Shown here: one piece after another, positions 1 to 64,000 of the stretch
Position numbering within the stretch: the stretch's first letter is position 1
How the letters are laid out: every line of letters begins with the position of its first letter
From: Candidatus Gastranaerophilales bacterium
GTDB taxonomy: Bacteria > Cyanobacteriota > Vampirovibrionia > Gastranaerophilales > Gastranaerophilaceae
Direction of reading: 5' to 3'
NCBI GenBank assembly: GCA_944323955.1
Contig: CALUUK010000004.1
Location: forward strand, 1 to 64,000
Length of the DNA stretch: 64,000 bases
Translations under genes and position numbers: made by a program
Notes under the pieces: generated by a model
Database searches by the model: none
What the model saw: only the letters and a program-made list of their open reading frames with translations
Told to the model about the DNA's origin: nothing

Positions 1-161
1 TAGAAAAAGAGTAAAAAGAGTATTTATGGTACACATGGTTTGATTATTTCCTACCCCTAAAATCCGCTACACAAGCCAATTACCCAAAATAATCGCACCA
101 TCTGCCCTACGCAAAACACTCTCTTCAATACAACATCACCTACTTCTAAAAGTAAAATTAC

Positions 162-186
162 ATCCACCAGTCTTAAACCGGTGGAT
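162..186 (-). terminator. weak stem-loop downstream of tRNA-Ser
   Basis: A 7-bp perfect stem (arms 162-168 and 180-186, ATCCACC with GGTGGAT) lies 8 bases past the 3' end of the tRNA. It is followed on the minus strand by a T-rich but broken tract. It may end or help process the tRNA transcript. The rest of 1-161 holds no convincing gene; its plus strand is C-rich and G-poor and nothing in it is recognised. Confidence 0.35.
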
Positions 187-193
187 AAAAATT

Positions 194-283
194 CGGAGAA
201 GGTGGGATTCGAACCCACGGTGCAGATTACTCCACACAACACCTTAGCAGGGTGCCGCCTTAAACCTACTCGGCCACTTCTCC
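194..283 (-). tRNA. tRNA-Ser (anticodon GCT)
   Basis: The minus strand gives a class II tRNA of about 90 nt. The acceptor stem GGAGAAG pairs with CTTCTCC and is followed by discriminator G. The anticodon stem GCACC/GGTGT closes the loop CTGCTAA, giving anticodon GCT at 246-248. There is a long variable arm, and the T-arm reads GTGGGTTCGAATCCCAC. CCA is not encoded (AAT follows the discriminator), so the CCA-adding enzyme at 39.3 kb would be needed. It decodes AGC/AGU serine codons. Confidence 0.96.
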
Positions 284-301
284 GCATGAAGTTATGAATT
301 A

Positions 302-331
302 ATCTTATCACAAAAGTTTTATTTTATTCAA
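302..331 (-). promoter_or_regulatory. sigma70-type promoter of tRNA-Ser
   Basis: On the minus strand a -35 box TTGAAT (326-331) is separated by 18 bp from an extended -10, TG-A-TAAGAT (302-307). Predicted transcription starts near 295, about a dozen bases before the mature tRNA 5' end at 283. Confidence 0.6.
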
Positions 332-362
332 GTGATTAATGAAGCAGGAAGAAGACTTTTTG

Positions 363-371
363 TGCTATAAT
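363..371 (+). promoter_or_regulatory. extended -10 promoter, leaderless start of the GNAT gene
   Basis: TG-C-TATAAT (TG at 363-364, hexamer 366-371) is a near-perfect extended -10. Only 7 bases separate it from the ATG at 379, so the transcript would begin at or next to the start codon. No Shine-Dalgarno sequence is present and no -35 box is obvious, which extended -10 promoters can tolerate. Confidence 0.6.
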
Positions 372-378
372 TCCTTTT

Positions 379-831
379 ATGGATTATGAAATAAGAGAAA
401 TAAGAGTTGAAGATAAAAGTGAAATTCTTTCAATGATGAAAGAATTCTATTCTTCTGATGCTGTTTTTACAAATGGATCCGAGGAAATATTTATAAAAGA
501 TATCCAAAATTGTATTGATGATAATCCTTATCTGGAGGGTTTTGTTTTTTGCAAAAACGGTATAATTATGGGCTATTCCATGATAGCAAAGAGTTTTTCT
601 ACAGAATTTGGCAAGTCATGCATCTGGCTTGAAGATTTATATTTAAAACCTGATTACAGAGGCTGCGGAATTATTCCCGAGTTTATAAAATATGTACGCA
701 GCTTGTTCCCCGATGCGGTTTTGAGGCTTGAGGCAGAAGATACAAATACTCATGCCGTTCATGTTTATAAAAAGTTGAATTTTTCCCGTTTACCCTATAT
801 ACAAATGATAAATATCAACAAAGAATCTTAA
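379..831 (+). CDS. GNAT-family N-acetyltransferase
   Basis: This 150-residue protein has the size and pattern of a single GNAT domain, which transfers an acyl group from acyl-CoA to an amine. Motif A is seen as LYLKPDYRGCGII (residues 87-99), with RGCGI as the R/Q-x-x-G-x-G/A pyrophosphate-binding loop. The later stretch LEAEDTNTHAVHVYKKLNF (117-135) matches the end of the fold. The substrate cannot be told. The gene sits alone, divergent from tRNA-Ser and convergent with ruvB (11-bp gap). It has no ribosome-binding site and appears leaderless. Confidence 0.88.
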   Translation: MDYEIREIRVEDKSEILSMMKEFYSSDAVFTNGSEEIFIKDIQNCIDDNPYLEGFVFCKNGIIMGYSMIAKSFSTEFGKSCIWLEDLYLKPDYRGCGIIPEFIKYVRSLFPDAVLRLEAEDTNTHAVHVYKKLNFSRLPYIQMININKES

Positions 832-842
832 ATCTTTATTTA

Positions 843-1901
843 TTAAAATAATGATTGTTGAACATCAATATTTTTTAATGAAAAACAGGTGCAGGCATAA
901 GGCGTAAGTTTTCTGCCTCTGGGTGTTCTTTGAATAAATCCTTTTTGAACAAGGTAAGGTTCATAAACATCTTCTATTGTTTTTACATCTTCTCCGAGTG
1001 CCGTTGCAAGTGTTTCAATTCCGACCGGACCGCCGTTATATTTTTCCGCAATAATATTCAAAAGGCATCGGTCCGTATTATCCAGCCCGAATTTATCTAT
1101 TTGAAGAATATCCAGTGCGTTATCAGCTGTTTTTGCATCAATAAAACCGTCTGATTTAACAATTGCATAATCTCTTACTCTTTTTACAAGCCTGTTTGCA
1201 ATTCTCGGTGTGCCGCGCGAACGTCTCGCCACTGCCTGAGCGCCTTTTTCGTCTATTTCAACATCTAATATTCCGGCAGTTCTTTTTATAACCATTGTTA
1301 ATTCTTCTTCCGTATAGAACTCAAGTCGGTGAATAATTCCAAACCTGTCTCTTAACGGGCTTGATAGGGAACCTGCTTTTGTTGTTGCTCCTATGAGTGT
1401 AAATTTAGGAATGGGAATTCTTATTGTTTTGAGAGATTGTGATTTTCCGGTTGTCATATCGAGGTAAAAATCTTCCATGGCAGGATAAAGAATTTCCTCT
1501 GATATTTTATTAAGTCTGTGAATTTCATCAATGAATAAAATATCTCCCGCTTTTAGTGACATTAGAATACCTATAATATCTCTGGGGCGCTCTAAAGCCG
1601 GTGCAGATGTTATTTTTATATTTGTACCCATTTCGGTTGCGATAACAGAAGCAAGAGTTGTTTTTCCAAGTCCAGGAGGACCGTAAAACAAAATATGATC
1701 CAGCGGCAATTCCCGTTTTTTTGCCGCTTCTATTGAAATTTTTAATGTTGACTTTAATGCGCTTTGTCCGATGTATTCTTCAAAATATCTGGGACGGATA
1801 TTTGACTCAAAAGACATATCGAAAGATGTCTCTTCCGCAGTTATATCCTCATTTTTCTTTTTATCCGTTTTGTTGTTATCGTCGTCAGAAATTATTGCCA
1901 A
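843..1901 (-). CDS. ruvB: Holliday junction branch migration helicase RuvB
   Basis: RuvB is the hexameric AAA+ motor that, with RuvA, drives branch migration of Holliday junctions. Residues 74-81 are the Walker A motif GPPGLGKT, residues 121-127 hold Walker B (LFIDEIH), and the sensor region [18 protein letters not shown] follows. The C-terminal winged helix is recognisable (RTPRGRKLT). The start is TTG at 1901, with a GAGGA ribosome-binding site about 10 bases upstream. The first in-frame ATG (1817) has no such site but would also leave the full AAA+ core. The length of 352 is normal. ruvA and ruvC are not nearby. Confidence 0.96.
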
Positions 1902-2016
1902 TTTATTATTTCCTCTATTTTATATATAATATCATCAGTTGAAAAAAATGGAAAAATTTAACAATTTGGGTTCTTTAATTTATAATAATATCAAAATAGC
2001 ATGAGAGGTATATAAG

Positions 2017-3498
2017 TTGGATATTCAGGAATTAATTACAAAACCGTCGTCACAGCAAAGAAAAGCACTTTTGAATAAAGATGTATCTGCTGTAGAACTT
2101 GTGAATGCAGTTTATGATCGTATAGATGAAGTTGAAGAAAAAATCGGCGCATATAATTCTTTAACAAAAGATATAGCACTGCAAACGGCAGAAACCGTCG
2201 ATGAAAAAATAAAAAACGGTGAGGATTTACCGCCTCTTGCGGGTATTCCTCTGGCATTGAAGGATAATATAAACTATAAAGGAACATATACAACCGCATC
2301 AAGTAAAATTCTTGAAAACTTTGTATCCCCGTATGATGCAACGGCGTCAAAGAAATTAAAAGAAAATTTTATTCCCGTAATCGGAAAGGCGAACTGTGAT
2401 GAGTTTGCAATGGGTTCAAGTAATGAAAACTCGGCTTTCAAAATTGTTAGAAATCCATGGAACTTGAATAAGGTTCCCGGAGGCAGTTCGGGCGGAAGTG
2501 CTGCGGCAATTGCGGCAGGTGAAGCTACTATTGCATTGGGCAGTGATACAGGAGGAAGCGTAAGACTTCCTGCAAGTTTCTGCGGTCTTGTTAGCTTGAA
2601 ACCGACATATGGCAGGGTTTCAAGATACGGACTTATTGCATTTGCATCTTCTCTGGATCAGATAGGTCCTTTTGGCAGAAATGTCGAAGATGTTGCGCTT
2701 CTTTTAAAAGCTACTGCCGGCTATGATAGCCATGATTCAACATCACTTAATGTTCCCGTTCCTGATTATGAAAAAAGTTTAAGAAATGATTTAAAGGGCA
2801 TTAAAATAGGTTATATTAAGGAACTTTGTTCTGAAGGACTCCAAAGTGAAGTTTCAGAGGCTGTTCAAAAAACCATTGAAATATATAGAAGCCTGGGGGC
2901 AGAGATTGTTGAGATATCACTTCCTTTGATAAAATATTCCATAGGTGTTTATTATATTGTTGCAACAGCCGAAGCAAGTTCAAATCTTGCCCGTTTTGAC
3001 GGAGTTAAATACGGCTACAGAACAAAAAATCCCGAAAACCTTTATGATATGTATGTAAAAACAAGAGCGGAAGGTTTTGGGGACGAAGTTAAAAGAAGAA
3101 TAATGCTCGGAACATACGCACTCAGTTCGGGTTATTATGATGCATATTACAAAAAGGCCCAACAGGTAAGAAGACTTGTTAAAAATGATTTTGATAATGC
3201 CTTTAAAAAGGTTGATATACTTATTTCTCCTACATGTCCGTATACGGCATTTGATATCGGGTCTAAAATAGAAGATCCGTTAAGTATGTATTTGATGGAT
3301 ATTGCCACAATAACGGCAAATCTCGCCGGAATTCCCGCTATGAGTGTTCCTGCGGGACTTGATTCTAACGGTATGCCGATTGGAATTCAACTGCTTGCAA
3401 ATTCATTTGAAGAAACAAAATTGTTAAATGTTGCCTTTAAACTGGAAGAAGTAGTACAATTTAAGTATGATATTCCGTTAAAAATGTTGGTGAAATGA
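2017..3498 (+). CDS. gatA: Asp/Glu-tRNA amidotransferase subunit A
   Basis: GatA is the glutaminase subunit of GatCAB, which converts Glu-tRNA(Gln) or Asp-tRNA(Asn) to the correct amide form. The 493-residue protein carries the amidase signature. The Ser-cisSer-Lys triad is placed at K82 (LALKDNI), S157 (PGGSSGGS) and S181 (SDTGGS), with the spacing known from Staphylococcus GatA. The start is TTG at 2017: GAGAGG (2003-2008) sits 8 bases before it, and the upstream ATG at 2001 is out of frame. gatB and gatC are not in the window. The next gene overlaps its stop by 4 bases (ATGA). Confidence 0.96.
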   Translation: MDIQELITKPSSQQRKALLNKDVSAVELVNAVYDRIDEVEEKIGAYNSLTKDIALQTAETVDEKIKNGEDLPPLAGIPLALKDNINYKGTYTTASSKILENFVSPYDATASKKLKENFIPVIGKANCDEFAMGSSNENSAFKIVRNPWNLNKVPGGSSGGSAAAIAAGEATIALGSDTGGSVRLPASFCGLVSLKPTYGRVSRYGLIAFASSLDQIGPFGRNVEDVALLLKATAGYDSHDSTSLNVPVPDYEKSLRNDLKGIKIGYIKELCSEGLQSEVSEAVQKTIEIYRSLGAEIVEISLPLIKYSIGVYYIVATAEASSNLARFDGVKYGYRTKNPENLYDMYVKTRAEGFGDEVKRRIMLGTYALSSGYYDAYYKKAQQVRRLVKNDFDNAFKKVDILISPTCPYTAFDIGSKIEDPLSMYLMDIATITANLAGIPAMSVPAGLDSNGMPIGIQLLANSFEETKLLNVAFKLEEVVQFKYDIPLKMLVK

Positions 3499-4574
3499 AA
3501 AAGAAATTATCAAAAATAATGTTTTTAATGCTCTTCGCCGTTACCTGGGGACTTATTCCCGCAAGTGCGGAGGAAGGGGTTTTATTCAAAGAACAGGAAA
3601 TCAATAAAGATGATATTATCTTTAAAGAACAGGAAGTTAATAAGTCGGATATCATCTTTAAAGAGCAGACAGTGGATAAAGAAGACATTGTTTTTACGGA
3701 ACAGGTTTTAGATAAATCCGATATAGTGTTTGTAGAGCAAACAGCTGATACCTTGAGTCTGAAAGAACAGCAGGCTGATAAAGAAGAGCAGTTATTGCAG
3801 CAGGCAAATCTTTCTTTCAGAAAAGGTGTTCAGTATATGAAAATGAAGTCATATGACAGTGCAATGACAATGTTTAAAGAGGCACTTTCATATAACCCGA
3901 AACTATCCGATGCATATTATAATATAGCCTTAATATATGTTGCAAAAAAAGACTATGATGAAGCATATAATAATTATGTAAAGGCAATTGCGCTTAATCC
4001 GCGTGATTATGATGCTGTTTTGCAGGCTGCTAAAATTTCGTATAATCGCGGGAATTATTCATTGGCGCTTAAATACTTAAAGCATATACCTGATGATTAT
4101 GAAAAATATTTCCTTGTCCAACAGGTTAAACAGGATGCTCAGGAACAATTTGATATTCAAAGCGGTACTATAGAACGCTCTAAGATAGCTTCTTCAACGC
4201 CGGCAAAACATGTTATTATTGACCGTTTTAACTCTCCTGCGGGCATGGTTGTTGATTCTAAAGGCAATATGTTTGTTGCAAGTTATTCGGATAACGCAAT
4301 TATAAAGGTGGATAAAAATAAAGTAAAAACAAATCTTGTAAAAGATTATTTGCTTGAAGGACCCGTCGGACTTGCTATTGATAAATATGATAATATTTAT
4401 GTCGCGAATTTTGATGCCGATAATATACTTAAAATTACAAAAAGCGGACTTGTAACAATTTTTATGGAAAGAGTTGCAAAGCCTTATTTCCTTTATATTA
4501 AAGATGATGTCTTATATGTTTCCGAACAGGGAAATAACGTTGTTTTAACTTATGATTTATCAACTTCCAAGTAA
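3495..4574 (+). CDS. exported TPR/NHL-repeat protein with five 12-residue repeats
   Basis: A Sec signal peptide covers residues 1-25 (hydrophobic core then ASAEE). Next come five near-perfect 12-residue repeats (29-88) of consensus IIFKEQEVNKSD, a charged linker, TPR-like helices (about 100-200, with the motif YDSAMTMFKEALSYNP), and about three NHL-type beta blades (230-355, e.g. PAGMVVDSKGNMFVASY). Such proteins act as extracytoplasmic scaffolds; no enzymatic residues are seen. Three blades are too few for a closed propeller, so it may oligomerise or be shortened. The start overlaps the gatA stop. The 3' end overlaps the converging gene by 15 bases. Confidence 0.8.
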   Translation: MKKKLSKIMFLMLFAVTWGLIPASAEEGVLFKEQEINKDDIIFKEQEVNKSDIIFKEQTVDKEDIVFTEQVLDKSDIVFVEQTADTLSLKEQQADKEEQLLQQANLSFRKGVQYMKMKSYDSAMTMFKEALSYNPKLSDAYYNIALIYVAKKDYDEAYNNYVKAIALNPRDYDAVLQAAKISYNRGNYSLALKYLKHIPDDYEKYFLVQQVKQDAQEQFDIQSGTIERSKIASSTPAKHVIIDRFNSPAGMVVDSKGNMFVASYSDNAIIKVDKNKVKTNLVKDYLLEGPVGLAIDKYDNIYVANFDADNILKITKSGLVTIFMERVAKPYFLYIKDDVLYVSEQGNNVVLTYDLSTSK

Positions 4575-6119
4575 TGCGGATTTGTCATATTGGCCGAAAC
4601 TTCCTCCTACTTCGTATAACTGTTTTGAATCAATTTGGAGGTTGTCTCTTATATATGTATTAAAATCTTTAATTGTATCCAATCCTAAGTCTTTATCAAG
4701 CGTATACATAGGAACAACACTCTGAAATGCACAGAGCATTCCTTTTGAATCTGCAATCATTTTCTTCATGTATTCGACGGTATTCGGGAACTTTTGCGCC
4801 GCTACGTTTTCAGGTGTGTCAAAGTCATGACATAAATAATACGGCGCTGCAAATGCAAGAATTGGTTTTTGCGGTTCCATTTCAAGACATGAAATTAAAT
4901 CGTTGAAAAGATTTTCTGCGGAAGATTGTAGTTCACCGTCTTCATCAAGATGTGTAGAGTATTGTTCAAATACTCTTTTTATTGTGGTATTCAGTTCTTC
5001 ATCCAGGTCAATATTTGAATCAGGACCTTCAATAATATTATCAAGCGGGGTTATTTGTCCCAAATGAAACAGTATTCTGTCGGCTTCGGAAACAATTTTC
5101 TTGCTTTTATTGATGTCTGTTTGACCTATAGGTTTCTGTGTACTTTTCATTGTTTCTTCACCTGTTTTTTGTGCATATTCTCTTGCTCTCCAATATAGGT
5201 TTGAAATGCAAAAGTCCTTATCATATGACATATCGTTTTGTTTTATAAATTCTTTTATTTTATATGAAAATTCAGGATAAAGTTTATCAATTTCATGAAT
5301 GAAATCTATTAACATCTGTTTTCTTTTCTGAATTGTATTTTTTGTGAAATTTGATAAGTTGTATGAAAAAGGATTGATACCGTATATTAAGAAGTTACAA
5401 TTTTCAAAGTTTAAATCCGAATTTGGAGCTTCATGTGTGTAGGACATTTTCATTGCCGGTAAGAACTTTACATGTCTATATTTCTCGGGATTTTCACCTA
5501 TAATTCTGATTGCCTGTTGGGCACTTTCCAGTGTATCTTTATCTGCAAGTGCAAAAACGAAATCTTTGCCTGTTTTTGCATGGTATTTATCAGCAAAACC
5601 CGCTACATTATCCAAAATATCGAAAATGTTTTCACGGGAACCTTTGCTGTAATTGCTTTCATAATCCAAATCTATAAAGTATTTCCCGTTTTCTATATTC
5701 TTATTTTTTGCTATAAAATTATCCGTATTTAAGGTGGGAAGAAGTTCTCTGAATTCTTTAGGGGTCATAATACTTTTTAAATTTTCAGGAGGAATATCCA
5801 AATCAAAGAAGTTTTTTATACCTTCAGAAAGTGATTTATGATAGCTGTCTGTAACATCATTTTTATATGGCTCGTAGATATTAACAACATTGGGTTTATA
5901 GTTAAATTGAGCAATGATTGCTTTTATAAACTTAATCAAATTTTTGATAAATTTATTAACGGTTTCAATAAAAGATTTTTTGTTTGAATGATTATCATTT
6001 GTATTTGTACGCGAAGATTCAAAACAATCTTCCTGACTGTTTTGAACCATAACTCTATTGTCGGTTCCGGGGGTAGAGAAAAACCCGACATTGTATTTGG
6101 GAATATTTGTAATTTTCAT
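4560..6119 (-). CDS. probable degenerate PHP-domain protein with N-terminal YNVxF signature
   Basis: This is 519 residues from the ATG at 6119; the longer TTG start at 6161 is less likely. The N terminus MKITNIPKYNVGFF matches a signature shared with other unknown proteins in this window. The blocks DLDYESNYSKGS (151-161), ALADKDT (190-196), PAMKMS (221-226), AFAAPYY (422-428) and GGSFGQ (505-510) fall in the order of PHP phosphoesterase motifs (DxHxHSxxSDG, TDHDT, PGxExS, AHP, GSDxH). The metal-binding His/Glu positions are mostly replaced. I infer a PHP-like fold without normal metal catalysis. Function unknown; no signal peptide. Confidence 0.6.
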   Translation of the reverse strand: MKITNIPKYNVGFFSTPGTDNRVMVQNSQEDCFESSRTNTNDNHSNKKSFIETVNKFIKNLIKFIKAIIAQFNYKPNVVNIYEPYKNDVTDSYHKSLSEGIKNFFDLDIPPENLKSIMTPKEFRELLPTLNTDNFIAKNKNIENGKYFIDLDYESNYSKGSRENIFDILDNVAGFADKYHAKTGKDFVFALADKDTLESAQQAIRIIGENPEKYRHVKFLPAMKMSYTHEAPNSDLNFENCNFLIYGINPFSYNLSNFTKNTIQKRKQMLIDFIHEIDKLYPEFSYKIKEFIKQNDMSYDKDFCISNLYWRAREYAQKTGEETMKSTQKPIGQTDINKSKKIVSEADRILFHLGQITPLDNIIEGPDSNIDLDEELNTTIKRVFEQYSTHLDEDGELQSSAENLFNDLISCLEMEPQKPILAFAAPYYLCHDFDTPENVAAQKFPNTVEYMKKMIADSKGMLCAFQSVVPMYTLDKDLGLDTIKDFNTYIRDNLQIDSKQLYEVGGSFGQYDKSALLGS

Positions 6120-6237
6120 ATTTATTAATAATTTCCGCAGAGTTATAAACAATCTGAACAAAAAAAATTGCTAAAATTATGTTTTTTATTAATTCATTTT
6201 AACAATTCAAATAAATCATATTTGCGGATTGCTTTTG

Positions 6238-6246
6238 TGATACAAT
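6238..6246 (+). promoter_or_regulatory. extended -10 promoter of the phosphofructokinase gene
   Basis: TG-A-TACAAT (hexamer 6241-6246) precedes a leader of about 33 bases that carries the GGAGA ribosome-binding site. No good -35 box is seen at the ideal distance. Confidence 0.5.
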
Positions 6247-6285
6247 TCACATGTATACACAGGTACAAAAAGAACGGAGAATTAA

Positions 6286-7965
6286 ATGAAAGAACTTTCT
6301 TCACTTCAAATTGAAAGACTGAAATATCAGCCAAAACTGCCGTCATCATTGGCAGGTGGTATTAATAACCTTGAAATGGTTGAAGGCAGTAAGACAGAAT
6401 GTGTTAAAGATGCCGAACAAATTAAAGAATTGTTTGCCAACAATTACGGAAAACCCATTGTTACTTTTAAATCAACAGGCAATAAAACAGTTTGCGAAAA
6501 AAGAAATGTAGGTGTTATTCTATCCGGAGGACAGGCTCCCGGAGGACACAATGTTATTGCGGGTTTATATGATGCTTTGAAACAGGCAAATCCCGAAAAT
6601 AAACTGTACGGATTCTTAGGCGGCCCCTCCGGTATTATTGAAGGAGAATATATTGAATTTACCGATGAAAAAATCAATGCATACAGAAATACCGGCGGTT
6701 TTGATATTATCGGCAGCGGCAGAACAAAATTGGAAACGGAAGAACAATTCCAAAAGGCATTGAAAGTATGTAAAAATCTGGGTGTTACCGGTGTTGTAAT
6801 TATCGGAGGAGATGATTCCAATACAAACGCAGCACTATTGGCAGAATGGTTTGTAAAAAACAATGCAGGTATACAGGTTATAGGCTGTCCTAAAACAATT
6901 GACGGCGACCTTAAAAATGATCAGATTGAAATCTCTTTCGGTTTTGATACCGCAACAAAAACATATGCAGAATTGGTCGGGAATATTTTAAGAGATGCTA
7001 ATTCCGCAAAAAAATACTGGCACTTTGTTAAATTAATGGGAAGAAGTGCTACTCATGTAGGTTTAGAGGTTGCTCTTCAGACTCAGCCTAATATTACTTT
7101 GATTTCGGAAGAAGTTGAAGAAAAGAAAATGTCTTTAAAGCAAATTGTTGATTATATGGCTGATGTTGTGGCAAAAAGAGCCGCAAACGGTAAAAATTTC
7201 GGTATTGCTTTAATTCCTGAAGGTTTGATTGAATTTATTCCTGAATTTAAAGCAATGATTGCTAATCTGAATGATACTTTAGCTGTTCTTGAAAATGATA
7301 CCGAATATAAAGCTGCAGAAGAAAATGCTAAATTTGAAATTATAAAAGGCAAATTAAATTCCGAAGATGCGGCAGTATTCTCATCACTGCCTGTAATGAT
7401 TAAACAACAATTATTAATGGATAGAGACCCGCACGGTAATGTTCAGGTTTCTAAAATTGAAACTGAAAAATTGTTAATAGAAATGGTTTCCGCTAAATTG
7501 TCCCTGATGAAAAAAACGGGTGCGTTTAACGGTAAATTCTCGGCTCAATGTCATTTCTTCGGTTATGAAGGCAGATGTGCATTCCCGTCAAACTTTGATG
7601 CGGACTATTGCTATTCATTGGGTTATAATGCATTCGCATTAATGAAGTTTGGTTTGACAGGTTATTTATCATCAGTTAAAAATCTTTCTTCTCCTGCTTC
7701 GCAGTGGATTGCAGGCGGTGTACCGTTAACAATGATGATGAATATGGAAAAACGTCACGGTGAATTTAAACCTGTTATTAAAAAAGCACTGGTTGATCTT
7801 AACGGCCCCGTATTCAAAATGCTGGAGAAAAACAGAGAAGTTTGGGCGTTAGAAGATAAATATATCTTCCCGGGTTCAATCCAATACTTTGGACCGTCTT
7901 GTGTAGCGGATATTACAACCGAAACATTAAAATTGGAAAACTCGGCCAAATTAGCAGCCGTTTAA
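6286..7965 (+). CDS. pfp: diphosphate-dependent 6-phosphofructokinase (long type)
   Basis: The enzyme phosphorylates fructose 6-phosphate, reversibly, using pyrophosphate. Glycine loop [11 protein letters not shown] (79-89), GGDDS (174-178) and PKTIDGDL (202-209) are visible. An Asp in GGDDS where ATP enzymes have Gly, together with the Lys of PKTIDxDL, is the established mark of PPi use. At 559 residues it belongs to the long clade that includes plant PPi-PFK and spirochaete enzymes. It has an extended -10 promoter, an ideal GGAG site and its own terminator at 7981-8010, so it is a single-gene unit. Confidence 0.94.
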
Positions 7966-7980
7966 TGATATCTTAAAACA

Positions 7981-8010
7981 AAAAAACCGCCTTTTTTAAG
8001 GCGGTTTTTT
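7981..8010. terminator. bidirectional intrinsic terminator
   Basis: Arms 7981-7991 and 8000-8010 form an 11-bp stem (A-tract plus CCGCC/GGCGG plus T-tract) with an 8-base loop. It serves the phosphofructokinase gene on the plus strand. Its T-run also reaches the stop codon (8009-8011) of the converging gene, which it can terminate as well. Confidence 0.9.
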
Positions 8011-8641
8011 ATATACCTAAAACAGCTATATCTTCATATTCACCGATTTGTTTATATTCAAATTCTGGATTTTCTGTTACAATTCTCTGTGCCAAAAAAG
8101 CACCTAATATTGCTTCCAGCTGGGCAACGGGAAGCATATTTACAGGAAGTTCTCTCATTTCGTATTTCAGCCTTAAAGTATCTTGCAGAGCTTTACAATC
8201 AACAGGAGTACGCTCTTTAAATATATACCCGTTATTCAGTGCTCTTTTCATATTATCTACATCATACCTGTAGATATCGTATCCTTCTTCTTTTAGGTCT
8301 TTAAAATATTCATTTCCTCTTGTTGAAAATCTTTTTGTCCAGTTATCACGGTTCATCATTTTTCTGTTTAAATTAACGGGATGATATGTTCTGGAACTGT
8401 ATTTCCACTTACTGCTCAGCATAATTTCATTTTCCGGAACAGATACCATAATTACGGCATTTTGTTTTCCTGCAAAATTATCAAGGAAATATTTAACATC
8501 ATTCATCGAAAAAAGTTTATCAAGCATAATTATTTTTAGATTTCTGTCCAAAACTGCGGCTGCCGATTCTGTTGTACTTAAGCCGCCCAATGATATTCCG
8601 ATAAACGAAATTTTTGAATCTTTATCTTTTATATTGTTCAT
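8009..8641 (-). CDS. hypothetical protein, possibly RNase H-like fold (DUF429-like)
   Basis: This 210-residue protein was not firmly recognised. The opening SFIGISLGGLSTTESAAAVLD, followed by a second strand and IMVSVPENE, resembles the Asp-bearing first strands of DUF429/RNase H-like proteins. The late helix LEAILGAFLAQRIV resembles their acidic C-terminal helix. Basic patches lie near 85-110. No ribosome-binding site is visible before the ATG at 8641; a TATAAT 16 bases upstream suggests a very short leader. It is divergent from the heptose kinase gene. Confidence 0.6.
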   Translation of the reverse strand: MNNIKDKDSKISFIGISLGGLSTTESAAAVLDRNLKIIMLDKLFSMNDVKYFLDNFAGKQNAVIMVSVPENEIMLSSKWKYSSRTYHPVNLNRKMMNRDNWTKRFSTRGNEYFKDLKEEGYDIYRYDVDNMKRALNNGYIFKERTPVDCKALQDTLRLKYEMRELPVNMLPVAQLEAILGAFLAQRIVTENPEFEYKQIGEYEDIAVLGI

Positions 8642-8713
8642 AATTGTTTATGATATTATTATATTGCAGGTTATAATTATAATCAAATATGAAACTCACG
8701 AGAGGGCATAATA

Positions 8714-9739
8714 ATGTTTACGGCAGATAAGGAATTACTTTTAAAAGGGCTGGAAAATTTAAAAAAACCTTCGGTTCTTGTCGTCGGAGATATGGCCATT
8801 GATGAGATGGTATACGGTACAACGGACAGAATGAGCAGAGAAGCTCCCGTTCTTATTTTGAGACATTATAATACAAAAATTATACTTGGTGCGGCATCAA
8901 ATGCGGCAAATAATATCGCGTCTTTAAACGGAGGAAAAGTTAGTGTAATCGGTGTACACGGTGATGACTATTATGCTCCGATACTTTTAAAAACTTTTAA
9001 TGATGCCGGTATTAATACCGAATATATGGTAGAAGATAAAAGCCGTGCGACAACAGTTAAAACAAGAATATCAGGCTCGTGTTCCCAGTCGGTAACCCAG
9101 CAGATTGTTCGTATTGACAGAGAAACAATTGAACCTGTTTCAATTGAAACGGAAGATAAAATTATTGCAAATCTTGAAAAAGCAGTTCCTTTGCATGATG
9201 CGGTTATATTATCCGATTATAATATCGGATTATTGACTGATAATGTAATAAAAAAATCAATTGAATTATGCAAAAAATATAACAAAATTATTGTTGTTGA
9301 TTCTCAAAAAAATCTTGACCGGTTTGACGGAGTTACGTCGATGACTCCCAATCAACCCGATACCGAAAATTTTGTCGGTTTCTTTATAAAAGACAAAGAA
9401 ACACTTGAAAAAGCAGGTAAAAAAATGCTTGAGAAAACCAATTCCGAATCGGTATTAATTACACTCGGCGGTGACGGAATGGCATTGTTTGAGAAAAACG
9501 GCAACTTTGTTAAGATTCCTGTTTTCAACAAAACGGATGTGTTTGATGTTACAGGTGCCGGAGATACTGTTGTTGCAACGTATACGCTTGCAATGGCAGC
9601 AGGTTTTAGTAAAAAGGATGCGGCTACAATAGGTAATCTTGCCGCAAGTATTGTTATAAGATATTTTGGCTGCGCAACAACAACTGTTGATGTGCTTAAG
9701 AACGTACTTCAGAAAACAGATTTTACAAGATTTTTATAG
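8714..9739 (+). CDS. hldA: D-glycero-beta-D-manno-heptose-7-phosphate kinase
   Basis: This PfkB/ribokinase-family protein (341 residues) matches the kinase half of HldE (RfaE1). It opens with VLVVGDMAIDEMVYG (21-35), then SREAPVLILR (41-50), GAASNAANNIASL, and the catalytic loop DVTGAGDT (278-285) with D284 as base. It makes heptose 1,7-bisphosphate for LPS inner core or free ADP-heptose. In many bacteria it is fused to the adenylyltransferase; here that partner is a separate gene at 51.0 kb. The DUF4330 gene follows after 11 bases, so the two may be co-transcribed. Confidence 0.9.
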   Translation: MFTADKELLLKGLENLKKPSVLVVGDMAIDEMVYGTTDRMSREAPVLILRHYNTKIILGAASNAANNIASLNGGKVSVIGVHGDDYYAPILLKTFNDAGINTEYMVEDKSRATTVKTRISGSCSQSVTQQIVRIDRETIEPVSIETEDKIIANLEKAVPLHDAVILSDYNIGLLTDNVIKKSIELCKKYNKIIVVDSQKNLDRFDGVTSMTPNQPDTENFVGFFIKDKETLEKAGKKMLEKTNSESVLITLGGDGMALFEKNGNFVKIPVFNKTDVFDVTGAGDTVVATYTLAMAAGFSKKDAATIGNLAASIVIRYFGCATTTVDVLKNVLQKTDFTRFL

Positions 9740-9750
9740 GAGACAAAATC

Positions 9751-10257
9751 ATGAAAAAGTTGAAAGTAACAGACATTGTAATAATCTTATTGATTCTTAT
9801 TTTAATTGCAGCGGGTGCTTTTGTTGTATTTAAGAAAAAGAGTTTCTCAAAACTTCCCGTTGAAAAAGAAGCAACCATTCAATTTGAGGTTTTCTTTAGA
9901 GGAATTACTATAACTGATGCAGTTGCGCCTTTCAGAGTCGGCGATGATGCTTTTATTACCATAAGAAATGTTCCTTATACAAAATTAAAAATTTCGGCAA
10001 TTAACGGAAGACCGAGAATGGCGGTTATTCCTTCAAATAATGAAGCGGGCTATATCGTTGCTGAAGATGTTTCTACTCCGAATATGTATGATTTCGTTGT
10101 CCAGCTTGTAGATAAAGCTAAAAAGACCCCGGACGGATATGTCGCAGGCGGAAATAAAATTAAAATGGGTATTCCCGTTGTTATAGAAGGCGAAAAGTAT
10201 AAATATACGGGTACAATCTCTAATATTATTGAGGTTCAAACAGCAGAAAAAGAATAA
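9751..10257 (+). CDS. DUF4330-family membrane-anchored protein
   Basis: One N-terminal membrane segment (about 8-26) is followed by a soluble beta-rich domain, giving 168 residues. The layout KKLKVTDIVIIL then a transmembrane helix then IQFEVFFRG resembles DUF4330, a family of unknown role known in Cyanobacteria and Firmicutes. The soluble part is probably extracytoplasmic. Its TAATG stop-start overlap with the next gene implies translational coupling to the IctB-like protein and a shared envelope role. Confidence 0.75.
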   Translation: MKKLKVTDIVIILLILILIAAGAFVVFKKKSFSKLPVEKEATIQFEVFFRGITITDAVAPFRVGDDAFITIRNVPYTKLKISAINGRPRMAVIPSNNEAGYIVAEDVSTPNMYDFVVQLVDKAKKTPDGYVAGGNKIKMGIPVVIEGEKYKYTGTISNIIEVQTAEKE

Positions 10258-11639
10258 TGAGAGTTTTAAAATCTAAAATATTTGATTGTATTAATTCCTT
10301 ATTGTTGTCCATAACTATGAAAACGGATGCAATAAGACAAAACAGTTTTATTCTTTCAAATATTGATTGGTATATTCTTACTGCAATTATTTTTACGCTT
10401 ATCATTTCAACAATTGCGCCTACGGAGACGATAGGAATTGTTTCTGTATCGGTTCCGCTTCTTGTTGTTTTGAAAGTGTTTATTACAAAATGCGAAAAAA
10501 TTGAATTAGACAGAGCTAATTTCTTTTTGCTTTTATATTTTCTTATCTGCCTTATTTCTAACTTTACATCTTCCATGATTCCTCAAAGTTTGTACGGATT
10601 TATGAAAACAAGCATGTATCTGGCTTTTTATTTTGCATTGTGTCAGTTTTTAAAAAGCAGTCCCAAATATATTAAATATATTTTGATTGTTATTGCCTGT
10701 CTTGTTTTTGCGGAAAGTTTTATTGGAATAATGCAGCATTTTGCCGGTGTTGAAAATATTTCCACATGGCAAGATACCAGTTATGTAAATCCGGAAGATG
10801 TTATATCAAGAGTATACGGCACTTTAAAACCATATAATCCTAATCTTTTTGCCGCATGGCTCATTGCAGCGCTTCCGTCAATCGGAATATTTACTGTTCT
10901 GAACGGATATAAAGGAAAGCTGTCAGGAAACAGATTTATTTGTTTTGTTGCGGCAGCTTTTATCTTCTTAACATCAATTCTTACAATATTCTTTACCGGC
11001 TGCAGAGGTGCATATATAGCTTTATTTATAATGTTTATTGCTTTTTTTACCGCTTCTTTTCAGATTATATTTGCAAATGGAGGATATAGGCATTTAAAAC
11101 AAATATGGCTGAATACGCTAATTGCTTCTCTGGCTGCGGGCATTGCGTTTCTTGTTGTTAATCATGGCATATTAAAAAGAATAATGTCCATATTTATTAT
11201 GAGAGCCGATTCGTCAACATCCTTCAGAATGAACGTATATTCTTCAGCCATTCAAATGTTCCGTGATAATTGGCTTCAAGGTATAGGGGTCGGTAATAAA
11301 GTTTTCCGCGAGATATACGGACTTTATATGTTATCGGGTTTTGATGCTTTAAGCTGTTATTGTGTTTTTCTTGAAATAGCGGTAGAAAGCGGAATTTTTG
11401 CACTTCTTGCATTTTTGTCGTTTTTAATAATTCTTCTTTACGACGGCATAAAAGCATTTATAACAAACAATAATTTATCCTCCAAAATACTTATATTTAT
11501 ATCGTTTGTATCTGTATCGGCCGTTATGGTTCACGGATTTGTAGATACGGTATTTTTCAGACCCCAGGTCCAATTTGTATTTTGGACAATGGCTGCAATA
11601 TTGTTAACTCTTACAAAGAAAGACATTAAGGATTACTAA
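10257..11639 (+). CDS. O-antigen ligase-like polytopic membrane protein (IctB type)
   Basis: The 460-residue protein has roughly ten or more hydrophobic segments and the Wzy/WaaL-type signature region. A large loop holds YGTLKPYNPNLFAAWL, followed by TGCRGAYIALF. Both resemble cyanobacterial IctB (first named for bicarbonate transport, but of the O-antigen ligase superfamily). A polysaccharide polymerase or ligase role is the better guess in an LPS-making heterotroph. It is coupled by TAATG overlaps to the DUF4330 gene and to sucC. Confidence 0.8.
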   Translation: MRVLKSKIFDCINSLLLSITMKTDAIRQNSFILSNIDWYILTAIIFTLIISTIAPTETIGIVSVSVPLLVVLKVFITKCEKIELDRANFFLLLYFLICLISNFTSSMIPQSLYGFMKTSMYLAFYFALCQFLKSSPKYIKYILIVIACLVFAESFIGIMQHFAGVENISTWQDTSYVNPEDVISRVYGTLKPYNPNLFAAWLIAALPSIGIFTVLNGYKGKLSGNRFICFVAAAFIFLTSILTIFFTGCRGAYIALFIMFIAFFTASFQIIFANGGYRHLKQIWLNTLIASLAAGIAFLVVNHGILKRIMSIFIMRADSSTSFRMNVYSSAIQMFRDNWLQGIGVGNKVFREIYGLYMLSGFDALSCYCVFLEIAVESGIFALLAFLSFLIILLYDGIKAFITNNNLSSKILIFISFVSVSAVMVHGFVDTVFFRPQVQFVFWTMAAILLTLTKKDIKDY

Positions 11640-12769
11640 TGAAAATACATGAATATCAGGCAAAAGAATTATTTAAACAATACGGTATTGAAGTTCCGTT
11701 TTCTGTATTATGTGAAAGCCGCGGGCAAATAGAGCAGGCAATAAAAAAAACAGGCGTGCCTTGTGTTATTAAAGCGCAGGTTCACTCGGGAGCGAGAGGA
11801 AAAGCGGGCGGTGTAAAACTTGCTAAAGACTTTCAAAGTGCCGTAAAATTTGCCGGTGAAATTTTGGGAATGGAGTTAAAATCTTCACAGGCAGGTATTA
11901 AAAAAGTTAATAAAATCCTGGTTGAGCAGGCAGTTTCTATTGAAAAAGAATTATATTTGAGTTTAACCTTTGACAGGACAAATGAATGTATTGCTTTTCT
12001 TGTATCTTCCTGCGGCGGTATGGATATTGAAGAAACCGCAAAAATATCTCCTGAAAAAATTCATACCTGTTTAATAAAAGATACATTTAATCCCGTAGAA
12101 ACAGTTAAGTGTCTCGGTTTTGAATCTGATATTACGGAAAAGATTGCACGCATTGCACAAAATCTTTATAATCTTCTGATTGAAAAAGATGCATCACTTG
12201 TGGAAATTAATCCTCTGGTTATAACCGGTAATAAAGAGGTGAAAGCACTGGATGCTAAAATCAATTTTGATGATAATGCTCTTTTCAGGCATGAAGACAT
12301 AATTGCATTAAAAGATGAACAAGAGGAAAATCCATACGAGCTGGAAGCGCAAAAGTACGGGTTAAATTATATAAAACTGGACGGGACAATCGGGTGTATG
12401 GTCAATGGGGCAGGCTTAGCCATGGCAACGATGGATGTTATACGTCTGGCGGGAAAAGATGCCGCTAATTTTCTTGATGTAGGCGGCGGAGCAAGCAGTG
12501 AAAAAATTGAAAAGGCTTTTAAACTTCTCATCTCGGATAGAAATCTTGAAGCTGTTTTCATTAATATATTCGGCGGTATTTTAAGATGTGACTTCCTTGC
12601 GGAAGGTGTTAAAAATGCAATTAAAACACTTGACGTAAAGTGCCCCGTAATTGTCCGGATGGAGGGCACAAATAAACAACAGGGAGCCGAAATTCTTAAT
12701 AATTCCGGACTTAGATTTACGGTAGTTAATGATTTGAATGAAGCAATTGAGGTTATAAAAAACATATAA
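11639..12769 (+). CDS. sucC: succinyl-CoA ligase, beta subunit
   Basis: The ATP-grasp subunit (376 residues) begins [12 protein letters not shown], has the nucleotide-binding stretch [17 protein letters not shown] and ends with the conserved [16 protein letters not shown]. With SucD it interconverts succinyl-CoA and succinate with substrate-level ATP/GTP formation. Its ATG shares one base with the stop of the membrane gene before it, and its own stop overlaps the sucD ATG. This is unusual company for a central-metabolism gene. Confidence 0.95.
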
Positions 12770-13638
12770 TGGCTATATTTATAAATGAAAATACAAAATT
12801 AATAGTTCAGGGAATAACCGGTAAAGAAGGTTCATTTCACGCAAAAAGCTGTCAGGAATACGGAACCAAACTGGTTGGCGGTGTGACTCCAAAAAAAGGC
12901 GGCAGCGAAATTTTGGGCGTTCCTGTCTTTAACAGTGTAAAAGAAGCAGTTAAAGAAACAATGCCTGATGCTTCAATGATTTTTGTACCCGCAAAATTTG
13001 CAGCCGGAGCCATTATTGAGGCTGCTGATGCCGGGGTGAAACTTATTGTTTGTATTACTGAAGGTATACCCGTTTATGATATGATTAAAGCGAAAAAGGC
13101 TGCAGCGGCAAACGGAGCAAGATTAATAGGGCCGAATTGCCCCGGATTAATTGTGCCAGAAAAGTCAAAAATCGGCATTATGCCCTCTTCCATACACAAA
13201 AAAGGTAATACCGGAGTTGTTTCAAGAAGCGGAACACTTACATATGAAGCTGTATATCAATTGACAAGGCTTGGCATAGGACAGTCTGCCTGCATAGGAA
13301 TCGGCGGTGATCCTGTTATCGGAACTAATTTTATTGATGTTTTAAAGGAATTTCAGGCAGACAGTCAAACACAAGCCATATGTCTGATAGGAGAAATAGG
13401 CGGCAGTGCGGAAGAAGAAGCTGCGGATTATATTAAAAATAACGTTACAAAACCCGTTGTAAGTTTTATAGCCGGATTAAGCGCACCTGAAGGAAAAAGA
13501 ATGGGACATGCAGGCGCGGTAATATCCGGCGGTAAAGGTACGGCTTCAAGTAAAATGAAGGCTCTTACCGATGCAGGTGTTTTTGTATGCAAAAATCCTG
13601 CTGATTTGGGACAAACAATAAAATCAGTACTTGTTTAA
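12769..13638 (+). CDS. sucD: succinyl-CoA ligase, alpha subunit
   Basis: This 289-residue CoA-binding subunit has the Rossmann opening [11 protein letters not shown] (11-21). The phosphohistidine is placed at H247 in RMGHAGA, equivalent to H246 in E. coli. The conserved GPNCPG (121-126) and [12 protein letters not shown] (208-219) are present. It is last in the four-gene overlapping chain from 9751 and is followed by a strong hairpin. No 2-oxoglutarate dehydrogenase genes are nearby, so it could run in either direction. Confidence 0.96.
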
Positions 13639-13652
13639 TCTAATCTGGTGTC

Positions 13653-13689
13653 GCAGTTTGTCGCCGGCGATGAGACGGCGACAAACTGC
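13653..13689. terminator. 14-bp perfect hairpin after sucD
   Basis: Arms 13653-13666 and 13676-13689 (GCAGTTTGTCGCCG and its exact complement) enclose a 9-base loop. The stem is GC-rich for this genome. There is no clean T-tract after it, so it may act as a transcript 3'-end stabiliser or a repeat-element hairpin rather than a classic terminator. Confidence 0.6.
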
Positions 13690-13802
13690 TCACCTTTGAC
13701 TTCTTTTGCCGAAATTTTAATTTCGTGCAAAATGTCTTCACCTTGTGAACAAGTTGCCACTCTCAAAAATTCACTCACGCCTTCGGCTTATCGTGAATTT
13801 TT
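13690..13802. repeat. hairpin cluster in the sucD downstream region
   Basis: After the sucD hairpin come CGAAAT/ATTTCG near 13709-13724, CTTGT/ACAAG near 13742-13753, and a 10-bp perfect stem AAAAATTCAC (13765-13774) with GTGAATTTTT (13793-13802) around a GCC-TTC-GGC mini-hairpin. The last stem runs into the final codons of the converging small gene. The arrangement looks like a mobile or dispersed intergenic repeat, but only one copy is in this window. Confidence 0.45.
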
Positions 13803-14066
13803 GTTCGGACAATTTTGAGGATGACTTTGCATAAAATCATCCGGATTAATTTTTTCTATGGCATTTTGTTCGCAGTTATTCCGGTTTGTTTTATCTTTGG
13901 ATGAAGTTACGGGCTGCATCATTGCCAGTTCCGCTTTTTGTTTTGCTTCTTCTCTCATTTGTGCATCTCTTGCCTGCTGTATTATGTCAGATAAAACAAG
14001 CTGCTGCGCATTTACACTGCCTGCGCATAAAACCGAAACGGTTATTAAGATAAAAAATTTCCTCAT
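13788..14066 (-). CDS. small exported protein
   Basis: It has 92 residues from the ATG at 14066, chosen because GGAGG lies 6 bases upstream and because it begins a clean Sec signal peptide (MRKFFILITVSVLCAGSVNA, cleavage before QQL). The mature part is charged and glutamine/alanine-rich, predicted helical, with two cysteines near the end. No family is recognised. The last residues are encoded by a hairpin arm, so the natural C terminus may have been altered by the repeat next to it. Confidence 0.65.
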   Translation of the reverse strand: MRKFFILITVSVLCAGSVNAQQLVLSDIIQQARDAQMREEAKQKAELAMMQPVTSSKDKTNRNNCEQNAIEKINPDDFMQSHPQNCPNKNSR

Positions 14067-14117
14067 ATTTCCTCCGTTTTTTACATTCTGCATAAAAAAG
14101 AGAAAATTTCTTATACT

Positions 14118-15128
14118 CTATCGGCTGATTAAATAGCGTTGTTTTAAATCAAGTACTTTTTGAACGGCGCGATTTATAATGCTTTCTGAAACAAAACCGT
14201 CATTTACGGCGGTTTCAAGCTGCGTAATTAAATCAAAAATCTCTTTTGAACTATCTCTGAAAATAAACATTGTTATACCTGCATTTAATGCTTTTATACA
14301 GGCATCAAGACGTGTAAAGCCTTTAATTCCGTTCATTTCCATATCATCTGTAATGATAATACCGTTAAATCCTAATTTTTTAATCAATATATCCGTAATA
14401 ATAGATTTTGATACAGATGCGGGAATAAGGCTGCAATCAAGCGAGGGGTATGCAACATGAGCTGCCATTATTGCAGGGATGTTAAGTTCTATTGCCTTTT
14501 TAAAAGGGTTTATATGGTCTTTCTCCAAATCATTATAAGATAATGTTATAACGGGAAGGCTTTTATGTGAGTCTTCACTTGCCGCTCCGTGTCCCGGAAA
14601 ATGTTTTCCCACGGTTATAATGCCGTATTTTTCATATTCTTTTATTACAACTTTTGATGCATTTATTACCTCTTCCGGGTTGGAAGAGAATGCTCTTTCT
14701 CCGATTATCGGGTTATTTTCATTCGTATTTACATCTAAAACCGGTGCAAAATTCATATTTATTCCGAAGCGTTTAAGTTCAAGTGCTATTTCTTTTGTTT
14801 GATTTTGAAGAAAAGAAAGTCCCATTTCATAAGCAGGTTTTGCGCTTAAGTATTTTTTGCCGCCGTGAATTTTTTCTGTTCTTTCAACTCTTCCGCCTTC
14901 CTGATCAATACTGAGAAAAAGAGGAAAAACAGCCTCCTTTGTAAGTTCTTCGGTTAATTTCTTTATTTGGGACTCTGATTTTATGTTATGCGTAAAAAAT
15001 ATTACTCCGCCGAGCCCGTTTTGCAGCATTTGCACAAAATACTTATTAAGACGATAATTTTCGCCGTTAAAACCCGTAATGAAAAGTTGTAAGATTTTTT
15101 GTCTTAAAGTTAAATCTTCTGCTTTCAT
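14118..15128 (-). CDS. nagZ: beta-N-acetylhexosaminidase, GH3 (NagZ-like)
   Basis: NagZ removes N-acetylglucosamine from muropeptides in peptidoglycan recycling. The protein (336 residues, no signal peptide) has DQEGGRVER (75-83), KHFPGHG (175-181) and the Asp-His loop SEDSHKSLP (184-192). The likely nucleophile Asp is in IITDDMEM (D261). All are diagnostic of GH3 hexosaminidases. An AAGG site precedes the ATG. The gene starts 1 base after the stop of the GH13-like gene, so the two are coupled. Confidence 0.93.
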   Translation of the reverse strand: MKAEDLTLRQKILQLFITGFNGENYRLNKYFVQMLQNGLGGVIFFTHNIKSESQIKKLTEELTKEAVFPLFLSIDQEGGRVERTEKIHGGKKYLSAKPAYEMGLSFLQNQTKEIALELKRFGINMNFAPVLDVNTNENNPIIGERAFSSNPEEVINASKVVIKEYEKYGIITVGKHFPGHGAASEDSHKSLPVITLSYNDLEKDHINPFKKAIELNIPAIMAAHVAYPSLDCSLIPASVSKSIITDILIKKLGFNGIIITDDMEMNGIKGFTRLDACIKALNAGITMFIFRDSSKEIFDLITQLETAVNDGFVSESIINRAVQKVLDLKQRYLISR

Positions 15129-15129
15129 A

Positions 15130-17418
15130 TTACCTTTTTATCTTAAATATTCTAAATTCTGACGGATTAAGTTTTTCAATTTTGATTGTTTTCTTATCTC
15201 CCGAAACAAAATGTTCGACGAAGTCTTTTTTATCTTCTTCCCATATATATTCGGAATATAAAATATAATCGCCCGGTATTTCAACTTTTTTATCAGTTAC
15301 TGCTTTATTATTTTTTATTGCATATTCCATAATGCCTTCGGAATTTTGTTTAAGAATTTTCTCATTTTCGGGAAGATAATTCGCTGTGATAATTAAACAT
15401 TCTTTGACTGTTTCTTTTGAGATCATCCAGCTTACAAATCCGTTTTTATTCTGGTTAATGATTTGTGCTTCGCCGTCAATTGTCAGTTCGTTATTAACTG
15501 CTAAACGTCTTATTGCATCAAACTTATCATAAAATTTTTCATCATCATTGCGTATCAAAGAAACTTCATCCTGTATTGTTGCTTCAATGCCGTCTTTCGA
15601 GAACGATTCATCTCCGTCTACATACATACATGGACGGTGCGCAAATTTTCCTCCGGGTAAAAATTTGATTTTAAACCACTTAAACAATGCTTCATCTCTG
15701 TCCATAAGTCCCAGATATCTGTTAACGCTTCTAAATTCGCCGTCTTGATTGTTGTAAGTTTTTAAAACGCTTATAAAAGAGTTTTTGTAAACAGAACTGT
15801 TATAATCTTGAATTTCACGATTATTAGCTATAACTTCAGATGGAATTTTTTCATAATCAGTTTTTGTGTCATTACCCCATAAAATATCAAAACCCATATC
15901 TTGATGATATTCTTTAAAATATGAATTCCATAATCTGTATTCTGCCATGGAAGCAAAATGAGGGACTCTTTTCTTTAATATCTCATTTGCTTTTTTCAAT
16001 ACAAATCTCGGGGCTCTGTAACTGATAGGCCGCAAATCCTTTTCGCTCATTGAATCTACGACAAAATCGGTGTGAGTAAATCTCATACCGTCAAAATTAT
16101 AATCTTCCTGTACTGCCTGTAAATAGTTTAAATAGAAATTTATTACGTTAAGATTATAGTCTCCGTTTTCAAGATATACAAAGTAAAACGGTGTCTGACA
16201 GTCTGAGTCTGCATATTTTGAAACATCTCTGCCGTTTGCATCATAGTGGGTAAAACAAGGATAGCTTCCGCATTCTGCCATTTTCTCAAACACGGGAATT
16301 CCGCTGGAACACCATGCTCCGTCAGGAAGAGTCCATAAACCTTCATCGATAAGTTTACTCAGAGCTTCCCCCCTTTTTAATATATCTGAATCCGATTTTA
16401 TTTTTGAAGGTTTTGTATTATGAACTCCGGCAACAATTTCTCTTACACGCTTTTGCAGTTTTATTTGTTCTTCTTTTGTTGTCATTATATCGGAGAGTTG
16501 TTTTTTCTTGTCCTTTAATTCTTCGGTAAACCTGTCGTAGATGGGTTTAAATTCCGAAGATAAATCAACAGAGCCGCTTTTAAGCGTTGTTTTATATATA
16601 TTTCTTACTATTGTGACATCATCTTCATCAAATTCCGAGGAAAGTTTTGCTGCAACATCATTTAATGATTTTGAAATCTCATCGCTTAAATATTTAACAT
16701 CAATCCATCTTGCAATTTCAGGGTGTGCAAGTACGGTTTTTGAAAATCTTCCTGTTTGCGGAAAAACGTCATATATAACGGGATGTCCGGCCAGTTGTGC
16801 CAGCCATATAAACATCTGCACCTGCTTCTTAGCATTAATGCCCGCTTCTTTTAATTTTTCATCCGCTAATTTCTCACTTACTTCTTCGGTACTCTCAATT
16901 AGATATGCATTCCCGAACTCTCTCGGATGAAACGGAACCAGATAAATTGTTGTTGAAAGAATTCCTTTTTTCATGTTGCCGGACGGTAATATAATTATTT
17001 GTCTGAGCCAGTCAATAAACTTTGCGGGACTTGGGTCTTTTGTTCCGTCTCCGAGTGCGGCAAGGTTTACCAGTTTTACGTCATGCTGTTCTCTTTTTAT
17101 CCAGTCTCCGTCAGTGTAACCTGCTCTTTTTACTGCACTTATATATTCGTCTTGTACACAAATATCGCTATCGTATGTAAGATTTAGTTCCAATTTCTTT
17201 TCAAGTGCATATATTACTTCCTCCGGAGTTAATTCTTCTATTGCTCTCATTTGTGAATAAGGAAGGTAACCGTATTTTTCAATTAAGTCTCCGAGTTCTT
17301 TTTTCCTTTCGGCACTTATATTTTGATTACAATAAATCTCTTTTATCTTTTTATATAAAGATTTTATTATGTCGGTTTTTTTTATTTGTTCTTTTTTAGG
17401 AAACAGAAAATCAAACAT
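15130..17418 (-). CDS. large GH13-like (alpha/beta)8-barrel protein
   Basis: This 762-residue cytoplasmic protein resembles distant GH13 glycosidases. QMFIWLAQLAGHPVIYDVFPQTGRF (201-225) fits the strand-3 region, DGMRFTHTDFVVDS (443-456) fits the GxRxDxxxxV nucleophile region, MAEYR (491-495, E493) could be the acid/base strand, and a beta-rich C-terminal domain ends the protein. At the nucleophile position Thr (T448) stands where Asp is expected, so activity is uncertain. A coiled insertion covers 290-330. A good GAGGTG site precedes the ATG. It is coupled to nagZ. Confidence 0.6.
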   Translation of the reverse strand: MFDFLFPKKEQIKKTDIIKSLYKKIKEIYCNQNISAERKKELGDLIEKYGYLPYSQMRAIEELTPEEVIYALEKKLELNLTYDSDICVQDEYISAVKRAGYTDGDWIKREQHDVKLVNLAALGDGTKDPSPAKFIDWLRQIIILPSGNMKKGILSTTIYLVPFHPREFGNAYLIESTEEVSEKLADEKLKEAGINAKKQVQMFIWLAQLAGHPVIYDVFPQTGRFSKTVLAHPEIARWIDVKYLSDEISKSLNDVAAKLSSEFDEDDVTIVRNIYKTTLKSGSVDLSSEFKPIYDRFTEELKDKKKQLSDIMTTKEEQIKLQKRVREIVAGVHNTKPSKIKSDSDILKRGEALSKLIDEGLWTLPDGAWCSSGIPVFEKMAECGSYPCFTHYDANGRDVSKYADSDCQTPFYFVYLENGDYNLNVINFYLNYLQAVQEDYNFDGMRFTHTDFVVDSMSEKDLRPISYRAPRFVLKKANEILKKRVPHFASMAEYRLWNSYFKEYHQDMGFDILWGNDTKTDYEKIPSEVIANNREIQDYNSSVYKNSFISVLKTYNNQDGEFRSVNRYLGLMDRDEALFKWFKIKFLPGGKFAHRPCMYVDGDESFSKDGIEATIQDEVSLIRNDDEKFYDKFDAIRRLAVNNELTIDGEAQIINQNKNGFVSWMISKETVKECLIITANYLPENEKILKQNSEGIMEYAIKNNKAVTDKKVEIPGDYILYSEYIWEEDKKDFVEHFVSGDKKTIKIEKLNPSEFRIFKIKR

Positions 17419-17446
17419 AGTACACCTCAGCCAAACACTAACATAC

Positions 17447-17507
17447 TTAGATTATATTATTGAATAGGCCATGAACGCAAGAATATTAATCTAAAGATTT
17501 AGATTAA
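17447..17507. promoter_or_regulatory. operator-like palindrome between divergent genes
   Basis: A perfect inverted repeat with 10-base arms TTAATCTAAA (17486-17495) and TTTAGATTAA (17498-17507) and a 2-base centre lies between the GH13-like gene and the AMIN-like gene. A further half-site TTAGATTA lies at 17447-17454. This is the form expected of a dimeric repressor site, but no cognate regulator is identified. Confidence 0.4.
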
Positions 17508-17588
17508 TTTATAAATCATTTGATTGATGTTTTAATCTCTTAAAATCTCTAAAATATACTAAAGGATATTTGGGTCATTGGAGATTTA

Positions 17589-18293
17589 ATGAATATAAGA
17601 ATAGAATACGGTATTATAAAAAAATTTCTTCTTTTATTTTTTATATTTGTGTTTTCCGCACTGAATGTGCAGGCTCAAAATGCGCTTTCTTCGGTAAGCG
17701 TAAGTCAAACTGCGGGCAATTCTTATAATATAACTTTAAAAACTGACGGTTCTGTCAGAATAAAAAAATATGCCGAATCGGAGAATAATCTGCTTTTGGT
17801 TTTAAATTCCGTAGTTCCGGCTGATTCAGTTGAAATAGTATATGATAATGCATCGGGACTGGAAAATGTTATTGTCCAAAAAAAGAATGATAATAATACG
17901 ACAATTTTATTTCAGGGAAAAAATGTAGAGAATTCTAAAATATTCGTTAAAGAACTTTCTACCGGACTCTTAAAACCCTTTGATTCAAATACTTTGAGTG
18001 ATTATTTGTATATAGAAAATATTAAGTATTTTTCTTATGCATTTTCTGTCATAGTAGTTCTTTTCCTTATGATGATTTTATTCAGACCCGGATATAAAGT
18101 ATATAAATCAAAACAAAAAGTGTCCAAAAAAACAATACAAAATTCTCAAACGTTAAGAACAAAACAATATACGGCAAAGAGATATATTCCTTCAATAAAT
18201 TATAAGGTATCCGTACAAAAAAGAAATATGACAATACCTAAAGACTTTGTTATTTCAAACCATATGGAAGAAAAAATCAGAAAAGCCGGATAA
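17589..18293 (+). CDS. membrane protein with AMIN-like beta domain
   Basis: The protein has an N-terminal signal or anchor (residues 8-30, ending NVQAQ), a beta-rich periplasmic domain of about 100 residues, a transmembrane helix (about 146-166) and a basic cytoplasmic tail of about 65 residues. The beta domain alternates short hydrophobic strands in the manner of AMIN domains of PilQ and cyanobacterial envelope proteins. That match is by pattern only. A GGAG site lies before the ATG. It may be co-transcribed with the STAS gene 62 bases downstream. Confidence 0.6.
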   Translation: MNIRIEYGIIKKFLLLFFIFVFSALNVQAQNALSSVSVSQTAGNSYNITLKTDGSVRIKKYAESENNLLLVLNSVVPADSVEIVYDNASGLENVIVQKKNDNNTTILFQGKNVENSKIFVKELSTGLLKPFDSNTLSDYLYIENIKYFSYAFSVIVVLFLMMILFRPGYKVYKSKQKVSKKTIQNSQTLRTKQYTAKRYIPSINYKVSVQKRNMTIPKDFVISNHMEEKIRKAG

Positions 18294-18355
18294 TTTACTG
18301 CACGCTATTGCATAAATTTAAAAATAGTATTAACATTATTTTATGCAACAAATGA

Positions 18356-18661
18356 ATGAGTATTTTTATGCAGTTTGTAAAAGCGTCGGAAGTATTTAAA
18401 AATATAAGAAATCTTTACAATAGTGAATTTGAATCGGCTAATGATATTATGCTTGATTTCTCCAATATTGATAATATTGATTTCAAAGGAATATCAGCTC
18501 TTCTGGACATACAAAAAGTTGCTTTGATGAACCATAAGTCTGTCACATTAAGTAATGTTGCTCCTTCGGTAAGAAACATTCTTGATATTACCGGGCTTAA
18601 TAAAACATTCTCAAAAATTGTAACAGACCCAGTTTCAAGAAAGCGGAGTTATGACAGCTGA
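18356..18661 (+). CDS. STAS-domain protein without phosphorylatable serine
   Basis: This 101-residue protein is a single STAS (anti-sigma antagonist-like) domain. MLDFSNIDNIDFKGISALL (32-50) matches the core strand-loop-helix. The Ser normally phosphorylated after the Asp is absent; the loop reads D-F-K-G (42-45). NVAPSVRNILDITGLNKTF matches the C-terminal half. It is probably a constitutive partner-binding module. Its end overlaps rsmI by 11 bases. M5 (18368) is an alternative start. Confidence 0.75.
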   Translation: MSIFMQFVKASEVFKNIRNLYNSEFESANDIMLDFSNIDNIDFKGISALLDIQKVALMNHKSVTLSNVAPSVRNILDITGLNKTFSKIVTDPVSRKRSYDS

Positions 18662-19466
18662 TTTCTATATTGTGGCAACTCCTATCGGGAACCTCTCAGA
18701 TATTACGTACAGGGCGGTTGAGGTTTTGAAAAAAGTTGATTATATTGCTTGTGAAGATACCCGTGTTACACGAATTCTTTTGGATAAATATGAAATATCG
18801 GCAAAGACATTTGATTGCCATAAATTTAATGAAAAACAACGTGCGGAAAAAATAATAAGTCTTTTGCGGGAAGGCAAATCTGTTGCTCTTGTTTCGGATG
18901 CGGGTACTCCTTTAATATCCGATCCGGGAAGCGAGCTTATACGTTTATTACTTGAAAATGATATTAATATAATATCTGTTCCCGGTGCGTGTGCCGTGAC
19001 GGCTTTTTTGACTTATCTTCCGCGCAGGTCTGAAGAATATGCATTTATCGGATTTATTCCCCGTGTAAAAAAACAGCAAATTGAAATTTTAAATAAGTAT
19101 AAATATACAAACTGTGTGTTTTACGAATCTCCTAACAGACTGTCGGAAACACTTGAAAATATTAAAGCTGCCTTTGGGGAGGAAACAAAAATTGCCGTCG
19201 GACGCGAGCTTACAAAAGTATTTGAAGAAGTAAAAATTGCTCCTGTCCGTGAAATAATAGATTATTATAAAACACATCCTCTTAAAGGAGAAATAGTTGT
19301 AATGGTTTTTGCAGGTGAGAACCGGGATCCGGAAGAGAATGATATAATACAAAAAATAACAGCCTTAAAAGAAGAAGGTTATTGTGATAAAGATATTTCC
19401 GTAATTATTTCAAAATTATTCGGCATTTCAAAAAATAAAGTTTATAAACTTTCTATTGAAAATTAA
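18651..19466 (+). CDS. rsmI: 16S rRNA C1402 2'-O-methyltransferase
   Basis: RsmI uses SAM to methylate the ribose of C1402 in the 16S rRNA decoding centre. The 271-residue protein opens YIVATPIGNLSDITYRAVE, then CEDTRVT, SDAGTPLISDPG and VPGACAVTAFL, all hallmarks of the YraL/RsmI tetrapyrrole-methylase fold. The C-terminal small helical domain (ISVIISKLFGISKNKVYKL) is present. It overlaps the STAS gene, implying translational coupling. Confidence 0.95.
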   Translation: MTADFYIVATPIGNLSDITYRAVEVLKKVDYIACEDTRVTRILLDKYEISAKTFDCHKFNEKQRAEKIISLLREGKSVALVSDAGTPLISDPGSELIRLLLENDINIISVPGACAVTAFLTYLPRRSEEYAFIGFIPRVKKQQIEILNKYKYTNCVFYESPNRLSETLENIKAAFGEETKIAVGRELTKVFEEVKIAPVREIIDYYKTHPLKGEIVVMVFAGENRDPEENDIIQKITALKEEGYCDKDISVIISKLFGISKNKVYKLSIEN

Positions 19467-19498
19467 ATAAAAAAAAGACGAAATCGGAGAATTTCGTC
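19467..19498 (-). terminator. intrinsic terminator of the 177-residue protein gene
   Basis: On the minus strand an 8-bp stem (arms 19477-19484 and 19491-19498, GACGAAAT/ATTTCGTC) with a 6-base loop is followed by a run of eight T. It starts 24 bases after the stop codon at 19522 and also lies just past the rsmI stop. Confidence 0.85.
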
Positions 19499-19521
19499 AG
19501 GAAAACAAGTAACAATGTAGT

Positions 19522-20055
19522 TTAGGCAATAATATTTAATGAATTATAATTTTGTTTTTCATTGTCATCTTTTGAATCGTCATCTTCAATCGGTATATAA
19601 AAGGAGAAAGGATTTTGCCCTTTTTTATCTTTATCCGTTGTCTGTGACTCGGTAACTTGTGAATAAGCCATAACCATTTCATTTTTTGCGGTTTCCATTG
19701 CGGCTTCTACAGCAATTGTAATCTGCCCGTTTTTGTCTTTTGATGCCATTAAGGTTTGTGCGGCAAGAGAATTCAAATATTGAATATTCGCACTGGCAGC
19801 ATTGCTAAGCTGTACATCAAAACTTGTTTTAGCTTTTGAGGCTTCAAGAGCCAGATAGGTGTTTGTTCTTTCGGCATATAAATCAGTACCGAGTTGAACT
19901 CTGTGAAAGCCTGATAAATTTAATTTGGAAACATCAATAGCTTGCTGTTCACTGTCCGGTTTTAAAATTTGTTCGGATACACGAATGAGAGCCTGACTGT
20001 CTATGACAGGTTTTGCATAATTTGCAGAATTTATTATGCCCACATTTAATCCCAT
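19522..20055 (-). CDS. hypothetical protein, helical with acidic tail
   Basis: The protein has 177 residues with AAGG 7 bases before the ATG. Residues 60-135 are Ala/Ser/Asn-rich and predicted helical (ALEASKAKTSFDVQLSNAAS), and the end is acidic and low-complexity (EDDDSKDDNEK). There is no signal peptide or membrane segment. The start MGLNVGIINSANYAKPV only loosely recalls the YNVxF-signature proteins. No function is assigned. It has its own terminator and is divergent from rplS. Confidence 0.6.
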   Translation of the reverse strand: MGLNVGIINSANYAKPVIDSQALIRVSEQILKPDSEQQAIDVSKLNLSGFHRVQLGTDLYAERTNTYLALEASKAKTSFDVQLSNAASANIQYLNSLAAQTLMASKDKNGQITIAVEAAMETAKNEMVMAYSQVTESQTTDKDKKGQNPFSFYIPIEDDDSKDDNEKQNYNSLNIIA

Positions 20056-20253
20056 TTTTTGCCTTTTCTCCGTTTCCTTACTATTCTTTTATCGGTAATG
20101 TAAAATAAATCTTTAGTAAAATATTCGATTTTATTAATAATTGTTAACAATTATCTTGATAAATTCCGTTAAAAAGATAAAAGGTACTTGAAGAAAAAAT
20201 ATGTTTTGAATATTATAATCTTACAGAATAATATTATGTAAAGGAATGTAGTC

Positions 20254-20607
20254 ATGAACCCTATAGTTAAAAATTTAGGCAAAGAATATTTAAATAAAGA
20301 ACTTCCGGAATTAAATCCCGGTGATACAGTCAGAGTTTTTGTAAGAATAGTTGAAGGAAACAAAGAAAGAACACAGGCTTTTGAAGGTACAATTCTTAAA
20401 AAACGCGGCAGCGGTGTAGGTAAAACAATTACGGTAAGAAAAATTTTCCAAGGTGTCGGTGTTGAACGTGTATTCCCCGTATATTCCCCCCGTGTTGAAA
20501 AAATCACTATCGTAAGACGCGGTGATGTTAAGCGTGCTAAACTGTATTACTTAAGAGAACGTTTCGGCAAAGCTACACGTATTAAAGAAAAAATAGAAAA
20601 GAAATAA
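20254..20607 (+). CDS. rplS: 50S ribosomal protein L19
   Basis: L19 sits at the 30S-50S interface. The 117-residue sequence shows [48 protein letters not shown] and the basic tail [15 protein letters not shown], matching bacterial L19 throughout. AAGGA lies about 9 bases before the ATG, and TATAAT (20214-20219) is a likely -10. A terminator follows at 20625-20662. It is separated from the usual rimM-trmD partners. Confidence 0.97.
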
Positions 20608-20624
20608 GTTAATTTTTAATCAGA

Positions 20625-20662
20625 CAAAAAGCCGTATTCATAGTAATGACTACGGCTTTTTT
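20625..20662 (+). terminator. intrinsic terminator after rplS
   Basis: A 10-bp stem AAAAGCCGTA (20627-20636) with TACGGCTTTT (20651-20660), a 14-base loop and a T-run. It lies between rplS and rbgA, which start 68 bases apart. Confidence 0.85.
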
Positions 20663-20674
20663 AAAGGAAATATT

Positions 20675-21514
20675 ATGGAACATATTCACTGGTATCCCGG
20701 GCATATTGCAAAAGCAGAAAAAAAGCTGAAAGAACAAGTTAACATCGTCGATGTTATTATAGAAGTTTTGGATGCCAGAATCCCCGAAAGTTCTTCTTAT
20801 CCTGATATTGAAAGACTTGTGAAAGATAAACCGCGCTTGATATTGTTGAATAAGTCGGATCTGTCGGATACAGAGAAAACTTTGCTTTGGGTAAAATATG
20901 TTAAAGAAAAAACTAAATGTCCCGTAATAGCGACAAGTGCAGGCGATAACCGGGATTTGTCAAAGATATTGAATAAGGTAACGGAATTAGGACAGCCCAA
21001 AATTATAAAACTCGTACAGAAAGGTTTATTACCCCGCCCGGTCAGGACAATGGTTGTGGGAATGCCAAATGTCGGTAAATCCAGTATTATTAATAAATTG
21101 ATTAAAAAATCAAAAACAAAGACAGGTGCTAAAGCGGGTGTTACCAGAGATCAACAATGGGTCAGAATTAATCCCAAAATTGATTTGTTGGATACCCCGG
21201 GGATAATTCCATTAAAACAGGAAGACCAAAAAAAAGCATATAAATTGGCATTTGTTGATTCAATCGGCGAGAATGCTTATGATGTTGAGGCTGTTGCAAG
21301 AATTTTCATAAAAGATGTTGAAGACTTATACCCTGATTATATAAGAAATTATTATAAACTTGAAAATGAAGATGTAACAATTGAAAATATTGCATTAAAA
21401 CGCAATTGGATAGTACAAGGCGGAAGACCCGATACAAAAAGGTGTTCACAAAATATATTAAATGATTTTCGCTCAGGCAGGCTTGGAAAATTAACCTTGG
21501 ATAAAAATGAATAA
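20675..21514 (+). CDS. rbgA: ribosome biogenesis GTPase RbgA (YlqF)
   Basis: RbgA is a circularly permuted GTPase needed for late 50S assembly. The motif order is permuted: LLNKSD (G4, about 55-60) comes before GMPNVGKSS (G1, about 126-134) and DTPG (G3, about 167-170). The opening HWYPGHIAKAEKKL and DARIPESS are typical. The 279 residues are normal. AAGGA precedes the ATG. The stop overlaps rnhB by 8 bases. Confidence 0.95.
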   Translation: MEHIHWYPGHIAKAEKKLKEQVNIVDVIIEVLDARIPESSSYPDIERLVKDKPRLILLNKSDLSDTEKTLLWVKYVKEKTKCPVIATSAGDNRDLSKILNKVTELGQPKIIKLVQKGLLPRPVRTMVVGMPNVGKSSIINKLIKKSKTKTGAKAGVTRDQQWVRINPKIDLLDTPGIIPLKQEDQKKAYKLAFVDSIGENAYDVEAVARIFIKDVEDLYPDYIRNYYKLENEDVTIENIALKRNWIVQGGRPDTKRCSQNILNDFRSGRLGKLTLDKNE

Positions 21515-22157
21515 ACTATTTGATTTTGATAAAGAAGAAAGCCTTGATTTTGATTATATAATAGGTACAGATGAAGCAGGAAGAGGCCCCGGCGCAGGGC
21601 CTGTATTTGCTGCAGCTGTTTGTTTTACTTCCACGAATGAGGCATTGATTCAAAATCTTTCAAAATTAAATGATTCCAAACAAGTTCCCGATAAAATAAG
21701 GGAAGAATTGTTTGATATTATTATAAATAACGCCGTTTGTGCTGTATATCAAGGCAGTGTGAAAGAAATAGACCGATTTAATATACTTAGAACTTCACTT
21801 TTTACAATGAGAAAAGCATGTTGTGATATTGCGGGTAAACTTGCTTCAAACAAAATTTTAGTTTTGGTGGACGGAAATAAAAAAATTCCTGATTTTGATT
21901 TTCCGCAAAAGTTTGTTGTAAAGGGAGATTCAAAATCAGCGGCAATAGCTGCGGCAAGTATAATTGCAAAAGTCGAACGTGACAGATTTATGTCGGAACT
22001 TGATAAAAAATTTCCGCAATACGGCTGGGCGGAAAATAAAGGTTATATGACCAAAAAACATCTTGAAGCGGTTGATAAGTACGGACTAACCTGCTGGCAC
22101 AGAAAAAAATTTTTTGAAAAACATTTTGAAAAATCTAAGCAGCTTTCTTTATTGTAA
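21507..22157 (+). CDS. rnhB: ribonuclease HII
   Basis: RNase HII cuts RNA in RNA-DNA hybrids and starts ribonucleotide excision. GTDEAGRGPGAGP (20-32) supplies catalytic D22 and E23. LVDGNKKIPD and KGDSKSAAIAAASIIAKVERD carry the later acidic residue and the conserved helix. The C-terminal WHRKKFFEKHF is typical. It has 216 residues, overlaps the end of rbgA, and converges with the DUF512 gene. Confidence 0.96.
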   Translation: MNKLFDFDKEESLDFDYIIGTDEAGRGPGAGPVFAAAVCFTSTNEALIQNLSKLNDSKQVPDKIREELFDIIINNAVCAVYQGSVKEIDRFNILRTSLFTMRKACCDIAGKLASNKILVLVDGNKKIPDFDFPQKFVVKGDSKSAAIAAASIIAKVERDRFMSELDKKFPQYGWAENKGYMTKKHLEAVDKYGLTCWHRKKFFEKHFEKSKQLSLL

Positions 22158-22163
22158 AAACTT

Positions 22164-23450
22164 TCAATTAAAAATTAACTCAAAAAGTTCTTTTGTGCTG
22201 TAGATATCTTTTGTTATATGAAGTTTTACTCCCAGTTGATTTTCAACATCTCTGACATTTTTTCCGTCCAGAAATTCGGTTGTATAAGGACGCAGAACAA
22301 CGGAAGGAATTATAACATCTTTAAAACAATTGTTTTTAAGCTGGTTAATAAGATCGTCGGCAGTTATTAATCCTGCAACATTTACATCTTTTCCCCAGAA
22401 TTCATTTCTTATCGGAACGACTGTTAAATTTACGTTTTGAATTTTATTTAATTCTTCTGCAAACATGAAAAATGCATTTTGGGCGCTTATTGAGCAGGCA
22501 ACTGTATATTCTTTTTTTGTTTTCGCCGCTTTCGGTACTTTTTTTATCCGTTTGTTGAAATCGTCGATTAAACATCTTAAGGAACCGACTCCGTCTTCAA
22601 GCTGTGAGAATCCGTTATAATATTTTCTGTCGGGAAGTTGTTTATTTGCAATCAGAAAAAATTCATCCGATACGCTTGCAATATTCTTTTTTATTTTTTT
22701 ATTGAAAACTTCAACAATGTCAATGGTTTTAAGTGCAATTTCCTTTGTTACGGGACTTATTTTCTCTTTTCTGTATTTTGTTATTCCTACCGGTACTATT
22801 GCTATTGAACCTAATATTTTTTTATATTTCCACAAATCTTCAAGGGTGCGTTCAAGTTCTTCTCCGTCGTTATAGCCCGGGCATAAAACTACTTGAGTAT
22901 GAATGGGAATATCATTTTCTTTAAGGAAGTCCAATTCTTTTAAAATATTTGCCGCATTTTTGTTCCTGAGCATTTTGCTTCTTAACTCGGGATTTGTGGT
23001 ATGTACGGAAACGTATAAAGGCCCCAGATACATGCTTGATATACGTTCTTTATCTTTTTTTGTTAAATTTGTTAATGTTACATATGTTCCTTGCAGATAT
23101 GAAAGTCTGTAATCATCATCTTTTATATACAGAGAGTCTCTGAGTCCTTTTGGCTGCTGATCCACAAAACAAAATAAACAATTGTTTGCACAGGGTTTAA
23201 TTTTATCAAATATTGCCGATTCAAAGACAAGACCTAAGTCTTCATCAAAATCTTTTTCTATTTCAAAAACTTCTTGTTCTCCTTCAGGCGTTTGTATTTC
23301 AAATTCCAATTCTTCTGTTGTTATCATATATTGATAATCAATGTAATCGCGTAATTTGTTCCCGTTTATACTTAAAAGCACGGAACCCGCCTTTATCTCA
23401 AGTTCTTCTGCTATGGAATTTTTGATTACTCCCGTAATCTTAGCCGACAT
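22164..23450 (-). CDS. DUF512 PDZ/radical-SAM protein
   Basis: This has 428 residues from the ATG at 23450, with AAGG 6 bases upstream; TTG at 23456 is less likely. Residues 1-65 are PDZ-like. A cluster motif with C87, C91 and C94 (CANNCLFCFVDQ) follows, then the YLQGTYVTLTNL strand and a C-terminal DUF512 domain. This architecture was named from cyanobacteria as a putative Fe-S oxidoreductase and is widespread in Firmicutes; its reaction is unknown. It overlaps the padR gene by 11 bases, suggesting joint expression. Confidence 0.9.
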   Translation of the reverse strand: MSAKITGVIKNSIAEELEIKAGSVLLSINGNKLRDYIDYQYMITTEELEFEIQTPEGEQEVFEIEKDFDEDLGLVFESAIFDKIKPCANNCLFCFVDQQPKGLRDSLYIKDDDYRLSYLQGTYVTLTNLTKKDKERISSMYLGPLYVSVHTTNPELRSKMLRNKNAANILKELDFLKENDIPIHTQVVLCPGYNDGEELERTLEDLWKYKKILGSIAIVPVGITKYRKEKISPVTKEIALKTIDIVEVFNKKIKKNIASVSDEFFLIANKQLPDRKYYNGFSQLEDGVGSLRCLIDDFNKRIKKVPKAAKTKKEYTVACSISAQNAFFMFAEELNKIQNVNLTVVPIRNEFWGKDVNVAGLITADDLINQLKNNCFKDVIIPSVVLRPYTTEFLDGKNVRDVENQLGVKLHITKDIYSTKELFELIFN

Positions 23451-23958
23451 ATTCAACCTTTAATTTTTTCATATAGTCAATAACCGACTTCATTTCGTTT
23501 AAAGTTCTTTTCATAATTTCACGCTGGAAATAATCAAGTTCCAAAAATTCGTCATTGAGCCTGTTTTCAATATCAATACAGTATAAATCTATTTTTTTTC
23601 CGGTTTCTTCAATAAACTTTCTTCTGTCATCAATACCTAAAAAGCCCATTGCCGCAAAACGCACTTGTAATTGGGTGTAAAATAATGACGGATTATCGCT
23701 TGCCGTTGAAAAAAACATTTCTTTAAAACAGTCAAGTCCATGCCTTGTAATGCCGTAATATGAGAATTTTTTCCCTCCCGGAGAAAATTTTTCCTGAAGC
23801 GAAATGGCTCCCATCTTATAAAGTCTTTTTAGTGCGGGATGAAGAGTTCCTATACTTGGTTTTGTATATGCCCCGAATACTTCAATAATATCTTTTCGTA
23901 TAGTGTAAAGGGTCTTATCCCTTTTTTGAATAGTATATAAAATAAGTATTTCTATCAT
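23440..23958 (-). CDS. PadR-family transcriptional regulator
   Basis: The 172-residue protein has an N-terminal winged helix typical of PadR (YTIRKDIIEVFGAYTKPSIGTLHPALKRLYKMGAI, 18-52; then a beta wing with GGKKFSYYGITRHG). A C-terminal helical dimerisation domain follows. PadR proteins repress nearby genes in response to small molecules. The gene is coupled to the DUF512 gene and divergent from a second radical-SAM gene, both plausible targets. There is no ribosome-binding site; an extended -10 lies 6 bases before the ATG. Confidence 0.88.
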   Translation of the reverse strand: MIEILILYTIQKRDKTLYTIRKDIIEVFGAYTKPSIGTLHPALKRLYKMGAISLQEKFSPGGKKFSYYGITRHGLDCFKEMFFSTASDNPSLFYTQLQVRFAAMGFLGIDDRRKFIEETGKKIDLYCIDIENRLNDEFLELDYFQREIMKRTLNEMKSVIDYMKKLKVEYVG

Positions 23959-23964
23959 ACCTAT

Positions 23965-23973
23965 ACAATATCA
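23965..23973 (-). promoter_or_regulatory. extended -10, leaderless start of padR
   Basis: On the minus strand TG-A-TATTGT (hexamer 23965-23970) ends 6 bases before the ATG at 23958. The predicted first transcribed base is therefore the start codon itself. Confidence 0.5.
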
Positions 23974-24054
23974 TAAAACCGCATTTTATGCAGAAAATAA
24001 AAAACTTGTTATTACATTTTATTTGTGACAAAATTTATTTGTAGGTGAACTTTG

Positions 24055-24678
24055 ATGACTGAGTATAATCTGGCATATCTTTTAGACGGTAAAGTCTATA
24101 TTAATTTAACAAACAGCTGCACGAATAACTGTGTTTTTTGCATCCGTAATATAAAAGAAGATGTTGTAGGTACGAATCTGTTTCTGAACAGTGAAAATGT
24201 TAAAGCTCAGGATGTCATAGCCCAATTGGAAGAAATTAAAGATAAATTGTCTTCTGAAATTGTCTTTTGCGGCTATGGCGAGCCGATGCTTAAGTTAGAT
24301 GTAATGAAAGAAGTTGCCGCTTACATTAAAAAAAATTATCCGCATATTAAGCTGAGAGTTAATACTAACGGGCATGCCAATCTGGTATATAAAAGAAATG
24401 TTCTTCCGGAGTTAAAAGGCTTGATAGACAAATTTTCCGTAAGTTTAAACGGAGAAAATGAAGAAGTTTATAATAAAATTTCGCTTCCGAATATTGAAGG
24501 TGCATATGATGCAGTGAAAGACTTTATAAAAGAAGCGGTTAAAGAAGGGTTTGATACTACGGCTACAATTGTTACCAACTATAAAGATTATAATGTTGAT
24601 ATGCCGAAATGTATTGAAATAACAAAAAATTTGGGCGCTAAATTCAGAGAGCGTCCCTGGATAGAAAACGGTTACTAG
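24055..24678 (+). CDS. TatD-linked-type radical SAM protein
   Basis: This has 207 residues from the ATG at 24055, chosen because AGGTGA ends 6 bases upstream. The cluster motif is CTNNCVFC near residues 21-28, followed by VFCGYGEPMLKLDVM (GE motif for SAM) and RVNTNGHAN. The compact size and pattern fit the radical-SAM family often found beside tatD; no tatD is here. The substrate is unknown. It lies 26 bases before the acetate-CoA ligase gene and may share its transcript. Confidence 0.85.
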   Translation: MTEYNLAYLLDGKVYINLTNSCTNNCVFCIRNIKEDVVGTNLFLNSENVKAQDVIAQLEEIKDKLSSEIVFCGYGEPMLKLDVMKEVAAYIKKNYPHIKLRVNTNGHANLVYKRNVLPELKGLIDKFSVSLNGENEEVYNKISLPNIEGAYDAVKDFIKEAVKEGFDTTATIVTNYKDYNVDMPKCIEITKNLGAKFRERPWIENGY

Positions 24679-24704
24679 ATTCTGAATAAATTAGGAGAAG
24701 AAAA

Positions 24705-26867
24705 ATGCAGAATGAAATACTGGACAAAATAATGAAACCGAAGTCCATTGCTGTTGTAGGTGCTTCTACAAAACCGAAAACAATCGGTTCGGAGATTATG
24801 CAAAGACTTAGAGATTATAAATTTAACGGAAAAGTATATCCCGTAAACCCCAAAGGCGGTATAATTGAAGGATTTCAGGCATATACTTCAATAGAAGAAA
24901 TCCCGGGAGAAGTGGATTTGGCTGTTATAGTAGTAAATGCTAAATTTGTCCTTGATACAATTGACCAATGTAATAAAAAAGGTGTTAAAGGTTTATGTAT
25001 TATTACCGCAGGTTTTAAAGAAACAGGTGCTGAAGGTGCAGAAGTTGAAAAACAATTGCTTGCAAAAGTAAGAGAATACGGAATGAGATGTGTAGGACCT
25101 AATTGCTTAGGTGTATTAAATACAAATCCTGACATTATGATGGACGCAACATTTGCGGAATCACTTCCAATAAGAGGCGATATCGGTTTTGTATCACAAT
25201 CGGGCGCTCTGGGCGGCGGTATTTTGAATATATTGAAAGATTTAAATCTTGGTTTTGCACAGTTTGTTTCAATCGGTAATCAGGCTGATGTTAATGCGGA
25301 AACAATGCTTGAATACTGGGAAAATGATGATGATGTTAAACAAATTTTATTGTATATGGAATCAATTCAAAACCCTGCTAATTTTAGAAAATTGGCTTCC
25401 AGAATTACAAAGAAAAAACCTATTTTGGCATTAAAATCAGGAAGAAGTGCCGCAGGTGCAAGTGCCGCTTCTTCTCATACGGGTTCTTTGGCAGGCGCTG
25501 ATAAAGCTGCCGCAGCTTTATTGAAACAATCAGGTGTTATAAGAGAATTCTCTTTAAAGAACTTATTTGCAAATGCAAAAGCATTTTCAAATTGTCCTAT
25601 ACCTCAAGGTAACAGAGTGGCAATTATCACAAACTCGGGCGGCCCCGGAATTATGGCAACAGATGCTATCTGCGAAAGCGGTATGCAAATGGCAAAAATT
25701 ACGGATGCTACAAAAGAAAAATTAAGAAGTTTCCTGCCGTCTGCCGCTTCCGTTAAAAATCCCGTTGATATGATTGCTTCGGCACCTATCGAACATTATA
25801 CACAAACGCTTGAAACTGTTATTGCGGATGAAAATGTTGATATGATTATGGTAATTTACTTGCCGTTTTTGGGATTAAAAGATATTGACGTAGCTGAAGC
25901 ATTAATGAAAATTAAAGCAAAAAATCCTACGAAACCTATTGTCGGTGTATTTATGACTACAAGTGATTTCTTTACAAAGATTTCAAATATGGAAGTTAAT
26001 ATGCCATTTTATATGTATGCTGAAGAAGCTGCAGAAGCATTATTGAGATTGGATGAACAAAGACAATGGATGGCAAAACCCGCAGGCAAAATACCTTGTT
26101 ATGATGTAGACAGAAAGAAAGCTGCCGAAATTATAAAAGGTTCAATAGATGAAGGCAGAGACCAGTTAACAACTCGTGAATCTATTGATGTACTTGGTGC
26201 ATACGGTATCAGAGTTTGTAAATCGGGATTTGCAACAAATATTGATGAAGTTGTAACTGTCGGTAATTCAATCGGATATCCTGTTGTAATGAAAATGACA
26301 TCAAAGACAACATCTCACAAAACCGATGTAGGCGGTGTGAGAGTTAATATTCAATCGGAAGAACAATTAAGAGAAGAATATAATGACTTAATTGCAAAAT
26401 TAACCGAAAAAGGATTAATTGACGGTCTTGAAGGCGTAATCATTCAGGAAATGGTAAAAGGAAACCGTGAAATGGTTTGCGGTATTGCAACAGATCCTCA
26501 GTACGGGCCGATGATGATGTTTGGTTTAGGCGGTGTGTTTGTAGAAGTTATGAAAGATGTAACTTTCAGAATTGCTCCTTTAACAGACGAAGATGCTATG
26601 GATATGATTAAATCGGTTAAAGCATACAAACTTCTTCAAGGGGCAAGAGGTACAACACCTGCTCAAATGGAACAAATTCAAGAAACCTTATTGAGATTAT
26701 CTCAATTGGTTACTGATTTTAAATTCATTGATGAACTTGATATTAACCCGTTATTGATATCAGAAAAAACAGGTGAAGGAATTGCCGTTGACGGTCGTAT
26801 CAAAGTTAGAATGAAAGAAGCACAGGAAGTATTAAAAGACTGTTGTTCCTGCGGATGCTGCGGCTAA
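24705..26867 (+). CDS. ADP-forming acetate-CoA ligase, fused alpha and beta
   Basis: This 720-residue enzyme converts acetyl-CoA (or related acyl-CoA), ADP and phosphate to acid, ATP and CoA, a substrate-level ATP step in anaerobes. The CoA-binding Rossmann domain (1-130, VVGASTKPKTIG) is followed by ligase domains with the catalytic His in SHTG (H258), then an ATP-grasp domain from about 490. The last eight residues, CCSCGCCG, are a cysteine-rich tail outside the usual fold. It has a strong GGAGA site and its own terminator. Confidence 0.93.
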   Translation: MQNEILDKIMKPKSIAVVGASTKPKTIGSEIMQRLRDYKFNGKVYPVNPKGGIIEGFQAYTSIEEIPGEVDLAVIVVNAKFVLDTIDQCNKKGVKGLCIITAGFKETGAEGAEVEKQLLAKVREYGMRCVGPNCLGVLNTNPDIMMDATFAESLPIRGDIGFVSQSGALGGGILNILKDLNLGFAQFVSIGNQADVNAETMLEYWENDDDVKQILLYMESIQNPANFRKLASRITKKKPILALKSGRSAAGASAASSHTGSLAGADKAAAALLKQSGVIREFSLKNLFANAKAFSNCPIPQGNRVAIITNSGGPGIMATDAICESGMQMAKITDATKEKLRSFLPSAASVKNPVDMIASAPIEHYTQTLETVIADENVDMIMVIYLPFLGLKDIDVAEALMKIKAKNPTKPIVGVFMTTSDFFTKISNMEVNMPFYMYAEEAAEALLRLDEQRQWMAKPAGKIPCYDVDRKKAAEIIKGSIDEGRDQLTTRESIDVLGAYGIRVCKSGFATNIDEVVTVGNSIGYPVVMKMTSKTTSHKTDVGGVRVNIQSEEQLREEYNDLIAKLTEKGLIDGLEGVIIQEMVKGNREMVCGIATDPQYGPMMMFGLGGVFVEVMKDVTFRIAPLTDEDAMDMIKSVKAYKLLQGARGTTPAQMEQIQETLLRLSQLVTDFKFIDELDINPLLISEKTGEGIAVDGRIKVRMKEAQEVLKDCCSCGCCG

Positions 26868-26886
26868 TAAGATTATAATCTTTGAT

Positions 26887-26925
26887 AAAAGGGAGAAACT
26901 GATTAATCAGTTTCTCCCTTTTTCA
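26887..26925. terminator. strong intrinsic terminator
   Basis: A 15-bp perfect stem (arms 26888-26902 and 26907-26921, GGGAGAAACTGA core) with loop TTAA and a T-run on the plus strand. It ends the acetate-CoA ligase transcript and has a weaker T-tract for the converging minus-strand genes. Confidence 0.93.
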
Positions 26926-26961
26926 TTGTTTTAATTTGATTATATATATAGAATATTAATG

Positions 26962-27150
26962 CTAATCAATTTTTTCAAATTTTATTTTGAACTCGTTAAT
27001 TTCACGTACAAAAAGTAAATCAGGATATTTATCACTTTTGTACAAGACCATAATCTGTTTATCATTTGCGTTTGTACAATTGATAATATCTTCCCGAAGT
27101 ACTTCGTATGTTTTTCCGTTTTTTATGTTTCTATACTTTTTGGAAGACAT
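26962..27150 (-). CDS. small DUF1653-like protein
   Basis: It has 62 residues from the ATG at 27150 (MSSKKYRNIKNGKTYEVL). The pattern of a short basic opening, KTYEVLREDI, a central IMVLYK strand and LLFVREINEFKIKFE recalls DUF1653-type small beta proteins. The first 20 bases overlap the end of the methyltransferase gene in another frame, so translation is probably coupled. Its function is unknown. Confidence 0.6.
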   Translation of the reverse strand: MSSKKYRNIKNGKTYEVLREDIINCTNANDKQIMVLYKSDKYPDLLFVREINEFKIKFEKID

Positions 27151-28006
27151 AAATATACTCGTGCTTGAAAATATAGAAGCCGCCGTTGAGGGCACGGTAT
27201 CTCCATAAATTAGCGGTTTTACCTTTTGCTCTTTCATTACCTTCCATATTTTTTACAATAACCGCCTTCATCTTGAAGCCGATTTCGCGCATTTTATTTG
27301 CACAATCCGAACCTAAAGGTACAATTTCTCCGTTTGCGTATTTATCACCTATTATCAGTGCTGCAAATCTGCCTTTTTCAAGCATATCATATCCGTTTTT
27401 TGCAACCTGCGCGAAAAGTTCATAAAACTCTTGTGTGGATGAACAGTTGGATAAATCTTCTTTTCTGTCCGAAAATTTGATAATATCATCATACGGAGGG
27501 TGTAAAACCAAAAATTGCGCCTGCTTTTCCCTCATAATATCGAGTCTTGCCTGAATTTTTTCTTTTACCGTATCCGAGGCACTGTTCGCGCATATTAAGT
27601 TTACATCCGTAACCAACTCTTTTTCCGAAAATTTCTTTTTGACATTTTCAACCTGTTCGGGTTTAAGTTCAACGCCGATGCATCTTCTGCCCATGTTTAG
27701 CGCTTCTATTGCGGAAGTACCCGAACCTAAAAACATATCCAGCACAACATCGCCTTTTTTTGTAAATCTTTCATAAAGCTGCTGCGCTATTTGAGGAATA
27801 TAATTGCCGTGATATTCGTTTGAATGCCCTCTTGTGTTGTCTCTCGAGGCAAATTCCCACCAAGTATCGGTTTTTATGTGCGGATATTCTTTCCAGCTGT
27901 TTAAGTCAATGTCACTGTATGGCTTTGTCTTAACCTTTTTTACTACCCGCAAATCGGGTTTTTGTTCTTCAATTTTTATTCTTTTTGTATTATTTAATCT
28001 TGCCAT
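27131..28006 (-). CDS. site-specific DNA methyltransferase (N4/N6 type), orphan
   Basis: This has 291 residues from the ATG at 28006 (GGGGA 5-6 bases upstream); TTG at 28018 is less likely. Motif I DMFLGSGTS (90-98) binds SAM and the catalytic motif is HPPY (169-172), a known variant of (D/N/S)PPY. IGDKYANGEIVPLG follows. It would methylate the exocyclic amino group of A or C in a short target. No restriction enzyme is adjacent, so it may be an epigenetic or remnant enzyme. Confidence 0.85.
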   Translation of the reverse strand: MARLNNTKRIKIEEQKPDLRVVKKVKTKPYSDIDLNSWKEYPHIKTDTWWEFASRDNTRGHSNEYHGNYIPQIAQQLYERFTKKGDVVLDMFLGSGTSAIEALNMGRRCIGVELKPEQVENVKKKFSEKELVTDVNLICANSASDTVKEKIQARLDIMREKQAQFLVLHPPYDDIIKFSDRKEDLSNCSSTQEFYELFAQVAKNGYDMLEKGRFAALIIGDKYANGEIVPLGSDCANKMREIGFKMKAVIVKNMEGNERAKGKTANLWRYRALNGGFYIFKHEYIYVFQKV

Positions 28007-28232
28007 ACATTTCCCCAAATAAATACTATATTCATCTGTTTAGTATATAAAAATGCGGAATTTTTCGTATCATACATATTATTGATTTATTCAATAACTT
28101 GAATTTTTCGTAAAAAACCTTAAATTCTGAAAGTATTCGGGTTTTCCCGCTAAATAAAAAATACAACATATATATGATGCTCATACATGTAAAAAAATAT
28201 ATTGTATTCCTATAAGCAGATTAGGGCGTAAG

Positions 28233-29420
28233 ATGACGGATTTAGCTACAAAGAAAGATATAAGGACGATTAACGGAGCTGATATAGCCATAGGCTATCA
28301 GTGGTTTTATACTAATTTGTACAAAAAATTGGTTGAAAACAGTGAAAAATTCTTTGGCAGACCCTTTTCAATACGTTTTATGGGCGTATCAAGTGATGAA
28401 AATATTCTGTTTTACGGCGATGAATATTTTGTAAATAAATTGCCGATAACATCTTCGGCTGACTTTAACGTGAAAATTTCGGCAGATGTAATAAAATTTT
28501 TACTCGACGAAGCACTTGGTGCTTCTGAGAATAAATTCAATCTTAATAATCTTACGGATATTGAAGCCGGAGTTATAAAATCTTATATTATTCGTTTATA
28601 CAAAGGTGTTCAGGAAAATCTGGTAAAACAGGAACTTCCGAAACAACTTGTTCAAAATTATGAAAATCTTAATTTTACGTTCTTTATCAGAGAAGGGGAA
28701 AAACATATAGGTAAAATTATATTTCGTATTCCCGAATATGTAATACCTAAGATTGAGCCTGCTAAAAGAAATGAGGTATTTTCAATAGATGATTTTAAAA
28801 CTACAAAAGCGCTTTTGAAATTAAAGCTCGGAAGCACAAAAATATCTTTGACGGATATAAAAAACATAGAGAACGGCGATATTATAGTGCTTGAGAACAG
28901 TAATATAAATAAAATGTCGGTAGTATGGAAAGATGCGGAAACGCAGTTTAATATAAACCCCAACCCGTCATTAATAATAAGTATTAACAGTAACGGAGGC
29001 AATGAAATGGAAGAAGAAACAAGTACAAAATCTCAAAATATGTGGGATTCTATCCTTGTTGACGTAGTTGCGGAATTTGATAACGTTAAATTAACACTCG
29101 GGGAATTAAAACAAATTTCTGAAGGTTTGGTTATTGATGTCGGATCCGTATATGAAAATAAAATAAAATTACGGGTAGAAAATCAAATTGTGGCAACGGG
29201 CGAGCTCGTTATATTAAATGACAGATACGGTGTAAGAATAGAAGAAGTGAAAAAAAGCAAAGAAATAAAAAGTTCAAAACAAGCTGATGCCGCACCGCAA
29301 GCAAAGAAAGCCGCCGCAGCGCAGCCCCAAGCAAAAAAAGAAAAACAACCTGACAGTGCAAAACAAGGTGATGAAAACTTTGATTATTCGGATTTTGAAA
29401 TTGAAGACGAAAGTATTTAA
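28233..29420 (+). CDS. FliM/FliN-like switch protein with two SPOA domains
   Basis: This 395-residue protein carries a FliM-middle-like region (about 15-175, with LTDIEAGVIKSYI at 107-119), a first SPOA domain (about 190-252, LKLGSTKISLTDIKNIENGDII) and a canonical FliN-type SPOA (272-340). A Lys/Ala/Gln-rich disordered tail ends DYSDFEIEDESI. This is a FliM-FliN fusion or SctQ-like C-ring protein. It heads the fliO-P-Q-R cluster and an AGGG site precedes the ATG. Confidence 0.85.
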   Translation: MTDLATKKDIRTINGADIAIGYQWFYTNLYKKLVENSEKFFGRPFSIRFMGVSSDENILFYGDEYFVNKLPITSSADFNVKISADVIKFLLDEALGASENKFNLNNLTDIEAGVIKSYIIRLYKGVQENLVKQELPKQLVQNYENLNFTFFIREGEKHIGKIIFRIPEYVIPKIEPAKRNEVFSIDDFKTTKALLKLKLGSTKISLTDIKNIENGDIIVLENSNINKMSVVWKDAETQFNINPNPSLIISINSNGGNEMEEETSTKSQNMWDSILVDVVAEFDNVKLTLGELKQISEGLVIDVGSVYENKIKLRVENQIVATGELVILNDRYGVRIEEVKKSKEIKSSKQADAAPQAKKAAAAQPQAKKEKQPDSAKQGDENFDYSDFEIEDESI

Positions 29421-29428
29421 GGATGCAT

Positions 29429-29764
29429 ATGAACACTTATATTATGAATTTTATAGTTTATACCTTTGCAATGATAGGCTTTTTGCTGATGGTTTTATTT
29501 GTATATAAAAAAGCTGTCTATAGTGCACCTGTTAAGAATAATAAAAATATACTTAATGTTGAGACGTCAATGAAATTGTCTCCGACAAAAACAATATATG
29601 TAATAAATGCAGGAAAAGAAAGATTTTTGATTGCGGGAGATACCGCAAATACCACAATGCTTGCAAAACTTGAGAATACGGATTTTGAACCGGGCAATTT
29701 TTCTGCAAATACACTGCAGCGTCAGGAGGAAATCCTGCACACGACATCGGATAGTAAGAGGTAA
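29429..29764 (+). CDS. fliO: flagellar biosynthesis protein FliO
   Basis: It has one N-terminal transmembrane helix (about 8-27) then a small cytoplasmic domain with KLSPTKTIYVINAGKERFLIA, the FliO pattern. FliO helps assemble the FliP ring and is specific to flagellar rather than injectisome systems. ATG 29429 (111 residues) has AAGGA 5 bases upstream; ATG 29423 is the alternative. It lies between the FliM/N gene and fliP. Confidence 0.82.
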   Translation: MNTYIMNFIVYTFAMIGFLLMVLFVYKKAVYSAPVKNNKNILNVETSMKLSPTKTIYVINAGKERFLIAGDTANTTMLAKLENTDFEPGNFSANTLQRQEEILHTTSDSKR

Positions 29765-29767
29765 AAA

Positions 29768-30409
29768 ATGGAAGCATTATTAAAAGATTTAAGTCCCGTA
29801 CTTCAACTGTTGGCAGTAATGGCAATGTTCTCAATGCTGCCGTTTATGTTCGTTTGTATGACGAGTTTTCTGAGGTATGCAATTGTTTTCGGATTTTTAA
29901 AACAAGCGCTCGGTGCCCAGCAAATACCACCTGCTATAGTTCTTGTAGGTCTTTCAATGATATTGACTTTCTATACTATGGCTCCCGTATTTCAACAAAT
30001 GTATGAAGTAGGTTCTAAACCATATCAGGAATCAGGTTCAATGGTTCTTGCAATATCCGAAGGTTCAAAACCGTTGAAAGAATTTATGCTTAAACAAACA
30101 AGAGAACAGGATTTGGCATTTTTTGTACAACTTGCAAGAAAAGAAGCTCCCGAAAGTGTTGAAGATATTACAATATGGGAAGCAGCTCCCGCTTATATAT
30201 TAAGCGAACTTAAAACTGCTTTTGAAATCGGATTTATAATTTTTATTCCGTTTATTGTTTTGGACCTTGTTGTTGCAAACGTATTGTTAGCATTGGGGAT
30301 GTTTATGTTATCTCCGACAATTGTTTCTTTGCCGTTTAAACTGCTGATATTTATAGCTGTTGACGGCTGGGGGCTTGTTGTGAACGGACTTGTAGGCAGT
30401 TATAACTAA
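29768..30409 (+). CDS. fliP: flagellar export gate protein FliP
   Basis: FliP forms the core ring of the export gate with FliQ and FliR. The 213 residues include MTSFLRYAIVFGFLKQALGAQQIPP (31-55), LSMILTFYTMAPV and the terminal LPFKLLIFIAVDGWGLVVNGLVGSY. All are strongly conserved. It lacks the signal peptide found in many FliP proteins and is close to SctR in length. It starts 3 bases after the fliO stop. Confidence 0.95.
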   Translation: MEALLKDLSPVLQLLAVMAMFSMLPFMFVCMTSFLRYAIVFGFLKQALGAQQIPPAIVLVGLSMILTFYTMAPVFQQMYEVGSKPYQESGSMVLAISEGSKPLKEFMLKQTREQDLAFFVQLARKEAPESVEDITIWEAAPAYILSELKTAFEIGFIIFIPFIVLDLVVANVLLALGMFMLSPTIVSLPFKLLIFIAVDGWGLVVNGLVGSYN

Positions 30410-30418
30410 GGGTTATTT

Positions 30419-30916
30419 ATGGAAATTTTAATAGAATATTTTGCAAAAGGTTTGATGACAATGCTTATGATAACGATGCCGTGTGTATTGACCGCAGCGG
30501 CTATCGGTCTTATTGTTGGTATTTTGCAGGCTGTTACTCAGGTTCAGGAACAAACGATAGCCGCTGCTCCTAAAATTTTTGCCGTATTTCTTGTTATTAT
30601 TTTGCTTGGAACCGGATATTTAAGGCTTTTAACCAATCTTTTTCATGAAGGCTCATCCATTGCATTTAATGTAATTCCTAAAAATGACGCATTTGTTTTG
30701 CCTGCGGATTATTATAATTATACAAAACCGTTTATTGATGAAATGAAAACGGATTATAAAAAAGATATGGTTCCGATGTCAACGATTTTAAATTCCCCGT
30801 CAAGAACTATGGGAAATGATAAAAAAGACAGATTCAGCGTTTTAAGAAACGGTGCGGTTGAAGTTCCCGCTCCGAATCTTGTTGAAAGAAAAACCATAAT
30901 GGAAAACAGAAGATAA
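30419..30916 (+). CDS. fliQ: export gate protein FliQ with C-terminal extension
   Basis: Residues 1-90 are a normal FliQ with two membrane helices (MPCVLTAAAIGLIVGILQAVTQVQEQT, then IFAVFLVIILLG). FliQ is usually about 90 residues; here a further 75 or so, hydrophilic and predicted disordered (ending LVERKTIMENRR), follow in frame. The extension would lie beyond the second helix. AAGGG precedes the ATG. It is part of the fliO-P-Q-R run. Confidence 0.93.
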   Translation: MEILIEYFAKGLMTMLMITMPCVLTAAAIGLIVGILQAVTQVQEQTIAAAPKIFAVFLVIILLGTGYLRLLTNLFHEGSSIAFNVIPKNDAFVLPADYYNYTKPFIDEMKTDYKKDMVPMSTILNSPSRTMGNDKKDRFSVLRNGAVEVPAPNLVERKTIMENRR

Positions 30917-30931
30917 TTTCGGTAAGATAAA

Positions 30932-31714
30932 ATGCTAGATACTATTTTAACAGAGTTTCCTAAATATTTTCCCGAAATAAACGGAGCCTTGGCTGCGGGA
31001 GTTCCCGTTTTTGCAAGAGTTGCCGGATTGATGAGAGCAACACCGTTTTTAAAGAGAACAGAAATTCCTACGATTGCAAAAATAGGATTTGCTTTTATAT
31101 TTACGGTAATGCTGTGTATGTTTTTAAAACCTGCTCCGCCTACAAATGAAGTGTCGATGTTATATTCCATAATTGTTAATTTTATATGCGGTGCAATAAT
31201 AGGGTTTGTAATTAATTGTATTATTCAGGCGATTGAAGCCGGAGGTGATATGATTAACAGCCAGCAAGGTTTAACCGCAGCGACGATTATGGATCCTTCA
31301 AGTTCTTCTCAGGTCTCTATTATGGGGAAAATATTCGGTATTCTGGCAATTATAATTTTTCTGCAAATAGGCGGAGCTTATTGGACTTTTAACGCGTTTA
31401 TAAGAAGTTTTGAAATATTTCCTATATATTCATACGCTATTCCGCTTGACAGTATAATAAATATGCCTTATCTCGTGAAGATTACTTCAAATGTTTTATA
31501 TGTAGGATTACAAATAGCCTCACCGGTTCTTATTGCTACTTTGGGACAGGATATTATACTCGGGGTTATTAACAGAACCGCCCAGCAGGTTCCGGTTTTT
31601 CAGATGAGCTTTATGTTTAAGCCGGGGCTCGGTGCCGTAATTTTAGTTATTATTATGCCTAATATGCTTAATATTATTGAAGATTATTTCCTGTCGTTTT
31701 CAAATATATTTTAA
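30932..31714 (+). CDS. fliR: export gate protein FliR
   Basis: This 260-residue multi-helix membrane protein completes the FliPQR gate. FARVAGLMRATPFLKRTEIPTIAKIGFAF, AGGDMINSQQGLTAATIMDPSSSSQ and FQMSFMFKPGLGAVIL are FliR hallmarks. Neither flhB nor a full-length flhA follows, unlike many flagellar loci. It ends 8 bases from a converging small gene. Confidence 0.94.
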   Translation: MLDTILTEFPKYFPEINGALAAGVPVFARVAGLMRATPFLKRTEIPTIAKIGFAFIFTVMLCMFLKPAPPTNEVSMLYSIIVNFICGAIIGFVINCIIQAIEAGGDMINSQQGLTAATIMDPSSSSQVSIMGKIFGILAIIIFLQIGGAYWTFNAFIRSFEIFPIYSYAIPLDSIINMPYLVKITSNVLYVGLQIASPVLIATLGQDIILGVINRTAQQVPVFQMSFMFKPGLGAVILVIIMPNMLNIIEDYFLSFSNIF

Positions 31715-31733
31715 TTTTTATTCTAATTAAAAT
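31708..31733. terminator. AT-only stem between converging genes
   Basis: A 9-bp perfect but all A/T stem (ATTTTAATT 31708-31716, AATTAAAAT 31725-31733) with an 8-base loop spans the fliR stop and the end of the converging small gene. Terminator function is weakly supported. Confidence 0.3.
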
Positions 31734-31965
31734 AATCGCAAATAAGTTCTTTTTTTGCAGGTTTTACTTTTTTTATTAATTTATTCAGAAAAGAGACATC
31801 TTTTTTCATCAACTTGTCGCGCAATATTGCTTTTTCAATTAAAAGTTTATTAAAAGATTCATTTAATGCCGTTTTTTCATCGGTTAAGTGGGGCTTTATT
31901 GTTAATAATTTCATTTTACAGCTTTGTATTGCGTCTTTAATTTCCTGGGCTTTTTTTCTGTTCAT
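31723..31965 (-). CDS. small basic helical protein
   Basis: It has 80 residues from the ATG at 31965, chosen because AGGAA lies about 9 bases upstream; longer in-frame versions run into the promoter of the next gene and lack such a site. The sequence is lysine-rich and predicted as a helical hairpin or coiled coil (MNRKKAQEIKDAIQSCKMKL ... KLIKKVKPAKKEL). No family recognised. Convergent with fliR, it might be a chaperone-like partner of the export genes, but that is only positional. Confidence 0.5.
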   Translation of the reverse strand: MNRKKAQEIKDAIQSCKMKLLTIKPHLTDEKTALNESFNKLLIEKAILRDKLMKKDVSFLNKLIKKVKPAKKELICDYFN

Positions 31966-32090
31966 AAATTGCTTTCCTAATTGTGTATGCAGATATCTAA
32001 CCATTTCATTTACTGTTTTATAATAATAAATTTTTAGTTGAAATAATTCCCCCAAAAAGTTTAAAAACTTAATTAAAATGTAAACTATTA

Positions 32091-32121
32091 TTGTATTTTT
32101 GGTGTAAATTTTTGATATACT
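32091..32121 (+). promoter_or_regulatory. promoter, leaderless start of the GT9 gene
   Basis: An extended -10 TG-A-TATACT (hexamer 32116-32121) lies 8 bases before the ATG at 32130. TTGTAT at 32091-32096 is a possible -35 (19-bp spacer). No Shine-Dalgarno sequence is present. Confidence 0.5.
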
Positions 32122-32129
32122 TGAATAAG

Positions 32130-33200
32130 ATGAAAAAAGACAATATAAAAAAAATACTGATAATACGCTTAAGTGCACTGGGTGATACCATTCATACTCT
32201 GCCGATGGCGCTTGCAATAAAAAAACAATATCCCGATGCACAAATTGATTGGGTTGTTGAGGATAAAGCATCTAAATTTATTATTAATAATCCTCTTATA
32301 ACGAATGTATATGAACTTCCTAAAAAAAGATGGAGCCGGAATAAAAATAAAGCAGCAAATTTAATTGAATTTATTCAAATAATAAAAAGAATAAGAAAAG
32401 AAGAATATGACATTGCACTTGACCCCCAGCAGCTTTTTAAAAGCGGTATTATTCTCGGTCTTTCGGGTGCAAAAAGAAGGATTACTCTTGACGGCGGGAG
32501 AGAGTGTTCTTTCTTGTTTGCAAATGAAATAATAAAAACCGGTAAAAAACCATTTGATATTAATTATCATGTAGTTAAAAGAAATCTTGATATTGCAAGG
32601 TATCTGGGCTGCAAAGAGCTTAAAGCCGAATTTGTAATTCCCGACTTTAAGGAAAGTGTTTCACCGAATATTAAAAATATAATAAAAAATCTTGATGATT
32701 CAAAAAAAACCGTTGTAATTGCTCCTGCAACAACCTGGTATAATAAACATTGGACAAAAAACGGCTGGCAGGATGTTATAAATAATTTAAAAGATAAATA
32801 TAATATTCTTATAACCGCGTCCGAGAAAGAAAAGGAACTGATATATAAAATTCTTTTCGGAGCGGAAAATAACGGAAATATATATGATTTGTCGGGAATG
32901 ACTTCTTTGGGCGATTTAGTTTACATATATAAACATTCTGATATGGTTATAAGCCCCGATTCCGGCAGTGCGCATGTCGCCTGGGCTGCGGGGGCTCAGT
33001 CTATAATAACACTGTTTTTTGCCACTTCCGAAAAAAGAACGGCTCCATACGGAGATAAATATTTTTCAATCTCACCAAATATCAAATGCCATCCCTGTAT
33101 GAAACGCAAGTGCCAAAACAGAGCATTTCCGTTGGATTGCGTGTATAAAATTACTCCTGATCAAATTATAAATATTGTAAATAATGTTTTACAAGAATAA
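32130..33200 (+). CDS. glycosyltransferase family 9 (LPS heptosyltransferase-like)
   Basis: It has 356 residues from the ATG at 32130; the in-frame start upstream lies within the promoter. ILIIRLSALGDTIHTLPMALAIKKQYPDA is the GT9 opening. VVIAPATTWYNKHW, DLSGMTSLGDLVYIYKHSDMVISPDSGSAHVAWAAG and a C-terminal pair of cysteines (CHPCMKRKC) follow. GT9 enzymes move heptose from ADP-heptose to lipid A-Kdo. The donor cannot be proven, but heptose-pathway genes occur in this window. Confidence 0.88.
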   Translation: MKKDNIKKILIIRLSALGDTIHTLPMALAIKKQYPDAQIDWVVEDKASKFIINNPLITNVYELPKKRWSRNKNKAANLIEFIQIIKRIRKEEYDIALDPQQLFKSGIILGLSGAKRRITLDGGRECSFLFANEIIKTGKKPFDINYHVVKRNLDIARYLGCKELKAEFVIPDFKESVSPNIKNIIKNLDDSKKTVVIAPATTWYNKHWTKNGWQDVINNLKDKYNILITASEKEKELIYKILFGAENNGNIYDLSGMTSLGDLVYIYKHSDMVISPDSGSAHVAWAAGAQSIITLFFATSEKRTAPYGDKYFSISPNIKCHPCMKRKCQNRAFPLDCVYKITPDQIINIVNNVLQE

Positions 33201-33217
33201 TAAATCGGGTATATAAT
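33188..33217 (+). promoter_or_regulatory. sigma70-type promoter of the GGDEF gene
   Basis: TTTACA (33188-33193, five of six consensus bases) and TATAAT (33212-33217) are separated by 18 bp. The promoter overlaps the end of the GT9 gene. Confidence 0.65.
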
Positions 33218-33248
33218 ATGTAAACAAGATTAATTCGGATAGGTTTTC

Positions 33249-35162
33249 GTGAATATATTCTCTGGATTAAAAGATATCTTAGGTCAAATAAATAATATAG
33301 ATGGAGCAATATACGCAAAGGGTAAGGATCTTGCCGACGTATATGCGAAAAATATTGTTCTGGAAGAGGAAATTGCCGCAAGAACAAAAGAACTTGAACA
33401 GGCAAATCAAACTATTTTAACTCTTAACAGTGTCTGGGATATGATGAATTCTTCTCAGCCGCTTTCCAGTATGCTTAATAAAATTGTAAGTATTTTGCAC
33501 AATGAAATGGGATATCAATTCGTTGCAATTTTGAAGTTACACGATGAAAATGTTGATGCACCTTATTTTTCTGCAATGTCTGTGTCTTCACACTCTAATA
33601 TAGAAAAAATATTTAATCTTATGGGGTTAGATATTGATACATATAAGATTCCTTATGTGGGAAATTCAATAGTTGCAAAGGCAATTAATGAAAAACAAAT
33701 ATATTCGACTCCGGATATGGACGGCGTAATAGGTATGTTTTTCCCTTCTTTATCAAAAGAACAAAAAGATGAATTTATGAAGTTAATACAGTCCAAAATA
33801 TTTTCTATTGTTCCTTTGGTAAGTAAACAAAGTGATTATAAAGGCTGCGTTATTGTAACATCAGAGCGCAATGATATTACGGATACCGAAAGCAATTTTT
33901 TGACTCTTTATGCAAATCAGATAGAGCTTGCCATAGTGGTTGCAAAATTGTTTGAAGAGGTTCAGAAACAGGCAATTACCGACCCGCTTACGGGCTTATA
34001 TAACAGAAGATATTTTGAAGATAATGTTGTAAAAGAAGCCGAAAGGTCATTAAGACTTAAACAGCCGTTTTCACTCATCTCTATGGATTTGGACTTTTTG
34101 AAAAAAATTAATGATACATACGGTCATCAATATGGTGATATTGCTATTAAAACAATAGCAAATGTTTTAAAAACAGAGGCACGCTCTATTGATATTCCTG
34201 CGAGAATAGGCGGTGAAGAATTCAGTCTTATGCTTCCCGGGGTTGACTCAAAAGGTGCATATATCGCAGCGGAAAGAATAAGAAAATCAATTGAAAGTCA
34301 GGAACTTGAAACAATCGGCGGTATTACCGCAAGTATAGGTGTAGCTACGTTTCTTGAACATTCTGATCGTATAGACGAGCTTGTTGAGTTTGCCGATCAG
34401 GCAATGTATAAGGCTAAAATAAACGGACGTAATCAGGTGCAGATAGCACAAAGAGATTGCGAAATAAACTGGCAGCAGGTTGCCGTTGAAACTTTCCTTG
34501 ATATTCTTGTTAAAAAACGTATTCCTGTAAGTGATGAACTCGCGGAAAGTATGGAAGAAAAACTTAATGCGATAAAAACCGTGGGCAAAAATTCGAAAGA
34601 TGTCCTTTATACCATTGTGGATATGATTTCTCAAACATATAATCAAATGTATAAAGCGGGAACTACCAAATCTAAACTTCTTTTAGCTGTTATGCTTGCA
34701 AAAAGACTTGATTTACCGACGGAAGAAATTGATAAATTAAGGCTGGCAATTCTTTTGTATGACATCGGTAATATCATGATTCCCGAAGAAATTTTTAATA
34801 AAAAAGAACCGTTAACGGAAAAAGAACGAGCTATTATAAAACAGCATCCGATTATTGCGGCACGTGAAATATTAAAACCGATATCAAATATCCAGGATAT
34901 TATTCCCATAATTGAAAGCCATCATGAGAACTGGGACGGAAACGGATATCCGCAGCATAAATCCGGAATGGATATACCCATTACTTCGCAGATAGTTTTG
35001 CTGGTTGATTCTTTCTATGCAATGACCCAGGACAGACCCTACAGACAGGCTTATACAGTCGATGAAGTTATGGAAATAATAAAAGAACAAGCAGGCAAAA
35101 GATGGAATGAAAAACTCGTTGAAGATTTCATTTACATTATAAAAAATGAACCGTCGAGATAA
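33249..35162 (+). CDS. GAF-GGDEF-degenerate HD-GYP signalling protein
   Basis: The 637-residue cytoplasmic protein has an N-terminal coiled coil (20-60), a GAF-like domain (about 70-235), a GGDEF domain with GGEEF (about 321-325) preceded by an RxxD inhibitory site (RSID), and an HD-GYP-like domain (about 440-637). The GGDEF part should make cyclic di-GMP. In the HD-GYP part the HD pair is Y504-D505 and GK is GN, while HHE and GYP remain; phosphodiesterase activity is doubtful. The start is GTG with an AGG site upstream. Confidence 0.88.
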   Translation: MNIFSGLKDILGQINNIDGAIYAKGKDLADVYAKNIVLEEEIAARTKELEQANQTILTLNSVWDMMNSSQPLSSMLNKIVSILHNEMGYQFVAILKLHDENVDAPYFSAMSVSSHSNIEKIFNLMGLDIDTYKIPYVGNSIVAKAINEKQIYSTPDMDGVIGMFFPSLSKEQKDEFMKLIQSKIFSIVPLVSKQSDYKGCVIVTSERNDITDTESNFLTLYANQIELAIVVAKLFEEVQKQAITDPLTGLYNRRYFEDNVVKEAERSLRLKQPFSLISMDLDFLKKINDTYGHQYGDIAIKTIANVLKTEARSIDIPARIGGEEFSLMLPGVDSKGAYIAAERIRKSIESQELETIGGITASIGVATFLEHSDRIDELVEFADQAMYKAKINGRNQVQIAQRDCEINWQQVAVETFLDILVKKRIPVSDELAESMEEKLNAIKTVGKNSKDVLYTIVDMISQTYNQMYKAGTTKSKLLLAVMLAKRLDLPTEEIDKLRLAILLYDIGNIMIPEEIFNKKEPLTEKERAIIKQHPIIAAREILKPISNIQDIIPIIESHHENWDGNGYPQHKSGMDIPITSQIVLLVDSFYAMTQDRPYRQAYTVDEVMEIIKEQAGKRWNEKLVEDFIYIIKNEPSR

Positions 35163-35164
35163 TA

Positions 35165-35422
35165 TTATTCGTCAATACTGAAAACGGATTGACCTTGTTC
35201 TTCTTTTATGGCTGTTTCAAGCAGAATGTATGTCATATATGCTCCGAGAGCAACGGCTTTCGGGTCTAAATCAGTATTTTGTGCAGCTTCAATTATCGCT
35301 TGATTTATCTCAGGATTTTCATCTTTTATATAATGAATCATTTTTTTTCTCCAAGAACGAACATCTTGGAAAATTTCTGCGAAGCATAATGAAGATTGTT
35401 CCGGAGTTATAATTGGAAGCAT
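35165..35422 (-). CDS. small hypothetical protein
   Basis: It has 85 residues from the ATG at 35422 (GAGGGA directly upstream at good spacing); the longer start at 35452 lacks a site. It is predicted mostly helical with SWRKKMIHYIKDENPEINQAIIEAA and an acidic end. There is no signal peptide or membrane helix. No family is recognised. It converges with the GGDEF gene with a 2-base gap and could belong with it functionally, but only position suggests this. Confidence 0.6.
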   Translation of the reverse strand: MLPIITPEQSSLCFAEIFQDVRSWRKKMIHYIKDENPEINQAIIEAAQNTDLDPKAVALGAYMTYILLETAIKEEQGQSVFSIDE

Positions 35423-35499
35423 ATTTCCCTCTCTGCTTATTATTAATTGCAATTATATTAACAAACTTACAGCCTTGCATCATATAAGAAGAGTAATTG

Positions 35500-36681
35500 T
35501 TATTTTTCACCCATAATTTTTTTGATTTTTGCTGCGCATTCATCACAATATGTACATTCAACACCGCATTGTGAAGCACATTTGTCACCATTTTTTATGA
35601 ATCGTTTTATATCCGGTAAATATGGCATTACATCTTTTAATTTGACATCATCACTATATCTTGAAGCCATTAAAAATATCTGATTCAAGAAGAATTGGAA
35701 AGACATATTTGATTTATTGACATCATATTCAACACAGTCCAAATAATTTCTCAGAAAATATGTATATGTAATATTAGCTCTTAGCGGCCATGCTGTCATT
35801 TTGAATGAACGAATACCGGCATCTTGATAATATGCAAGAGTCCATGGATATATTTTATTCGGTTTACATATATCAACAATATTATCTCTTACTTTACTGC
35901 AATCAAAAAATTTAAAGTCTGATGAGTCATGAGAAACTCTGGCAGGACAACCCATAATGCAGGGTTCTTGAGTTATTACTTCAAGTTTTTTGTCTGGAAA
36001 GAGTTTATGCATATTTCGCATAAACGGGAAATTGCGATTTTCATCAATAGCTAAGTCAAACCCTTTTATGTTCGGATAATTCTTTACCAGATTAATATAT
36101 TGTAATGTATTATGAAACTCAAATGCCGTTGATGCATATAAATCAAATTTATGTTTATATTCGTTTATAAGAGTGGCAACTTGTGTATTTCCAACTTTTA
36201 TATTTTTGCATCCATAATCATGAAGGAAATCAAGCAGTTCATAGAACTTTTTTGCTCTAAATCTAAAATCGCGGCCTGAAAATGCTTTTGGCGAATTTAG
36301 CAAATAGATAAATTCAAATCCTTTTTTCTGTGCATATTTAACATATTTTCCAAAATCGGCATATGATTTTATGTCGTTATTTACACCTCTCTGACAGGCA
36401 AAAAATCCGTTGAACTCGCCTGCAAACGGGAGAGGCATGTTGTTATAGACTGTTGTAATTTTTGATTTCTTGTATAGGTTATTCATTGCCTCCATTTCAT
36501 CAATTAGGTCATAGTTAAATGGCAGCGGAGTTGAAATTTCAAATTTTTTCTTTTGCACCGGCATTTCCGTGTCATAATCATGATTATTTCCTTCCGGAAT
36601 ATTTTTTGAACAACCCGTAAGTCCGACAGCAGCTGCTCCTGCAACTAGTAACCCTGATTTTAATAATTCTCGTCTATCCAT
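35500..36681 (-). CDS. Tat-exported lipoprotein with U32-like domain and cysteine clusters
   Basis: The N terminus MDRRELLKSGLLVAGAAAVG plus LTGC (C24) is a twin-arginine signal ending in a lipobox. The body (about 80-320) resembles the TIM-barrel of U32/UbiU-UbiV proteins. C241, C245, C261 and C272 (from EPCIMGCPARVSH onward) sit where those proteins hold Fe-S ligands. C368, C372, C376, C379 and C382 form a second cluster. Tat export suits a cofactor loaded in the cytoplasm. The reaction is unknown. A strong promoter lies at 36727-36755. Confidence 0.65.
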   Translation of the reverse strand: MDRRELLKSGLLVAGAAAVGLTGCSKNIPEGNNHDYDTEMPVQKKKFEISTPLPFNYDLIDEMEAMNNLYKKSKITTVYNNMPLPFAGEFNGFFACQRGVNNDIKSYADFGKYVKYAQKKGFEFIYLLNSPKAFSGRDFRFRAKKFYELLDFLHDYGCKNIKVGNTQVATLINEYKHKFDLYASTAFEFHNTLQYINLVKNYPNIKGFDLAIDENRNFPFMRNMHKLFPDKKLEVITQEPCIMGCPARVSHDSSDFKFFDCSKVRDNIVDICKPNKIYPWTLAYYQDAGIRSFKMTAWPLRANITYTYFLRNYLDCVEYDVNKSNMSFQFFLNQIFLMASRYSDDVKLKDVMPYLPDIKRFIKNGDKCASQCGVECTYCDECAAKIKKIMGEK

Positions 36682-36726
36682 ATAAATATATTTCCCCGAT
36701 TTTGAAAAGATTTCTCTGTCAGAATA

Positions 36727-36755
36727 ATTCTATCATAGCATTTAATCCTTGTCAA
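36727..36755 (-). promoter_or_regulatory. consensus sigma70 promoter of the Tat lipoprotein gene
   Basis: On the minus strand a perfect -35 TTGACA (36750-36755) is 17 bp from TG-A-TAGAAT (-10 hexamer 36727-36732). Transcription should start near 36720, giving a leader of about 39 bases. This is the best-matching promoter found in the window. Confidence 0.85.
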
Positions 36756-36806
36756 AATAGGGATTTAGGTATATTTACGGTGTCTACGGTTGATTTTTAT
36801 TTAAAT

Positions 36807-36829
36807 AAAAAAAAGGGACAATTTGTCCC
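36807..36829 (-). terminator. terminator-like hairpin
   Basis: GGGACA (36815-36820) pairs with TGTCCC (36824-36829) around 3 bases. On the minus strand the stem is followed by eight T. It could end the fumarase transcript about 320 bases past its stop, or an unannotated RNA from 36830-37144. Confidence 0.6.
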
Positions 36830-37144
36830 AAACAATTCGGAATGTAAAAGAAAATCAATTTACTATCCATCGTGTTATTAGTAAGTGTGTAAGTAAGGTA
36901 TGTATGTATGAGTATTTAAAATAATTTTTTTTAATTTGGTAATAAAAATTTGTACGCGTACTTTTGTTACCGTTCTCCGACAAAATTCTGCAGTCGTTAA
37001 TTTGATTTTTTCTCTTAATATCTTGTGTTTTTGATGTTTGTGATTTATCTCTCACACTTATATAAAGTATTTTTGATATAAAAAATTGCTAAATCGTAAA
37101 TAAAAAGTATATATTTTGCTTAATATTTTGTAATAAACCGGCAG

Positions 37145-38530
37145 TTATGCAATTTCAACTTTGAGAGGAAATTGTTTGATATATATCTTATAAAGAGCTT
37201 CTGCGCCAAGTTCATTAAATGCAATAATTTCACTTTTTAGCACTTTATTTGCAAGTAGTGCTGCAATTCCTCCGGGGATTGTAAAGTATTTTGAGCCGGT
37301 TTTTTTTATTATTTTTTTGATTTCTTCACTTCTGGAACCTTTGCCTATTGTTGCAATAAGTCCTTTCTCATAAAGCAAAGCAGCATATTTATCCATTCTT
37401 GATGCCGTAGTCGGACCAATAGAGCCTGTTATTGTATCGGGTTTAGGCGGGCAGGGGCCTGCATAAAATATTATTTTATCTTTAATATCAAACGGAAGCG
37501 GTTCATTGTTTTTGATTAAATTTACAAGTTTTTTATGTGCCATATCTCTGGCTACATATATCTGTCCAGTCAAAAGAATATTTTCTCCCTTTTTTAAAGT
37601 TTTAATGGTTTCAATATCGGTTGCTAATATTTCTTTTCCTGCGGATTTTGTTTCTTCAATTTCAGTAAAGTCAGGTTTTTTGTGATGATAAAAAATTTTA
37701 TTCTCACGAATTGTACAGCTTGAAAATCTGTCAGAGTGACAATTTATGGTTATGGCTGCGGGCATGCAGGCAATGTGAGTTGCGGCAGACAGAAGTTTAA
37801 TATCTAAGATATAACAATCTTTGTATTTATCAGGAGCTTTTTCATTTACATAACTTTTAATTTTCCCGGCAAGAGTGAGTTCTTGTTTTGTGAACTTGTC
37901 CGTAACCAGAGCTTTTTTTGATAAAATCATTGCTCCGTCCGAACTAAGTCCTATACCGAGTCCTATAAACATGGGAGGACAGGCATTTTCTCCGGCGGAG
38001 ATGATTAAGTCTCCGATTTTTGCAATTAATTCTTCTTCTCCTGTTGTCGGCAAAAACATTTCAAGTTTTGATTTGTTTTCGGAACCGGCTCCTTTTATAA
38101 GCACTTTTATGTTAATTTCATCTCCTTTTACAATGTTTGTATATATTATTGCAGGAGTGTTCGTTGTTGTATTTTCTCTGTCAAAGACGGCATTTTTAAC
38201 GACTGATTTTCTGAAATAGTTTTCCCTGTAACAGTTTTCAACAGCATGATTAATTGTTTCTTCCAATAAATCTCCGGAAAGATTTACATTTTGTCCTATT
38301 TCAAGAAAAACAATTACCTGTCCCGTATCCTGACATAGGGGCATTTTTTCTTCATATGCAATTTCAGCATTTTTGAGAATTGTACGCAGAAGATTTTTTG
38401 TTTCACTGTTTTTTGCATTTTTTAGTGCAGATAATATTTTTGAATATACATCGGCATTTAAACAAGTATTTGCATCAAAACACAGTTTATATACAGCTTC
38501 TTTTATCAAGTTTGTTGAAATTTCACTCAT
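37145..38530 (-). CDS. fumarate hydratase class I, fused alpha/beta
   Basis: This oxygen-sensitive 4Fe-4S hydratase interconverts fumarate and malate. The fused 461-residue chain has the alpha part (1-280) with C66 (PLCQDTG), C184 (NACPPMFIG) and C255 (HIACMPA) as candidate cluster ligands. The beta part (about 290-461) has GPCPPKPDTITGSIGPTTASRMD. It is shorter than E. coli FumA and matches the fused TtdA/TtdB-like type, so tartrate dehydratase remains possible. It divergently faces rsmE. Confidence 0.92.
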   Translation of the reverse strand: MSEISTNLIKEAVYKLCFDANTCLNADVYSKILSALKNAKNSETKNLLRTILKNAEIAYEEKMPLCQDTGQVIVFLEIGQNVNLSGDLLEETINHAVENCYRENYFRKSVVKNAVFDRENTTTNTPAIIYTNIVKGDEINIKVLIKGAGSENKSKLEMFLPTTGEEELIAKIGDLIISAGENACPPMFIGLGIGLSSDGAMILSKKALVTDKFTKQELTLAGKIKSYVNEKAPDKYKDCYILDIKLLSAATHIACMPAAITINCHSDRFSSCTIRENKIFYHHKKPDFTEIEETKSAGKEILATDIETIKTLKKGENILLTGQIYVARDMAHKKLVNLIKNNEPLPFDIKDKIIFYAGPCPPKPDTITGSIGPTTASRMDKYAALLYEKGLIATIGKGSRSEEIKKIIKKTGSKYFTIPGGIAALLANKVLKSEIIAFNELGAEALYKIYIKQFPLKVEIA

Positions 38531-38599
38531 AAAATAATGATATAATTTCGTAAGATGCTTGTAAAGAAAATCCGTAAAATATTATAGTTCTGTTTTGTG

Positions 38600-38605
38600 T
38601 ATAAT
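38600..38605 (+). promoter_or_regulatory. -10 box of rsmE-cca
   Basis: A perfect TATAAT lies 17 bases before the rsmE ATG, with an AGGGAAGG ribosome-binding site between them. No clear -35 box is seen. Confidence 0.5.
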
Positions 38606-38622
38606 AGTCAGGGAAGGTAAAT

Positions 38623-39354
38623 ATGCCGCATTTTCTTATTAATACAAAAAATATCAGGGATAATATAATTACCGTTGAGGATAAGAATTTATACAGACAC
38701 ATTATAAAAGTAATGCGTTCAAAAGCGGGACAGAGAATAATGTTTCTCGATGAAAATGAGATGCAATATGAAACTGTTTTAACTGAAATTAATGCTTCTT
38801 CTTTTTCGGCGGAGATAAAAGCATCATATCGTTCAAAGAGAAAATTACCATTGAATTTGTATATAGCGCAGAGTGTATTAAATTCCGATGCACAAATAAG
38901 CAGCATACAAAAAGCAACGGAACTGGGTGTTAAGGGAATTATTCCTTTGTATACCGATAATTGCAGTGTTAAAGAATCTGTTATTGCCGCAAAAATTGAT
39001 AAATGGCAAAAAATTGCGTCAGAATCCGTTAAACAGTGCGAAAGAGCGGATATCCCCGCGGTATGTGAACTGTCATATTTGAAAGATGTTATAAATCAAT
39101 ATGACAGAGTTATTGTTTTTGCGGAGAAATATACGGATAAAAACTTTTTTGAATATATAAAAGAAAACCCGATATCAAAAGAGCAGAGTATTTTGATTAT
39201 AATAGGCCCCGAAGGCGGTTTTTCAGAAACCGAATTTAGTTTCTTTAAAGAAAAAAATATTCCTTTAATAACATTGGGAAATCTTATATACAGGGCGGAT
39301 ACAGCACTGACGGCGGCCCTTACGACGGTAATCAACGGAGTTTTGTATGGATAA
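38623..39354 (+). CDS. rsmE: 16S rRNA m3U1498 methyltransferase
   Basis: RsmE is a SPOUT-class enzyme that N3-methylates U1498 of 16S rRNA. An N-terminal PUA-like domain (1-75) is followed by KATELGVKGIIPLYTDNCSVK, SVKQCERADIP, IIGPEGGFSETE (knot SAM site) and LGNLIYRADTALTAAL. The last motif is a variant of LGxRILRxETA. It has 243 residues. Its stop overlaps the cca gene by 8 bases. Confidence 0.93.
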   Translation: MPHFLINTKNIRDNIITVEDKNLYRHIIKVMRSKAGQRIMFLDENEMQYETVLTEINASSFSAEIKASYRSKRKLPLNLYIAQSVLNSDAQISSIQKATELGVKGIIPLYTDNCSVKESVIAAKIDKWQKIASESVKQCERADIPAVCELSYLKDVINQYDRVIVFAEKYTDKNFFEYIKENPISKEQSILIIIGPEGGFSETEFSFFKEKNIPLITLGNLIYRADTALTAALTTVINGVLYG

Positions 39355-40768
39355 GTTAATACAAAAGATACAAAATGACAGTGTGATAAAATTAATTGCG
39401 CCATATTTAAAAAATCGAAAGGCATATATTGTCGGCGGATTTGTGCGTGATACCTTGATGGATAAATCAAGCTCCGATAGGGATTTGATTGTGTTTGAAG
39501 ATGAATTGGAGCTTTTTGCAAAAGATTTGGCTGATAAAATTGATGCTTATTTTATTGAACTTGATGCCGTGAACAATATATATCGTCTTGTTTTGGAAGA
39601 TAAAATCAATTATATCGATATAACCAAACCGTTTGAAAATGATTTGGAAAAAGATATAAAAAGGCGCGATTTAACAATCAATGCCATTGCCTATGATATT
39701 AACAAGCAGAAGTTTGTTGATTTGACAGGCGGTATACAGGATATTAAAGACAGGGTAATTCGCGGGATTTCAGATAAGAATTTTGAAGATGATCCTCTGC
39801 GTCTTGTCAGAATTTTCAGATTTTATGCTCAAACCGGATTTGAAATTGTGCCGGAACTTGGTGAAATTGTCAGAAAAATGGCATACAGAATTCATGAACC
39901 GGCGAAAGAGAGAATCAGAGTTGAGCTTTTAAAATTGTTTGAAGGTGATTTTACCCATGAAGCCCTTATAAAAATGGATGAGGGCGGGTTAATAGAAGAA
40001 ATATTTCCTATTTATAAAGAGGTAAAAAAAATTCCTTCAAATACTCATCATCACCTTGATTTATTTCATCATCTTGTCGAAACGGTTAATCAGATACAAA
40101 TTAAGTATAATGAAGCTGATGATGAAACGAAAAAATATTTGAATTCTTATAGATTTGGCAGTACGAAGCAAATTGCCTTTTTAAAGCTGGCAGGATTTTT
40201 GCATGATATAGGTAAGCCTTGCTGCTGGACTATTGAAGAAGATACGGGCCGGCACAGATTTATTAAGCATGATGAAATCGGTTCAAAACTTGTTCTCCCC
40301 ATACTTAAAAGCCTGAAATTTTCAAATAAGCAGATTGAATATATAAAAAATCTTATCAAATATCATATTTATCCTTCAAGTATGGTGTGTGCCGCAGATG
40401 TAAACGAAAAGGCATATATGCGTTTTTACCGTAAGATGGGAGAAAATGTTACCGATATAATTATCCTTGCCATGGCTGACAGACTATCGGCACAGGGAGT
40501 ACAGGTAACAAAAGAAATGACTGAAAACAATATAAATATGTTGACAAAGTTATTAAAAGATTATCAGGAAATAAAAAAAGACATAAAGCCGCTGCCTAAG
40601 CTCCTTGACGGAAGAGACATTATGGAAATATTGCAAATTAAACAAGGACCAAAAATCGGGGAAGTCATTTCTGCGTTAAAAGAGGCACAAATGTCAGGCG
40701 GCGTTAATACAAAAGAAGAAGCCATTGATTTTGTTAAAAATATAAAAAGTCAAATTATTAATTCTTAA
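39347..40768 (+). CDS. cca: CCA-adding tRNA nucleotidyltransferase (class II)
   Basis: It adds or repairs the 3' CCA of tRNAs, needed here because tRNA-Ser lacks an encoded CCA. YIVGGFVRDTLMD (28-40), the catalytic pair D44 and D46 (SDRDLIVF), KRRDLTINAIA, and DPLRLVRIFRF are class II motifs. A C-terminal HD domain follows (HDIGK at about 286). It has 473 residues. A close relative that adds only A or C C cannot be excluded. It overlaps rsmE. Confidence 0.92.
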   Translation: MDKLIQKIQNDSVIKLIAPYLKNRKAYIVGGFVRDTLMDKSSSDRDLIVFEDELELFAKDLADKIDAYFIELDAVNNIYRLVLEDKINYIDITKPFENDLEKDIKRRDLTINAIAYDINKQKFVDLTGGIQDIKDRVIRGISDKNFEDDPLRLVRIFRFYAQTGFEIVPELGEIVRKMAYRIHEPAKERIRVELLKLFEGDFTHEALIKMDEGGLIEEIFPIYKEVKKIPSNTHHHLDLFHHLVETVNQIQIKYNEADDETKKYLNSYRFGSTKQIAFLKLAGFLHDIGKPCCWTIEEDTGRHRFIKHDEIGSKLVLPILKSLKFSNKQIEYIKNLIKYHIYPSSMVCAADVNEKAYMRFYRKMGENVTDIIILAMADRLSAQGVQVTKEMTENNINMLTKLLKDYQEIKKDIKPLPKLLDGRDIMEILQIKQGPKIGEVISALKEAQMSGGVNTKEEAIDFVKNIKSQIINS

Positions 40769-40785
40769 CACCCGGTTTGGCTTTT

Positions 40786-40814
40786 TTGCAAAAAAGAAAA
40801 TTTTTATTTATAAT
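40786..40814 (+). promoter_or_regulatory. promoter of ssb
   Basis: TTGCAA (40786-40791) and TATAAT (40809-40814) are 17 bp apart. Transcription should start near 40821, which excludes the longer in-frame ssb start at 40777 and supports the ATG at 40843. Confidence 0.7.
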
Positions 40815-40842
40815 TCACATGTACAATAAAAAAGGTATAAAT

Positions 40843-41166
40843 ATGAATTCAGTAGTAATAGTAGGAAGAGCGGGGCAAGATCCCGAAGTTAAATATTTTG
40901 AATCCGGTAAAGTAAAGACAACATTTTCTGTTGCCGTTTCAAGATGGGACTATAAAACAAAAGCTGAAACTACGGATTGGTTTAATATAGAGTTGTGGGA
41001 TAAATCTGCCGAAATTGCAGGTGAATATGTAAAAAAGGGTCGTCAGGTGTGTATTGACGGACGCCTTGTTTCAAATAAATGGACGGGGCAAGACGGCGAA
41101 CAAAGAGAACGCTTTATTATAAGAGCAAATTCCATGAGAATGCTCGGAAGTAAAAACGATAACTAG
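40843..41166 (+). CDS. ssb: single-stranded DNA-binding protein (short form)
   Basis: It has 107 residues from the ATG at 40843 (AAAGG upstream, downstream of the promoter). It has the OB-fold of SSB: MNSVVIVGRAGQDPEVKYFESGK, FSVAVSRWDYK, DWFNIELWDKSAEIAGEYVKKGRQVCIDGRL. The chain stops right after the fold (SMRMLGSKNDN) and lacks the acidic DDDIPF-type tail that recruits repair and replication proteins. It may be one of several SSBs in the genome. Confidence 0.93.
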   Translation: MNSVVIVGRAGQDPEVKYFESGKVKTTFSVAVSRWDYKTKAETTDWFNIELWDKSAEIAGEYVKKGRQVCIDGRLVSNKWTGQDGEQRERFIIRANSMRMLGSKNDN

Positions 41167-41174
41167 GTCTTTTT

Positions 41175-42482
41175 ATGAACACATCCAATTATATAGCTGT
41201 TATTGCTGATGATTTAACCGGAGCAAATGATACGTCTTTGCAGTTTTTTATTCAGGGCTGTAAAACGCAGGTTTCCTCGGGTGAAGATATTTCTATTGAT
41301 GAAAATTTGGAAACGGAAGTTTTTGCAATGTCAACGGAATCAAGAAATATTGCTCCCGAACTTGCCGCACAAAAGGTTAAAAATGCTGCTTTAAATGTTA
41401 TAAAAGAGTATAATTTTGAATACGTCTATAAAAAAATAGATTCTGTTTTAAGAGGTAATATAGGGATTGAAATAATAACTCTGCTGGAGTCATTGGAGTA
41501 TGATGCGGCAATTATATATCCTGCTTTCCCGAGTGAAGGAAGAACCACAATAGGAGGATATCATCTTGTGAAAGGTATTCCTCTTCAAAGAACAGAGGTT
41601 TCACGTGATCCGGCTTTTCCGATAACGGAATCAAACATAATAAATCTATTAAAAAACCAGCTTGAACCAAAACAGGCAGAATTGGTGGATTTAATAAGCC
41701 TTGATACCGTTATGAAGGGTGCAGGTCCTATATTGACAAGATTGCATGAACTTATAGCAAAAGGTAAAAAACTTATTGTTGCTGACGCGGTTTCAACAAC
41801 TGATTTGGAACAGATTTCTTTAGCTGTTGTAAAAAGCAGCTATAATATCCTTCCTTGCGGAAGCGCAGGGGCTGCTCAGGCATTAAGTAAACTCTGGCAC
41901 AGCGATGGTGAAGAAAAAGTCTTTGATAAATATCAAATTCCCGTGCTTCCTAAATTCGTTGTTTCAGGCAGTGCCACTGATTTAACGGCTTCCCAAATAA
42001 AAAGACTGCAGGATAATGACAGTATTGAAAATACTTATTTTATCTCAGTTAAACCCGAAAATATATTTTCTGATGACTATAAAGAATTGGCACAAAGAGT
42101 AATTAATAATCTGAAAAAAGATAATACAGTGATTGTTCATTCTTCAAATCTTATGGAAAACAGTGAAGAGATATCTTCTTTATTAATTGAAAATGAAATT
42201 ACACGTGAAAAATTTATATCGAAAATATGTGATTATCTTGCTGCCGTAACGCGGGTTGTAATGTTTCAAAGACAGGCGGTTCTTATAACCGTGGGCGGAG
42301 AAACATCATATAAATGCTGCTGTGCAATAGGAAGCCAAAACTTGCAGATTATTGATACCGTTGCACCTGCTATTCCTTTGGGCGTTGATCGTAAAGGTCA
42401 GCTCATCGTAACAAAATCAGGAAATTTAGGTACTCAGAATACTTTAATTGATATTATAAAATATTTTGAACAGGATAAATAA
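41175..42482 (+). CDS. four-carbon acid sugar kinase family protein (DUF1537)
   Basis: DUF1537 kinases phosphorylate acid sugars such as D-threonate, D-erythronate or 3-oxo-tetronate with ATP. The 435-residue protein shows VIADDLTGANDTSLQF, KKIDSVLRGNIGIEI, IIYPAFPSEGRTT in the N domain, and VSGSATDLTASQI and ITVGGETSYKCC in the C domain. Its TAATG overlap with the PdxA-family gene matches the kinase-dehydrogenase pairs used in threonate catabolism. The exact substrate is not decidable. Confidence 0.9.
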   Translation: MNTSNYIAVIADDLTGANDTSLQFFIQGCKTQVSSGEDISIDENLETEVFAMSTESRNIAPELAAQKVKNAALNVIKEYNFEYVYKKIDSVLRGNIGIEIITLLESLEYDAAIIYPAFPSEGRTTIGGYHLVKGIPLQRTEVSRDPAFPITESNIINLLKNQLEPKQAELVDLISLDTVMKGAGPILTRLHELIAKGKKLIVADAVSTTDLEQISLAVVKSSYNILPCGSAGAAQALSKLWHSDGEEKVFDKYQIPVLPKFVVSGSATDLTASQIKRLQDNDSIENTYFISVKPENIFSDDYKELAQRVINNLKKDNTVIVHSSNLMENSEEISSLLIENEITREKFISKICDYLAAVTRVVMFQRQAVLITVGGETSYKCCCAIGSQNLQIIDTVAPAIPLGVDRKGQLIVTKSGNLGTQNTLIDIIKYFEQDK

Positions 42483-43423
42483 TGAAAAAAATTGCTATAA
42501 CTCTCGGGGATGTTAACGGAATTTCCCCCGAAATAACAATAAAGGCTTTGAATTTTTTGGATTTACCGAAAGATAAGGTTGTTCTTATCGCTAACAGCGG
42601 AATATTAGATTTTTACAGGGGAAATTATGATTTAAGTCTTGAAAAAGATTATAATATTATTGAAATCCCGTTTGATAAAAATAATATAAAACCGGGAGAA
42701 GAAACTGAAGAATCGGGAGAGTTCGCATTTAAAGCACTGGTCAAGGCTTGTGAACTTGCTCAAAATAAAGAAATTGATGCTATTGTAACTGCACCCGTGT
42801 CTAAAAACGCATTAAAAATGGCGGGACATAATTATTCCGGACAAACGGAAATTCTGGAACAATATCTTGCCAATACAAATCAGCATGCAGAAATGTTATT
42901 CGTTTGTGAAAAATTTTGCTTATATTTATTTACAAGGCATATTGCCCTGTCAAGTGTTGCACAGTATATAACAAAAGAAAACCTGGTAAATAGAATAACG
43001 TATTTAAATGAAAGTTTAAATATACGGCTTAAAATACAAAATCCCCGTTTCGCGCTGTGTTCTTTAAATCCCCATGCCGGCGAAAAAGGAATGTTTGGTT
43101 ATGAAGAAATAAATGAGATAATTCCGGCTATTGAAGAGCTTCGCAATTCGGGAATTGATATAGAAGGGCCTTTTGCAGCAGACAGCCTGTTTACGGACTG
43201 TTATAACGGCAGTGCAAATTATAATTGTTATATAGCACTTTACCATGATCAGGGGTTGATTCCCATAAAATTGATGGAACGCTACAGTTGTGTAAATACA
43301 ACAGTAGGGCTTGATGTTCTCAGAACATCGCCTGCCCACGGAACGGCATTTGATATTGCAGGCACAAATTCCGCAAATGCAGAAAGTATGATTGCTGCAA
43401 TTCAGCTTGCAATTAAAGATTAA
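42482..43423 (+). CDS. PdxA-family 4-phospho acid dehydrogenase
   Basis: The 313-residue protein has ITLGDVNGISPEITIKA, TAPVSKNALKMAGHNYSGQTE, CSLNPHAGEKGMFGYEE and ALYHDQGLIPIK, with the three metal-binding His of PdxA. PdxA acts in pyridoxine synthesis, but PdxA2 relatives oxidise 4-phospho-D-threonate to DHAP and CO2. Coupling to a DUF1537 kinase favours the latter. The window gives no other pyridoxal genes. Confidence 0.88.
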   Translation: MKKIAITLGDVNGISPEITIKALNFLDLPKDKVVLIANSGILDFYRGNYDLSLEKDYNIIEIPFDKNNIKPGEETEESGEFAFKALVKACELAQNKEIDAIVTAPVSKNALKMAGHNYSGQTEILEQYLANTNQHAEMLFVCEKFCLYLFTRHIALSSVAQYITKENLVNRITYLNESLNIRLKIQNPRFALCSLNPHAGEKGMFGYEEINEIIPAIEELRNSGIDIEGPFAADSLFTDCYNGSANYNCYIALYHDQGLIPIKLMERYSCVNTTVGLDVLRTSPAHGTAFDIAGTNSANAESMIAAIQLAIKD

Positions 43424-43430
43424 TTGAATT

Positions 43431-45794
43431 TTACTGCTTGATAAACTTTTTTGTCAGCGGTGAAAACAGAAAACTGTTGATTTCTTTTTCGTTAATTACA
43501 ATTTTTACCGCGTTATGATAGTCTGTTCGGTAGTATTTTTGTTTATTGCTTTCTAAAAATTTAATTGTTTCGGAATTAGGATGATTATATATATTTTTGC
43601 CGGTTGAAATTATTGTGAATTTCAAATTTTTTATCATATCCTGATTGATTGTATTTTTTGCTCCGTGATGACCTGATTTCAGTACGCTGATATTTTCTTT
43701 AAAACTTGAACTGAGGGCATTATATGTTATGATATCGCCGTCTCCCATAAAAAGTACGTTTTTATTACCGTGTTTCAGGCTTGTTATGATTGATTTTTGA
43801 TTTTCCGTTTCCAGTCTGTTGTCAGATGGTTTTTCAGCATAAATCAAAAAATTGTTTTCTTCAAATATTTTCTGTGTGCCTTTTACGGTAACGGGAGAAA
43901 TATTATTGGTTTTAAAATATTCCAATATTTTTGCGGAAAGTTTTGTATCTTCATAATCATCTGATATGTAGATTCTTTCAATATTCAGATTTTTAACCAA
44001 ATCAATTGTACCTCCTGCGTGGTCGGCATCAAAGTGAGTGATTATATATGCTTTTATATCTTTTATTCCTTTATCGGTTAAGTATTTGATTATTATGTTT
44101 TTAGCTTGTGAAGAATATGATTTATAGGGCATTTTTCCGCTGTCAATAATAAAGTATTTGTTTTCAGGTGATTTTATTAGTATTGCATCGGCATTTTCCA
44201 CCGCAAAGAATATAATTTCCGTATTTTTGTTTTGTACCGGAAGAAAAGTTAATGCTTGAATTATTATTAAACAAAACAATATAAGTAAGTATTTTCTCGC
44301 TTTGAGTCTATATTTGAGCATAATGATTAGAAATATTACCGTTATAAAATAAAGTAATATTTGAATAATATGCGGTTTCTTTAAGTATATGACAGAATAA
44401 GGCAGAGCAGAAAACAGATTTGCGACTTTTACGATGTATATCAGCAAAGGATTTAAGATAAAGTCGGCAATTAAACAGACTTTCTCCGCAATAACCGGAA
44501 TCATTGCAAGGATGGAACTTATAAAACCCAAAAACGAAACGATACTTAATACCGGAATAATTGCGATATTTGCGAATACCGAATATATGGTGAAGGTATT
44601 AAAATAATACATTTGTAAAGGTGCCGCAAAAAATTGTGCTATAACAGGTATTAAGCAGGCACCTAAAACATAATTATAAAATTTATGTTTAAAATTGAAA
44701 GTTAAAAGAGGTGCTGTAATAATAAGCGCAAAGGTTACTATAAAAGATAACTGAAATCCGATATCGAAAATCATAAGCGGAGAAAACAACAGCATTAAAA
44801 ATGCGACCATAAATAAAAGAGCCAGAGTCGGTGTTTTTCTGTCGATTAATTTACCCGTTAATATTAAAGAAAGCATTAAAGCCGCTCTTATAATGGGCGG
44901 GCCAAAACCTGTCATGCAGGTATAAAATAAAATCAATAAGATGCCTGAGAATATTGAAAATTTGTAGTTTAATCTCAAATTTCTTGCAAAGAAAAACCAT
45001 ATACCGAAAATCAATGTAACATTCATTCCCGATGCCGCAAGTATGTGAAAAATACCCGAATTAATGAATGATTTCTTCGTGTCATTATCCGGATTTACGG
45101 CATCATCACCAAAAATTATACCGCCCAGTATTTCTATCATCGGCGATTTGATATTTTGCGCATGTATGTTTAATATATTTGTTCTGGTATCATTTAATTT
45201 TGCCAGAAGCCTGCCTGTCGTATCATCCGCACTTTTAATGATTTCCCAATTATTGTTGACATAGAAAAGAGAAAAAGTATTTTTAAACTGTAAATATCTT
45301 GCATAATCAAATTGTGAAGGATTCTTTGCTTGCTGAGGAGTTTTTAAACTGCCTTGAAGCAAGAGGGTATCACCTATTTTAATTTTTTTATATTTATCTT
45401 CACTGTCGTTTATCGTAATATGTGTTTTTGCATTTATATTTTCGTATTTTTTATTTTCCGTTTGTGCAGAAAAAACTTTTGCAAAGAATTTTGTTCTGTT
45501 TTTGTCTATATTAGTGGGAATAGAGAGAACTTTTGCGGTTATTGTTAAATTATTGTCGGTAAGCGAGGTTAAGTCATCGGTATATTTTATATGCATGAAG
45601 CTGTTTATGAGTCCTGCTGTAAATATTGCGCACAGAACAAGGGCATATTTCGGAGTAATTATATTCTTATACATTAAAATGCAGGCACAAATGAATATTG
45701 CCGCGCTTATAATCATGAGATTACTTGAGAAGAAAGTTAAAATCCCGAGCATATATAAGCAAGAAAACAGAATTATCCTGACTTGTTTTGTCAT
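43431..45794 (-). CDS. comEC: ComEC/Rec2 family DNA-uptake channel
   Basis: ComEC carries single-stranded DNA across the inner membrane in natural transformation. The 787-residue protein has an N-terminal DUF4131-like soluble domain between membrane helices (30-200), the Competence membrane domain (about 220-500) with FHILAASGMNVTLIFG, and a C-terminal metallo-beta-lactamase-like domain with ITHFDADHAGG (about 585-595). AAGGGA precedes the ATG. Other com genes are not in the window. Confidence 0.93.
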   Translation of the reverse strand: MTKQVRIILFSCLYMLGILTFFSSNLMIISAAIFICACILMYKNIITPKYALVLCAIFTAGLINSFMHIKYTDDLTSLTDNNLTITAKVLSIPTNIDKNRTKFFAKVFSAQTENKKYENINAKTHITINDSEDKYKKIKIGDTLLLQGSLKTPQQAKNPSQFDYARYLQFKNTFSLFYVNNNWEIIKSADDTTGRLLAKLNDTRTNILNIHAQNIKSPMIEILGGIIFGDDAVNPDNDTKKSFINSGIFHILAASGMNVTLIFGIWFFFARNLRLNYKFSIFSGILLILFYTCMTGFGPPIIRAALMLSLILTGKLIDRKTPTLALLFMVAFLMLLFSPLMIFDIGFQLSFIVTFALIITAPLLTFNFKHKFYNYVLGACLIPVIAQFFAAPLQMYYFNTFTIYSVFANIAIIPVLSIVSFLGFISSILAMIPVIAEKVCLIADFILNPLLIYIVKVANLFSALPYSVIYLKKPHIIQILLYFITVIFLIIMLKYRLKARKYLLILFCLIIIQALTFLPVQNKNTEIIFFAVENADAILIKSPENKYFIIDSGKMPYKSYSSQAKNIIIKYLTDKGIKDIKAYIITHFDADHAGGTIDLVKNLNIERIYISDDYEDTKLSAKILEYFKTNNISPVTVKGTQKIFEENNFLIYAEKPSDNRLETENQKSIITSLKHGNKNVLFMGDGDIITYNALSSSFKENISVLKSGHHGAKNTINQDMIKNLKFTIISTGKNIYNHPNSETIKFLESNKQKYYRTDYHNAVKIVINEKEINSFLFSPLTKKFIKQ

Positions 45795-45810
45795 ACATAT
45801 ATCCCTTAAA

Positions 45811-45838
45811 TTAAAAGACTCTTTAAAAAGAGTCTTTC
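45811..45838 (-). terminator. intrinsic terminator upstream of comEC
   Basis: An 11-bp perfect stem (AAAGACTCTTT 45814-45824, AAAGAGTCTTT 45827-45837) lies 6 bases past the stop of the coiled-coil gene at 45844. On the minus strand it runs into TTTTAATTT. It separates that gene from comEC. Confidence 0.75.
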
Positions 45839-45843
45839 GGTTA

Positions 45844-46287
45844 TTATATCATGGTTTTTCTGATATTCTGTTTTGATTTTTCAATTGCCTTAATTCTTTT
45901 TTTTATTGCCTTAATTTGTGATGCAAGGACTTTTCTTTGTTCCTTTATCAGTTGATATTGGGTATCAACTTCCTGATATTTTGCCTGATGTTCCAACAAT
46001 TCGTTTCTTATATTTACCTGAGCACTGTCAAGTTCAAAAAGTGCATTGTTAAAATTACCGTTCTGATTTGATACGGCGTCTTGAGATATTGTTGAACTTT
46101 CTTTTATATTATTTTCAATATGTCTGTTTGCCTGTATTTGTGAAGATGACGGTGCTGATATTGTTTTAGATACGGGAATTTCTTCAGTTGCAGGATACTC
46201 CGTAGGGTCAAATACCATTCCGTCGGCTAAAGCAGCACTTGTTGAAACAAGAAACATTGCGGCTAAAATAAATAAACTCTTTTTCAT
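45844..46287 (-). CDS. exported coiled-coil protein
   Basis: It has 147 residues from the ATG at 46287, where a Sec signal peptide begins (MKKSLFILAAMFLVSTSAALA, cleavage before DG) with GGAG upstream. A Ser/Gln-rich linker follows, then a long heptad-like coiled coil (about 85-147, LEHQAKYQEVDTQYQLIKEQ). There is no lipobox. It is probably a periplasmic or envelope structural protein. No family is recognised. It is divergent from mfd and has its own terminator. Confidence 0.7.
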   Translation of the reverse strand: MKKSLFILAAMFLVSTSAALADGMVFDPTEYPATEEIPVSKTISAPSSSQIQANRHIENNIKESSTISQDAVSNQNGNFNNALFELDSAQVNIRNELLEHQAKYQEVDTQYQLIKEQRKVLASQIKAIKKRIKAIEKSKQNIRKTMI

Positions 46288-46333
46288 CTCCCTGTACTCC
46301 TTTTTATCTATTAAATCATTTTTTGCCATACCT

Positions 46334-46362
46334 TTGCATAATTCATTTGGTGGATTTAAAAT
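46334..46362 (+). promoter_or_regulatory. promoter of mfd, short or no leader
   Basis: TTGCAT (46334-46339) and TAAAAT (46357-46362) are 17 bp apart. The -10 ends 7 bases before the ATG at 46370, and no Shine-Dalgarno sequence is close to that ATG. Confidence 0.5.
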
Positions 46363-46369
46363 ATTTTAT

Positions 46370-49300
46370 ATGCAGAATTTTATAAAAAATTTAAAATGTG
46401 AATATTGTGAAAAAGTCCGTGCTCTTATAAAAAAGAATACATCTTTTGCTTTGTCCGGTATTACTAACTGCTCAAAGCTGTTTTTATTGGGACAATTTCT
46501 GAATTTTACATCAAAGAACATAATAGTAATTACCGAAACGGAACAAAGTGCACTTAAATACCAAAATGATTTAAGAATATTATTTGATATAGAAGCCGAG
46601 ATTTTTCCTTATCAGGATGGGTCTTTATATGATAATAATTCAAAAAACCTTTATAAATATGCAAAACAGGTTAATATCCTGCGAAAAGCAAGCGATTATA
46701 AGATTATAATCGTTCCCGTAAAAGCCATGTTTGAAAAGTTCCCCGATAAAGATTTTTATGAAAAAAATAAGATAACAGTAAATATAAATGAAGATATTGA
46801 TGCGGAAGAATTTTCCAAAAACCTTGTAAAGATGGGATATAAAAGGAAAACTCTTGTTGCGGATGCAGGAGAATTCAGTATCAGAGGGGATATTATAGAT
46901 GTTTTCCCGCTCAGTGAAAAACCATATAGAATTGAGTTATGGGGAGATACCGTAACAGATATTCGTATTTTTGATAATTTAAATCAAAAAAGTATTTCAA
47001 AAGTTCAAACAGCAGAAATACTTCCTGTATATAAATTTATTCTGGATGAAAATTCTCATAAAAAAATTGAAAAAGTTGATGACAATGAACATTATCTTGA
47101 AATATTTGAGTCTTTAAAAAACAATGATTATTTTGAAGGAATAGAGTATTTTGAATCTTGTTTTAATCCTGATTTGGATGTTATTACAAGGATATTAAAA
47201 TCATCGGATTATTTAATAGTTTTTGACGATTACACAAGATTAAAATCGAAATACGAACTGTTATCCGAAAGTTTGGAAAAGCAGTATTTTGAAAATCTTC
47301 AGGCGGGAATGTCTTTACCTTTAAAGTCTTTAAATCATAATAATTTAAAGGAATTTCTTACCGGTGTAAGCCCGTATCTTAAAATATATTTTGACAATTT
47401 TATCTCAGAGGAATTTGACATCAATATTGAACTTCAAACTGAGTTAATCCCTTATTTTTCTTCCGGCGGTGAAAAAATAGCGGAATTTATAATGAATAAG
47501 ATTAAGGATAATTATAATGTTTTTGTATCTACTGATTACAAAAACAGAATCGAAGAGATATTAAAAGAGTTTGAAATTCCGGCAGCAAAAGATTATACGG
47601 ATAAAGCGGGAGTTCATATCATAAACAATCTTTCTGTCGGAGGCAGTTTAATTGAAGATTGCAAAATTGTTGTAATTACCGATAAAGAACTGTTCAATAA
47701 GCGCTCAAAAGATATAACAACCCGAAGATACAATTACAGAAGGGAAAATATTGATTTTATAGAAAGCCTGAATGATATAAAAGAAGGTAATTATATTGTG
47801 CATATGGTGCATGGAATAGGTATTTTCAGGGGGCTTTCAAAACAGGAAATTGACGGAGAAGAAAAGGACTATCTTACAATAGAATATGCGCGCGGAGACA
47901 GGCTTCATATGCCGGCCGAGCAAATAAACATGCTTTGCCGATACAGAGGCTCCGGTAATGTTGTACCTTCATTATCAAGAATGGGCGGGAGTGACTGGAA
48001 TACAACAAAATCAAGGGTTAAAAAGTCAGTCGAAGATGTTGCTCAGGATTTAATAAATTTATATGCAATGAGGAAGATTTCCAAAGGATACGCTTTTGAA
48101 CCTGATACCGTCTGGCAGTATGAAATGGAAGACGCATTTGAATATACGGAAACGCCGGATCAAATGAAAGCAATTTCTCAGACTAAAGAAGATATGGAAT
48201 CCGATAAACCTATGGACAGGCTTATATGCGGTGATGTAGGCTTTGGTAAAACAGAAGTTGCAATAAGAGCCGTTTTTAAAGCGGTGATGTCTTCCAAACA
48301 AGCGGCAATTGTTGTACCTACGACAATACTTGCTTTACAGCATTATCAGACAATAGCGGAAAGATTTAAGCCTTTTCCCGTTAAAGTTGAACTTTTATCA
48401 AGATTTAAAAGCGCAAAGGAACAAAAAGAAACAATTAAAAAATTAATATCCGGTGAAGTTGATGTTGTTGTGGGTACTCACAGACTTTTGCAGGATGATA
48501 TTAAATTTAAGGATTTGGGACTGCTTGTTATAGATGAGGAACATAAATTCGGAGTAAAACATAAAGAAAAACTTAAACGATTGAAAAAGAATATAGATAT
48601 TCTTTCAATGTCGGCAACACCTATTCCCAGAACGCTTTATATGTCATTGTCGGGAATAAAAGATATGAGTATTATTAATACTGCACCTACAAACAGGCTG
48701 CCGATTAAGACATATGTCGGGGAATTTAAAGATAATCTTGTAAAAAATGCCATAAACTATGAACTTGAAAGAGACGGACAGGTTTTTTATTTATATAACA
48801 GAGTTGAGAGCATATATGATTTTGCTGCGGGGCTGCGTGAGATGATGCCGAATATAAGACTTGCGGTTGCACACGGACAAATGGATAAAACGCAGCTTGA
48901 GCATATTATGGTTGATTTTCTGAATAAGGAATATGATGTTCTTCTTTGTACAACAATTATCGAATCGGGGCTTGATATTCCGAATGCAAATACAATGATT
49001 ATTCATGATGCCGATAAGTTCGGACTTGCACAGCTTTATCAAATAAGAGGCAGAGTCGGCAGAACGGACAGACAGGCATTTTGTTATTGTTTGTATAAAA
49101 ATGGCAAGACTCTTACATCGGATGCAATTAAAAGATTGCAGTATATTAAAGAATTCACAACACTTGGCAGCGGGTATCAGATTGCAATGCGCGATATAGA
49201 AATAAGGGGCGTCGGAAATGTTCTTGGAACAAAACAGCACGGGCAGATGGTAAATGTAGGATTTGATACTTATTGCCAGCTTCTGGAAGATGCAATTGTT

Positions 49301-49825
49301 GAAATACAGGAAGGAAAACCGGTTGAACACAAGCAGGCTATAGTTGATATTAACGTAACCGCGTATATTCCGGATGAGTGGGTCGGTTCAAAAGAGCAGA
49401 AAATGATAGAATACAAAAGGCTTGCGGATGTTAAGTCTCTTGCTGAGCTTGAAGCTGTTGTGTCAGAATGGAAGGATCGTTTCTCAAAGTTATCGGAGTC
49501 TGTGGATAATTTGATTAAACTCGTTAATTTAAGACTGCTTGCAACACAGGCGGGAATATCTTTAATTCGTGAAACAGATTCGGCCGTTCGTATTTATACA
49601 AACTTCTCAAAGGGTGAATGGAATATAATAGCTTCGGATTTGGATAAAAATATTACGAAATATATTAAATATACAGCAGCCCCGAATTCGTGCACTGACG
49701 GGCAAAGTATCCTTATTGTAAACAGTGCTTACTTGAATTTTGAAGAATTGTTTAACATTCTGTCTAATTTATTTTATCATATATTGAAGATAGGTTATAA
49801 TTACAATCCAAATAATACAGGTTAG
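46370..49825 (+). CDS. mfd: transcription-repair coupling factor Mfd
   Basis: Mfd removes stalled RNA polymerase from DNA lesions and recruits UvrA. It has about 1151 residues from the ATG at 46370. The order is a UvrB-homology region (with VADAGEFSIRGDIIDVFPLSEKPYRIE), a CarD-like polymerase-interacting domain (about 465-545, GNYIVHMVHGIGIFRGL), a RecG-like translocase with GDVGFGKTEVA (about 620) and DEEHKFG (about 722), and a C-terminal autoinhibitory domain. The in-frame TTG at 46334 lies in the promoter and is disfavoured. Confidence 0.96.
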   Translation: MQNFIKNLKCEYCEKVRALIKKNTSFALSGITNCSKLFLLGQFLNFTSKNIIVITETEQSALKYQNDLRILFDIEAEIFPYQDGSLYDNNSKNLYKYAKQVNILRKASDYKIIIVPVKAMFEKFPDKDFYEKNKITVNINEDIDAEEFSKNLVKMGYKRKTLVADAGEFSIRGDIIDVFPLSEKPYRIELWGDTVTDIRIFDNLNQKSISKVQTAEILPVYKFILDENSHKKIEKVDDNEHYLEIFESLKNNDYFEGIEYFESCFNPDLDVITRILKSSDYLIVFDDYTRLKSKYELLSESLEKQYFENLQAGMSLPLKSLNHNNLKEFLTGVSPYLKIYFDNFISEEFDINIELQTELIPYFSSGGEKIAEFIMNKIKDNYNVFVSTDYKNRIEEILKEFEIPAAKDYTDKAGVHIINNLSVGGSLIEDCKIVVITDKELFNKRSKDITTRRYNYRRENIDFIESLNDIKEGNYIVHMVHGIGIFRGLSKQEIDGEEKDYLTIEYARGDRLHMPAEQINMLCRYRGSGNVVPSLSRMGGSDWNTTKSRVKKSVEDVAQDLINLYAMRKISKGYAFEPDTVWQYEMEDAFEYTETPDQMKAISQTKEDMESDKPMDRLICGDVGFGKTEVAIRAVFKAVMSSKQAAIVVPTTILALQHYQTIAERFKPFPVKVELLSRFKSAKEQKETIKKLISGEVDVVVGTHRLLQDDIKFKDLGLLVIDEEHKFGVKHKEKLKRLKKNIDILSMSATPIPRTLYMSLSGIKDMSIINTAPTNRLPIKTYVGEFKDNLVKNAINYELERDGQVFYLYNRVESIYDFAAGLREMMPNIRLAVAHGQMDKTQLEHIMVDFLNKEYDVLLCTTIIESGLDIPNANTMIIHDADKFGLAQLYQIRGRVGRTDRQAFCYCLYKNGKTLTSDAIKRLQYIKEFTTLGSGYQIAMRDIEIRGVGNVLGTKQHGQMVNVGFDTYCQLLEDAIVEIQEGKPVEHKQAIVDINVTAYIPDEWVGSKEQKMIEYKRLADVKSLAELEAVVSEWKDRFSKLSESVDNLIKLVNLRLLATQAGISLIRETDSAVRIYTNFSKGEWNIIASDLDKNITKYIKYTAAPNSCTDGQSILIVNSAYLNFEELFNILSNLFYHILKIGYNYNPNNTG

Positions 49826-49845
49826 AATTAACCAAGGAGAAAGAC

Positions 49846-50985
49846 ATGAATAAGATAAAAATTTTAACGTTGGCAATCCTTGCAATGTTTATTTTTACGG
49901 GATGCAGTATTAAGAATTCGGCTAACGATATTATCAAAATTAATGATACCGTTATTACTAAATCAGAGTTTGACAAAGCATATAAAGAAGTTACGTCAAA
50001 CAAGATGTTTGAGCAAATGGGTATTGATGTCGCAAAAGACCCTGATAATATTTTCTCTCTGATGATGAAAGAACAGGTAGTATCTTCTTTAATTGTTACA
50101 ACGCTTTTAAACGAAGAAATGGATAAAAGAAAAATCGATGCAACGAAAGAAGAAATAGAAAATGCGGAAAACGAAATTGTTTCAAAGTTTGCTTCAAAAG
50201 ACCAATTTATGTTGTTTTTGAAATCAAACGGTATAAGTTATGATACTTTCAAAAGAAATTTGAAAGATGAAATTAAAATGAAAAAGTATGTGGATTCAAT
50301 TGCTATGGTTTCAATCGGCGATGCCGTTGCAAAAAAATATTATGAAGAAAATATTGAGAAATTTAAATATCCGAAAAGCGTAAGAGCATCTCATATATTA
50401 ATTGCAGCTAATATTAATCAATTAAAAGACAAAATTAAATCGGAAAACAAAGATTTAACCGATGAAGAAGTAACGGCAAAAGCACAAGAGCAGCTTAACG
50501 AAAAATTGCAAAAGGCGCGTGCGCTTCAGGCTCAATTAAAGAAAAATCCCAAAACATTTGCAAAACTTGCAAAAGAAAATTCCGATGATGCCGTAAGTGC
50601 CTTAAAAGGCGGAGATTTGGGATTTTTCGCAAAAGAACAGATGGTAGAGCCTTTTGCAAATGCAGCTTTTGCTTTAGCACCGAATACTATTTCGGACGTT
50701 GTAGAAACAGACTACGGTTATCATATTATTATGGTAACGGACAGAAGAGAAGCAGGAACTTATTCTTTTGAACAAAGTAAAAAAGATATAATCAATTATC
50801 TTGAAGGACAGGATAAAGTTGATATTCTGAAAAATAAAGTTGCAAGCCTCAGAAAAGAAGCGAAGATTGAATATCTTGACAACAGCTATAATCCTGATGA
50901 AATTCAAAAGAAAATAAAAGAACAGGCTGAAAAAAATCCTGATCTGAAAGCATTAACGGATATACAGCCTCAAAGCAATAAATAG
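49846..50985 (+). CDS. PpiC/SurA-type peptidyl-prolyl isomerase lipoprotein
   Basis: This 379-residue protein has a lipoprotein signal ending FTGC (C20), a SurA_N-like helical domain (30-150) and one parvulin domain (about 175-310, RASHILIA, FAKLAKENSDDAVSALKGGDLGFF, VVETDYGYHIIMV). A charged C-terminal helix follows. It should be anchored at the periplasmic face and help outer-membrane or exported proteins fold, as SurA or PrsA do. A strong AAGGAG site precedes the ATG. A palindromic hairpin follows. Confidence 0.93.
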   Translation: MNKIKILTLAILAMFIFTGCSIKNSANDIIKINDTVITKSEFDKAYKEVTSNKMFEQMGIDVAKDPDNIFSLMMKEQVVSSLIVTTLLNEEMDKRKIDATKEEIENAENEIVSKFASKDQFMLFLKSNGISYDTFKRNLKDEIKMKKYVDSIAMVSIGDAVAKKYYEENIEKFKYPKSVRASHILIAANINQLKDKIKSENKDLTDEEVTAKAQEQLNEKLQKARALQAQLKKNPKTFAKLAKENSDDAVSALKGGDLGFFAKEQMVEPFANAAFALAPNTISDVVETDYGYHIIMVTDRREAGTYSFEQSKKDIINYLEGQDKVDILKNKVASLRKEAKIEYLDNSYNPDEIQKKIKEQAEKNPDLKALTDIQPQSNK

Positions 50986-51004
50986 GTCAATAAGCAGTAT
51001 TTTT

Positions 51005-51028
51005 GCGGGAACGCTATAGCGTTCCCGC
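51005..51028 (+). terminator. 24-base palindromic hairpin
   Basis: Arms GCGGGAACGCT (51005-51015) and AGCGTTCCCGC (51018-51028) form a perfect 11-bp GC-rich stem with a 2-base gap. Only a short T-tract follows (GCATTTT). It may stop or stabilise the PpiC transcript. The next gene's GGAG site is within 10 bases. Confidence 0.6.
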
Positions 51029-51045
51029 GCATTTTAGGAGTAAGT

Positions 51046-51525
51046 ATGCTGGTAAAACAATCGGAACTTAATAATTTATTGGAGAAAATACGCTCTCAGG
51101 GTAAAACAATTGTTACTACGAACGGGTGTTTTGATATACTTCATGTCGGGCATGTAAGGTACCTTGAAAAAGCAAAGAGTTTTGGCGATGTTCTTATTGT
51201 TGCATTAAATTCGGATAAATCAGTTAAAAGTATAAAGGGAGACAGTCGTCCGATAAATAACGAAAATGACAGGGCTGAGATTTTAAGCGCACTTAGAAGT
51301 GTTGATTATGTTGTTTTATTTGATGAGGATTCACCTATCAATTTATTATTGCAAATCAAACCGGATGTTCATACAAAAGGTGCGGATTATACTGTTGAAA
51401 CTCTTCCCGAAGCAAAAGGAATAATTGAAGCAGGCGGAAGAATAGAGTTTATTTCTTTTGTGGAAGGAAAATCCACGACCGCCGTTATTGAAAAAATGCG
51501 CAAAATAAACTCCGAAAAATGTTAA
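51046..51525 (+). CDS. hldC: D-beta-D-heptose 1-phosphate adenylyltransferase
   Basis: The protein matches the nucleotidyltransferase half of HldE (RfaE2). TTNGCFDILHVGHVRYLEKAK contains the HxGH motif (H33-H36), followed by GDSRPINNENDRAEIL, DVHTKGADY and EGKSTTAVIEKM. It transfers AMP to heptose 1-phosphate, giving ADP-heptose. The kinase half is encoded at 8.7 kb, and a phosphatase (gmhB) would be needed between the steps. It has 159 residues with an AGGAG site. Confidence 0.93.
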   Translation: MLVKQSELNNLLEKIRSQGKTIVTTNGCFDILHVGHVRYLEKAKSFGDVLIVALNSDKSVKSIKGDSRPINNENDRAEILSALRSVDYVVLFDEDSPINLLLQIKPDVHTKGADYTVETLPEAKGIIEAGGRIEFISFVEGKSTTAVIEKMRKINSEKC

Positions 51526-51572
51526 AAAGGATTATCCCGCAAGCGTTGGTATCTTCTTTATATAATTTTTAT

Positions 51573-51601
51573 TTGTATTTTTACCCCTGTCGTATTAAAA
51601 T
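51573..51601 (+). promoter_or_regulatory. promoter of the lipid A operon
   Basis: TTGTAT (51573-51578) and TAAAAT (51596-51601) are 17 bp apart, with the GAGGA site of lpxD following. A second TATAAT at 51561-51566 has no matching -35. Confidence 0.55.
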
Positions 51602-51625
51602 AGAAAAACAAAAGAGGATAATAAT

Positions 51626-52714
51626 ATGAGGGATATAGATACAATGAAAGCATATACGCTGGAAGAAATATCAACGATTGTCGGCGGAATGTTAACAAAA
51701 CTTGAAGATGTTAAAATTACAAAATTGGCACCGCCTTTATTGGCAGATGAGAATTCTCTGGCACTTGCTCTGAATGAAGATGAAATTGAAAACCTGTCTC
51801 AAACAAAAGCAAAAGCCGCCCTGGTTCCCATCGGTGTATCTTCGGAACTTATTTCAACAATTGAAGCCGAACGTCCGAGATTGGCTATGATGAAATTGCT
51901 GCACTTGTTCTATATGCCGCCGGAATCAACAGCCGGTATCCATCCTTCGGCAACGGTGCATCCGAGTGCAAAAATAGGTGAAAATGTTTCAATAGGGCCG
52001 AATGTTGTTATATCCAGAGATGTTGTAATAGAAAAAAACTCAAAAATTCTTGCGAATGTTTATATAGGCAGGGGCGTTCATATTGGCGAAAACTGCCTGT
52101 TTCACCCGGGCTGTAATATCGGAGATAATGCTAAAATCGGTAACCGCGTAATATTGCAGCATTCCGTAAGTATTGCTGCTGACGGTTTCAGCTTTGTTAC
52201 CGAAAATCCGAATAATGTTGAAAACGCAAGAGAAGAAGGTTCGGTAAAAAAAGATAATTCTAATCAAAAAATTTATAAAATTCCGTCTATCGGCTCGGTT
52301 GTGATAGAAGATGATGTCGAAATAGGCGCAAATACCTGTATTGATAAAGGAACGATTGAGAATACCGTAATCGGAGAACAGACTAAAATTGATAACCTTG
52401 TCCAAATAGGCCATAACTGCAAAATCGGAAAAGGCTGTATGATTGTATCTCAGGTCGGTATCGCAGGCAGCTGTAAAATCGGTGACAGAGTGGTTATTGC
52501 CGGACAGGTAGGTATGGCGGATCATATTGAAATAGGAAGCGATTCTATTATTATGGCACAGGCAGGTGTAACGAAGAGTTTCCCCGAAAAAACAATTCTT
52601 ATAGGTGCTCCAGCTATGCCCAGAAAAGAGTTTTTAAAACATATGAAAACAATGCAAAAAGCTGAAGATCTCGTTAATAAATTTAAAGAATATGAGCATT
52701 TGTTAAAGGACTAG
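51626..52714 (+). CDS. lpxD: UDP-3-O-acylglucosamine N-acyltransferase
   Basis: LpxD adds the second acyl chain in lipid A synthesis. The N-terminal uridine-binding domain (8-105, [12 protein letters not shown]) is followed by a left-handed beta-helix of hexapeptide repeats (110-330), the DGFSF loop and the likely catalytic His in [10 protein letters not shown]-terminal helix ends the 362 residues. A GAGG site precedes the ATG. It is first of lpxD-lpxC-fabZ-lpxA, a classical order. Confidence 0.95.
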
Positions 52715-52717
52715 TTG

Positions 52718-53524
52718 ATGGGCACATTAAATAAAGAAGTTGTTTTAAAATCCGTTGCTCTTATGACGGGATTAGAGTCTGAAGCACGCGTTTGCCCTTC
52801 AAGAGAAAAAGGAATAAGATTTCATTTCTCAAGCGGTTGTGTGGAAGCAAATATTGATAATGTTGTTTCTACAGAACATTGTACAGTTATAGGAAACGGT
52901 CAAATAAAAATAATGCTGATTGAACACTTTATGGCTGCCTGTTCAATTTGCGGATTGGATGCATTGGATGTTTATCTGTCACATTTTGAACTTCCTATTC
53001 TTGACGGCGGTGCAAAAACTTGGACAAAGGCTTTTAAAAATGCCGGGATTACTAAAGAACGAAAAAAAATACTGACATTAAAACAGCCCGTATATTATGT
53101 GAACGGAAAAACGCATATTATTGTTTTGCCGTCTGATAAATTGAATATTACATACGGTGTGAATTTTAACCATAAAGATTTAAAAAACCGCTGGGTTTGT
53201 TTAAATCCTGACAATATTGATGAAATAATTGAAGCAAGAACATTCGGTTATTTAAAAGAATTGGAAATGCTTCAAAAAGCGGGTTATGCGAGAGGCGTCA
53301 GTATCGAAAATACGTTAGGACTGACAGATGACGGCTATACGTCGGAACTTAAATCGGAGTTTGAACCTGTTAAACATAAAATACTTGATTTAATTGGTGA
53401 TTTTTATCTTGCGGGCTGTCCCGTCCTTGATTTTAATGCGGAAATTATAGTAAAAGAAGCAGGACATACAGTCCATACAATAGCAGCTAAAGAATTAAAA
53501 GATAAACTAACATTGGAGGAATAA
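52718..53524 (+). CDS. lpxC: UDP-3-O-acyl-GlcNAc deacetylase
   Basis: LpxC is the zinc deacetylase that commits the cell to lipid A. There are 268 residues from the ATG at 52718 (TTG at 52715 is an alternative). The zinc ligands are placed at H70 (LIEHFMAA), H220 and D224 (KHKILDLIGD), and the catalytic His at H250 (GHTVHT). It is shorter than E. coli LpxC (305). Its stop overlaps fabZ by 1 base. Confidence 0.95.
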   Translation: MGTLNKEVVLKSVALMTGLESEARVCPSREKGIRFHFSSGCVEANIDNVVSTEHCTVIGNGQIKIMLIEHFMAACSICGLDALDVYLSHFELPILDGGAKTWTKAFKNAGITKERKKILTLKQPVYYVNGKTHIIVLPSDKLNITYGVNFNHKDLKNRWVCLNPDNIDEIIEARTFGYLKELEMLQKAGYARGVSIENTLGLTDDGYTSELKSEFEPVKHKILDLIGDFYLAGCPVLDFNAEIIVKEAGHTVHTIAAKELKDKLTLEE

Positions 53525-53991
53525 TGACAACAGAACAAATGACAGAGGGACAGTCTATTCAGCTTGATATCATGCAAATTATGGAGCTGATACCTCACAG
53601 ATATCCTTTTATTTTGGTAGACAGAGTTACGGACTGCGTTCTGGGTAAGTATTGTAAAGGTTATAAAAATTTAACTATAAATGAAGAATTTTTCTGCGGG
53701 CATTTCCCTGGAAATCCCGTAATGCCGGGAGTATTGCAGTTAGAGGCAATGGCTCAAATGTCGGCAGGTGCTCTGGCTCCGTTGCCTGCATATAAAGGAA
53801 AATTATTCCTTTATGCGGGAGTTGATGCCGTAAGATTCAGAAGACAGGTAATTCCCGGAGACAGATTCGATATGGAAACGGAAGTTATTAAAAGAAAAGG
53901 ACCTTTGGTAAAAGTCCATGCAAAAGGTTCGGTTAACGGACAGTTGGCTGTAGAAGCGGATTTAATGTTTTCGGTTATAGATAAGAAATAG
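53524..53991 (+). CDS. fabZ: 3-hydroxyacyl-ACP dehydratase FabZ
   Basis: FabZ dehydrates 3-hydroxyacyl-ACP, competing with LpxA/LpxD for that pool. The hotdog-fold protein (155 residues) has LIPHRYPFILVDRV with catalytic H25, GHFPGNPVMPGVLQLEAMAQ with the catalytic Glu, and VRFRRQVIPGD. It is coupled to lpxC by a TAATG overlap, consistent with balancing phospholipid and lipid A synthesis. Confidence 0.96.
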   Translation: MTTEQMTEGQSIQLDIMQIMELIPHRYPFILVDRVTDCVLGKYCKGYKNLTINEEFFCGHFPGNPVMPGVLQLEAMAQMSAGALAPLPAYKGKLFLYAGVDAVRFRRQVIPGDRFDMETEVIKRKGPLVKVHAKGSVNGQLAVEADLMFSVIDKK

Positions 53992-54018
53992 TTATTATAA
54001 AATAACAGAGGTGAAATT

Positions 54019-54822
54019 ATGGCAATTCATAAGACGGCAATTATTGCAGACAGTGCAGTTATCCCTGCAAGCTGTGAAATCGGACCTAATGTAGTTATAG
54101 GAGAAGGCGTTGTCCTCGGAGAAAATGTTAAGATTATGGCAAATGCCTATCTGGAATATTGTGAAATCGGAGAAGGTACATTGATATCCCCGTTTGCAAG
54201 TTTAGGTACGGCTCCTCAGGATTTGAGCTATAGAGGACAAAAAACAAAAGCGGTAATAGGTAAAAACTGTATTATTAAAGAATATGTGACAATAAACCGC
54301 GGTGCCGGTGAAGACGGGGCTGTTACAAAAGTCGGCGATAAGTGTTTGTTTATGGCGTCAAGCCATGTTGCACATAATTGTGTCGTCGAGGATGAAGCTA
54401 TATTTGCTAATCTTGCTACAATCGGCGGTCACGTACATATCGGAAAAGGTGCGTTTCTTGGCGGAATGAGTGTTTTTCATCAGAATATAAGAATAGGTGA
54501 ATATGTTATTATCTCCGGATTTTCTGCCGCAAGAATGGATTTACCTCCGTTTTGTAAAGCTGCCGGCGCTCCTGCCGTTCTTCACGGAGCAAATATTGTA
54601 GGTTTAAAAAGAAGGGGCTTTTCTCCCGAAGAAAGAAAAAATATCAGAGAAGCATACAGGTTAATACAGTCAAGAAAATATGTCCTTTCGAAGGTTACTG
54701 ATATTCTTGAAGAACAGTATCCTGAAGATAAAAATATACTGAGACTTGTTGAGTTTATCAGAACTTCAAAACGCGGTATTTATCTGTCAAGACAATCCAA
54801 TGATAATGACGAAGAGGTATAA
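54019..54822 (+). CDS. lpxA: UDP-GlcNAc acyltransferase
   Basis: LpxA makes the first lipid A intermediate. Left-handed beta-helix repeats fill residues 5-190 and the C-terminal helical domain (190-267) matches Acetyltransf_11. The catalytic His is in SSHVAHN (H119). GQKTKAVIGKNCIIKEYVTINRG and GGMSVFHQNIRIGEYV are LpxA hallmarks. An AGGTG site precedes the ATG. The M29 peptidase gene begins on the next base after its stop. Confidence 0.96.
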   Translation: MAIHKTAIIADSAVIPASCEIGPNVVIGEGVVLGENVKIMANAYLEYCEIGEGTLISPFASLGTAPQDLSYRGQKTKAVIGKNCIIKEYVTINRGAGEDGAVTKVGDKCLFMASSHVAHNCVVEDEAIFANLATIGGHVHIGKGAFLGGMSVFHQNIRIGEYVIISGFSAARMDLPPFCKAAGAPAVLHGANIVGLKRRGFSPEERKNIREAYRLIQSRKYVLSKVTDILEEQYPEDKNILRLVEFIRTSKRGIYLSRQSNDNDEEV

Positions 54823-55926
54823 ATGAAAAATCTGTGGGAAAAATATGCCAAAGTCCTTGTTGAATATTCCGTTAATGTTCAACCGGGAGAGCTTACAATA
54901 ATAAGAACCGATTCATATCTTTCTCAGCCGCTTGTTAAAGAAATATACAGACAAGTGCTGTTGAAGGGAGGTTATCCCGTTGTAAGAATGGGGGTAGAAG
55001 GTTTAAATGAAGTATTCATAAAAACAGCAACTGATGAACAGCTTGAATATATTGACCCCATGCTTGAGATTGAATATAAACAGGCAAAGAATATGATTTC
55101 AATCGGTGCACCTTTAAATGTCAAAAATATGGCAAGAAGTGATGCAAAAAAAATGGCAAAACGATCAAGTTCCACAAAGCATTTGTCTGCACTATTGATG
55201 CAGCGTTCCGCGGAAAAAGACGCAAAATGGGTTATTGCCGATTTCCCTACAAATGCTCTTGCTCAGGAAGCAAAAATGTCTCTTGATGAATATACTGATT
55301 TTCTTATAAAGGCATGCTATCTTCATCTTGATGATCCTGTTTCAAAGTGGCGTGAAATAGGTGAAAAACAGGAAAAAATTGCCCGGTATCTTGATTCAAA
55401 ATCAAAAATTCGTATTGTAGGCGACAAAACGGATATAACGTTTAATACAGCAGGCCGAAAATGGAAAAGCTGCGCGGGAAATTATAATTTCCCCGACGGA
55501 GAAGTATATACGTCTCCGGTTGAAGACAGTGCAAACGGACAAATTTATTTTGATTTTCCTCAGATATATCGGGGAAATGAGGCGCAAAAAGTACTTCTGA
55601 CCCTTGAAAACGGTAAAATTGTTGATGCAAAAGCGGAAAAAGGCGAAGAGTTTTTGATAAGCATGCTTGACATGGATGAAGGTTCAAGATTTGTAGGTGA
55701 AATTGCCGTTGGTACTAATGATATGATACAGGATGTAACCGGTAATATATTATTTGATGAAAAAATCGGCGGTTCAATTCATATGGCTGCCGGTGCTTCA
55801 TATCCTGAAACAGGCGGAAAAAATGTATCGGGTCTGCATTGGGACTTGATTAAAAATATGAAAAACGGCGGAAAAATATACGCAGATGATATTCTGATTT
55901 ATGAAAACGGAACTTTTTTGATGTAA
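54823..55926 (+). CDS. M29-family aminopeptidase
   Basis: This 367-residue metalloaminopeptidase matches the thermophilic AmpS/PepS family. The metal site is seen as FPDGEVYTSP, VGEIAVGTN, DEKIGGSIHMAAGASYPETGG and SGLHWDLI, giving Glu, Glu, Glu, His, His and Asp ligands. It is cytoplasmic and probably releases N-terminal residues from peptides. It directly abuts lpxA, so it seems part of the lipid A transcript with no obvious functional link. A terminator follows. Confidence 0.93.
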   Translation: MKNLWEKYAKVLVEYSVNVQPGELTIIRTDSYLSQPLVKEIYRQVLLKGGYPVVRMGVEGLNEVFIKTATDEQLEYIDPMLEIEYKQAKNMISIGAPLNVKNMARSDAKKMAKRSSSTKHLSALLMQRSAEKDAKWVIADFPTNALAQEAKMSLDEYTDFLIKACYLHLDDPVSKWREIGEKQEKIARYLDSKSKIRIVGDKTDITFNTAGRKWKSCAGNYNFPDGEVYTSPVEDSANGQIYFDFPQIYRGNEAQKVLLTLENGKIVDAKAEKGEEFLISMLDMDEGSRFVGEIAVGTNDMIQDVTGNILFDEKIGGSIHMAAGASYPETGGKNVSGLHWDLIKNMKNGGKIYADDILIYENGTFLM

Positions 55927-55942
55927 CGATTTGTTAAAACCC

Positions 55943-55979
55943 GGAAAATGTCTGTGTTTCAATAATGCAGACATTTTTA
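55943..55979 (+). terminator. intrinsic terminator of the lipid A operon
   Basis: A 10-bp stem AAAATGTCTG (55945-55954) and CAGACATTTT (55968-55977) with a 13-base loop and a final T-run closes the lpx transcript. Confidence 0.8.
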
Positions 55980-56091
55980 GTGTTATTAACTGTATAATAC
56001 ACACTTTTTATTAAGTTTTTTTAAAATCAGTCGTTTCCCAGATAAAATAAGGCATTAAGAGAAAAATAAGAAAATTAATAAAAAAATCCTT

Positions 56092-56121
56092 TTGCAAATC
56101 ATGATTTTTTTTTGCTATGAT
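56092..56121 (+). promoter_or_regulatory. promoter of the paired membrane protein genes
   Basis: TTGCAA (56092-56097), an 18-bp spacer, then the extended -10 TG-C-TATGAT (hexamer 56116-56121). The leader is about 65 bases. Confidence 0.65.
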
Positions 56122-56192
56122 TGAGACCTCTAAATAGCAAATTATTTTTTTAGCTGTTTTAGAATAAATGTAAAAGAAAGAAGAAAGTAAAT

Positions 56193-57146
56193 ATGAGAGT
56201 TAATTCAGTAACACCCGTCAATATTTACCCCCGTCCGGCCATAAGCGCAGGCGCGGATTTCAGGGAGAGAAAAAGTGCGTACGAACATAAGAGCGAAGAA
56301 CGAGAAAATACAAATCAAATAAACACGACCATCAGAGAGAATTCTGATGGTCGTGTGAGTTTTAAGGGCGGTGCACCGCTTCTTCATAAAGCTGCAACCT
56401 TTGCAGGAAACAACCCTCTTGTTGCGGAAGCATTGTTTGCCATATTGGTAACATGCGGATTAAGACCGATTACAATTCTTGCAACAGCAAAAAGCGATGA
56501 AGAAAAGGAAAAATGTTCATATCAGGCAGCAAAGTCAATATCCTCCGGCGTTGTAGGGCTTGGAATGACCGCATTGGTCGGTACTCCTATTGCAGCTGCG
56601 GTTAAAAAAGCGTCCGAAAAGAAAGCATTTGATATTCCTCCGGAAATGAAGGCTAAATCGGAAGAAATTGTTAAAAAAGGAGTCGATGCACTCCAAAATT
56701 TAGCGAAGAAAGAGGGCGGCGAAATTTCGGATCTGATTACTAAATTAACTAAAGAAAGCGGTAAACTGAATCTGAAAGTGTTTACAAAGAAGGGTGCAGA
56801 GTCACAACAGGCATTTATTCAGAAAGTATCCGAGAAGTCGCCGGAAATTGTTGAAACGGTTGAAAAAGCCATAAAAGAACAAAGAATTATTAATAACTTT
56901 ACAGATACCGGAAAAAATGTAATGAACAAATTGTTCCAGCCTGTATTTATGCCGCTGAGAGCAATGGTTACGATTGCAATGGTGCCTGTTCTTTTAAATT
57001 TGCTGGGATTGAAAAAACCGGCTAAAAAACAACCGCCGGTACTTGAACAAAATCCTCAGATAGTGCTTAACTATAATGTCTTCCAAACTGACAACGAGAA
57101 AGAGCTTTTTAAATCTTTTGCGGAGGTGACAAAACATGAAAATTAA
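56193..57146 (+). CDS. unknown membrane protein with SFKG motif (pair member 1)
   Basis: The 317-residue protein begins MRVNSVTPVNIYPRP, has a polar segment to about 50, then VSFKGGAP (53-60). Two hydrophobic stretches lie near 70-95 and 108-130, a long charged helical region at 135-240, and another hydrophobic stretch near 250-272. The motif and layout recur in the next gene, so the two are probably paralogues. The part coding residues 44-55 contains a perfect 14-bp hairpin. Function unknown. Confidence 0.65.
   Translation: MRVNSVTPVNIYPRPAISAGADFRERKSAYEHKSEERENTNQINTTIRENSDGRVSFKGGAPLLHKAATFAGNNPLVAEALFAILVTCGLRPITILATAKSDEEKEKCSYQAAKSISSGVVGLGMTALVGTPIAAAVKKASEKKAFDIPPEMKAKSEEIVKKGVDALQNLAKKEGGEISDLITKLTKESGKLNLKVFTKKGAESQQAFIQKVSEKSPEIVETVEKAIKEQRIINNFTDTGKNVMNKLFQPVFMPLRAMVTIAMVPVLLNLLGLKKPAKKQPPVLEQNPQIVLNYNVFQTDNEKELFKSFAEVTKHEN
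56323..56356. repeat. perfect 14-bp inverted repeat inside a coding region
   Basis: Arms 56323-56336 (ACACGACCATCAGA) and 56343-56356 (its exact complement) enclose 6 bases. It lies about 130 bases into the pair-member-1 gene and stays in frame. It could pause transcription or translation, or be a small inserted element. Confidence 0.7.
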
Positions 57147-57741
57147 TGCCGTAACACAAAATTATAATTTTAAAAATAATGCAAATTTATCAAATAATAA
57201 AAAGCATTCGAATCCGTCTTTTTCCGGTGCCGCACCTAAGCCTTTGGTTAACGGACTTTCGACTTTTTATGAAAAAGTTGCTTCATCAAAAGGTTTTCAG
57301 GGCTTTATAAAAAAATTCAGCAACTCTGACAGAACTTTTACTCATATAATGGTTGCAGAAAGTGTTCTGTTATCAGGTTTTTATATGCTTAATACTTTAA
57401 GCAATAAAAAAATTGAAAAAGAACAGAAACCTCAAATGCTTATTAATGATACGTTAACATTGGGAGTATCGGCGGCAGGTGCATACTTGCTTGACGATAA
57501 AGTTTCAAAGGCGGTAAAAACCATTACGGATAAATTTATGGACAAACACAAAGATTTTTATAGCTCGGCAGAAAATGCTTCAACTTTCAGAGCAGGTATG
57601 AGCAAGTTAAAAACCATAGTTATATTCGGAATGATATACAGATATCTGGGACCTGTTTTAATTACTCCATTGGCAAATAAACTGAGTTCCAAGTTCTTTA
57701 ATAATCCAAAGGAATCTGAAAAAACACAGGATAAAAAATAA
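57136..57741 (+). CDS. unknown membrane protein with SFSG motif (pair member 2)
   Basis: The 201-residue protein begins MKINAVTQNYNFKNN, then SFSGAAP (28-34), matching SFKGGAP in pair member 1. Its hydrophobic segments (about 74-90, 108-122, 160-182) and a VAES block correspond to VAEA in the partner, with EKE and AVK blocks at similar distances. It overlaps the first gene by 11 bases with GGAGG upstream. The two proteins likely act together. Function unknown. Confidence 0.65.
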   Translation: MKINAVTQNYNFKNNANLSNNKKHSNPSFSGAAPKPLVNGLSTFYEKVASSKGFQGFIKKFSNSDRTFTHIMVAESVLLSGFYMLNTLSNKKIEKEQKPQMLINDTLTLGVSAAGAYLLDDKVSKAVKTITDKFMDKHKDFYSSAENASTFRAGMSKLKTIVIFGMIYRYLGPVLITPLANKLSSKFFNNPKESEKTQDKK

Positions 57742-57758
57742 AGCATGTTCTTCTAACT

Positions 57759-57796
57759 AAAATGAGGCAGCATATGCTGCCTCATTTTTCTTTTTA
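57759..57796. terminator. bidirectional terminator
   Basis: A 15-bp palindrome (arms 57759-57773 and 57774-57788, with core ATGAGGCAGCAT) is flanked by A-rich and T-rich tracts. It closes the paired membrane genes and the converging FlhA_C-like gene, whose stop is at 57794. Confidence 0.9.
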
Positions 57797-59257
57797 TATA
57801 ATACTTATTATTTGAAGCGGATAATCAAATATTAATTCTTCCCGTGCAACAACTCTTATATTAGGAATCATTTGAGAAAGAATTAAAAATATTAAATGCC
57901 TTATTTTCATTGGTGCAATAAGTATAATTTCCTTTGTATCAGGTGTAAATTCATTAACCTTTGCCCTGATTTTATCGGCAATTTCCGTTATTTTATTGCT
58001 TTCAATTCTTATAACATCATCATCAGTTTTATCACCGGTAAAGGATTTTAGACTTTCTTTTGATAATTCATAAGCATATATTGTTTTATTTTGTTCATCG
58101 GTGAGTGAACTTGATATTTGTCTTGCCAGAGAAATTCTTATTCTTTCCAAAAGTTCTTCTTTGTCCGTTTCATCTGCAAAGTCATTTATTTTTTCAAAAA
58201 TATAAACAATATCTTTAATTGATACTTTTTCTTTGATTAAACTTGCGAGAATATATTTAAGTTCAGCAACGGACAGATAATCAGGAATAATATTTTCAAT
58301 AAGATAAAGGTTTTGATTTCCGACAACTTCAATATATCTGTTTATATCGGAGTAATCAAAAAGATCATCTATATATTTAGTTACGGTATATTCAATTACT
58401 TTTGCAATATAATCCGTTGCGTCAAGTCCTTTTGTCCAGAAGTCTTTTGCAAGTTCGGAATCAATCCATACGATTTCGGCGCCGGTTGTAGGGTCTGTCT
58501 GTTCTATTGAATCTTCGGGCATTTTTTCAATATTCAGTTCGTTTTTAAAGAACATTAAATGAGAATTGTATGCCTTTGAATTGAAAGCGGGGATTCCTCT
58601 TACTTTGATTGAAAATTCATTTTCTTCAAGAGCATCATCTATTTCTATTTTTATTTTTGGAATTATATATCCTAAAGAGTCTGTTAAACTTTGTCTTATG
58701 AGAACGATTCTTGATAATATATTGAATTCATTGTCATTATCAAGTATGTCAATAAGTTCTTCAGATATGGCAAGAGTAATTTTTTGTTCTCCGAGTTTTT
58801 TCTCCATTATGTCCGGCGTAATTACCTTAGCCAATTGCCGTTTAAGTTCATCAATTTCATCAATAAGTTTTGAGATTTCACTGTTCAGCATAGCTCTTGA
58901 ATCTTCTGATGTCTCATCTATTAAAGATTTTACCTGAGCCATTCTCATTCTTTTTTCTTTAATTTTCTTTTGAATATCAATACATGTTTCAAAAGGATCA
59001 AGTTCCGGGTTTATAATTCTTTCTATCCTTGATTTGAAATTTAATAAATCTGATGTTTCATCGAGACTTGTATCTTCATTTTCCGTTTCCTTAATAAAGA
59101 TACAGTTATAGTATATACCGTCATCATTTTCCATTTCCTGAATTGAATATACATCCCAGCCGTCTTTTGACATTGTATTTAAAAGATTTTCAAGTTTTTC
59201 ATTATCATTGAACGGAGATGTTCTGATTGTATAAATATTTCTTGTCGGTCTGTACAT
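57794..59257 (-). CDS. soluble FlhA C-domain-like protein with DUF4177-like N terminus
   Basis: Residues 160-487 match the FlhA/SctV cytoplasmic domain from end to end: LIDIL...LSRIVLIRQSLTDSLGYIIPKIKIE, SIKVRGIPAF, DPTTGAEIVWID, a central YLSVAELKYILASLIKEKVSIKDI, LLERIRISLARQI, and a final APMKIRHLI...PNIRVVAREEL. The N-terminal FlhA membrane domain is absent. Instead residues 1-57 resemble DUF4177 (LLNTMSKDGWDVYSIQ) followed by a coiled linker (90-150). GAGGAT precedes the ATG. It is second in an operon with the gene at 59302. Confidence 0.75.
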   Translation of the reverse strand: MYRPTRNIYTIRTSPFNDNEKLENLLNTMSKDGWDVYSIQEMENDDGIYYNCIFIKETENEDTSLDETSDLLNFKSRIERIINPELDPFETCIDIQKKIKEKRMRMAQVKSLIDETSEDSRAMLNSEISKLIDEIDELKRQLAKVITPDIMEKKLGEQKITLAISEELIDILDNDNEFNILSRIVLIRQSLTDSLGYIIPKIKIEIDDALEENEFSIKVRGIPAFNSKAYNSHLMFFKNELNIEKMPEDSIEQTDPTTGAEIVWIDSELAKDFWTKGLDATDYIAKVIEYTVTKYIDDLFDYSDINRYIEVVGNQNLYLIENIIPDYLSVAELKYILASLIKEKVSIKDIVYIFEKINDFADETDKEELLERIRISLARQISSSLTDEQNKTIYAYELSKESLKSFTGDKTDDDVIRIESNKITEIADKIRAKVNEFTPDTKEIILIAPMKIRHLIFLILSQMIPNIRVVAREELIFDYPLQIISII

Positions 59258-59301
59258 ATCAAATCCTCTTTTTGTGATTGTACTAATAATAACATATATT
59301 A

Positions 59302-59847
59302 TTATTTTTGTATTATACCTGTTGCGTATTTTCCGTTATGTTTATATTTGAGAAGATAGTATCCTTTTCCCGAATCCAGAATTTGCGCGAAAGATTCTGC
59401 GGCTGCACGTTCTTTAAATGCGATAAGGTCTTCTTCTGCCTTTCTGTAATCTTTCAATTTTTTCTTCTCCTGAGCGGTTTTGAGTCTGCCTATTATTTCA
59501 TCTTCTTCTCTAAGTTCTTCTTGTGTATACATTTTTTCGACAAGTTTAACAATTTTGACTCTGGCAATTATTTTGTTGCTTTGATATAGTTCCAGGTATT
59601 TTAAATCTTGTGAAATTGCGACCATATAGTATCCGTAAGGAATTTCATTTCCATAACTGTCATATAGATTGCACGGAAGAGTTAAGTTCGGATATTCGCT
59701 TGATTCAGGGCCGAATTTGTATTGTGTTTTATCACTTTCATATACGCCTGCGGGATAAAATGGCGCCGGATAGTGCCTGTCAATCCCGTTAAAATCAGTC
59801 ATAAAATCATATGAAATTAAATCAGCATCAACAATCATAGTATACAT
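59302..59847 (-). CDS. unknown beta-domain plus coiled-coil protein, partner of the FlhA_C-like gene
   Basis: The 181-residue protein has a beta-rich first part (20-105; [16 protein letters not shown]), a charged coiled segment (110-155) and a short [13 protein letters not shown] tail. No family is recognised. It lies 44 bases upstream of the FlhA_C-like gene on the same strand. An extended -10 abuts the first ATG (59847), so the ATG at 59838 (178 residues) may be the true leaderless start. Confidence 0.6.
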
Positions 59848-59856
59848 ATTTTATCA
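59848..59856 (-). promoter_or_regulatory. extended -10, leaderless start
   Basis: TG-A-TAAAAT on the minus strand (hexamer 59848-59853) lies immediately before one ATG and 9 bases before a second in-frame ATG at 59838. There is no Shine-Dalgarno sequence. Confidence 0.5.
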
Positions 59857-59860
59857 TATA

Positions 59861-59890
59861 TTGTTAAAATGGCTTGATTTTGTATATAAT
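59861..59890 (+). promoter_or_regulatory. promoter of clpP
   Basis: TTGTTA (59861-59866) and TATAAT (59885-59890) are 18 bp apart. Transcription starts near 59897, before the GAGG site, supporting the ATG at 59915 over the in-frame start at 59861. Confidence 0.65.
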
Positions 59891-59914
59891 ATAAAGATAG
59901 AATTGAGGTTTTTT

Positions 59915-60505
59915 ATGGACAAACAAGATGTACTTAATTATATCCCTACCGTAATAGAAGCATCTTCTCGCGGAGAAAAGTCTTTTGATATATTTTCAAG
60001 ATTGTTGAGAGAACGTATAATTTTTCTGGGTGAAGAAATAGATGATGATTTAGCTAATTCCGTAGTTGCACAGCTTTTGGTGCTGGACAGTGAAAATCCC
60101 GAAAAAGATATAATGATGTACATAAACTCCCCCGGAGGTGTTATAACTGCGGGACTTGCAATATATGATACGATGAAACACATAAGAGCAGATGTCGCAA
60201 CAATTTGTCTGGGTGAGGCTGCAAGTATGGGTGCCTTTTTATTGTCCGCAGGAACAAAAGGAAAAAGAATGGCACTTCCGAGTGCAAGAATAATGATTCA
60301 CCAGCCTTTAGGCGGTGCTCGGGGACAGGCAACGGATATTGAAATTGAAGCAAAAGAAATTTTAAGGATGAAAAAAGAACTCAATACTCTTTTGGCTGAG
60401 CATACAGGACAATCTGTTGAAAAAATATACGAAGATACGGAACGTGATAATTATATGTCCGCACAGCAAGCTGTTGAATACGGCTTAATAGATAAAGTGT
60501 TATAA
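59915..60505 (+). CDS. clpP: ATP-dependent Clp protease proteolytic subunit
   Basis: ClpP forms the 14-mer chamber that degrades proteins fed by ClpX/ClpA/ClpC. The 196 residues carry the triad S104 (GEAASMGAF), H129 (IMIHQPLGG) and D178 (TERDNY), with [19 protein letters not shown]. The start has GAGG 8 bases upstream. No clpX or tig is beside it. The next small gene follows after 15 bases and may share the transcript. Confidence 0.96.
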
Positions 60506-60520
60506 CCGGAAAGAGGAAAT

Positions 60521-60934
60521 ATGAAAGTATCATCAATCGGAAATTATAATGTCGGATTTTCAGCCGCTGTGGCAAAGAAAATTACAAGTGAAGATATAAA
60601 TCGTTATTATAACGCTCAAATCCGTCCATTGGAAATCCAACGTGATTCGTTGCTGCAGTTGGATTCTTTTATGGATAGTGATTTCGTCAAAAATTGCATG
60701 AAAAAACTGCCGAAAGAAGACGAACTTTATATTGATTGCAGAAATTTGGATATAAATGATACTCATCTTCTTTATAATCCCGCAAATAAAAAAAGTATGG
60801 CCAAATTTGAGTCGATTCCCGTGGATGATGCTATGGAAAAGGTTTTGCATAAAACCGAGCTCAAAAACGGACAATTGGATGTTGACGGTATTGCAAAATG
60901 GCTGAGTAATCTTGTGGATTTTCTTGGCAAATAG
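60521..60934 (+). CDS. unknown small protein with YNVGF signature
   Basis: The 137-residue protein begins MKVSSIGNYNVGFSAAVAKK, closely matching MKITNIPKYNVGFF of the PHP-like protein. The rest is soluble, mixed helix and strand (EDELYIDCRNLDINDTHLLYNP), with no catalytic pattern I recognise. An AGAGG site precedes the ATG. It lies between clpP and ffh and has no clear promoter of its own. Confidence 0.65.
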   Translation: MKVSSIGNYNVGFSAAVAKKITSEDINRYYNAQIRPLEIQRDSLLQLDSFMDSDFVKNCMKKLPKEDELYIDCRNLDINDTHLLYNPANKKSMAKFESIPVDDAMEKVLHKTELKNGQLDVDGIAKWLSNLVDFLGK

Positions 60935-61004
60935 GCTTATACATTCTTAATTATTTGTGTGAATGAAAGTTAAAATAGAGTTTTTATAGTAAAATTAAAC
61001 TGTT

Positions 61005-62366
61005 ATGTTTGACAATTTATCCGATAAATTACAAGATATCATAAAAAAAGCCTCAGGTGCTTCTTCATTAACTGAAGAAAATATTTCGGATGCATTAAGA
61101 GAAGTAAGACGCGCTCTGTTGGATGCCGATGTCAGTTTGAAAGTGGTTAAACTTTTTATGACTTCATTAAAAGAAAAAGCATTGGGCGAAGATGTTCTGC
61201 GCGGCGTGAACCCTTCTCAGCAGTTTGTTAAGATTGTTCATGACGAACTTGTTAATATCCTCGGCAGGGAAAACAGTCCTTTAGTTTTGGACGGACATCC
61301 GTCATTGATTATGATGCTAGGTCTTCAGGGTTCGGGTAAAACAACGTCGGCTGCCAAACTTGCGGTTAAATTAAAAAAGGAAGGTAAAAATCCTTTGCTT
61401 GTTGCCGCCGATGTGTACAGGCCTGCTGCGATTACACAATTAAAAACACTTGGCGGGCAGATAAATGTCCCCGTATATTTGCAGGATGGTTCCACAAATG
61501 TCCAAAAAATAGTTTCGGATTCAATTGAGTTTGCTAAACAAAACGGAAATAATGTTGTTATTATTGATACCGCAGGACGTCTTCAAATAGATGATAATAT
61601 GATGGCGGAACTTCTTTTGATAGACAGAGCTTTCCATCCTCAGGAAAAACTTCTGGTTATAGATTCAATGCTCGGGCAGCAAGCTGTCAGCGTTGCCGAG
61701 AATTTTAATGTTCAGCTTGATATAACTGGGATTGTTCTTACAAAACTTGACGGTGACTCAAGAGGCGGCGCGGCATTAAGTGTTGTTCATTCCTCGGGTA
61801 AACCTATAAAACTTACAGGGACGGGGGAAAAACTTGATGCTCTGGATGATTTTCACCCGTCAAGGATGGCTGACCGAATTCTCGGAATGGGCGATATTGT
61901 AACTCTTGTTGAAAAGGCACAAGAGGTCTTTGATGAAAAACAGGCTAAAGAATTTGAAAAGAAAATGGAAAAAGCCGAATTTTCGTATAATGATTTCTTG
62001 AAAATGCAAAAACAAATGAAGATGTTCGGTTCAATTGAGAATATTTTGGGAATGCTGCCGATTAAGGGGCTTAACAGAGAAAACAAAGAAATGATTGCAA
62101 CAGAGGGGGAAAAACAGATGAAAAAGATAGAATCTTTTATATCAAGTATGACCCCTGAGGAAAGAGCAAAACCATCTTTGATTAATACTTCAAGGAAACG
62201 AAGAATCGCAGCCGGATGCGGTCTTCCAATGCATGAGGTAAATCAAATAATTTCTCAATTTGACGGTATGCGCCAAATGATGAAGGGTTTTTCGGATATT
62301 AAGAAGAAGGTTAAAAGCGGAAAAATAAAAATTCCCAAAAATTTAGGCGGGAAATTTCCGTTTTAA
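61005..62366 (+). CDS. ffh: signal recognition particle protein Ffh
   Basis: Ffh (SRP54) binds signal sequences and 4.5S RNA and delivers ribosomes to FtsY. The N domain (1-85) precedes the G domain with GLQGSGKTTSAAKLA (106-120), DTAGR and TKLDGDSRGGAAL. A methionine-rich M domain (about 325-453) has KRRIAAGCGLPMHEVNQII. It has 453 residues. No ribosome-binding site is seen; TATAGT or TAAAAT lies 9-14 bases before the ATG, another short-leader candidate. Confidence 0.96.
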   Translation: MFDNLSDKLQDIIKKASGASSLTEENISDALREVRRALLDADVSLKVVKLFMTSLKEKALGEDVLRGVNPSQQFVKIVHDELVNILGRENSPLVLDGHPSLIMMLGLQGSGKTTSAAKLAVKLKKEGKNPLLVAADVYRPAAITQLKTLGGQINVPVYLQDGSTNVQKIVSDSIEFAKQNGNNVVIIDTAGRLQIDDNMMAELLLIDRAFHPQEKLLVIDSMLGQQAVSVAENFNVQLDITGIVLTKLDGDSRGGAALSVVHSSGKPIKLTGTGEKLDALDDFHPSRMADRILGMGDIVTLVEKAQEVFDEKQAKEFEKKMEKAEFSYNDFLKMQKQMKMFGSIENILGMLPIKGLNRENKEMIATEGEKQMKKIESFISSMTPEERAKPSLINTSRKRRIAAGCGLPMHEVNQIISQFDGMRQMMKGFSDIKKKVKSGKIKIPKNLGGKFPF

Positions 62367-62377
62367 GAGGAGCAATT

Positions 62378-63373
62378 ATGTTAAAAAAGGCAATGATAAT
62401 GGCGGCAGGAGTCGGCTCCAGACTGGGCGAGCTCTCCGAAGAATGTCCTAAACCCCTGGTTCGTCTTGTTAATAAGCCTGCAATGGATATTATTATAGAA
62501 CACCTTTCTTCGTTTGGTATAGATAAAATAATTGCAAATACTTACTATAAATCAGAAATTATTGAACAATATTATAAAAATAACGCTAATATATTCTTAA
62601 ACAAAGAAGATAAATTATCAGGTACGGCAGGCGGAGTCAGAAAATGCCGGTTTTTCTTTGACAAGGATGAGGATTTTATTGTTATGTCAGGTGACGGATT
62701 AAGCGATGTAGATATTTCGCGTGCATATGATTCTCATAAAAAATCGGGAGCTATTGCCACTATTGTTTTAAAAGAAGTTGAAAAAGAAAGAACATCATTA
62801 TACGGAATTGTTGTTCCGGATGAAAATTCATTTGTCCTTAATTTTCAGGAAAAACCAAAAACCAGTGAAGCAGAGTCAAATCTTGCAAATACAGGCATTT
62901 ATATTTTTAAATATGAAATTTTTAATTATATTCCGGAAAATACATTCTATGATTTTGCAAAAAATGTATTTCCTTCATTAATGCAAAACGGAGAAAAAAT
63001 TAATACATATATACACCGCGGATATTGGTCTGATATAGGCTCAATAGAACAATATAAAGAATCGCATTATGATATTCTTAATCATAAAGTAAAAAATTAT
63101 ACTCCGACGGTTGTTAAAACAAAAACGGGACGGTATAGTGCCGGTAGTAATCTTATTATGAAAGATAATGCCGAAGTTTACGGAAATTGTGTTTTTGGAG
63201 ATAATTGCCTGCTTGGAAAAAATTCGAAAATAATAAACTCAATATTATGGGATAATGTAAAAGTAGAAGAAAATATAATAATTGAAAATTCAATAGTTTT
63301 AAGTAATACCACGGTAAAAAGAAACCTGTTTAACGGTATTGAAACCGCAAACCGGACACAGACAGCAGTTTAG
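62378..63373 (+). CDS. NDP-sugar nucleotidyltransferase with beta-helix tail
   Basis: The 331-residue protein has the pyrophosphorylase opening MAAGVGSRLGELSEECPKPLV, then GTAGGVRKC, VMSGDGLSDVD and FQEKP (a Lys-bearing substrate loop), and a C-terminal left-handed beta-helix (about 250-320). It resembles mannose-1-phosphate guanylyltransferase and heptose/glucose relatives; the sugar cannot be told. It would feed envelope polysaccharide. It starts 11 bases after ffh with GAGGAG upstream. Confidence 0.85.
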   Translation: MLKKAMIMAAGVGSRLGELSEECPKPLVRLVNKPAMDIIIEHLSSFGIDKIIANTYYKSEIIEQYYKNNANIFLNKEDKLSGTAGGVRKCRFFFDKDEDFIVMSGDGLSDVDISRAYDSHKKSGAIATIVLKEVEKERTSLYGIVVPDENSFVLNFQEKPKTSEAESNLANTGIYIFKYEIFNYIPENTFYDFAKNVFPSLMQNGEKINTYIHRGYWSDIGSIEQYKESHYDILNHKVKNYTPTVVKTKTGRYSAGSNLIMKDNAEVYGNCVFGDNCLLGKNSKIINSILWDNVKVEENIIIENSIVLSNTTVKRNLFNGIETANRTQTAV

Positions 63374-63383
63374 GGAGAGAAAT

Positions 63384-64000
63384 AATGATTATAATAATGG
63401 AGCCTTCGGCAACAAAAGAACAGATAGATACAGTTATAAAGGCATTAAGAAACAAGGGTTTTAAAATAGTTTTAAACCAGGGTGATGTAATGACCGTTAT
63501 TGCCGCAATAGGCGATAAAAGACTTGTTGAACCTCATTCTTTTCAATCGTATGAAGGGGTCAGAAGTGTTAAATTGATTCAGGAACCATATAAACTTGCG
63601 TCAAGGGAATGTAAACAGGAAGACACGGTCATTGAATTTTCAAATGGGGTAAAAATAGGCGGACTTGAAAAACCTGTTCTCATAGTAGGCCCTTGCTGCG
63701 TAGAAAAAGATCTGGACGGACTGTTAAGAGTTGCTGATGCCGCAAAGGAAATGGGCTGTCATTTCTTAAGAGGCGGTGCTTTTAAACCCAGAACTTCACC
63801 GTATGACTTTCAGGGACTCGAGGAAAAAGCGCTTGAATATCTTGCAATTGCAAGAGAAAAAACCGGACTTTTAATTGTGACCGAACTTATGGATACAATG
63901 GATACGGAACTTGTATGCCAATATACCGATGTAGTTCAAATCGGGGCAAGGAATATGCAAAACTTCAAACTTTTACACGCCGTCGGAAAATGCAACAAAC
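63384..64000 (+). CDS. aroF: 3-deoxy-7-phosphoheptulonate synthase (type I-beta), partial
   Basis: This DAHP synthase starts the shikimate pathway from PEP and erythrose 4-phosphate. The first 205 residues are present and the gene runs off the window. Residues 1-70 are the ferredoxin-like regulatory domain (MEPSATKEQIDTVIKAL). The barrel follows with LIVGPCCVEK (usually GPCAVE), LRGGAFKPRTSPYDFQGL and QIGARNMQNF. A GGGAGA site precedes the ATG at 63384. The symbol is by family only. Confidence 0.93.

Follow-up and report, generated by a model that had tools for sequence, protein, structure and literature searches.

FlhA is regarded as a membrane protein with a homomeric cytoplasmic ring. The window, that is, the whole 64,000-nucleotide stretch of Candidatus Gastranaerophilales DNA analysed here, carries on its minus strand a gene (57794..59257) that raises the question of what the cytoplasmic domain of this protein might do when it is encoded without the membrane half. 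On profile and fold evidence, the 487-residue product is certainly a homolog of the full FlhA cytoplasmic domain (FlhA_C). Residues 141-475 align with positions 321-652 of the 657 positions in the Pfam FHIPEP profile (PF00771; E=1.2e-51), residues 147-487 align with 334-678 of 678 in the TIGR FlhA model, the SctV model matches likewise, and the top PDB match by sequence is FlhA_C of B. subtilis (7.4e-26). An AlphaFold model built on 55 orthologs (pLDDT 82.5) superposes on FlhA_C, and its top 50 PDB matches are exclusively FlhA_C and SctV_C structures, with 6ch2 at E=1.2e-23 and a TM score by target of 0.79. The profile search and the structural comparison bear out the first-pass annotation, which had recognised an FlhA/SctV cytoplasmic domain and had named a structure prediction that fails to superpose on FlhA_C as grounds for abandoning this identity.

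The gene, for which no strand had been given before, runs from an ATG to a TAA stop, and the ribosome-binding site that had been described as good is AGAGGA, directly before the ATG (59264..59269, minus strand). All parts of the protein are accordingly read on the minus strand. An N-terminal head (residues 1-66, 59060..59257) is connected to FlhA_C by a helical coil in the predicted structure (residues 86-145, 58823..59002) and by a segment that aligns with the FlhA_L linker and bears the same P-x-x-M signature as the full-length paralog (residues 146-157, 58787..58822). The remainder is a complete cytoplasmic domain, D1-D4 (residues 158-487, 57797..58786), supported by profile, PDB sequence match and fold match. 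Within it, we take the domain boundaries to be those of the Salmonella FlhA structure, which places the D2 region at residues 231-276 (58430..58567); the ring-forming D3, with a VSIKDIVYIFEKI motif conserved in the family alignment, at residues 298-376 (58130..58366); and D4 at residues 377-487 (57797..58129). Conservation across the family is highest in the head and D3; D4 is among the least conserved parts and ranks last of the structured domains.

The eight-helix membrane domain is missing, as first described. No convincing transmembrane stretch was found in the 487 residues, the membrane domain is likewise absent from all orthologs, and no in-frame membrane domain precedes the gene, a stop codon intervening 26 codons 5' of the ATG. 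The absence of the membrane half would fit a decaying flhA fragment or an assembly artefact, a reading to which we give practically no weight: the same architecture recurs in seven families and, by profile, in 98/98 genomes of the order, dN/dS is low, and an intact full-length flhA is found elsewhere in the genome. Because about 80 orthologs, representing all seven families of the order examined, share the start and the architecture, a sequencing error is excluded, and with it, given the upstream stop, a membrane domain that error correction might have restored. A pseudogene was rejected on order-wide conservation, selection and the upstream stop.

The distribution of the gene was assessed in an even sample of the class, comprising 98 Gastranaerophilales genomes and 96 genomes from other orders, with a profile (A2) restricted to the head and coil. 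The profile matched all 98 Gastranaerophilales; among the 96 genomes from other orders, it was absent except for one 58-residue match to the coil, yet 42 of these 96 do carry FHIPEP proteins. A survey within the order found the protein in 32/34 genomes of the same genus and in 21/22 from other families, the three genomes without it being 83-85% complete. Most of the named relatives belong to Candidatus Gastranaerophilales; among close relatives is Ca. Avigastranaerophilus, at 76% identity. The gene is under strong purifying selection, with dN/dS against congeners of about 0.04-0.13, synonymous sites (dS) being saturated in these comparisons. A phage origin was considered and dropped, comparison of the family alignment with viral contigs having yielded no relative.

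The surroundings of the gene offer little guidance. It stands alone, unlinked to any export gene. The 181-aa open reading frame located 44 nt upstream (59302..59847, minus strand) is a neighbour only within the genus among the genomes compared, and its product matched no Pfam family. No gene was common to all 17 neighbourhoods compared, synteny ending at the genus level, so that a guess at function from operon context was abandoned for want of a shared neighbour beyond the genus. The first-pass annotation had placed the gene far from fliPQR, which needs correcting: a cluster of export gate and C-ring genes (fliMN-like, fliO, fliP, fliQ and fliR; 28233..31714, plus strand) lies within the window at a distance of about 27 kb. 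These genes are part of the flagellin-less system that is the presumed partner apparatus. The cluster itself sits outside any flagellar operon with flhA.

Checking the gene content of the genome family by family, we located the full-length flhA (701 aa), whose existence had been left to be checked, on contig C1, which is not the contig of the window, in the order flgF, flgG, flgB, flgC, lytic transglycosylase, fliE, fliF, fliG-like, fliH, flhA, fliI. This basal-body operon spans 8433-18787 (locus L036, G000:C1), and the Pfam FliG profile gives its FliG-like protein a very poor score. The same contig carries flhB, and flagellin was not detectable in this genome. Co-occurrence with flagellar genes, surveyed across the order, separates two kinds of FlhA. 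Flagellin occurs in only 23/98 sampled Gastranaerophilales, 22 of which also have a canonical second FlhA (about 870 bits) that is found in none of the flagellin-less genomes of the order. A divergent FlhA-2 (about 720 bits) is present in 97/98, motile or not. The soluble protein, present in 98/98, thus tracks FlhA-2 and not motility, although within a single order partnership and shared ancestry would give the same pattern of co-occurrence. FliP and FlhB, too, are each present twice in the two flagellin-bearing members that we examined. The partial flagellar gene sets of these genomes have been interpreted as insufficient for a functional flagellum and as a result of flagellar loss (Soo et al. 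2014; PMC4040986). In motile members, however, the divergent set accompanies a second set of canonical type, so that it has the look of an independent machine that is being maintained, and what the flagellin-less genomes keep would be a system in its own right and not just the relics of a flagellum.

The origin of the soluble protein was addressed with a tree of the cytoplasmic domains of FlhA proteins, read with canonical FlhA as the outgroup. The soluble proteins form one clade (support 100/100). This clade attaches to the FlhA-2 of the order, and branches with supports of 99/95 and 96/93 separate the two from all canonical FlhA and from the FlhA-2 found in other orders. Because the soluble family adjoins the divergent FlhA-2 of its own order, it appears to be a duplicate without the membrane half, and the simplest reading is that FlhA-2 was duplicated on the stem of the order and that one copy then dropped this half. 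By mean identity over the same eight species, which is 38% for the soluble protein compared to 77% for FlhA-2, the soluble copy has evolved much faster and more freely.

The residues that were kept and lost during this divergence bear directly on function. In Salmonella FlhA, the chaperone pocket comprises D456, F459 and T490, of which F459 and T490 are required for chaperone binding, and linker residues E351, W354 and D356 contact the neighbouring subunit and stabilise the ring (PMC8166844); the linker has been observed in the groove of the neighbour in whole rings (PMC8213127). We compared an alignment of 26 soluble homologs, 9 FlhA-2 and 8 canonical FlhA, using E. coli numbering (692 aa). 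Position 459 is F in 8/8 canonical FlhA and Y in 9/9 FlhA-2 but is aromatic in none of the 26 soluble proteins, the window protein having T at this site, in the D2 region. Position 490, which in the alignment falls in D1 directly after the D2 region, is T in all canonical FlhA and FlhA-2 (8/8 and 9/9) and in 0/26 soluble proteins. Furthermore, all 26 have S or N in place of G368, a residue that does not vary in canonical FlhA or FlhA-2, and H491 is changed in most. W465 and R391 are retained, as is the P-x-x-M linker signature, which is found in 9/9 FlhA-2 and in 22-24 of the 26 soluble proteins. Because F459 and T490 are lost throughout while the linker and D3 are kept, canonical chaperone docking by the soluble protein is unlikely. 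The linker motif and D3 are conserved, a nonameric ring would be putative, and the picture that emerges from the alignment is of a protein that could still offer ring contacts but would not receive chaperones in the usual way.

This picture weakens the main suggestion of the first-pass annotation, in which the soluble copy would act as a decoy or sorting platform, capturing canonical complexes of chaperone and substrate in competition with FlhA. In favour of a decoy, the equivalent of D456 is present in 25/26 soluble proteins and no part of the fold is lost, the D1/D2 region included. Against this stand the replacement of both residues needed for chaperone binding in Salmonella, in a family whose full-length paralog keeps Y and T at these positions, and the lack of flagellin in three quarters of the carriers; we consider a decoy highly improbable. 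The other roles that had been proposed, namely that the protein caps or regulates the gate or serves a different ring, may apply, with the qualification that the relevant gate would be that of the flagellin-less system universal in the order, where the soluble protein is universal too.

The reading that we prefer, with a probability of roughly 0.45, is a role as soluble accessory subunit in this flagellin-less apparatus, in which the protein would dock on, cap or mix into the FlhA-2 ring. Under this model, flhA-2 of a flagellin-less basal-body/type III export system would have been duplicated in the ancestor of Gastranaerophilales, and the duplicate would have shed its membrane half and acquired a coil and a DUF4177-like head. 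The resulting cytosolic protein would dock on, cap or join the FlhA-2 cytoplasmic ring by way of the linker and the nonamer-building surfaces of D1 and D3, and because its own chaperone pocket is presumably dead, the contact would be one-sided. The head and coil would then bind a partner or a substrate and so set which cargo reaches the gate, or when. We infer the partnership with FlhA-2, the insertion into the ring and the binding role of the head. The lack of linkage to export genes, the neighbourhood that is not conserved past the genus and the faster evolution compared to FlhA-2 count against an accessory subunit.

The same observations lend weight to the main rival, a free cytosolic ring or scaffold that would be cut off from type III export and have its own function, with FlhA_C as nothing more than an oligomerising platform for the head. 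A stand-alone gene without synteny to export genes, the low identity across species and the lost chaperone pocket would all be expected of such a scaffold. The restriction of the protein to an order in which just one sampled member lacks the flagellin-less export system would not, nor would the retention of an FlhA-2-type linker motif in a protein that is not tethered to the membrane, and we regard a free scaffold as a serious but on balance unlikely possibility.

The head is of interest under either reading. Residues 5-59 are predicted to form a beta-alpha-beta-beta fold, and L26, N27, M29, G33, W34, Y37, E41 and F54 are invariant in the family. The DUF4177 assignment (PF13783) made from the sequence is only partly sustained. 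The window head scores 15.7 bits, under the Pfam cut-off of 25 bits, and, unlike DUF4177, is fused to FlhA_C; the predicted fold agrees, DUF4177 is the commonest weak match of the family heads (16/19 members, best E=1.4e-4), and the heads carry a GWEL-type motif, a conserved G-W-E/D-L/V strand in line with DUF4177. The label is therefore weak but consistent. A fold search for the function of the head gave no significant match (best E=0.027), and we recognised no DUF4177 structure among the matches. The nearest of these non-significant matches (E 0.03-0.1) are the oligomerising domains of KCTD5 and dodecin, which would suit a free scaffold. The conservation of the head, with its eight invariant residues, would instead suit a narrower form of the accessory subunit, namely a substrate- or signal-specific adaptor whose head recognises a cargo or regulator and whose FlhA_C provides the ring contact. 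Given that the literature searched offered no function for DUF4177-like domains and that no cargo is known, we consider this narrower form improbable.

The soluble protein is not the only FlhA_C derivative in these genomes. The present genome also encodes a 509-aa protein that combines two membrane helices with D1-D3 (contig C9) and a 216-aa stand-alone derivative (contig C2), and further derivatives of 210-430 aa occur in genomes G144, G020, G013, G199, G227 and G047. Eight of the 11 miniature proteins that were aligned have no D2 and most have no D4, whereas D1 and D3 remain, in keeping with the idea that what is useful is the ring core, D1-D3. Stand-alone derivatives of 210-510 aa were seen at L038 (5471-7000, minus strand), L039 (6850-7500, plus strand), L191, L194, L195, L197, L198, L199 and L034; they are patchy across genomes, with several copies in G227, and some have two N-terminal membrane helices. 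Conceivably, the FlhA-2 ring is modular, with the universal soluble FlhA_C protein and a changing set of D1-D3 miniatures inserting into it or capping it and thereby setting cargo specificity, but we hold this extension of the accessory-subunit reading to be doubtful. In one genome (G144; L171, L191; 99% complete), the soluble protein, FliP, FlhB and rod genes are present together with a 296-aa FlhA_C derivative that is 39% identical to FlhA-2, and neither a full-length FlhA nor FliF was found, which may reflect an assembly gap. This genome may thus retain the soluble protein without FlhA, which would speak for a free scaffold and against an accessory subunit; as proof that the protein outlives FlhA, it is undercut by the concurrent lack of fliF and of the flanking DNA. 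In another genome, a 420-aa frame (L252, G120:C1:46710-47216) shows weak similarity to FliF residues 55-230 (E=3.8e-10), a normal fliF being present elsewhere, and this frame is perhaps a FliF-derived paralog as well.

Compared to known FlhA/SctV proteins (PF00771), the window protein shares the complete D1-D4, W465 and R391, and with the FlhA-2 of the order it shares the linker P-x-x-M. It differs in having no membrane domain or proton path, in its new head and coil, in being encoded by a lone gene, and in the changes at F459, T490 and G368, found in all 26 soluble proteins, and at H491, found in most. Judged by its sequence, it lacks two defining traits of FHIPEP, the membrane domain and an intact chaperone pocket. 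To our knowledge, no type III system has been reported to have an FlhA ring that is mixed or interchangeable, and a search of the open-access literature, which leaves subscription papers aside, found no description of a soluble, membrane-free FlhA paralog. There is a precedent in which the cytoplasmic domain of a membrane protein of the export gate also exists as a separate protein, namely FlhX (HP1575) of Campylobacterota, a soluble homolog of the FlhB C-domain. FlhX is listed among secretion-system proteins (PMC9321776); unlike the window protein, it is FlhB-derived, short and of an unrelated fold. The retention of flagellar-type export parts without a swimming flagellum also has parallels, in the FliI, FlhA and FliF relics of Chlamydia pneumoniae (PMC2830194) and the basal bodies of Buchnera (PMC8109811), but the chlamydial FlhA retains its membrane domain and no soluble FlhA paralog is known to have been described in either organism. 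Our results suggest that a secretion apparatus kept even without a flagellum has a helper not described before, and they point to the presence, in common gut bacteria, of an export apparatus without flagellin. An order-wide, membrane-free paralog in which the pocket is erased and the ring parts are kept amounts to a natural test of ring roles beyond chaperone docking.

A minor observation concerns possible cargo signals. As an export signal, a short motif at the N-terminus that closes with F-x-G or a like sequence is only a guess, and it showed no clear enrichment in the order compared to other lineages of the class. It is seen in three proteins encoded near the gene on the plus strand of the window (56193-57146, 57136-57741 and 60521-60934), with the instances NPSFSGAAPKP, VSFKGGAP and VGFSA, and like N-termini recur in Gastranaerophilales and related orders.

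What the first reader, a model, noticed from the sequence alone, without database searches (positions are those of the whole stretch)
60521..60934. Recurrent N-terminal signature MK(I/V)-x-YNVxF on unrelated proteins
MKVSSIGNYNVGFS (60521), MKITNIPKYNVGFF (start 6119) and MKINAVTQNYNFKNN (57136) share an N-terminal pattern although their bodies differ. The last, and MRVNSVTPVNIYP (56193), also carry an SF(K/S)G(G/A)AP motif further in. The same short head on unrelated cores suggests a sorting, docking or processing tag, or a conserved start context, not shared ancestry of the whole protein.
Basis: seen in the sequence. Interest (0 to 1): 0.72.

Follow-up and report, generated by a model that had tools for sequence, protein, structure and literature searches.

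The report
Order-wide two-part N-terminal protein tag
A group of gut bacteria (Gastranaerophilales) puts the same short two-part, unstructured label on the front of dozens of otherwise unrelated proteins, including duplicated sugar-metabolism enzymes, most likely as an address label for a flagellum-derived secretion machine that has lost its flagellum.

Summary
It is a bipartite N-terminal tag: head M[KRNQ][IV]xx[IV], then a disordered Asn/Ser/Gln/Pro-rich linker, then a Phe box ([VIP]SFx[GA]). A profile trained only on other genomes' GlgA tags finds 31 of 1601 proteins in this genome, against 0.09% at internal Mets; by inspection about 50 carry it. Across 76 GlgA-like orthologues the box Phe is invariant while the linker is not. 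Synonymous codons vary, so selection acts on protein. The tag sits on duplicated enzymes (PGK, PGM-GPI fusion, PRPP synthetase) whose untagged paralogues are in the same genome; the tagged PGK core has dN/dS 0.08. I found the tag in at least three families of the order and in none of 309 proteins from four other families of the class. The genome has no flagellin yet encodes a flagellar-type type III export apparatus (FliPQR lies in this window) and stand-alone FlhA docking domains, one beside the tagged genes; such solo domains are in 59 of 60 genomes of the order. Best explanation (0.4): an export signal for this filament-less T3SS. Main rival: intracellular sorting. The classical gate-recognition motif (FxxxPhi) was tested and is not met.

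The parts
60521..60934 (+). Tagged orphan protein, 137 aa (head MKVSSIG at 60521-60541; weak box VGFSA at 60551-60565), between clpP and ffh
   Evidence: no homologue in 59 genomes of the order; no Pfam hit
57136..57741 (+). Tagged membrane protein, 201 aa (head MKINAVT 57136-57156; box PSFSG 57214-57228)
   Evidence: paralogue C2:154525 also tagged
56193..57146 (+). Tagged membrane protein, 317 aa (head MRVNSVT 56193-56213; box VSFKG 56355-56369); also a C-terminal ELFKSF motif
4560..6119 (-). Tagged protein of unknown family, 519 aa (head MKITNIP, weak box VGFFS)
57794..59257 (-). Stand-alone FlhA cytoplasmic domain (FHIPEP profile positions 321-652, membrane part absent), 487 aa, convergent with and 53 bp from tagged 57136
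   Evidence: Pfam PF00771 E=1e-51; one in 59 of 60 genomes of the order
28233..29420 (+). FliN-domain protein of the flagellar-type T3SS
   Evidence: phmmer with E. coli FliN, 1.5e-8
29429..29764 (+). FliO-like small membrane protein (by position and topology only)
29768..30409 (+). FliP, export gate
   Evidence: 9.5e-57
30419..30916 (+). FliQ, export gate
   Evidence: 7.5e-12
30932..31714 (+). FliR, export gate
   Evidence: 2.9e-24

Best explanation
Shown: a bipartite, disordered N-terminal tag (hydrophobic residues at positions 3 and 6 in an otherwise polar head; variable linker; [VIP]SFx[GA] box at or near the edge of the folded core) has been appended to dozens of unrelated proteins in Gastranaerophilales and is conserved for its own sequence. 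Inferred: it is an export signal for the flagellar-type type III secretion system (FlhAB-FliPQR, FliF-J, rod proteins) that these bacteria keep although they lack flagellin. In this model the Phe box docks the substrate, possibly on the extra stand-alone FlhA C-domain found throughout the order. The extreme N-terminal Ile/Val residues then engage the gate, as in early flagellar subunits, and the core is exported. Enzymes become cargo by gaining the tag, often after gene duplication (PGK, PGM-GPI, PRPP synthetase, 4-alpha-glucanotransferase), as Chlamydia did with its glycogen enzymes. Because the cargo needs ATP, sugar phosphates or nucleotide sugars, the destination would have to be another cell's cytosol or a metabolite-containing compartment.
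For: Tag is real and under protein-level selection: (only M1 and F40 are invariant before the core in 39 GlgA-like proteins). Tag is disordered: AF2 pLDDT 31-42 for residues 1-40, above 85 from residue 44. Paralogue pairs: PGK tagged vs untagged 82% id, dN/dS 0.078, 217 of 230 invariant positions kept, 29 PGKs of other genomes untagged; PGM-GPI fusion, PRPP synthetase and GH77. Export apparatus present: FlhA, FlhB, FliP/Q/R, FliE, FliF, FliI, FliN, FlgB, FlgC, FlgF/G by similarity; FliG, FliH, FliJ by position and sequence reading only. Flagellin absent in 28 of 28 own-family genomes, present in four other families of the class. Solo FlhA C-domain in 59/60 genomes of the order, otherwise seen only in one other family of the class. 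A solo domain abuts tagged genes in this window and a GH77 gene in G027 and G052. Hydrophobic residues at positions 3 and 6 (85% and 71% vs 30% and 41% in the proteome) and GlgA box Phe at median residue 40 (range 33-78) match the published two-part signal (hydrophobic 3-7; at least 19, best 30 residues apart; PMC8983047). 0 of 51 tagged proteins have a Sec-like N terminus vs 17.7% of all (partly by how they were selected). Precedent: Chlamydia PGM gained a T3S signal (PMC9251005) and its glycogen enzymes were tested for T3S signals after secretion into the inclusion (PMC4829429).
Against: The box is not the classical gate-recognition motif: hydrophobic at F+4 in 2/70 GlgA tags and 9/41 own tags, below background. 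About 10 of 50 own tags have their only box before residue 19, closer than the published minimum. Flagellin-less families f11 and f12 also keep FlhA; f12 shows no tag in 100 kb, so the T3SS alone does not predict the tag. No secretion or binding was measured. Some cargo is very large (1943 aa) or has membrane segments. Adjacency of solo FlhA domains and tagged genes is not general: L113 and L130 lack it.
Confidence: 0.4

Rival explanations
1. Intracellular sorting or docking tag: it brings metabolic isoforms (PGK, PGM-GPI, GlgA-like, GH77, PRPP synthetase) and membrane proteins to a protein- or membrane-bounded site inside the bacterium, a glycosome-like metabolic body, without crossing a membrane.
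For: Cargo is enriched in glycogen and sugar-phosphate enzymes that need cytosolic metabolites; tagged and untagged isoforms coexist; GlgA-like proteins have a C-terminal membrane helix.
Against: No BMC shell protein in the genome; encapsulins not searched; cargo also includes a helicase, an HNH nuclease, a phosphoesterase and many proteins of no known family; no receptor known.
Confidence: 0.27
2. Export signal for another, unidentified secretion route (for example vesicle loading or an Omp85-type pore), not the T3SS.
For: No Sec-like signal on tagged proteins; phylogenetic spread narrower than the T3SS itself; box differs from the flagellar motif.
Against: No candidate machinery was found with the same range as the tag, whereas solo FlhA_C has nearly that range.
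Confidence: 0.15
3. Processing or stability tag: the head and box are recognised by a protease or chaperone that controls turnover or maturation of lineage-specific proteins.
For: Box often lies at the tag/core boundary (about 4-12 residues before the GT5 core), where cleavage would release the mature core.
Against: A head conserved about 40 residues upstream of a cleavage box is unusual; recruitment of duplicated enzymes does not need it.
Confidence: 0.1
4. Conserved translation-start context or chance resemblance in AT-rich coding sequence.
For: MKI and MNI starts are common in a 33% GC genome.
Against: Internal-Met and shuffled controls; synonymous codon diversity; conservation of the box far from the start across 76 orthologues.
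Confidence: 0.02

Closest known systems
Bipartite export signal of early flagellar rod/hook subunits (N-terminal hydrophobic signal plus gate-recognition motif), PMC8983047
   Same: Extreme N-terminal small hydrophobic residues (positions 3-7), unstructured linker, downstream Phe-containing docking motif about 30 or more residues away, present together with FlhAB-FliPQR.
   Different: Box is SFx[GA], not FxxxPhi; linker can be shorter than 19 residues; the tag is on enzymes and unknown proteins, not rod or hook subunits; strong primary-sequence conservation.
Chlamydial T3S signals on housekeeping glycogen enzymes (CT295 phosphoglucomutase and others), PMC9251005 and PMC4829429
   Same: Housekeeping carbohydrate enzymes (PGM, glycogen synthase and relatives) linked to an N-terminal signal for a T3SS.
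   Different: No shared sequence motif is described in the parts I read; here one conserved two-part tag is reused on about 3% of the proteome of non-chlamydial gut bacteria with a flagellar-type apparatus.
Glycosomal isoforms of trypanosomes (PTS-tagged phosphoglycerate kinase and other glycolytic enzymes)
   Same: Tagged and untagged isoforms of the same glycolytic enzyme, including PGK, in one cell (from general knowledge).
   Different: Different tag; no peroxisome-like organelle is known in these bacteria.
Encapsulation peptides of bacterial microcompartments
   Same: Short terminal extension that sorts unrelated enzymes.
   Different: No BMC shell gene in this genome; the tag is disordered and polar rather than an amphipathic helix.

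Membership tests
T3SS (flagellar early-substrate) export signal | N-terminal and unstructured | tested here: met
   AF2 pLDDT 31-42 over residues 1-40 in a GlgA-like member, above 85 from residue 44; linker enriched in Q, S, N, P
T3SS (flagellar early-substrate) export signal | Small hydrophobic residues at positions 3-7 | tested here: met
   Position 3 hydrophobic in 85%, position 6 in 71% of own tags vs 30% and 41% of the proteome; tags were partly chosen by the head
T3SS (flagellar early-substrate) export signal | Docking motif at least 19, best 30 or more residues from the N-terminal signal | tested here: inconclusive
   GlgA tags: Phe at 33-78, median 40; own tags: last box at >=30 in 36/50, only before 19 in 10/50
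T3SS (flagellar early-substrate) export signal | Gate-recognition motif FxxxPhi | tested here: not met
   Hydrophobic at F+4 in 2/70 and 9/41
T3SS (flagellar early-substrate) export signal | Export apparatus encoded in the same genome | tested here: met
   flagellin absent
T3SS (flagellar early-substrate) export signal | Tag directs export of a reporter | not testable with these tools
   needs bench work
Sec signal peptide | N-terminal hydrophobic h-region | tested here: not met
   0 of 51 tagged proteins vs 307 of 1735 overall
Bacterial microcompartment encapsulation peptide | BMC shell proteins in the genome | tested here: not met
   PF00936 absent from G000, present in controls
Glycogen synthase (GT5) fold for tagged C1:142925 and relatives | GT5 fold | tested here: met
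   Pfam PF08323/PF00534; Foldseek top hits are starch and glycogen synthases, E 8e-18, TMt 0.75

The most novel reading that the evidence does not exclude
Gastranaerophilales have turned a flagellar-type export apparatus that outlived the flagellum, plus duplicated soluble FlhA docking domains, into a general secretion system that delivers a whole set of tagged carbohydrate enzymes and unknown effector-like proteins into other cells. One short reusable two-part tag marks all of its cargo, so that the cargo of uncultured gut relatives of cyanobacteria can be read directly from sequence.
Probability: 0.22. Interest if true: 0.92.

Novelty: new variant of a known kind. Interest (0 to 1): 0.74.

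Why it matters
A sequence-defined address tag on about 3% of the proteome of an uncultured, widespread gut lineage makes its protein traffic predictable. It would give a function to the puzzling 'partial flagellar gene sets' reported in these bacteria (PMC5877343), and it offers a clear case of housekeeping enzymes (PGK, PGM-GPI, PRPP synthetase) being duplicated and re-addressed by adding a short signal. If the T3SS link holds, it would reveal an unrecognised secretion system in gut commensals and a marker list of its cargo.

Tried and rejected
YNVxF as the motif: too narrow; only 2 strict members. Translation context: synonymous codons vary. Microcompartment: no shell gene. Box as classical FxxxPhi gate motif: rejected. 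Membrane proteins as the defining cargo: tagged proteins have TM segments as often as others (32% vs 30%). PGK tag as an old trait: no, the other 29 PGKs examined (same family) are untagged. A mis-called start for tagged PGK: unlikely; the core position is CTT, the extension is coding-like and there is an AGGAGG site before the ATG. Kinase-like loop in tagged C1:324436: seen by eye only; no Pfam or PDB support. Clustering of tagged genes: 4 adjacent pairs vs 1.5 expected, p 0.06, not convincing.

Full report
What the window is. The window is the first 64 kb of contig C4 of a 1.96 Mb, 33.5% GC genome. Its closest named relatives in a conserved gene are Cyanobacteria bacterium SIG29 and many Candidatus Gastranaerophilales MAGs, so I treat it as a Gastranaerophilales genome. 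I read 1.88 Mb of it as stretches and called genes with a simple coding-score and ribosome-site caller (1735 genes).

Observation. The four N termini are as written. Listing all M[KRN][IVLF] starts showed that this is a corner of a larger pattern: head M[KRNQ][IV]xx[IV], a variable linker, then [VIP]SFx[GA]. SFxG is concentrated in residues 1-60 of proteins.

Non-circular test. I trained a two-block weight matrix only on tags of GlgA-like proteins from other genomes. In this genome it found 31 proteins at score >=6, where internal-Met pseudo-N-termini predict 2.0, and 22 versus 0 at >=9, in the first 1.63 Mb. On 1.88 Mb it found 31 of 1601 (1.94%) at >=7 versus 0.09% in controls. In four genomes of other families of the same class it found none in 309 proteins, and in 303 proteins from five other families of the order it found three. 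Flanks of 80 named Gastranaerophilales loci gave 37 hits versus 1.0 expected, of which about 15 are unfiltered GlgA-like proteins, in 17 families altogether. By inspection about 50 own proteins carry the tag; that count is partly a judgement.

Conservation. The GlgA-like glycosyltransferase (C1:142925; GT5 fold) was detected only inside the order at the threshold used. Nearly every one of its 87 ORFs with an intact N terminus carries the tag. In 76 aligned N termini the box Phe is 100% conserved, Ser 88%, Gly 76%; head residues 1-3 are limited to M-[KRQ]-[IVL]; linker columns are mostly below 35%. In another alignment of 39 proteins M1 and F40 are the only invariant residues before the core. 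AlphaFold gives pLDDT 31-42 for residues 1-40 and above 85 from residue 44. Codons for the conserved residues vary.

Cargo. Most tagged proteins match no Pfam family. The rest are striking. A phosphoglycerate kinase has a 69-residue tagged extension and is 82% identical to the untagged PGK of the same genome; core dN/dS is 0.078 and 217 of 230 positions invariant in 29 other PGKs are kept; those 29 and the own paralogue are untagged. There is a tagged phosphoglucomutase-glucose-6-phosphate isomerase fusion with untagged paralogues of both halves; a PRPP synthetase; two 4-alpha-glucanotransferases; an alpha-amylase-like protein; a nucleotidyltransferase weakly related to GlgC; a Hel308-like helicase; a metallophosphoesterase; and an HNH protein. 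The PRPP synthetase was named by reading its sequence and its paralogue; it was not run against a family library. Tagged PGM-type proteins appear in other genera as second, longer copies whose match begins just before the box position (inferred from match starts, sequences not read). None of 51 tagged proteins has a Sec-like start, versus 17.7% overall, though the selection favours this.

Machinery. The genome has no microcompartment shell gene. It does have a flagellar-type type III export apparatus. FlhA, FlhB, FliP, FliQ, FliR, FliE, FliF, FliI, FliN, FlgB, FlgC and FlgF/G-like proteins match E. coli K-12 proteins; FliG, FliH and FliJ are assigned by position and reading; FliP/Q/R and the FliN-domain protein are in this window at 28233-31714. 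No flagellin, FlgK, FlgL, FliD, MotA or MotB was found with E. coli queries, and the Pfam flagellin model is absent from all 28 genomes of the family but present in four other families of the class. Besides the full-length FlhA there are stand-alone FlhA cytoplasmic domains, the part that serves as substrate docking platform (abstracts); one is window 57794-59257, 53 bp from tagged gene 57136. This solo domain is in 59 of 60 genomes across all seven families sampled in the order, while among 69 genomes of other orders only family f11 shows something similar. In G027 and G052 a GH77 gene lies directly downstream of the solo domain.

Mechanism. Early flagellar subunits carry an unstructured N-terminal signal of small hydrophobic residues near positions 3-7 plus a docking motif, which must be at least 19 and preferably 30 residues apart (PMC8983047). 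That the docking motif reads FxxxPhi is from my own knowledge. The tag has hydrophobics at 3 and 6 and, in GlgA-like proteins, the box Phe at median residue 40. Chlamydia gives a precedent for fitting glycogen-metabolism enzymes with T3S signals (PMC9251005, PMC4829429). I therefore favour export through the filament-less T3SS, at 0.4. Steps shown: existence, conservation, disorder, recruitment of enzymes, co-residence with the export apparatus and solo FlhA domains. Steps inferred: recognition, export, destination.

Limits. The box is not the classical FxxxPhi motif (2/70 and 9/41). About a fifth of own tags have too short a spacing. FlhA without flagellin also occurs in f12, where 100 kb showed no tag. 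Outgroup sampling was 100 kb per genome, f11 was not sampled, and gene starts are from my own caller. Intracellular sorting remains a serious rival. No paper I could search describes this tag, but the library lacks most subscription journals.

Noticed in passing
window 57794-59257 (-); G000 C9:41471-42937; C2:94859-95500: Three FlhA cytoplasmic-domain paralogues without the FlhA membrane part; the window one has an extra N-terminal domain. The window type is present in nearly every genome of the order.
   Followed up: partly
class-wide genomes: Two FlhA types in the class: one scoring 850-890 bits and one scoring about 700-755 bits that is kept in flagellin-less families f1, f11 and f12, suggesting a second flagellar-type T3SS independent of the flagellum.
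   Followed up: partly
window 56193-57146 (C terminus) and six other G000 proteins: C-terminal motif [DE][IVL]F[KS]x[FLM] in the last 22 residues of 7 proteins (0.9 expected), nearly all of them tagged membrane proteins.
   Followed up: partly
window 56193-57146 and 57136-57741: The two overlapping tagged genes match different halves of one 350-aa relative (L090:18834; C2:154525-like; 56193 match only E 8e-4), as if one gene had split and each half carries a tag.
   Followed up: partly
G000 C5:104740-105786; L135:7661; L140:9014: Proteins starting MG[LM]AASQAR[FY]L..TARK, the own copy beside a tagged 4-alpha-glucanotransferase; possible surface-filament subunit.
   Followed up: no
G000 C1:324436; L153:8758: Tagged proteins with a kinase-like glycine loop GxGFEGxV[YF] but no Pfam or PDB match.
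   Followed up: partly
G000 genome, many contigs (e.g. C9:43441-65380, C11:34059-46359): A very large family of 310-370 aa proteins with Cys-containing N termini, similar to C9:64520, in dozens of copies.
   Followed up: no
G045: A 99%-complete family member with solo FlhA domains but no full-length FlhA match: a natural test of the T3SS hypothesis.
   Followed up: no
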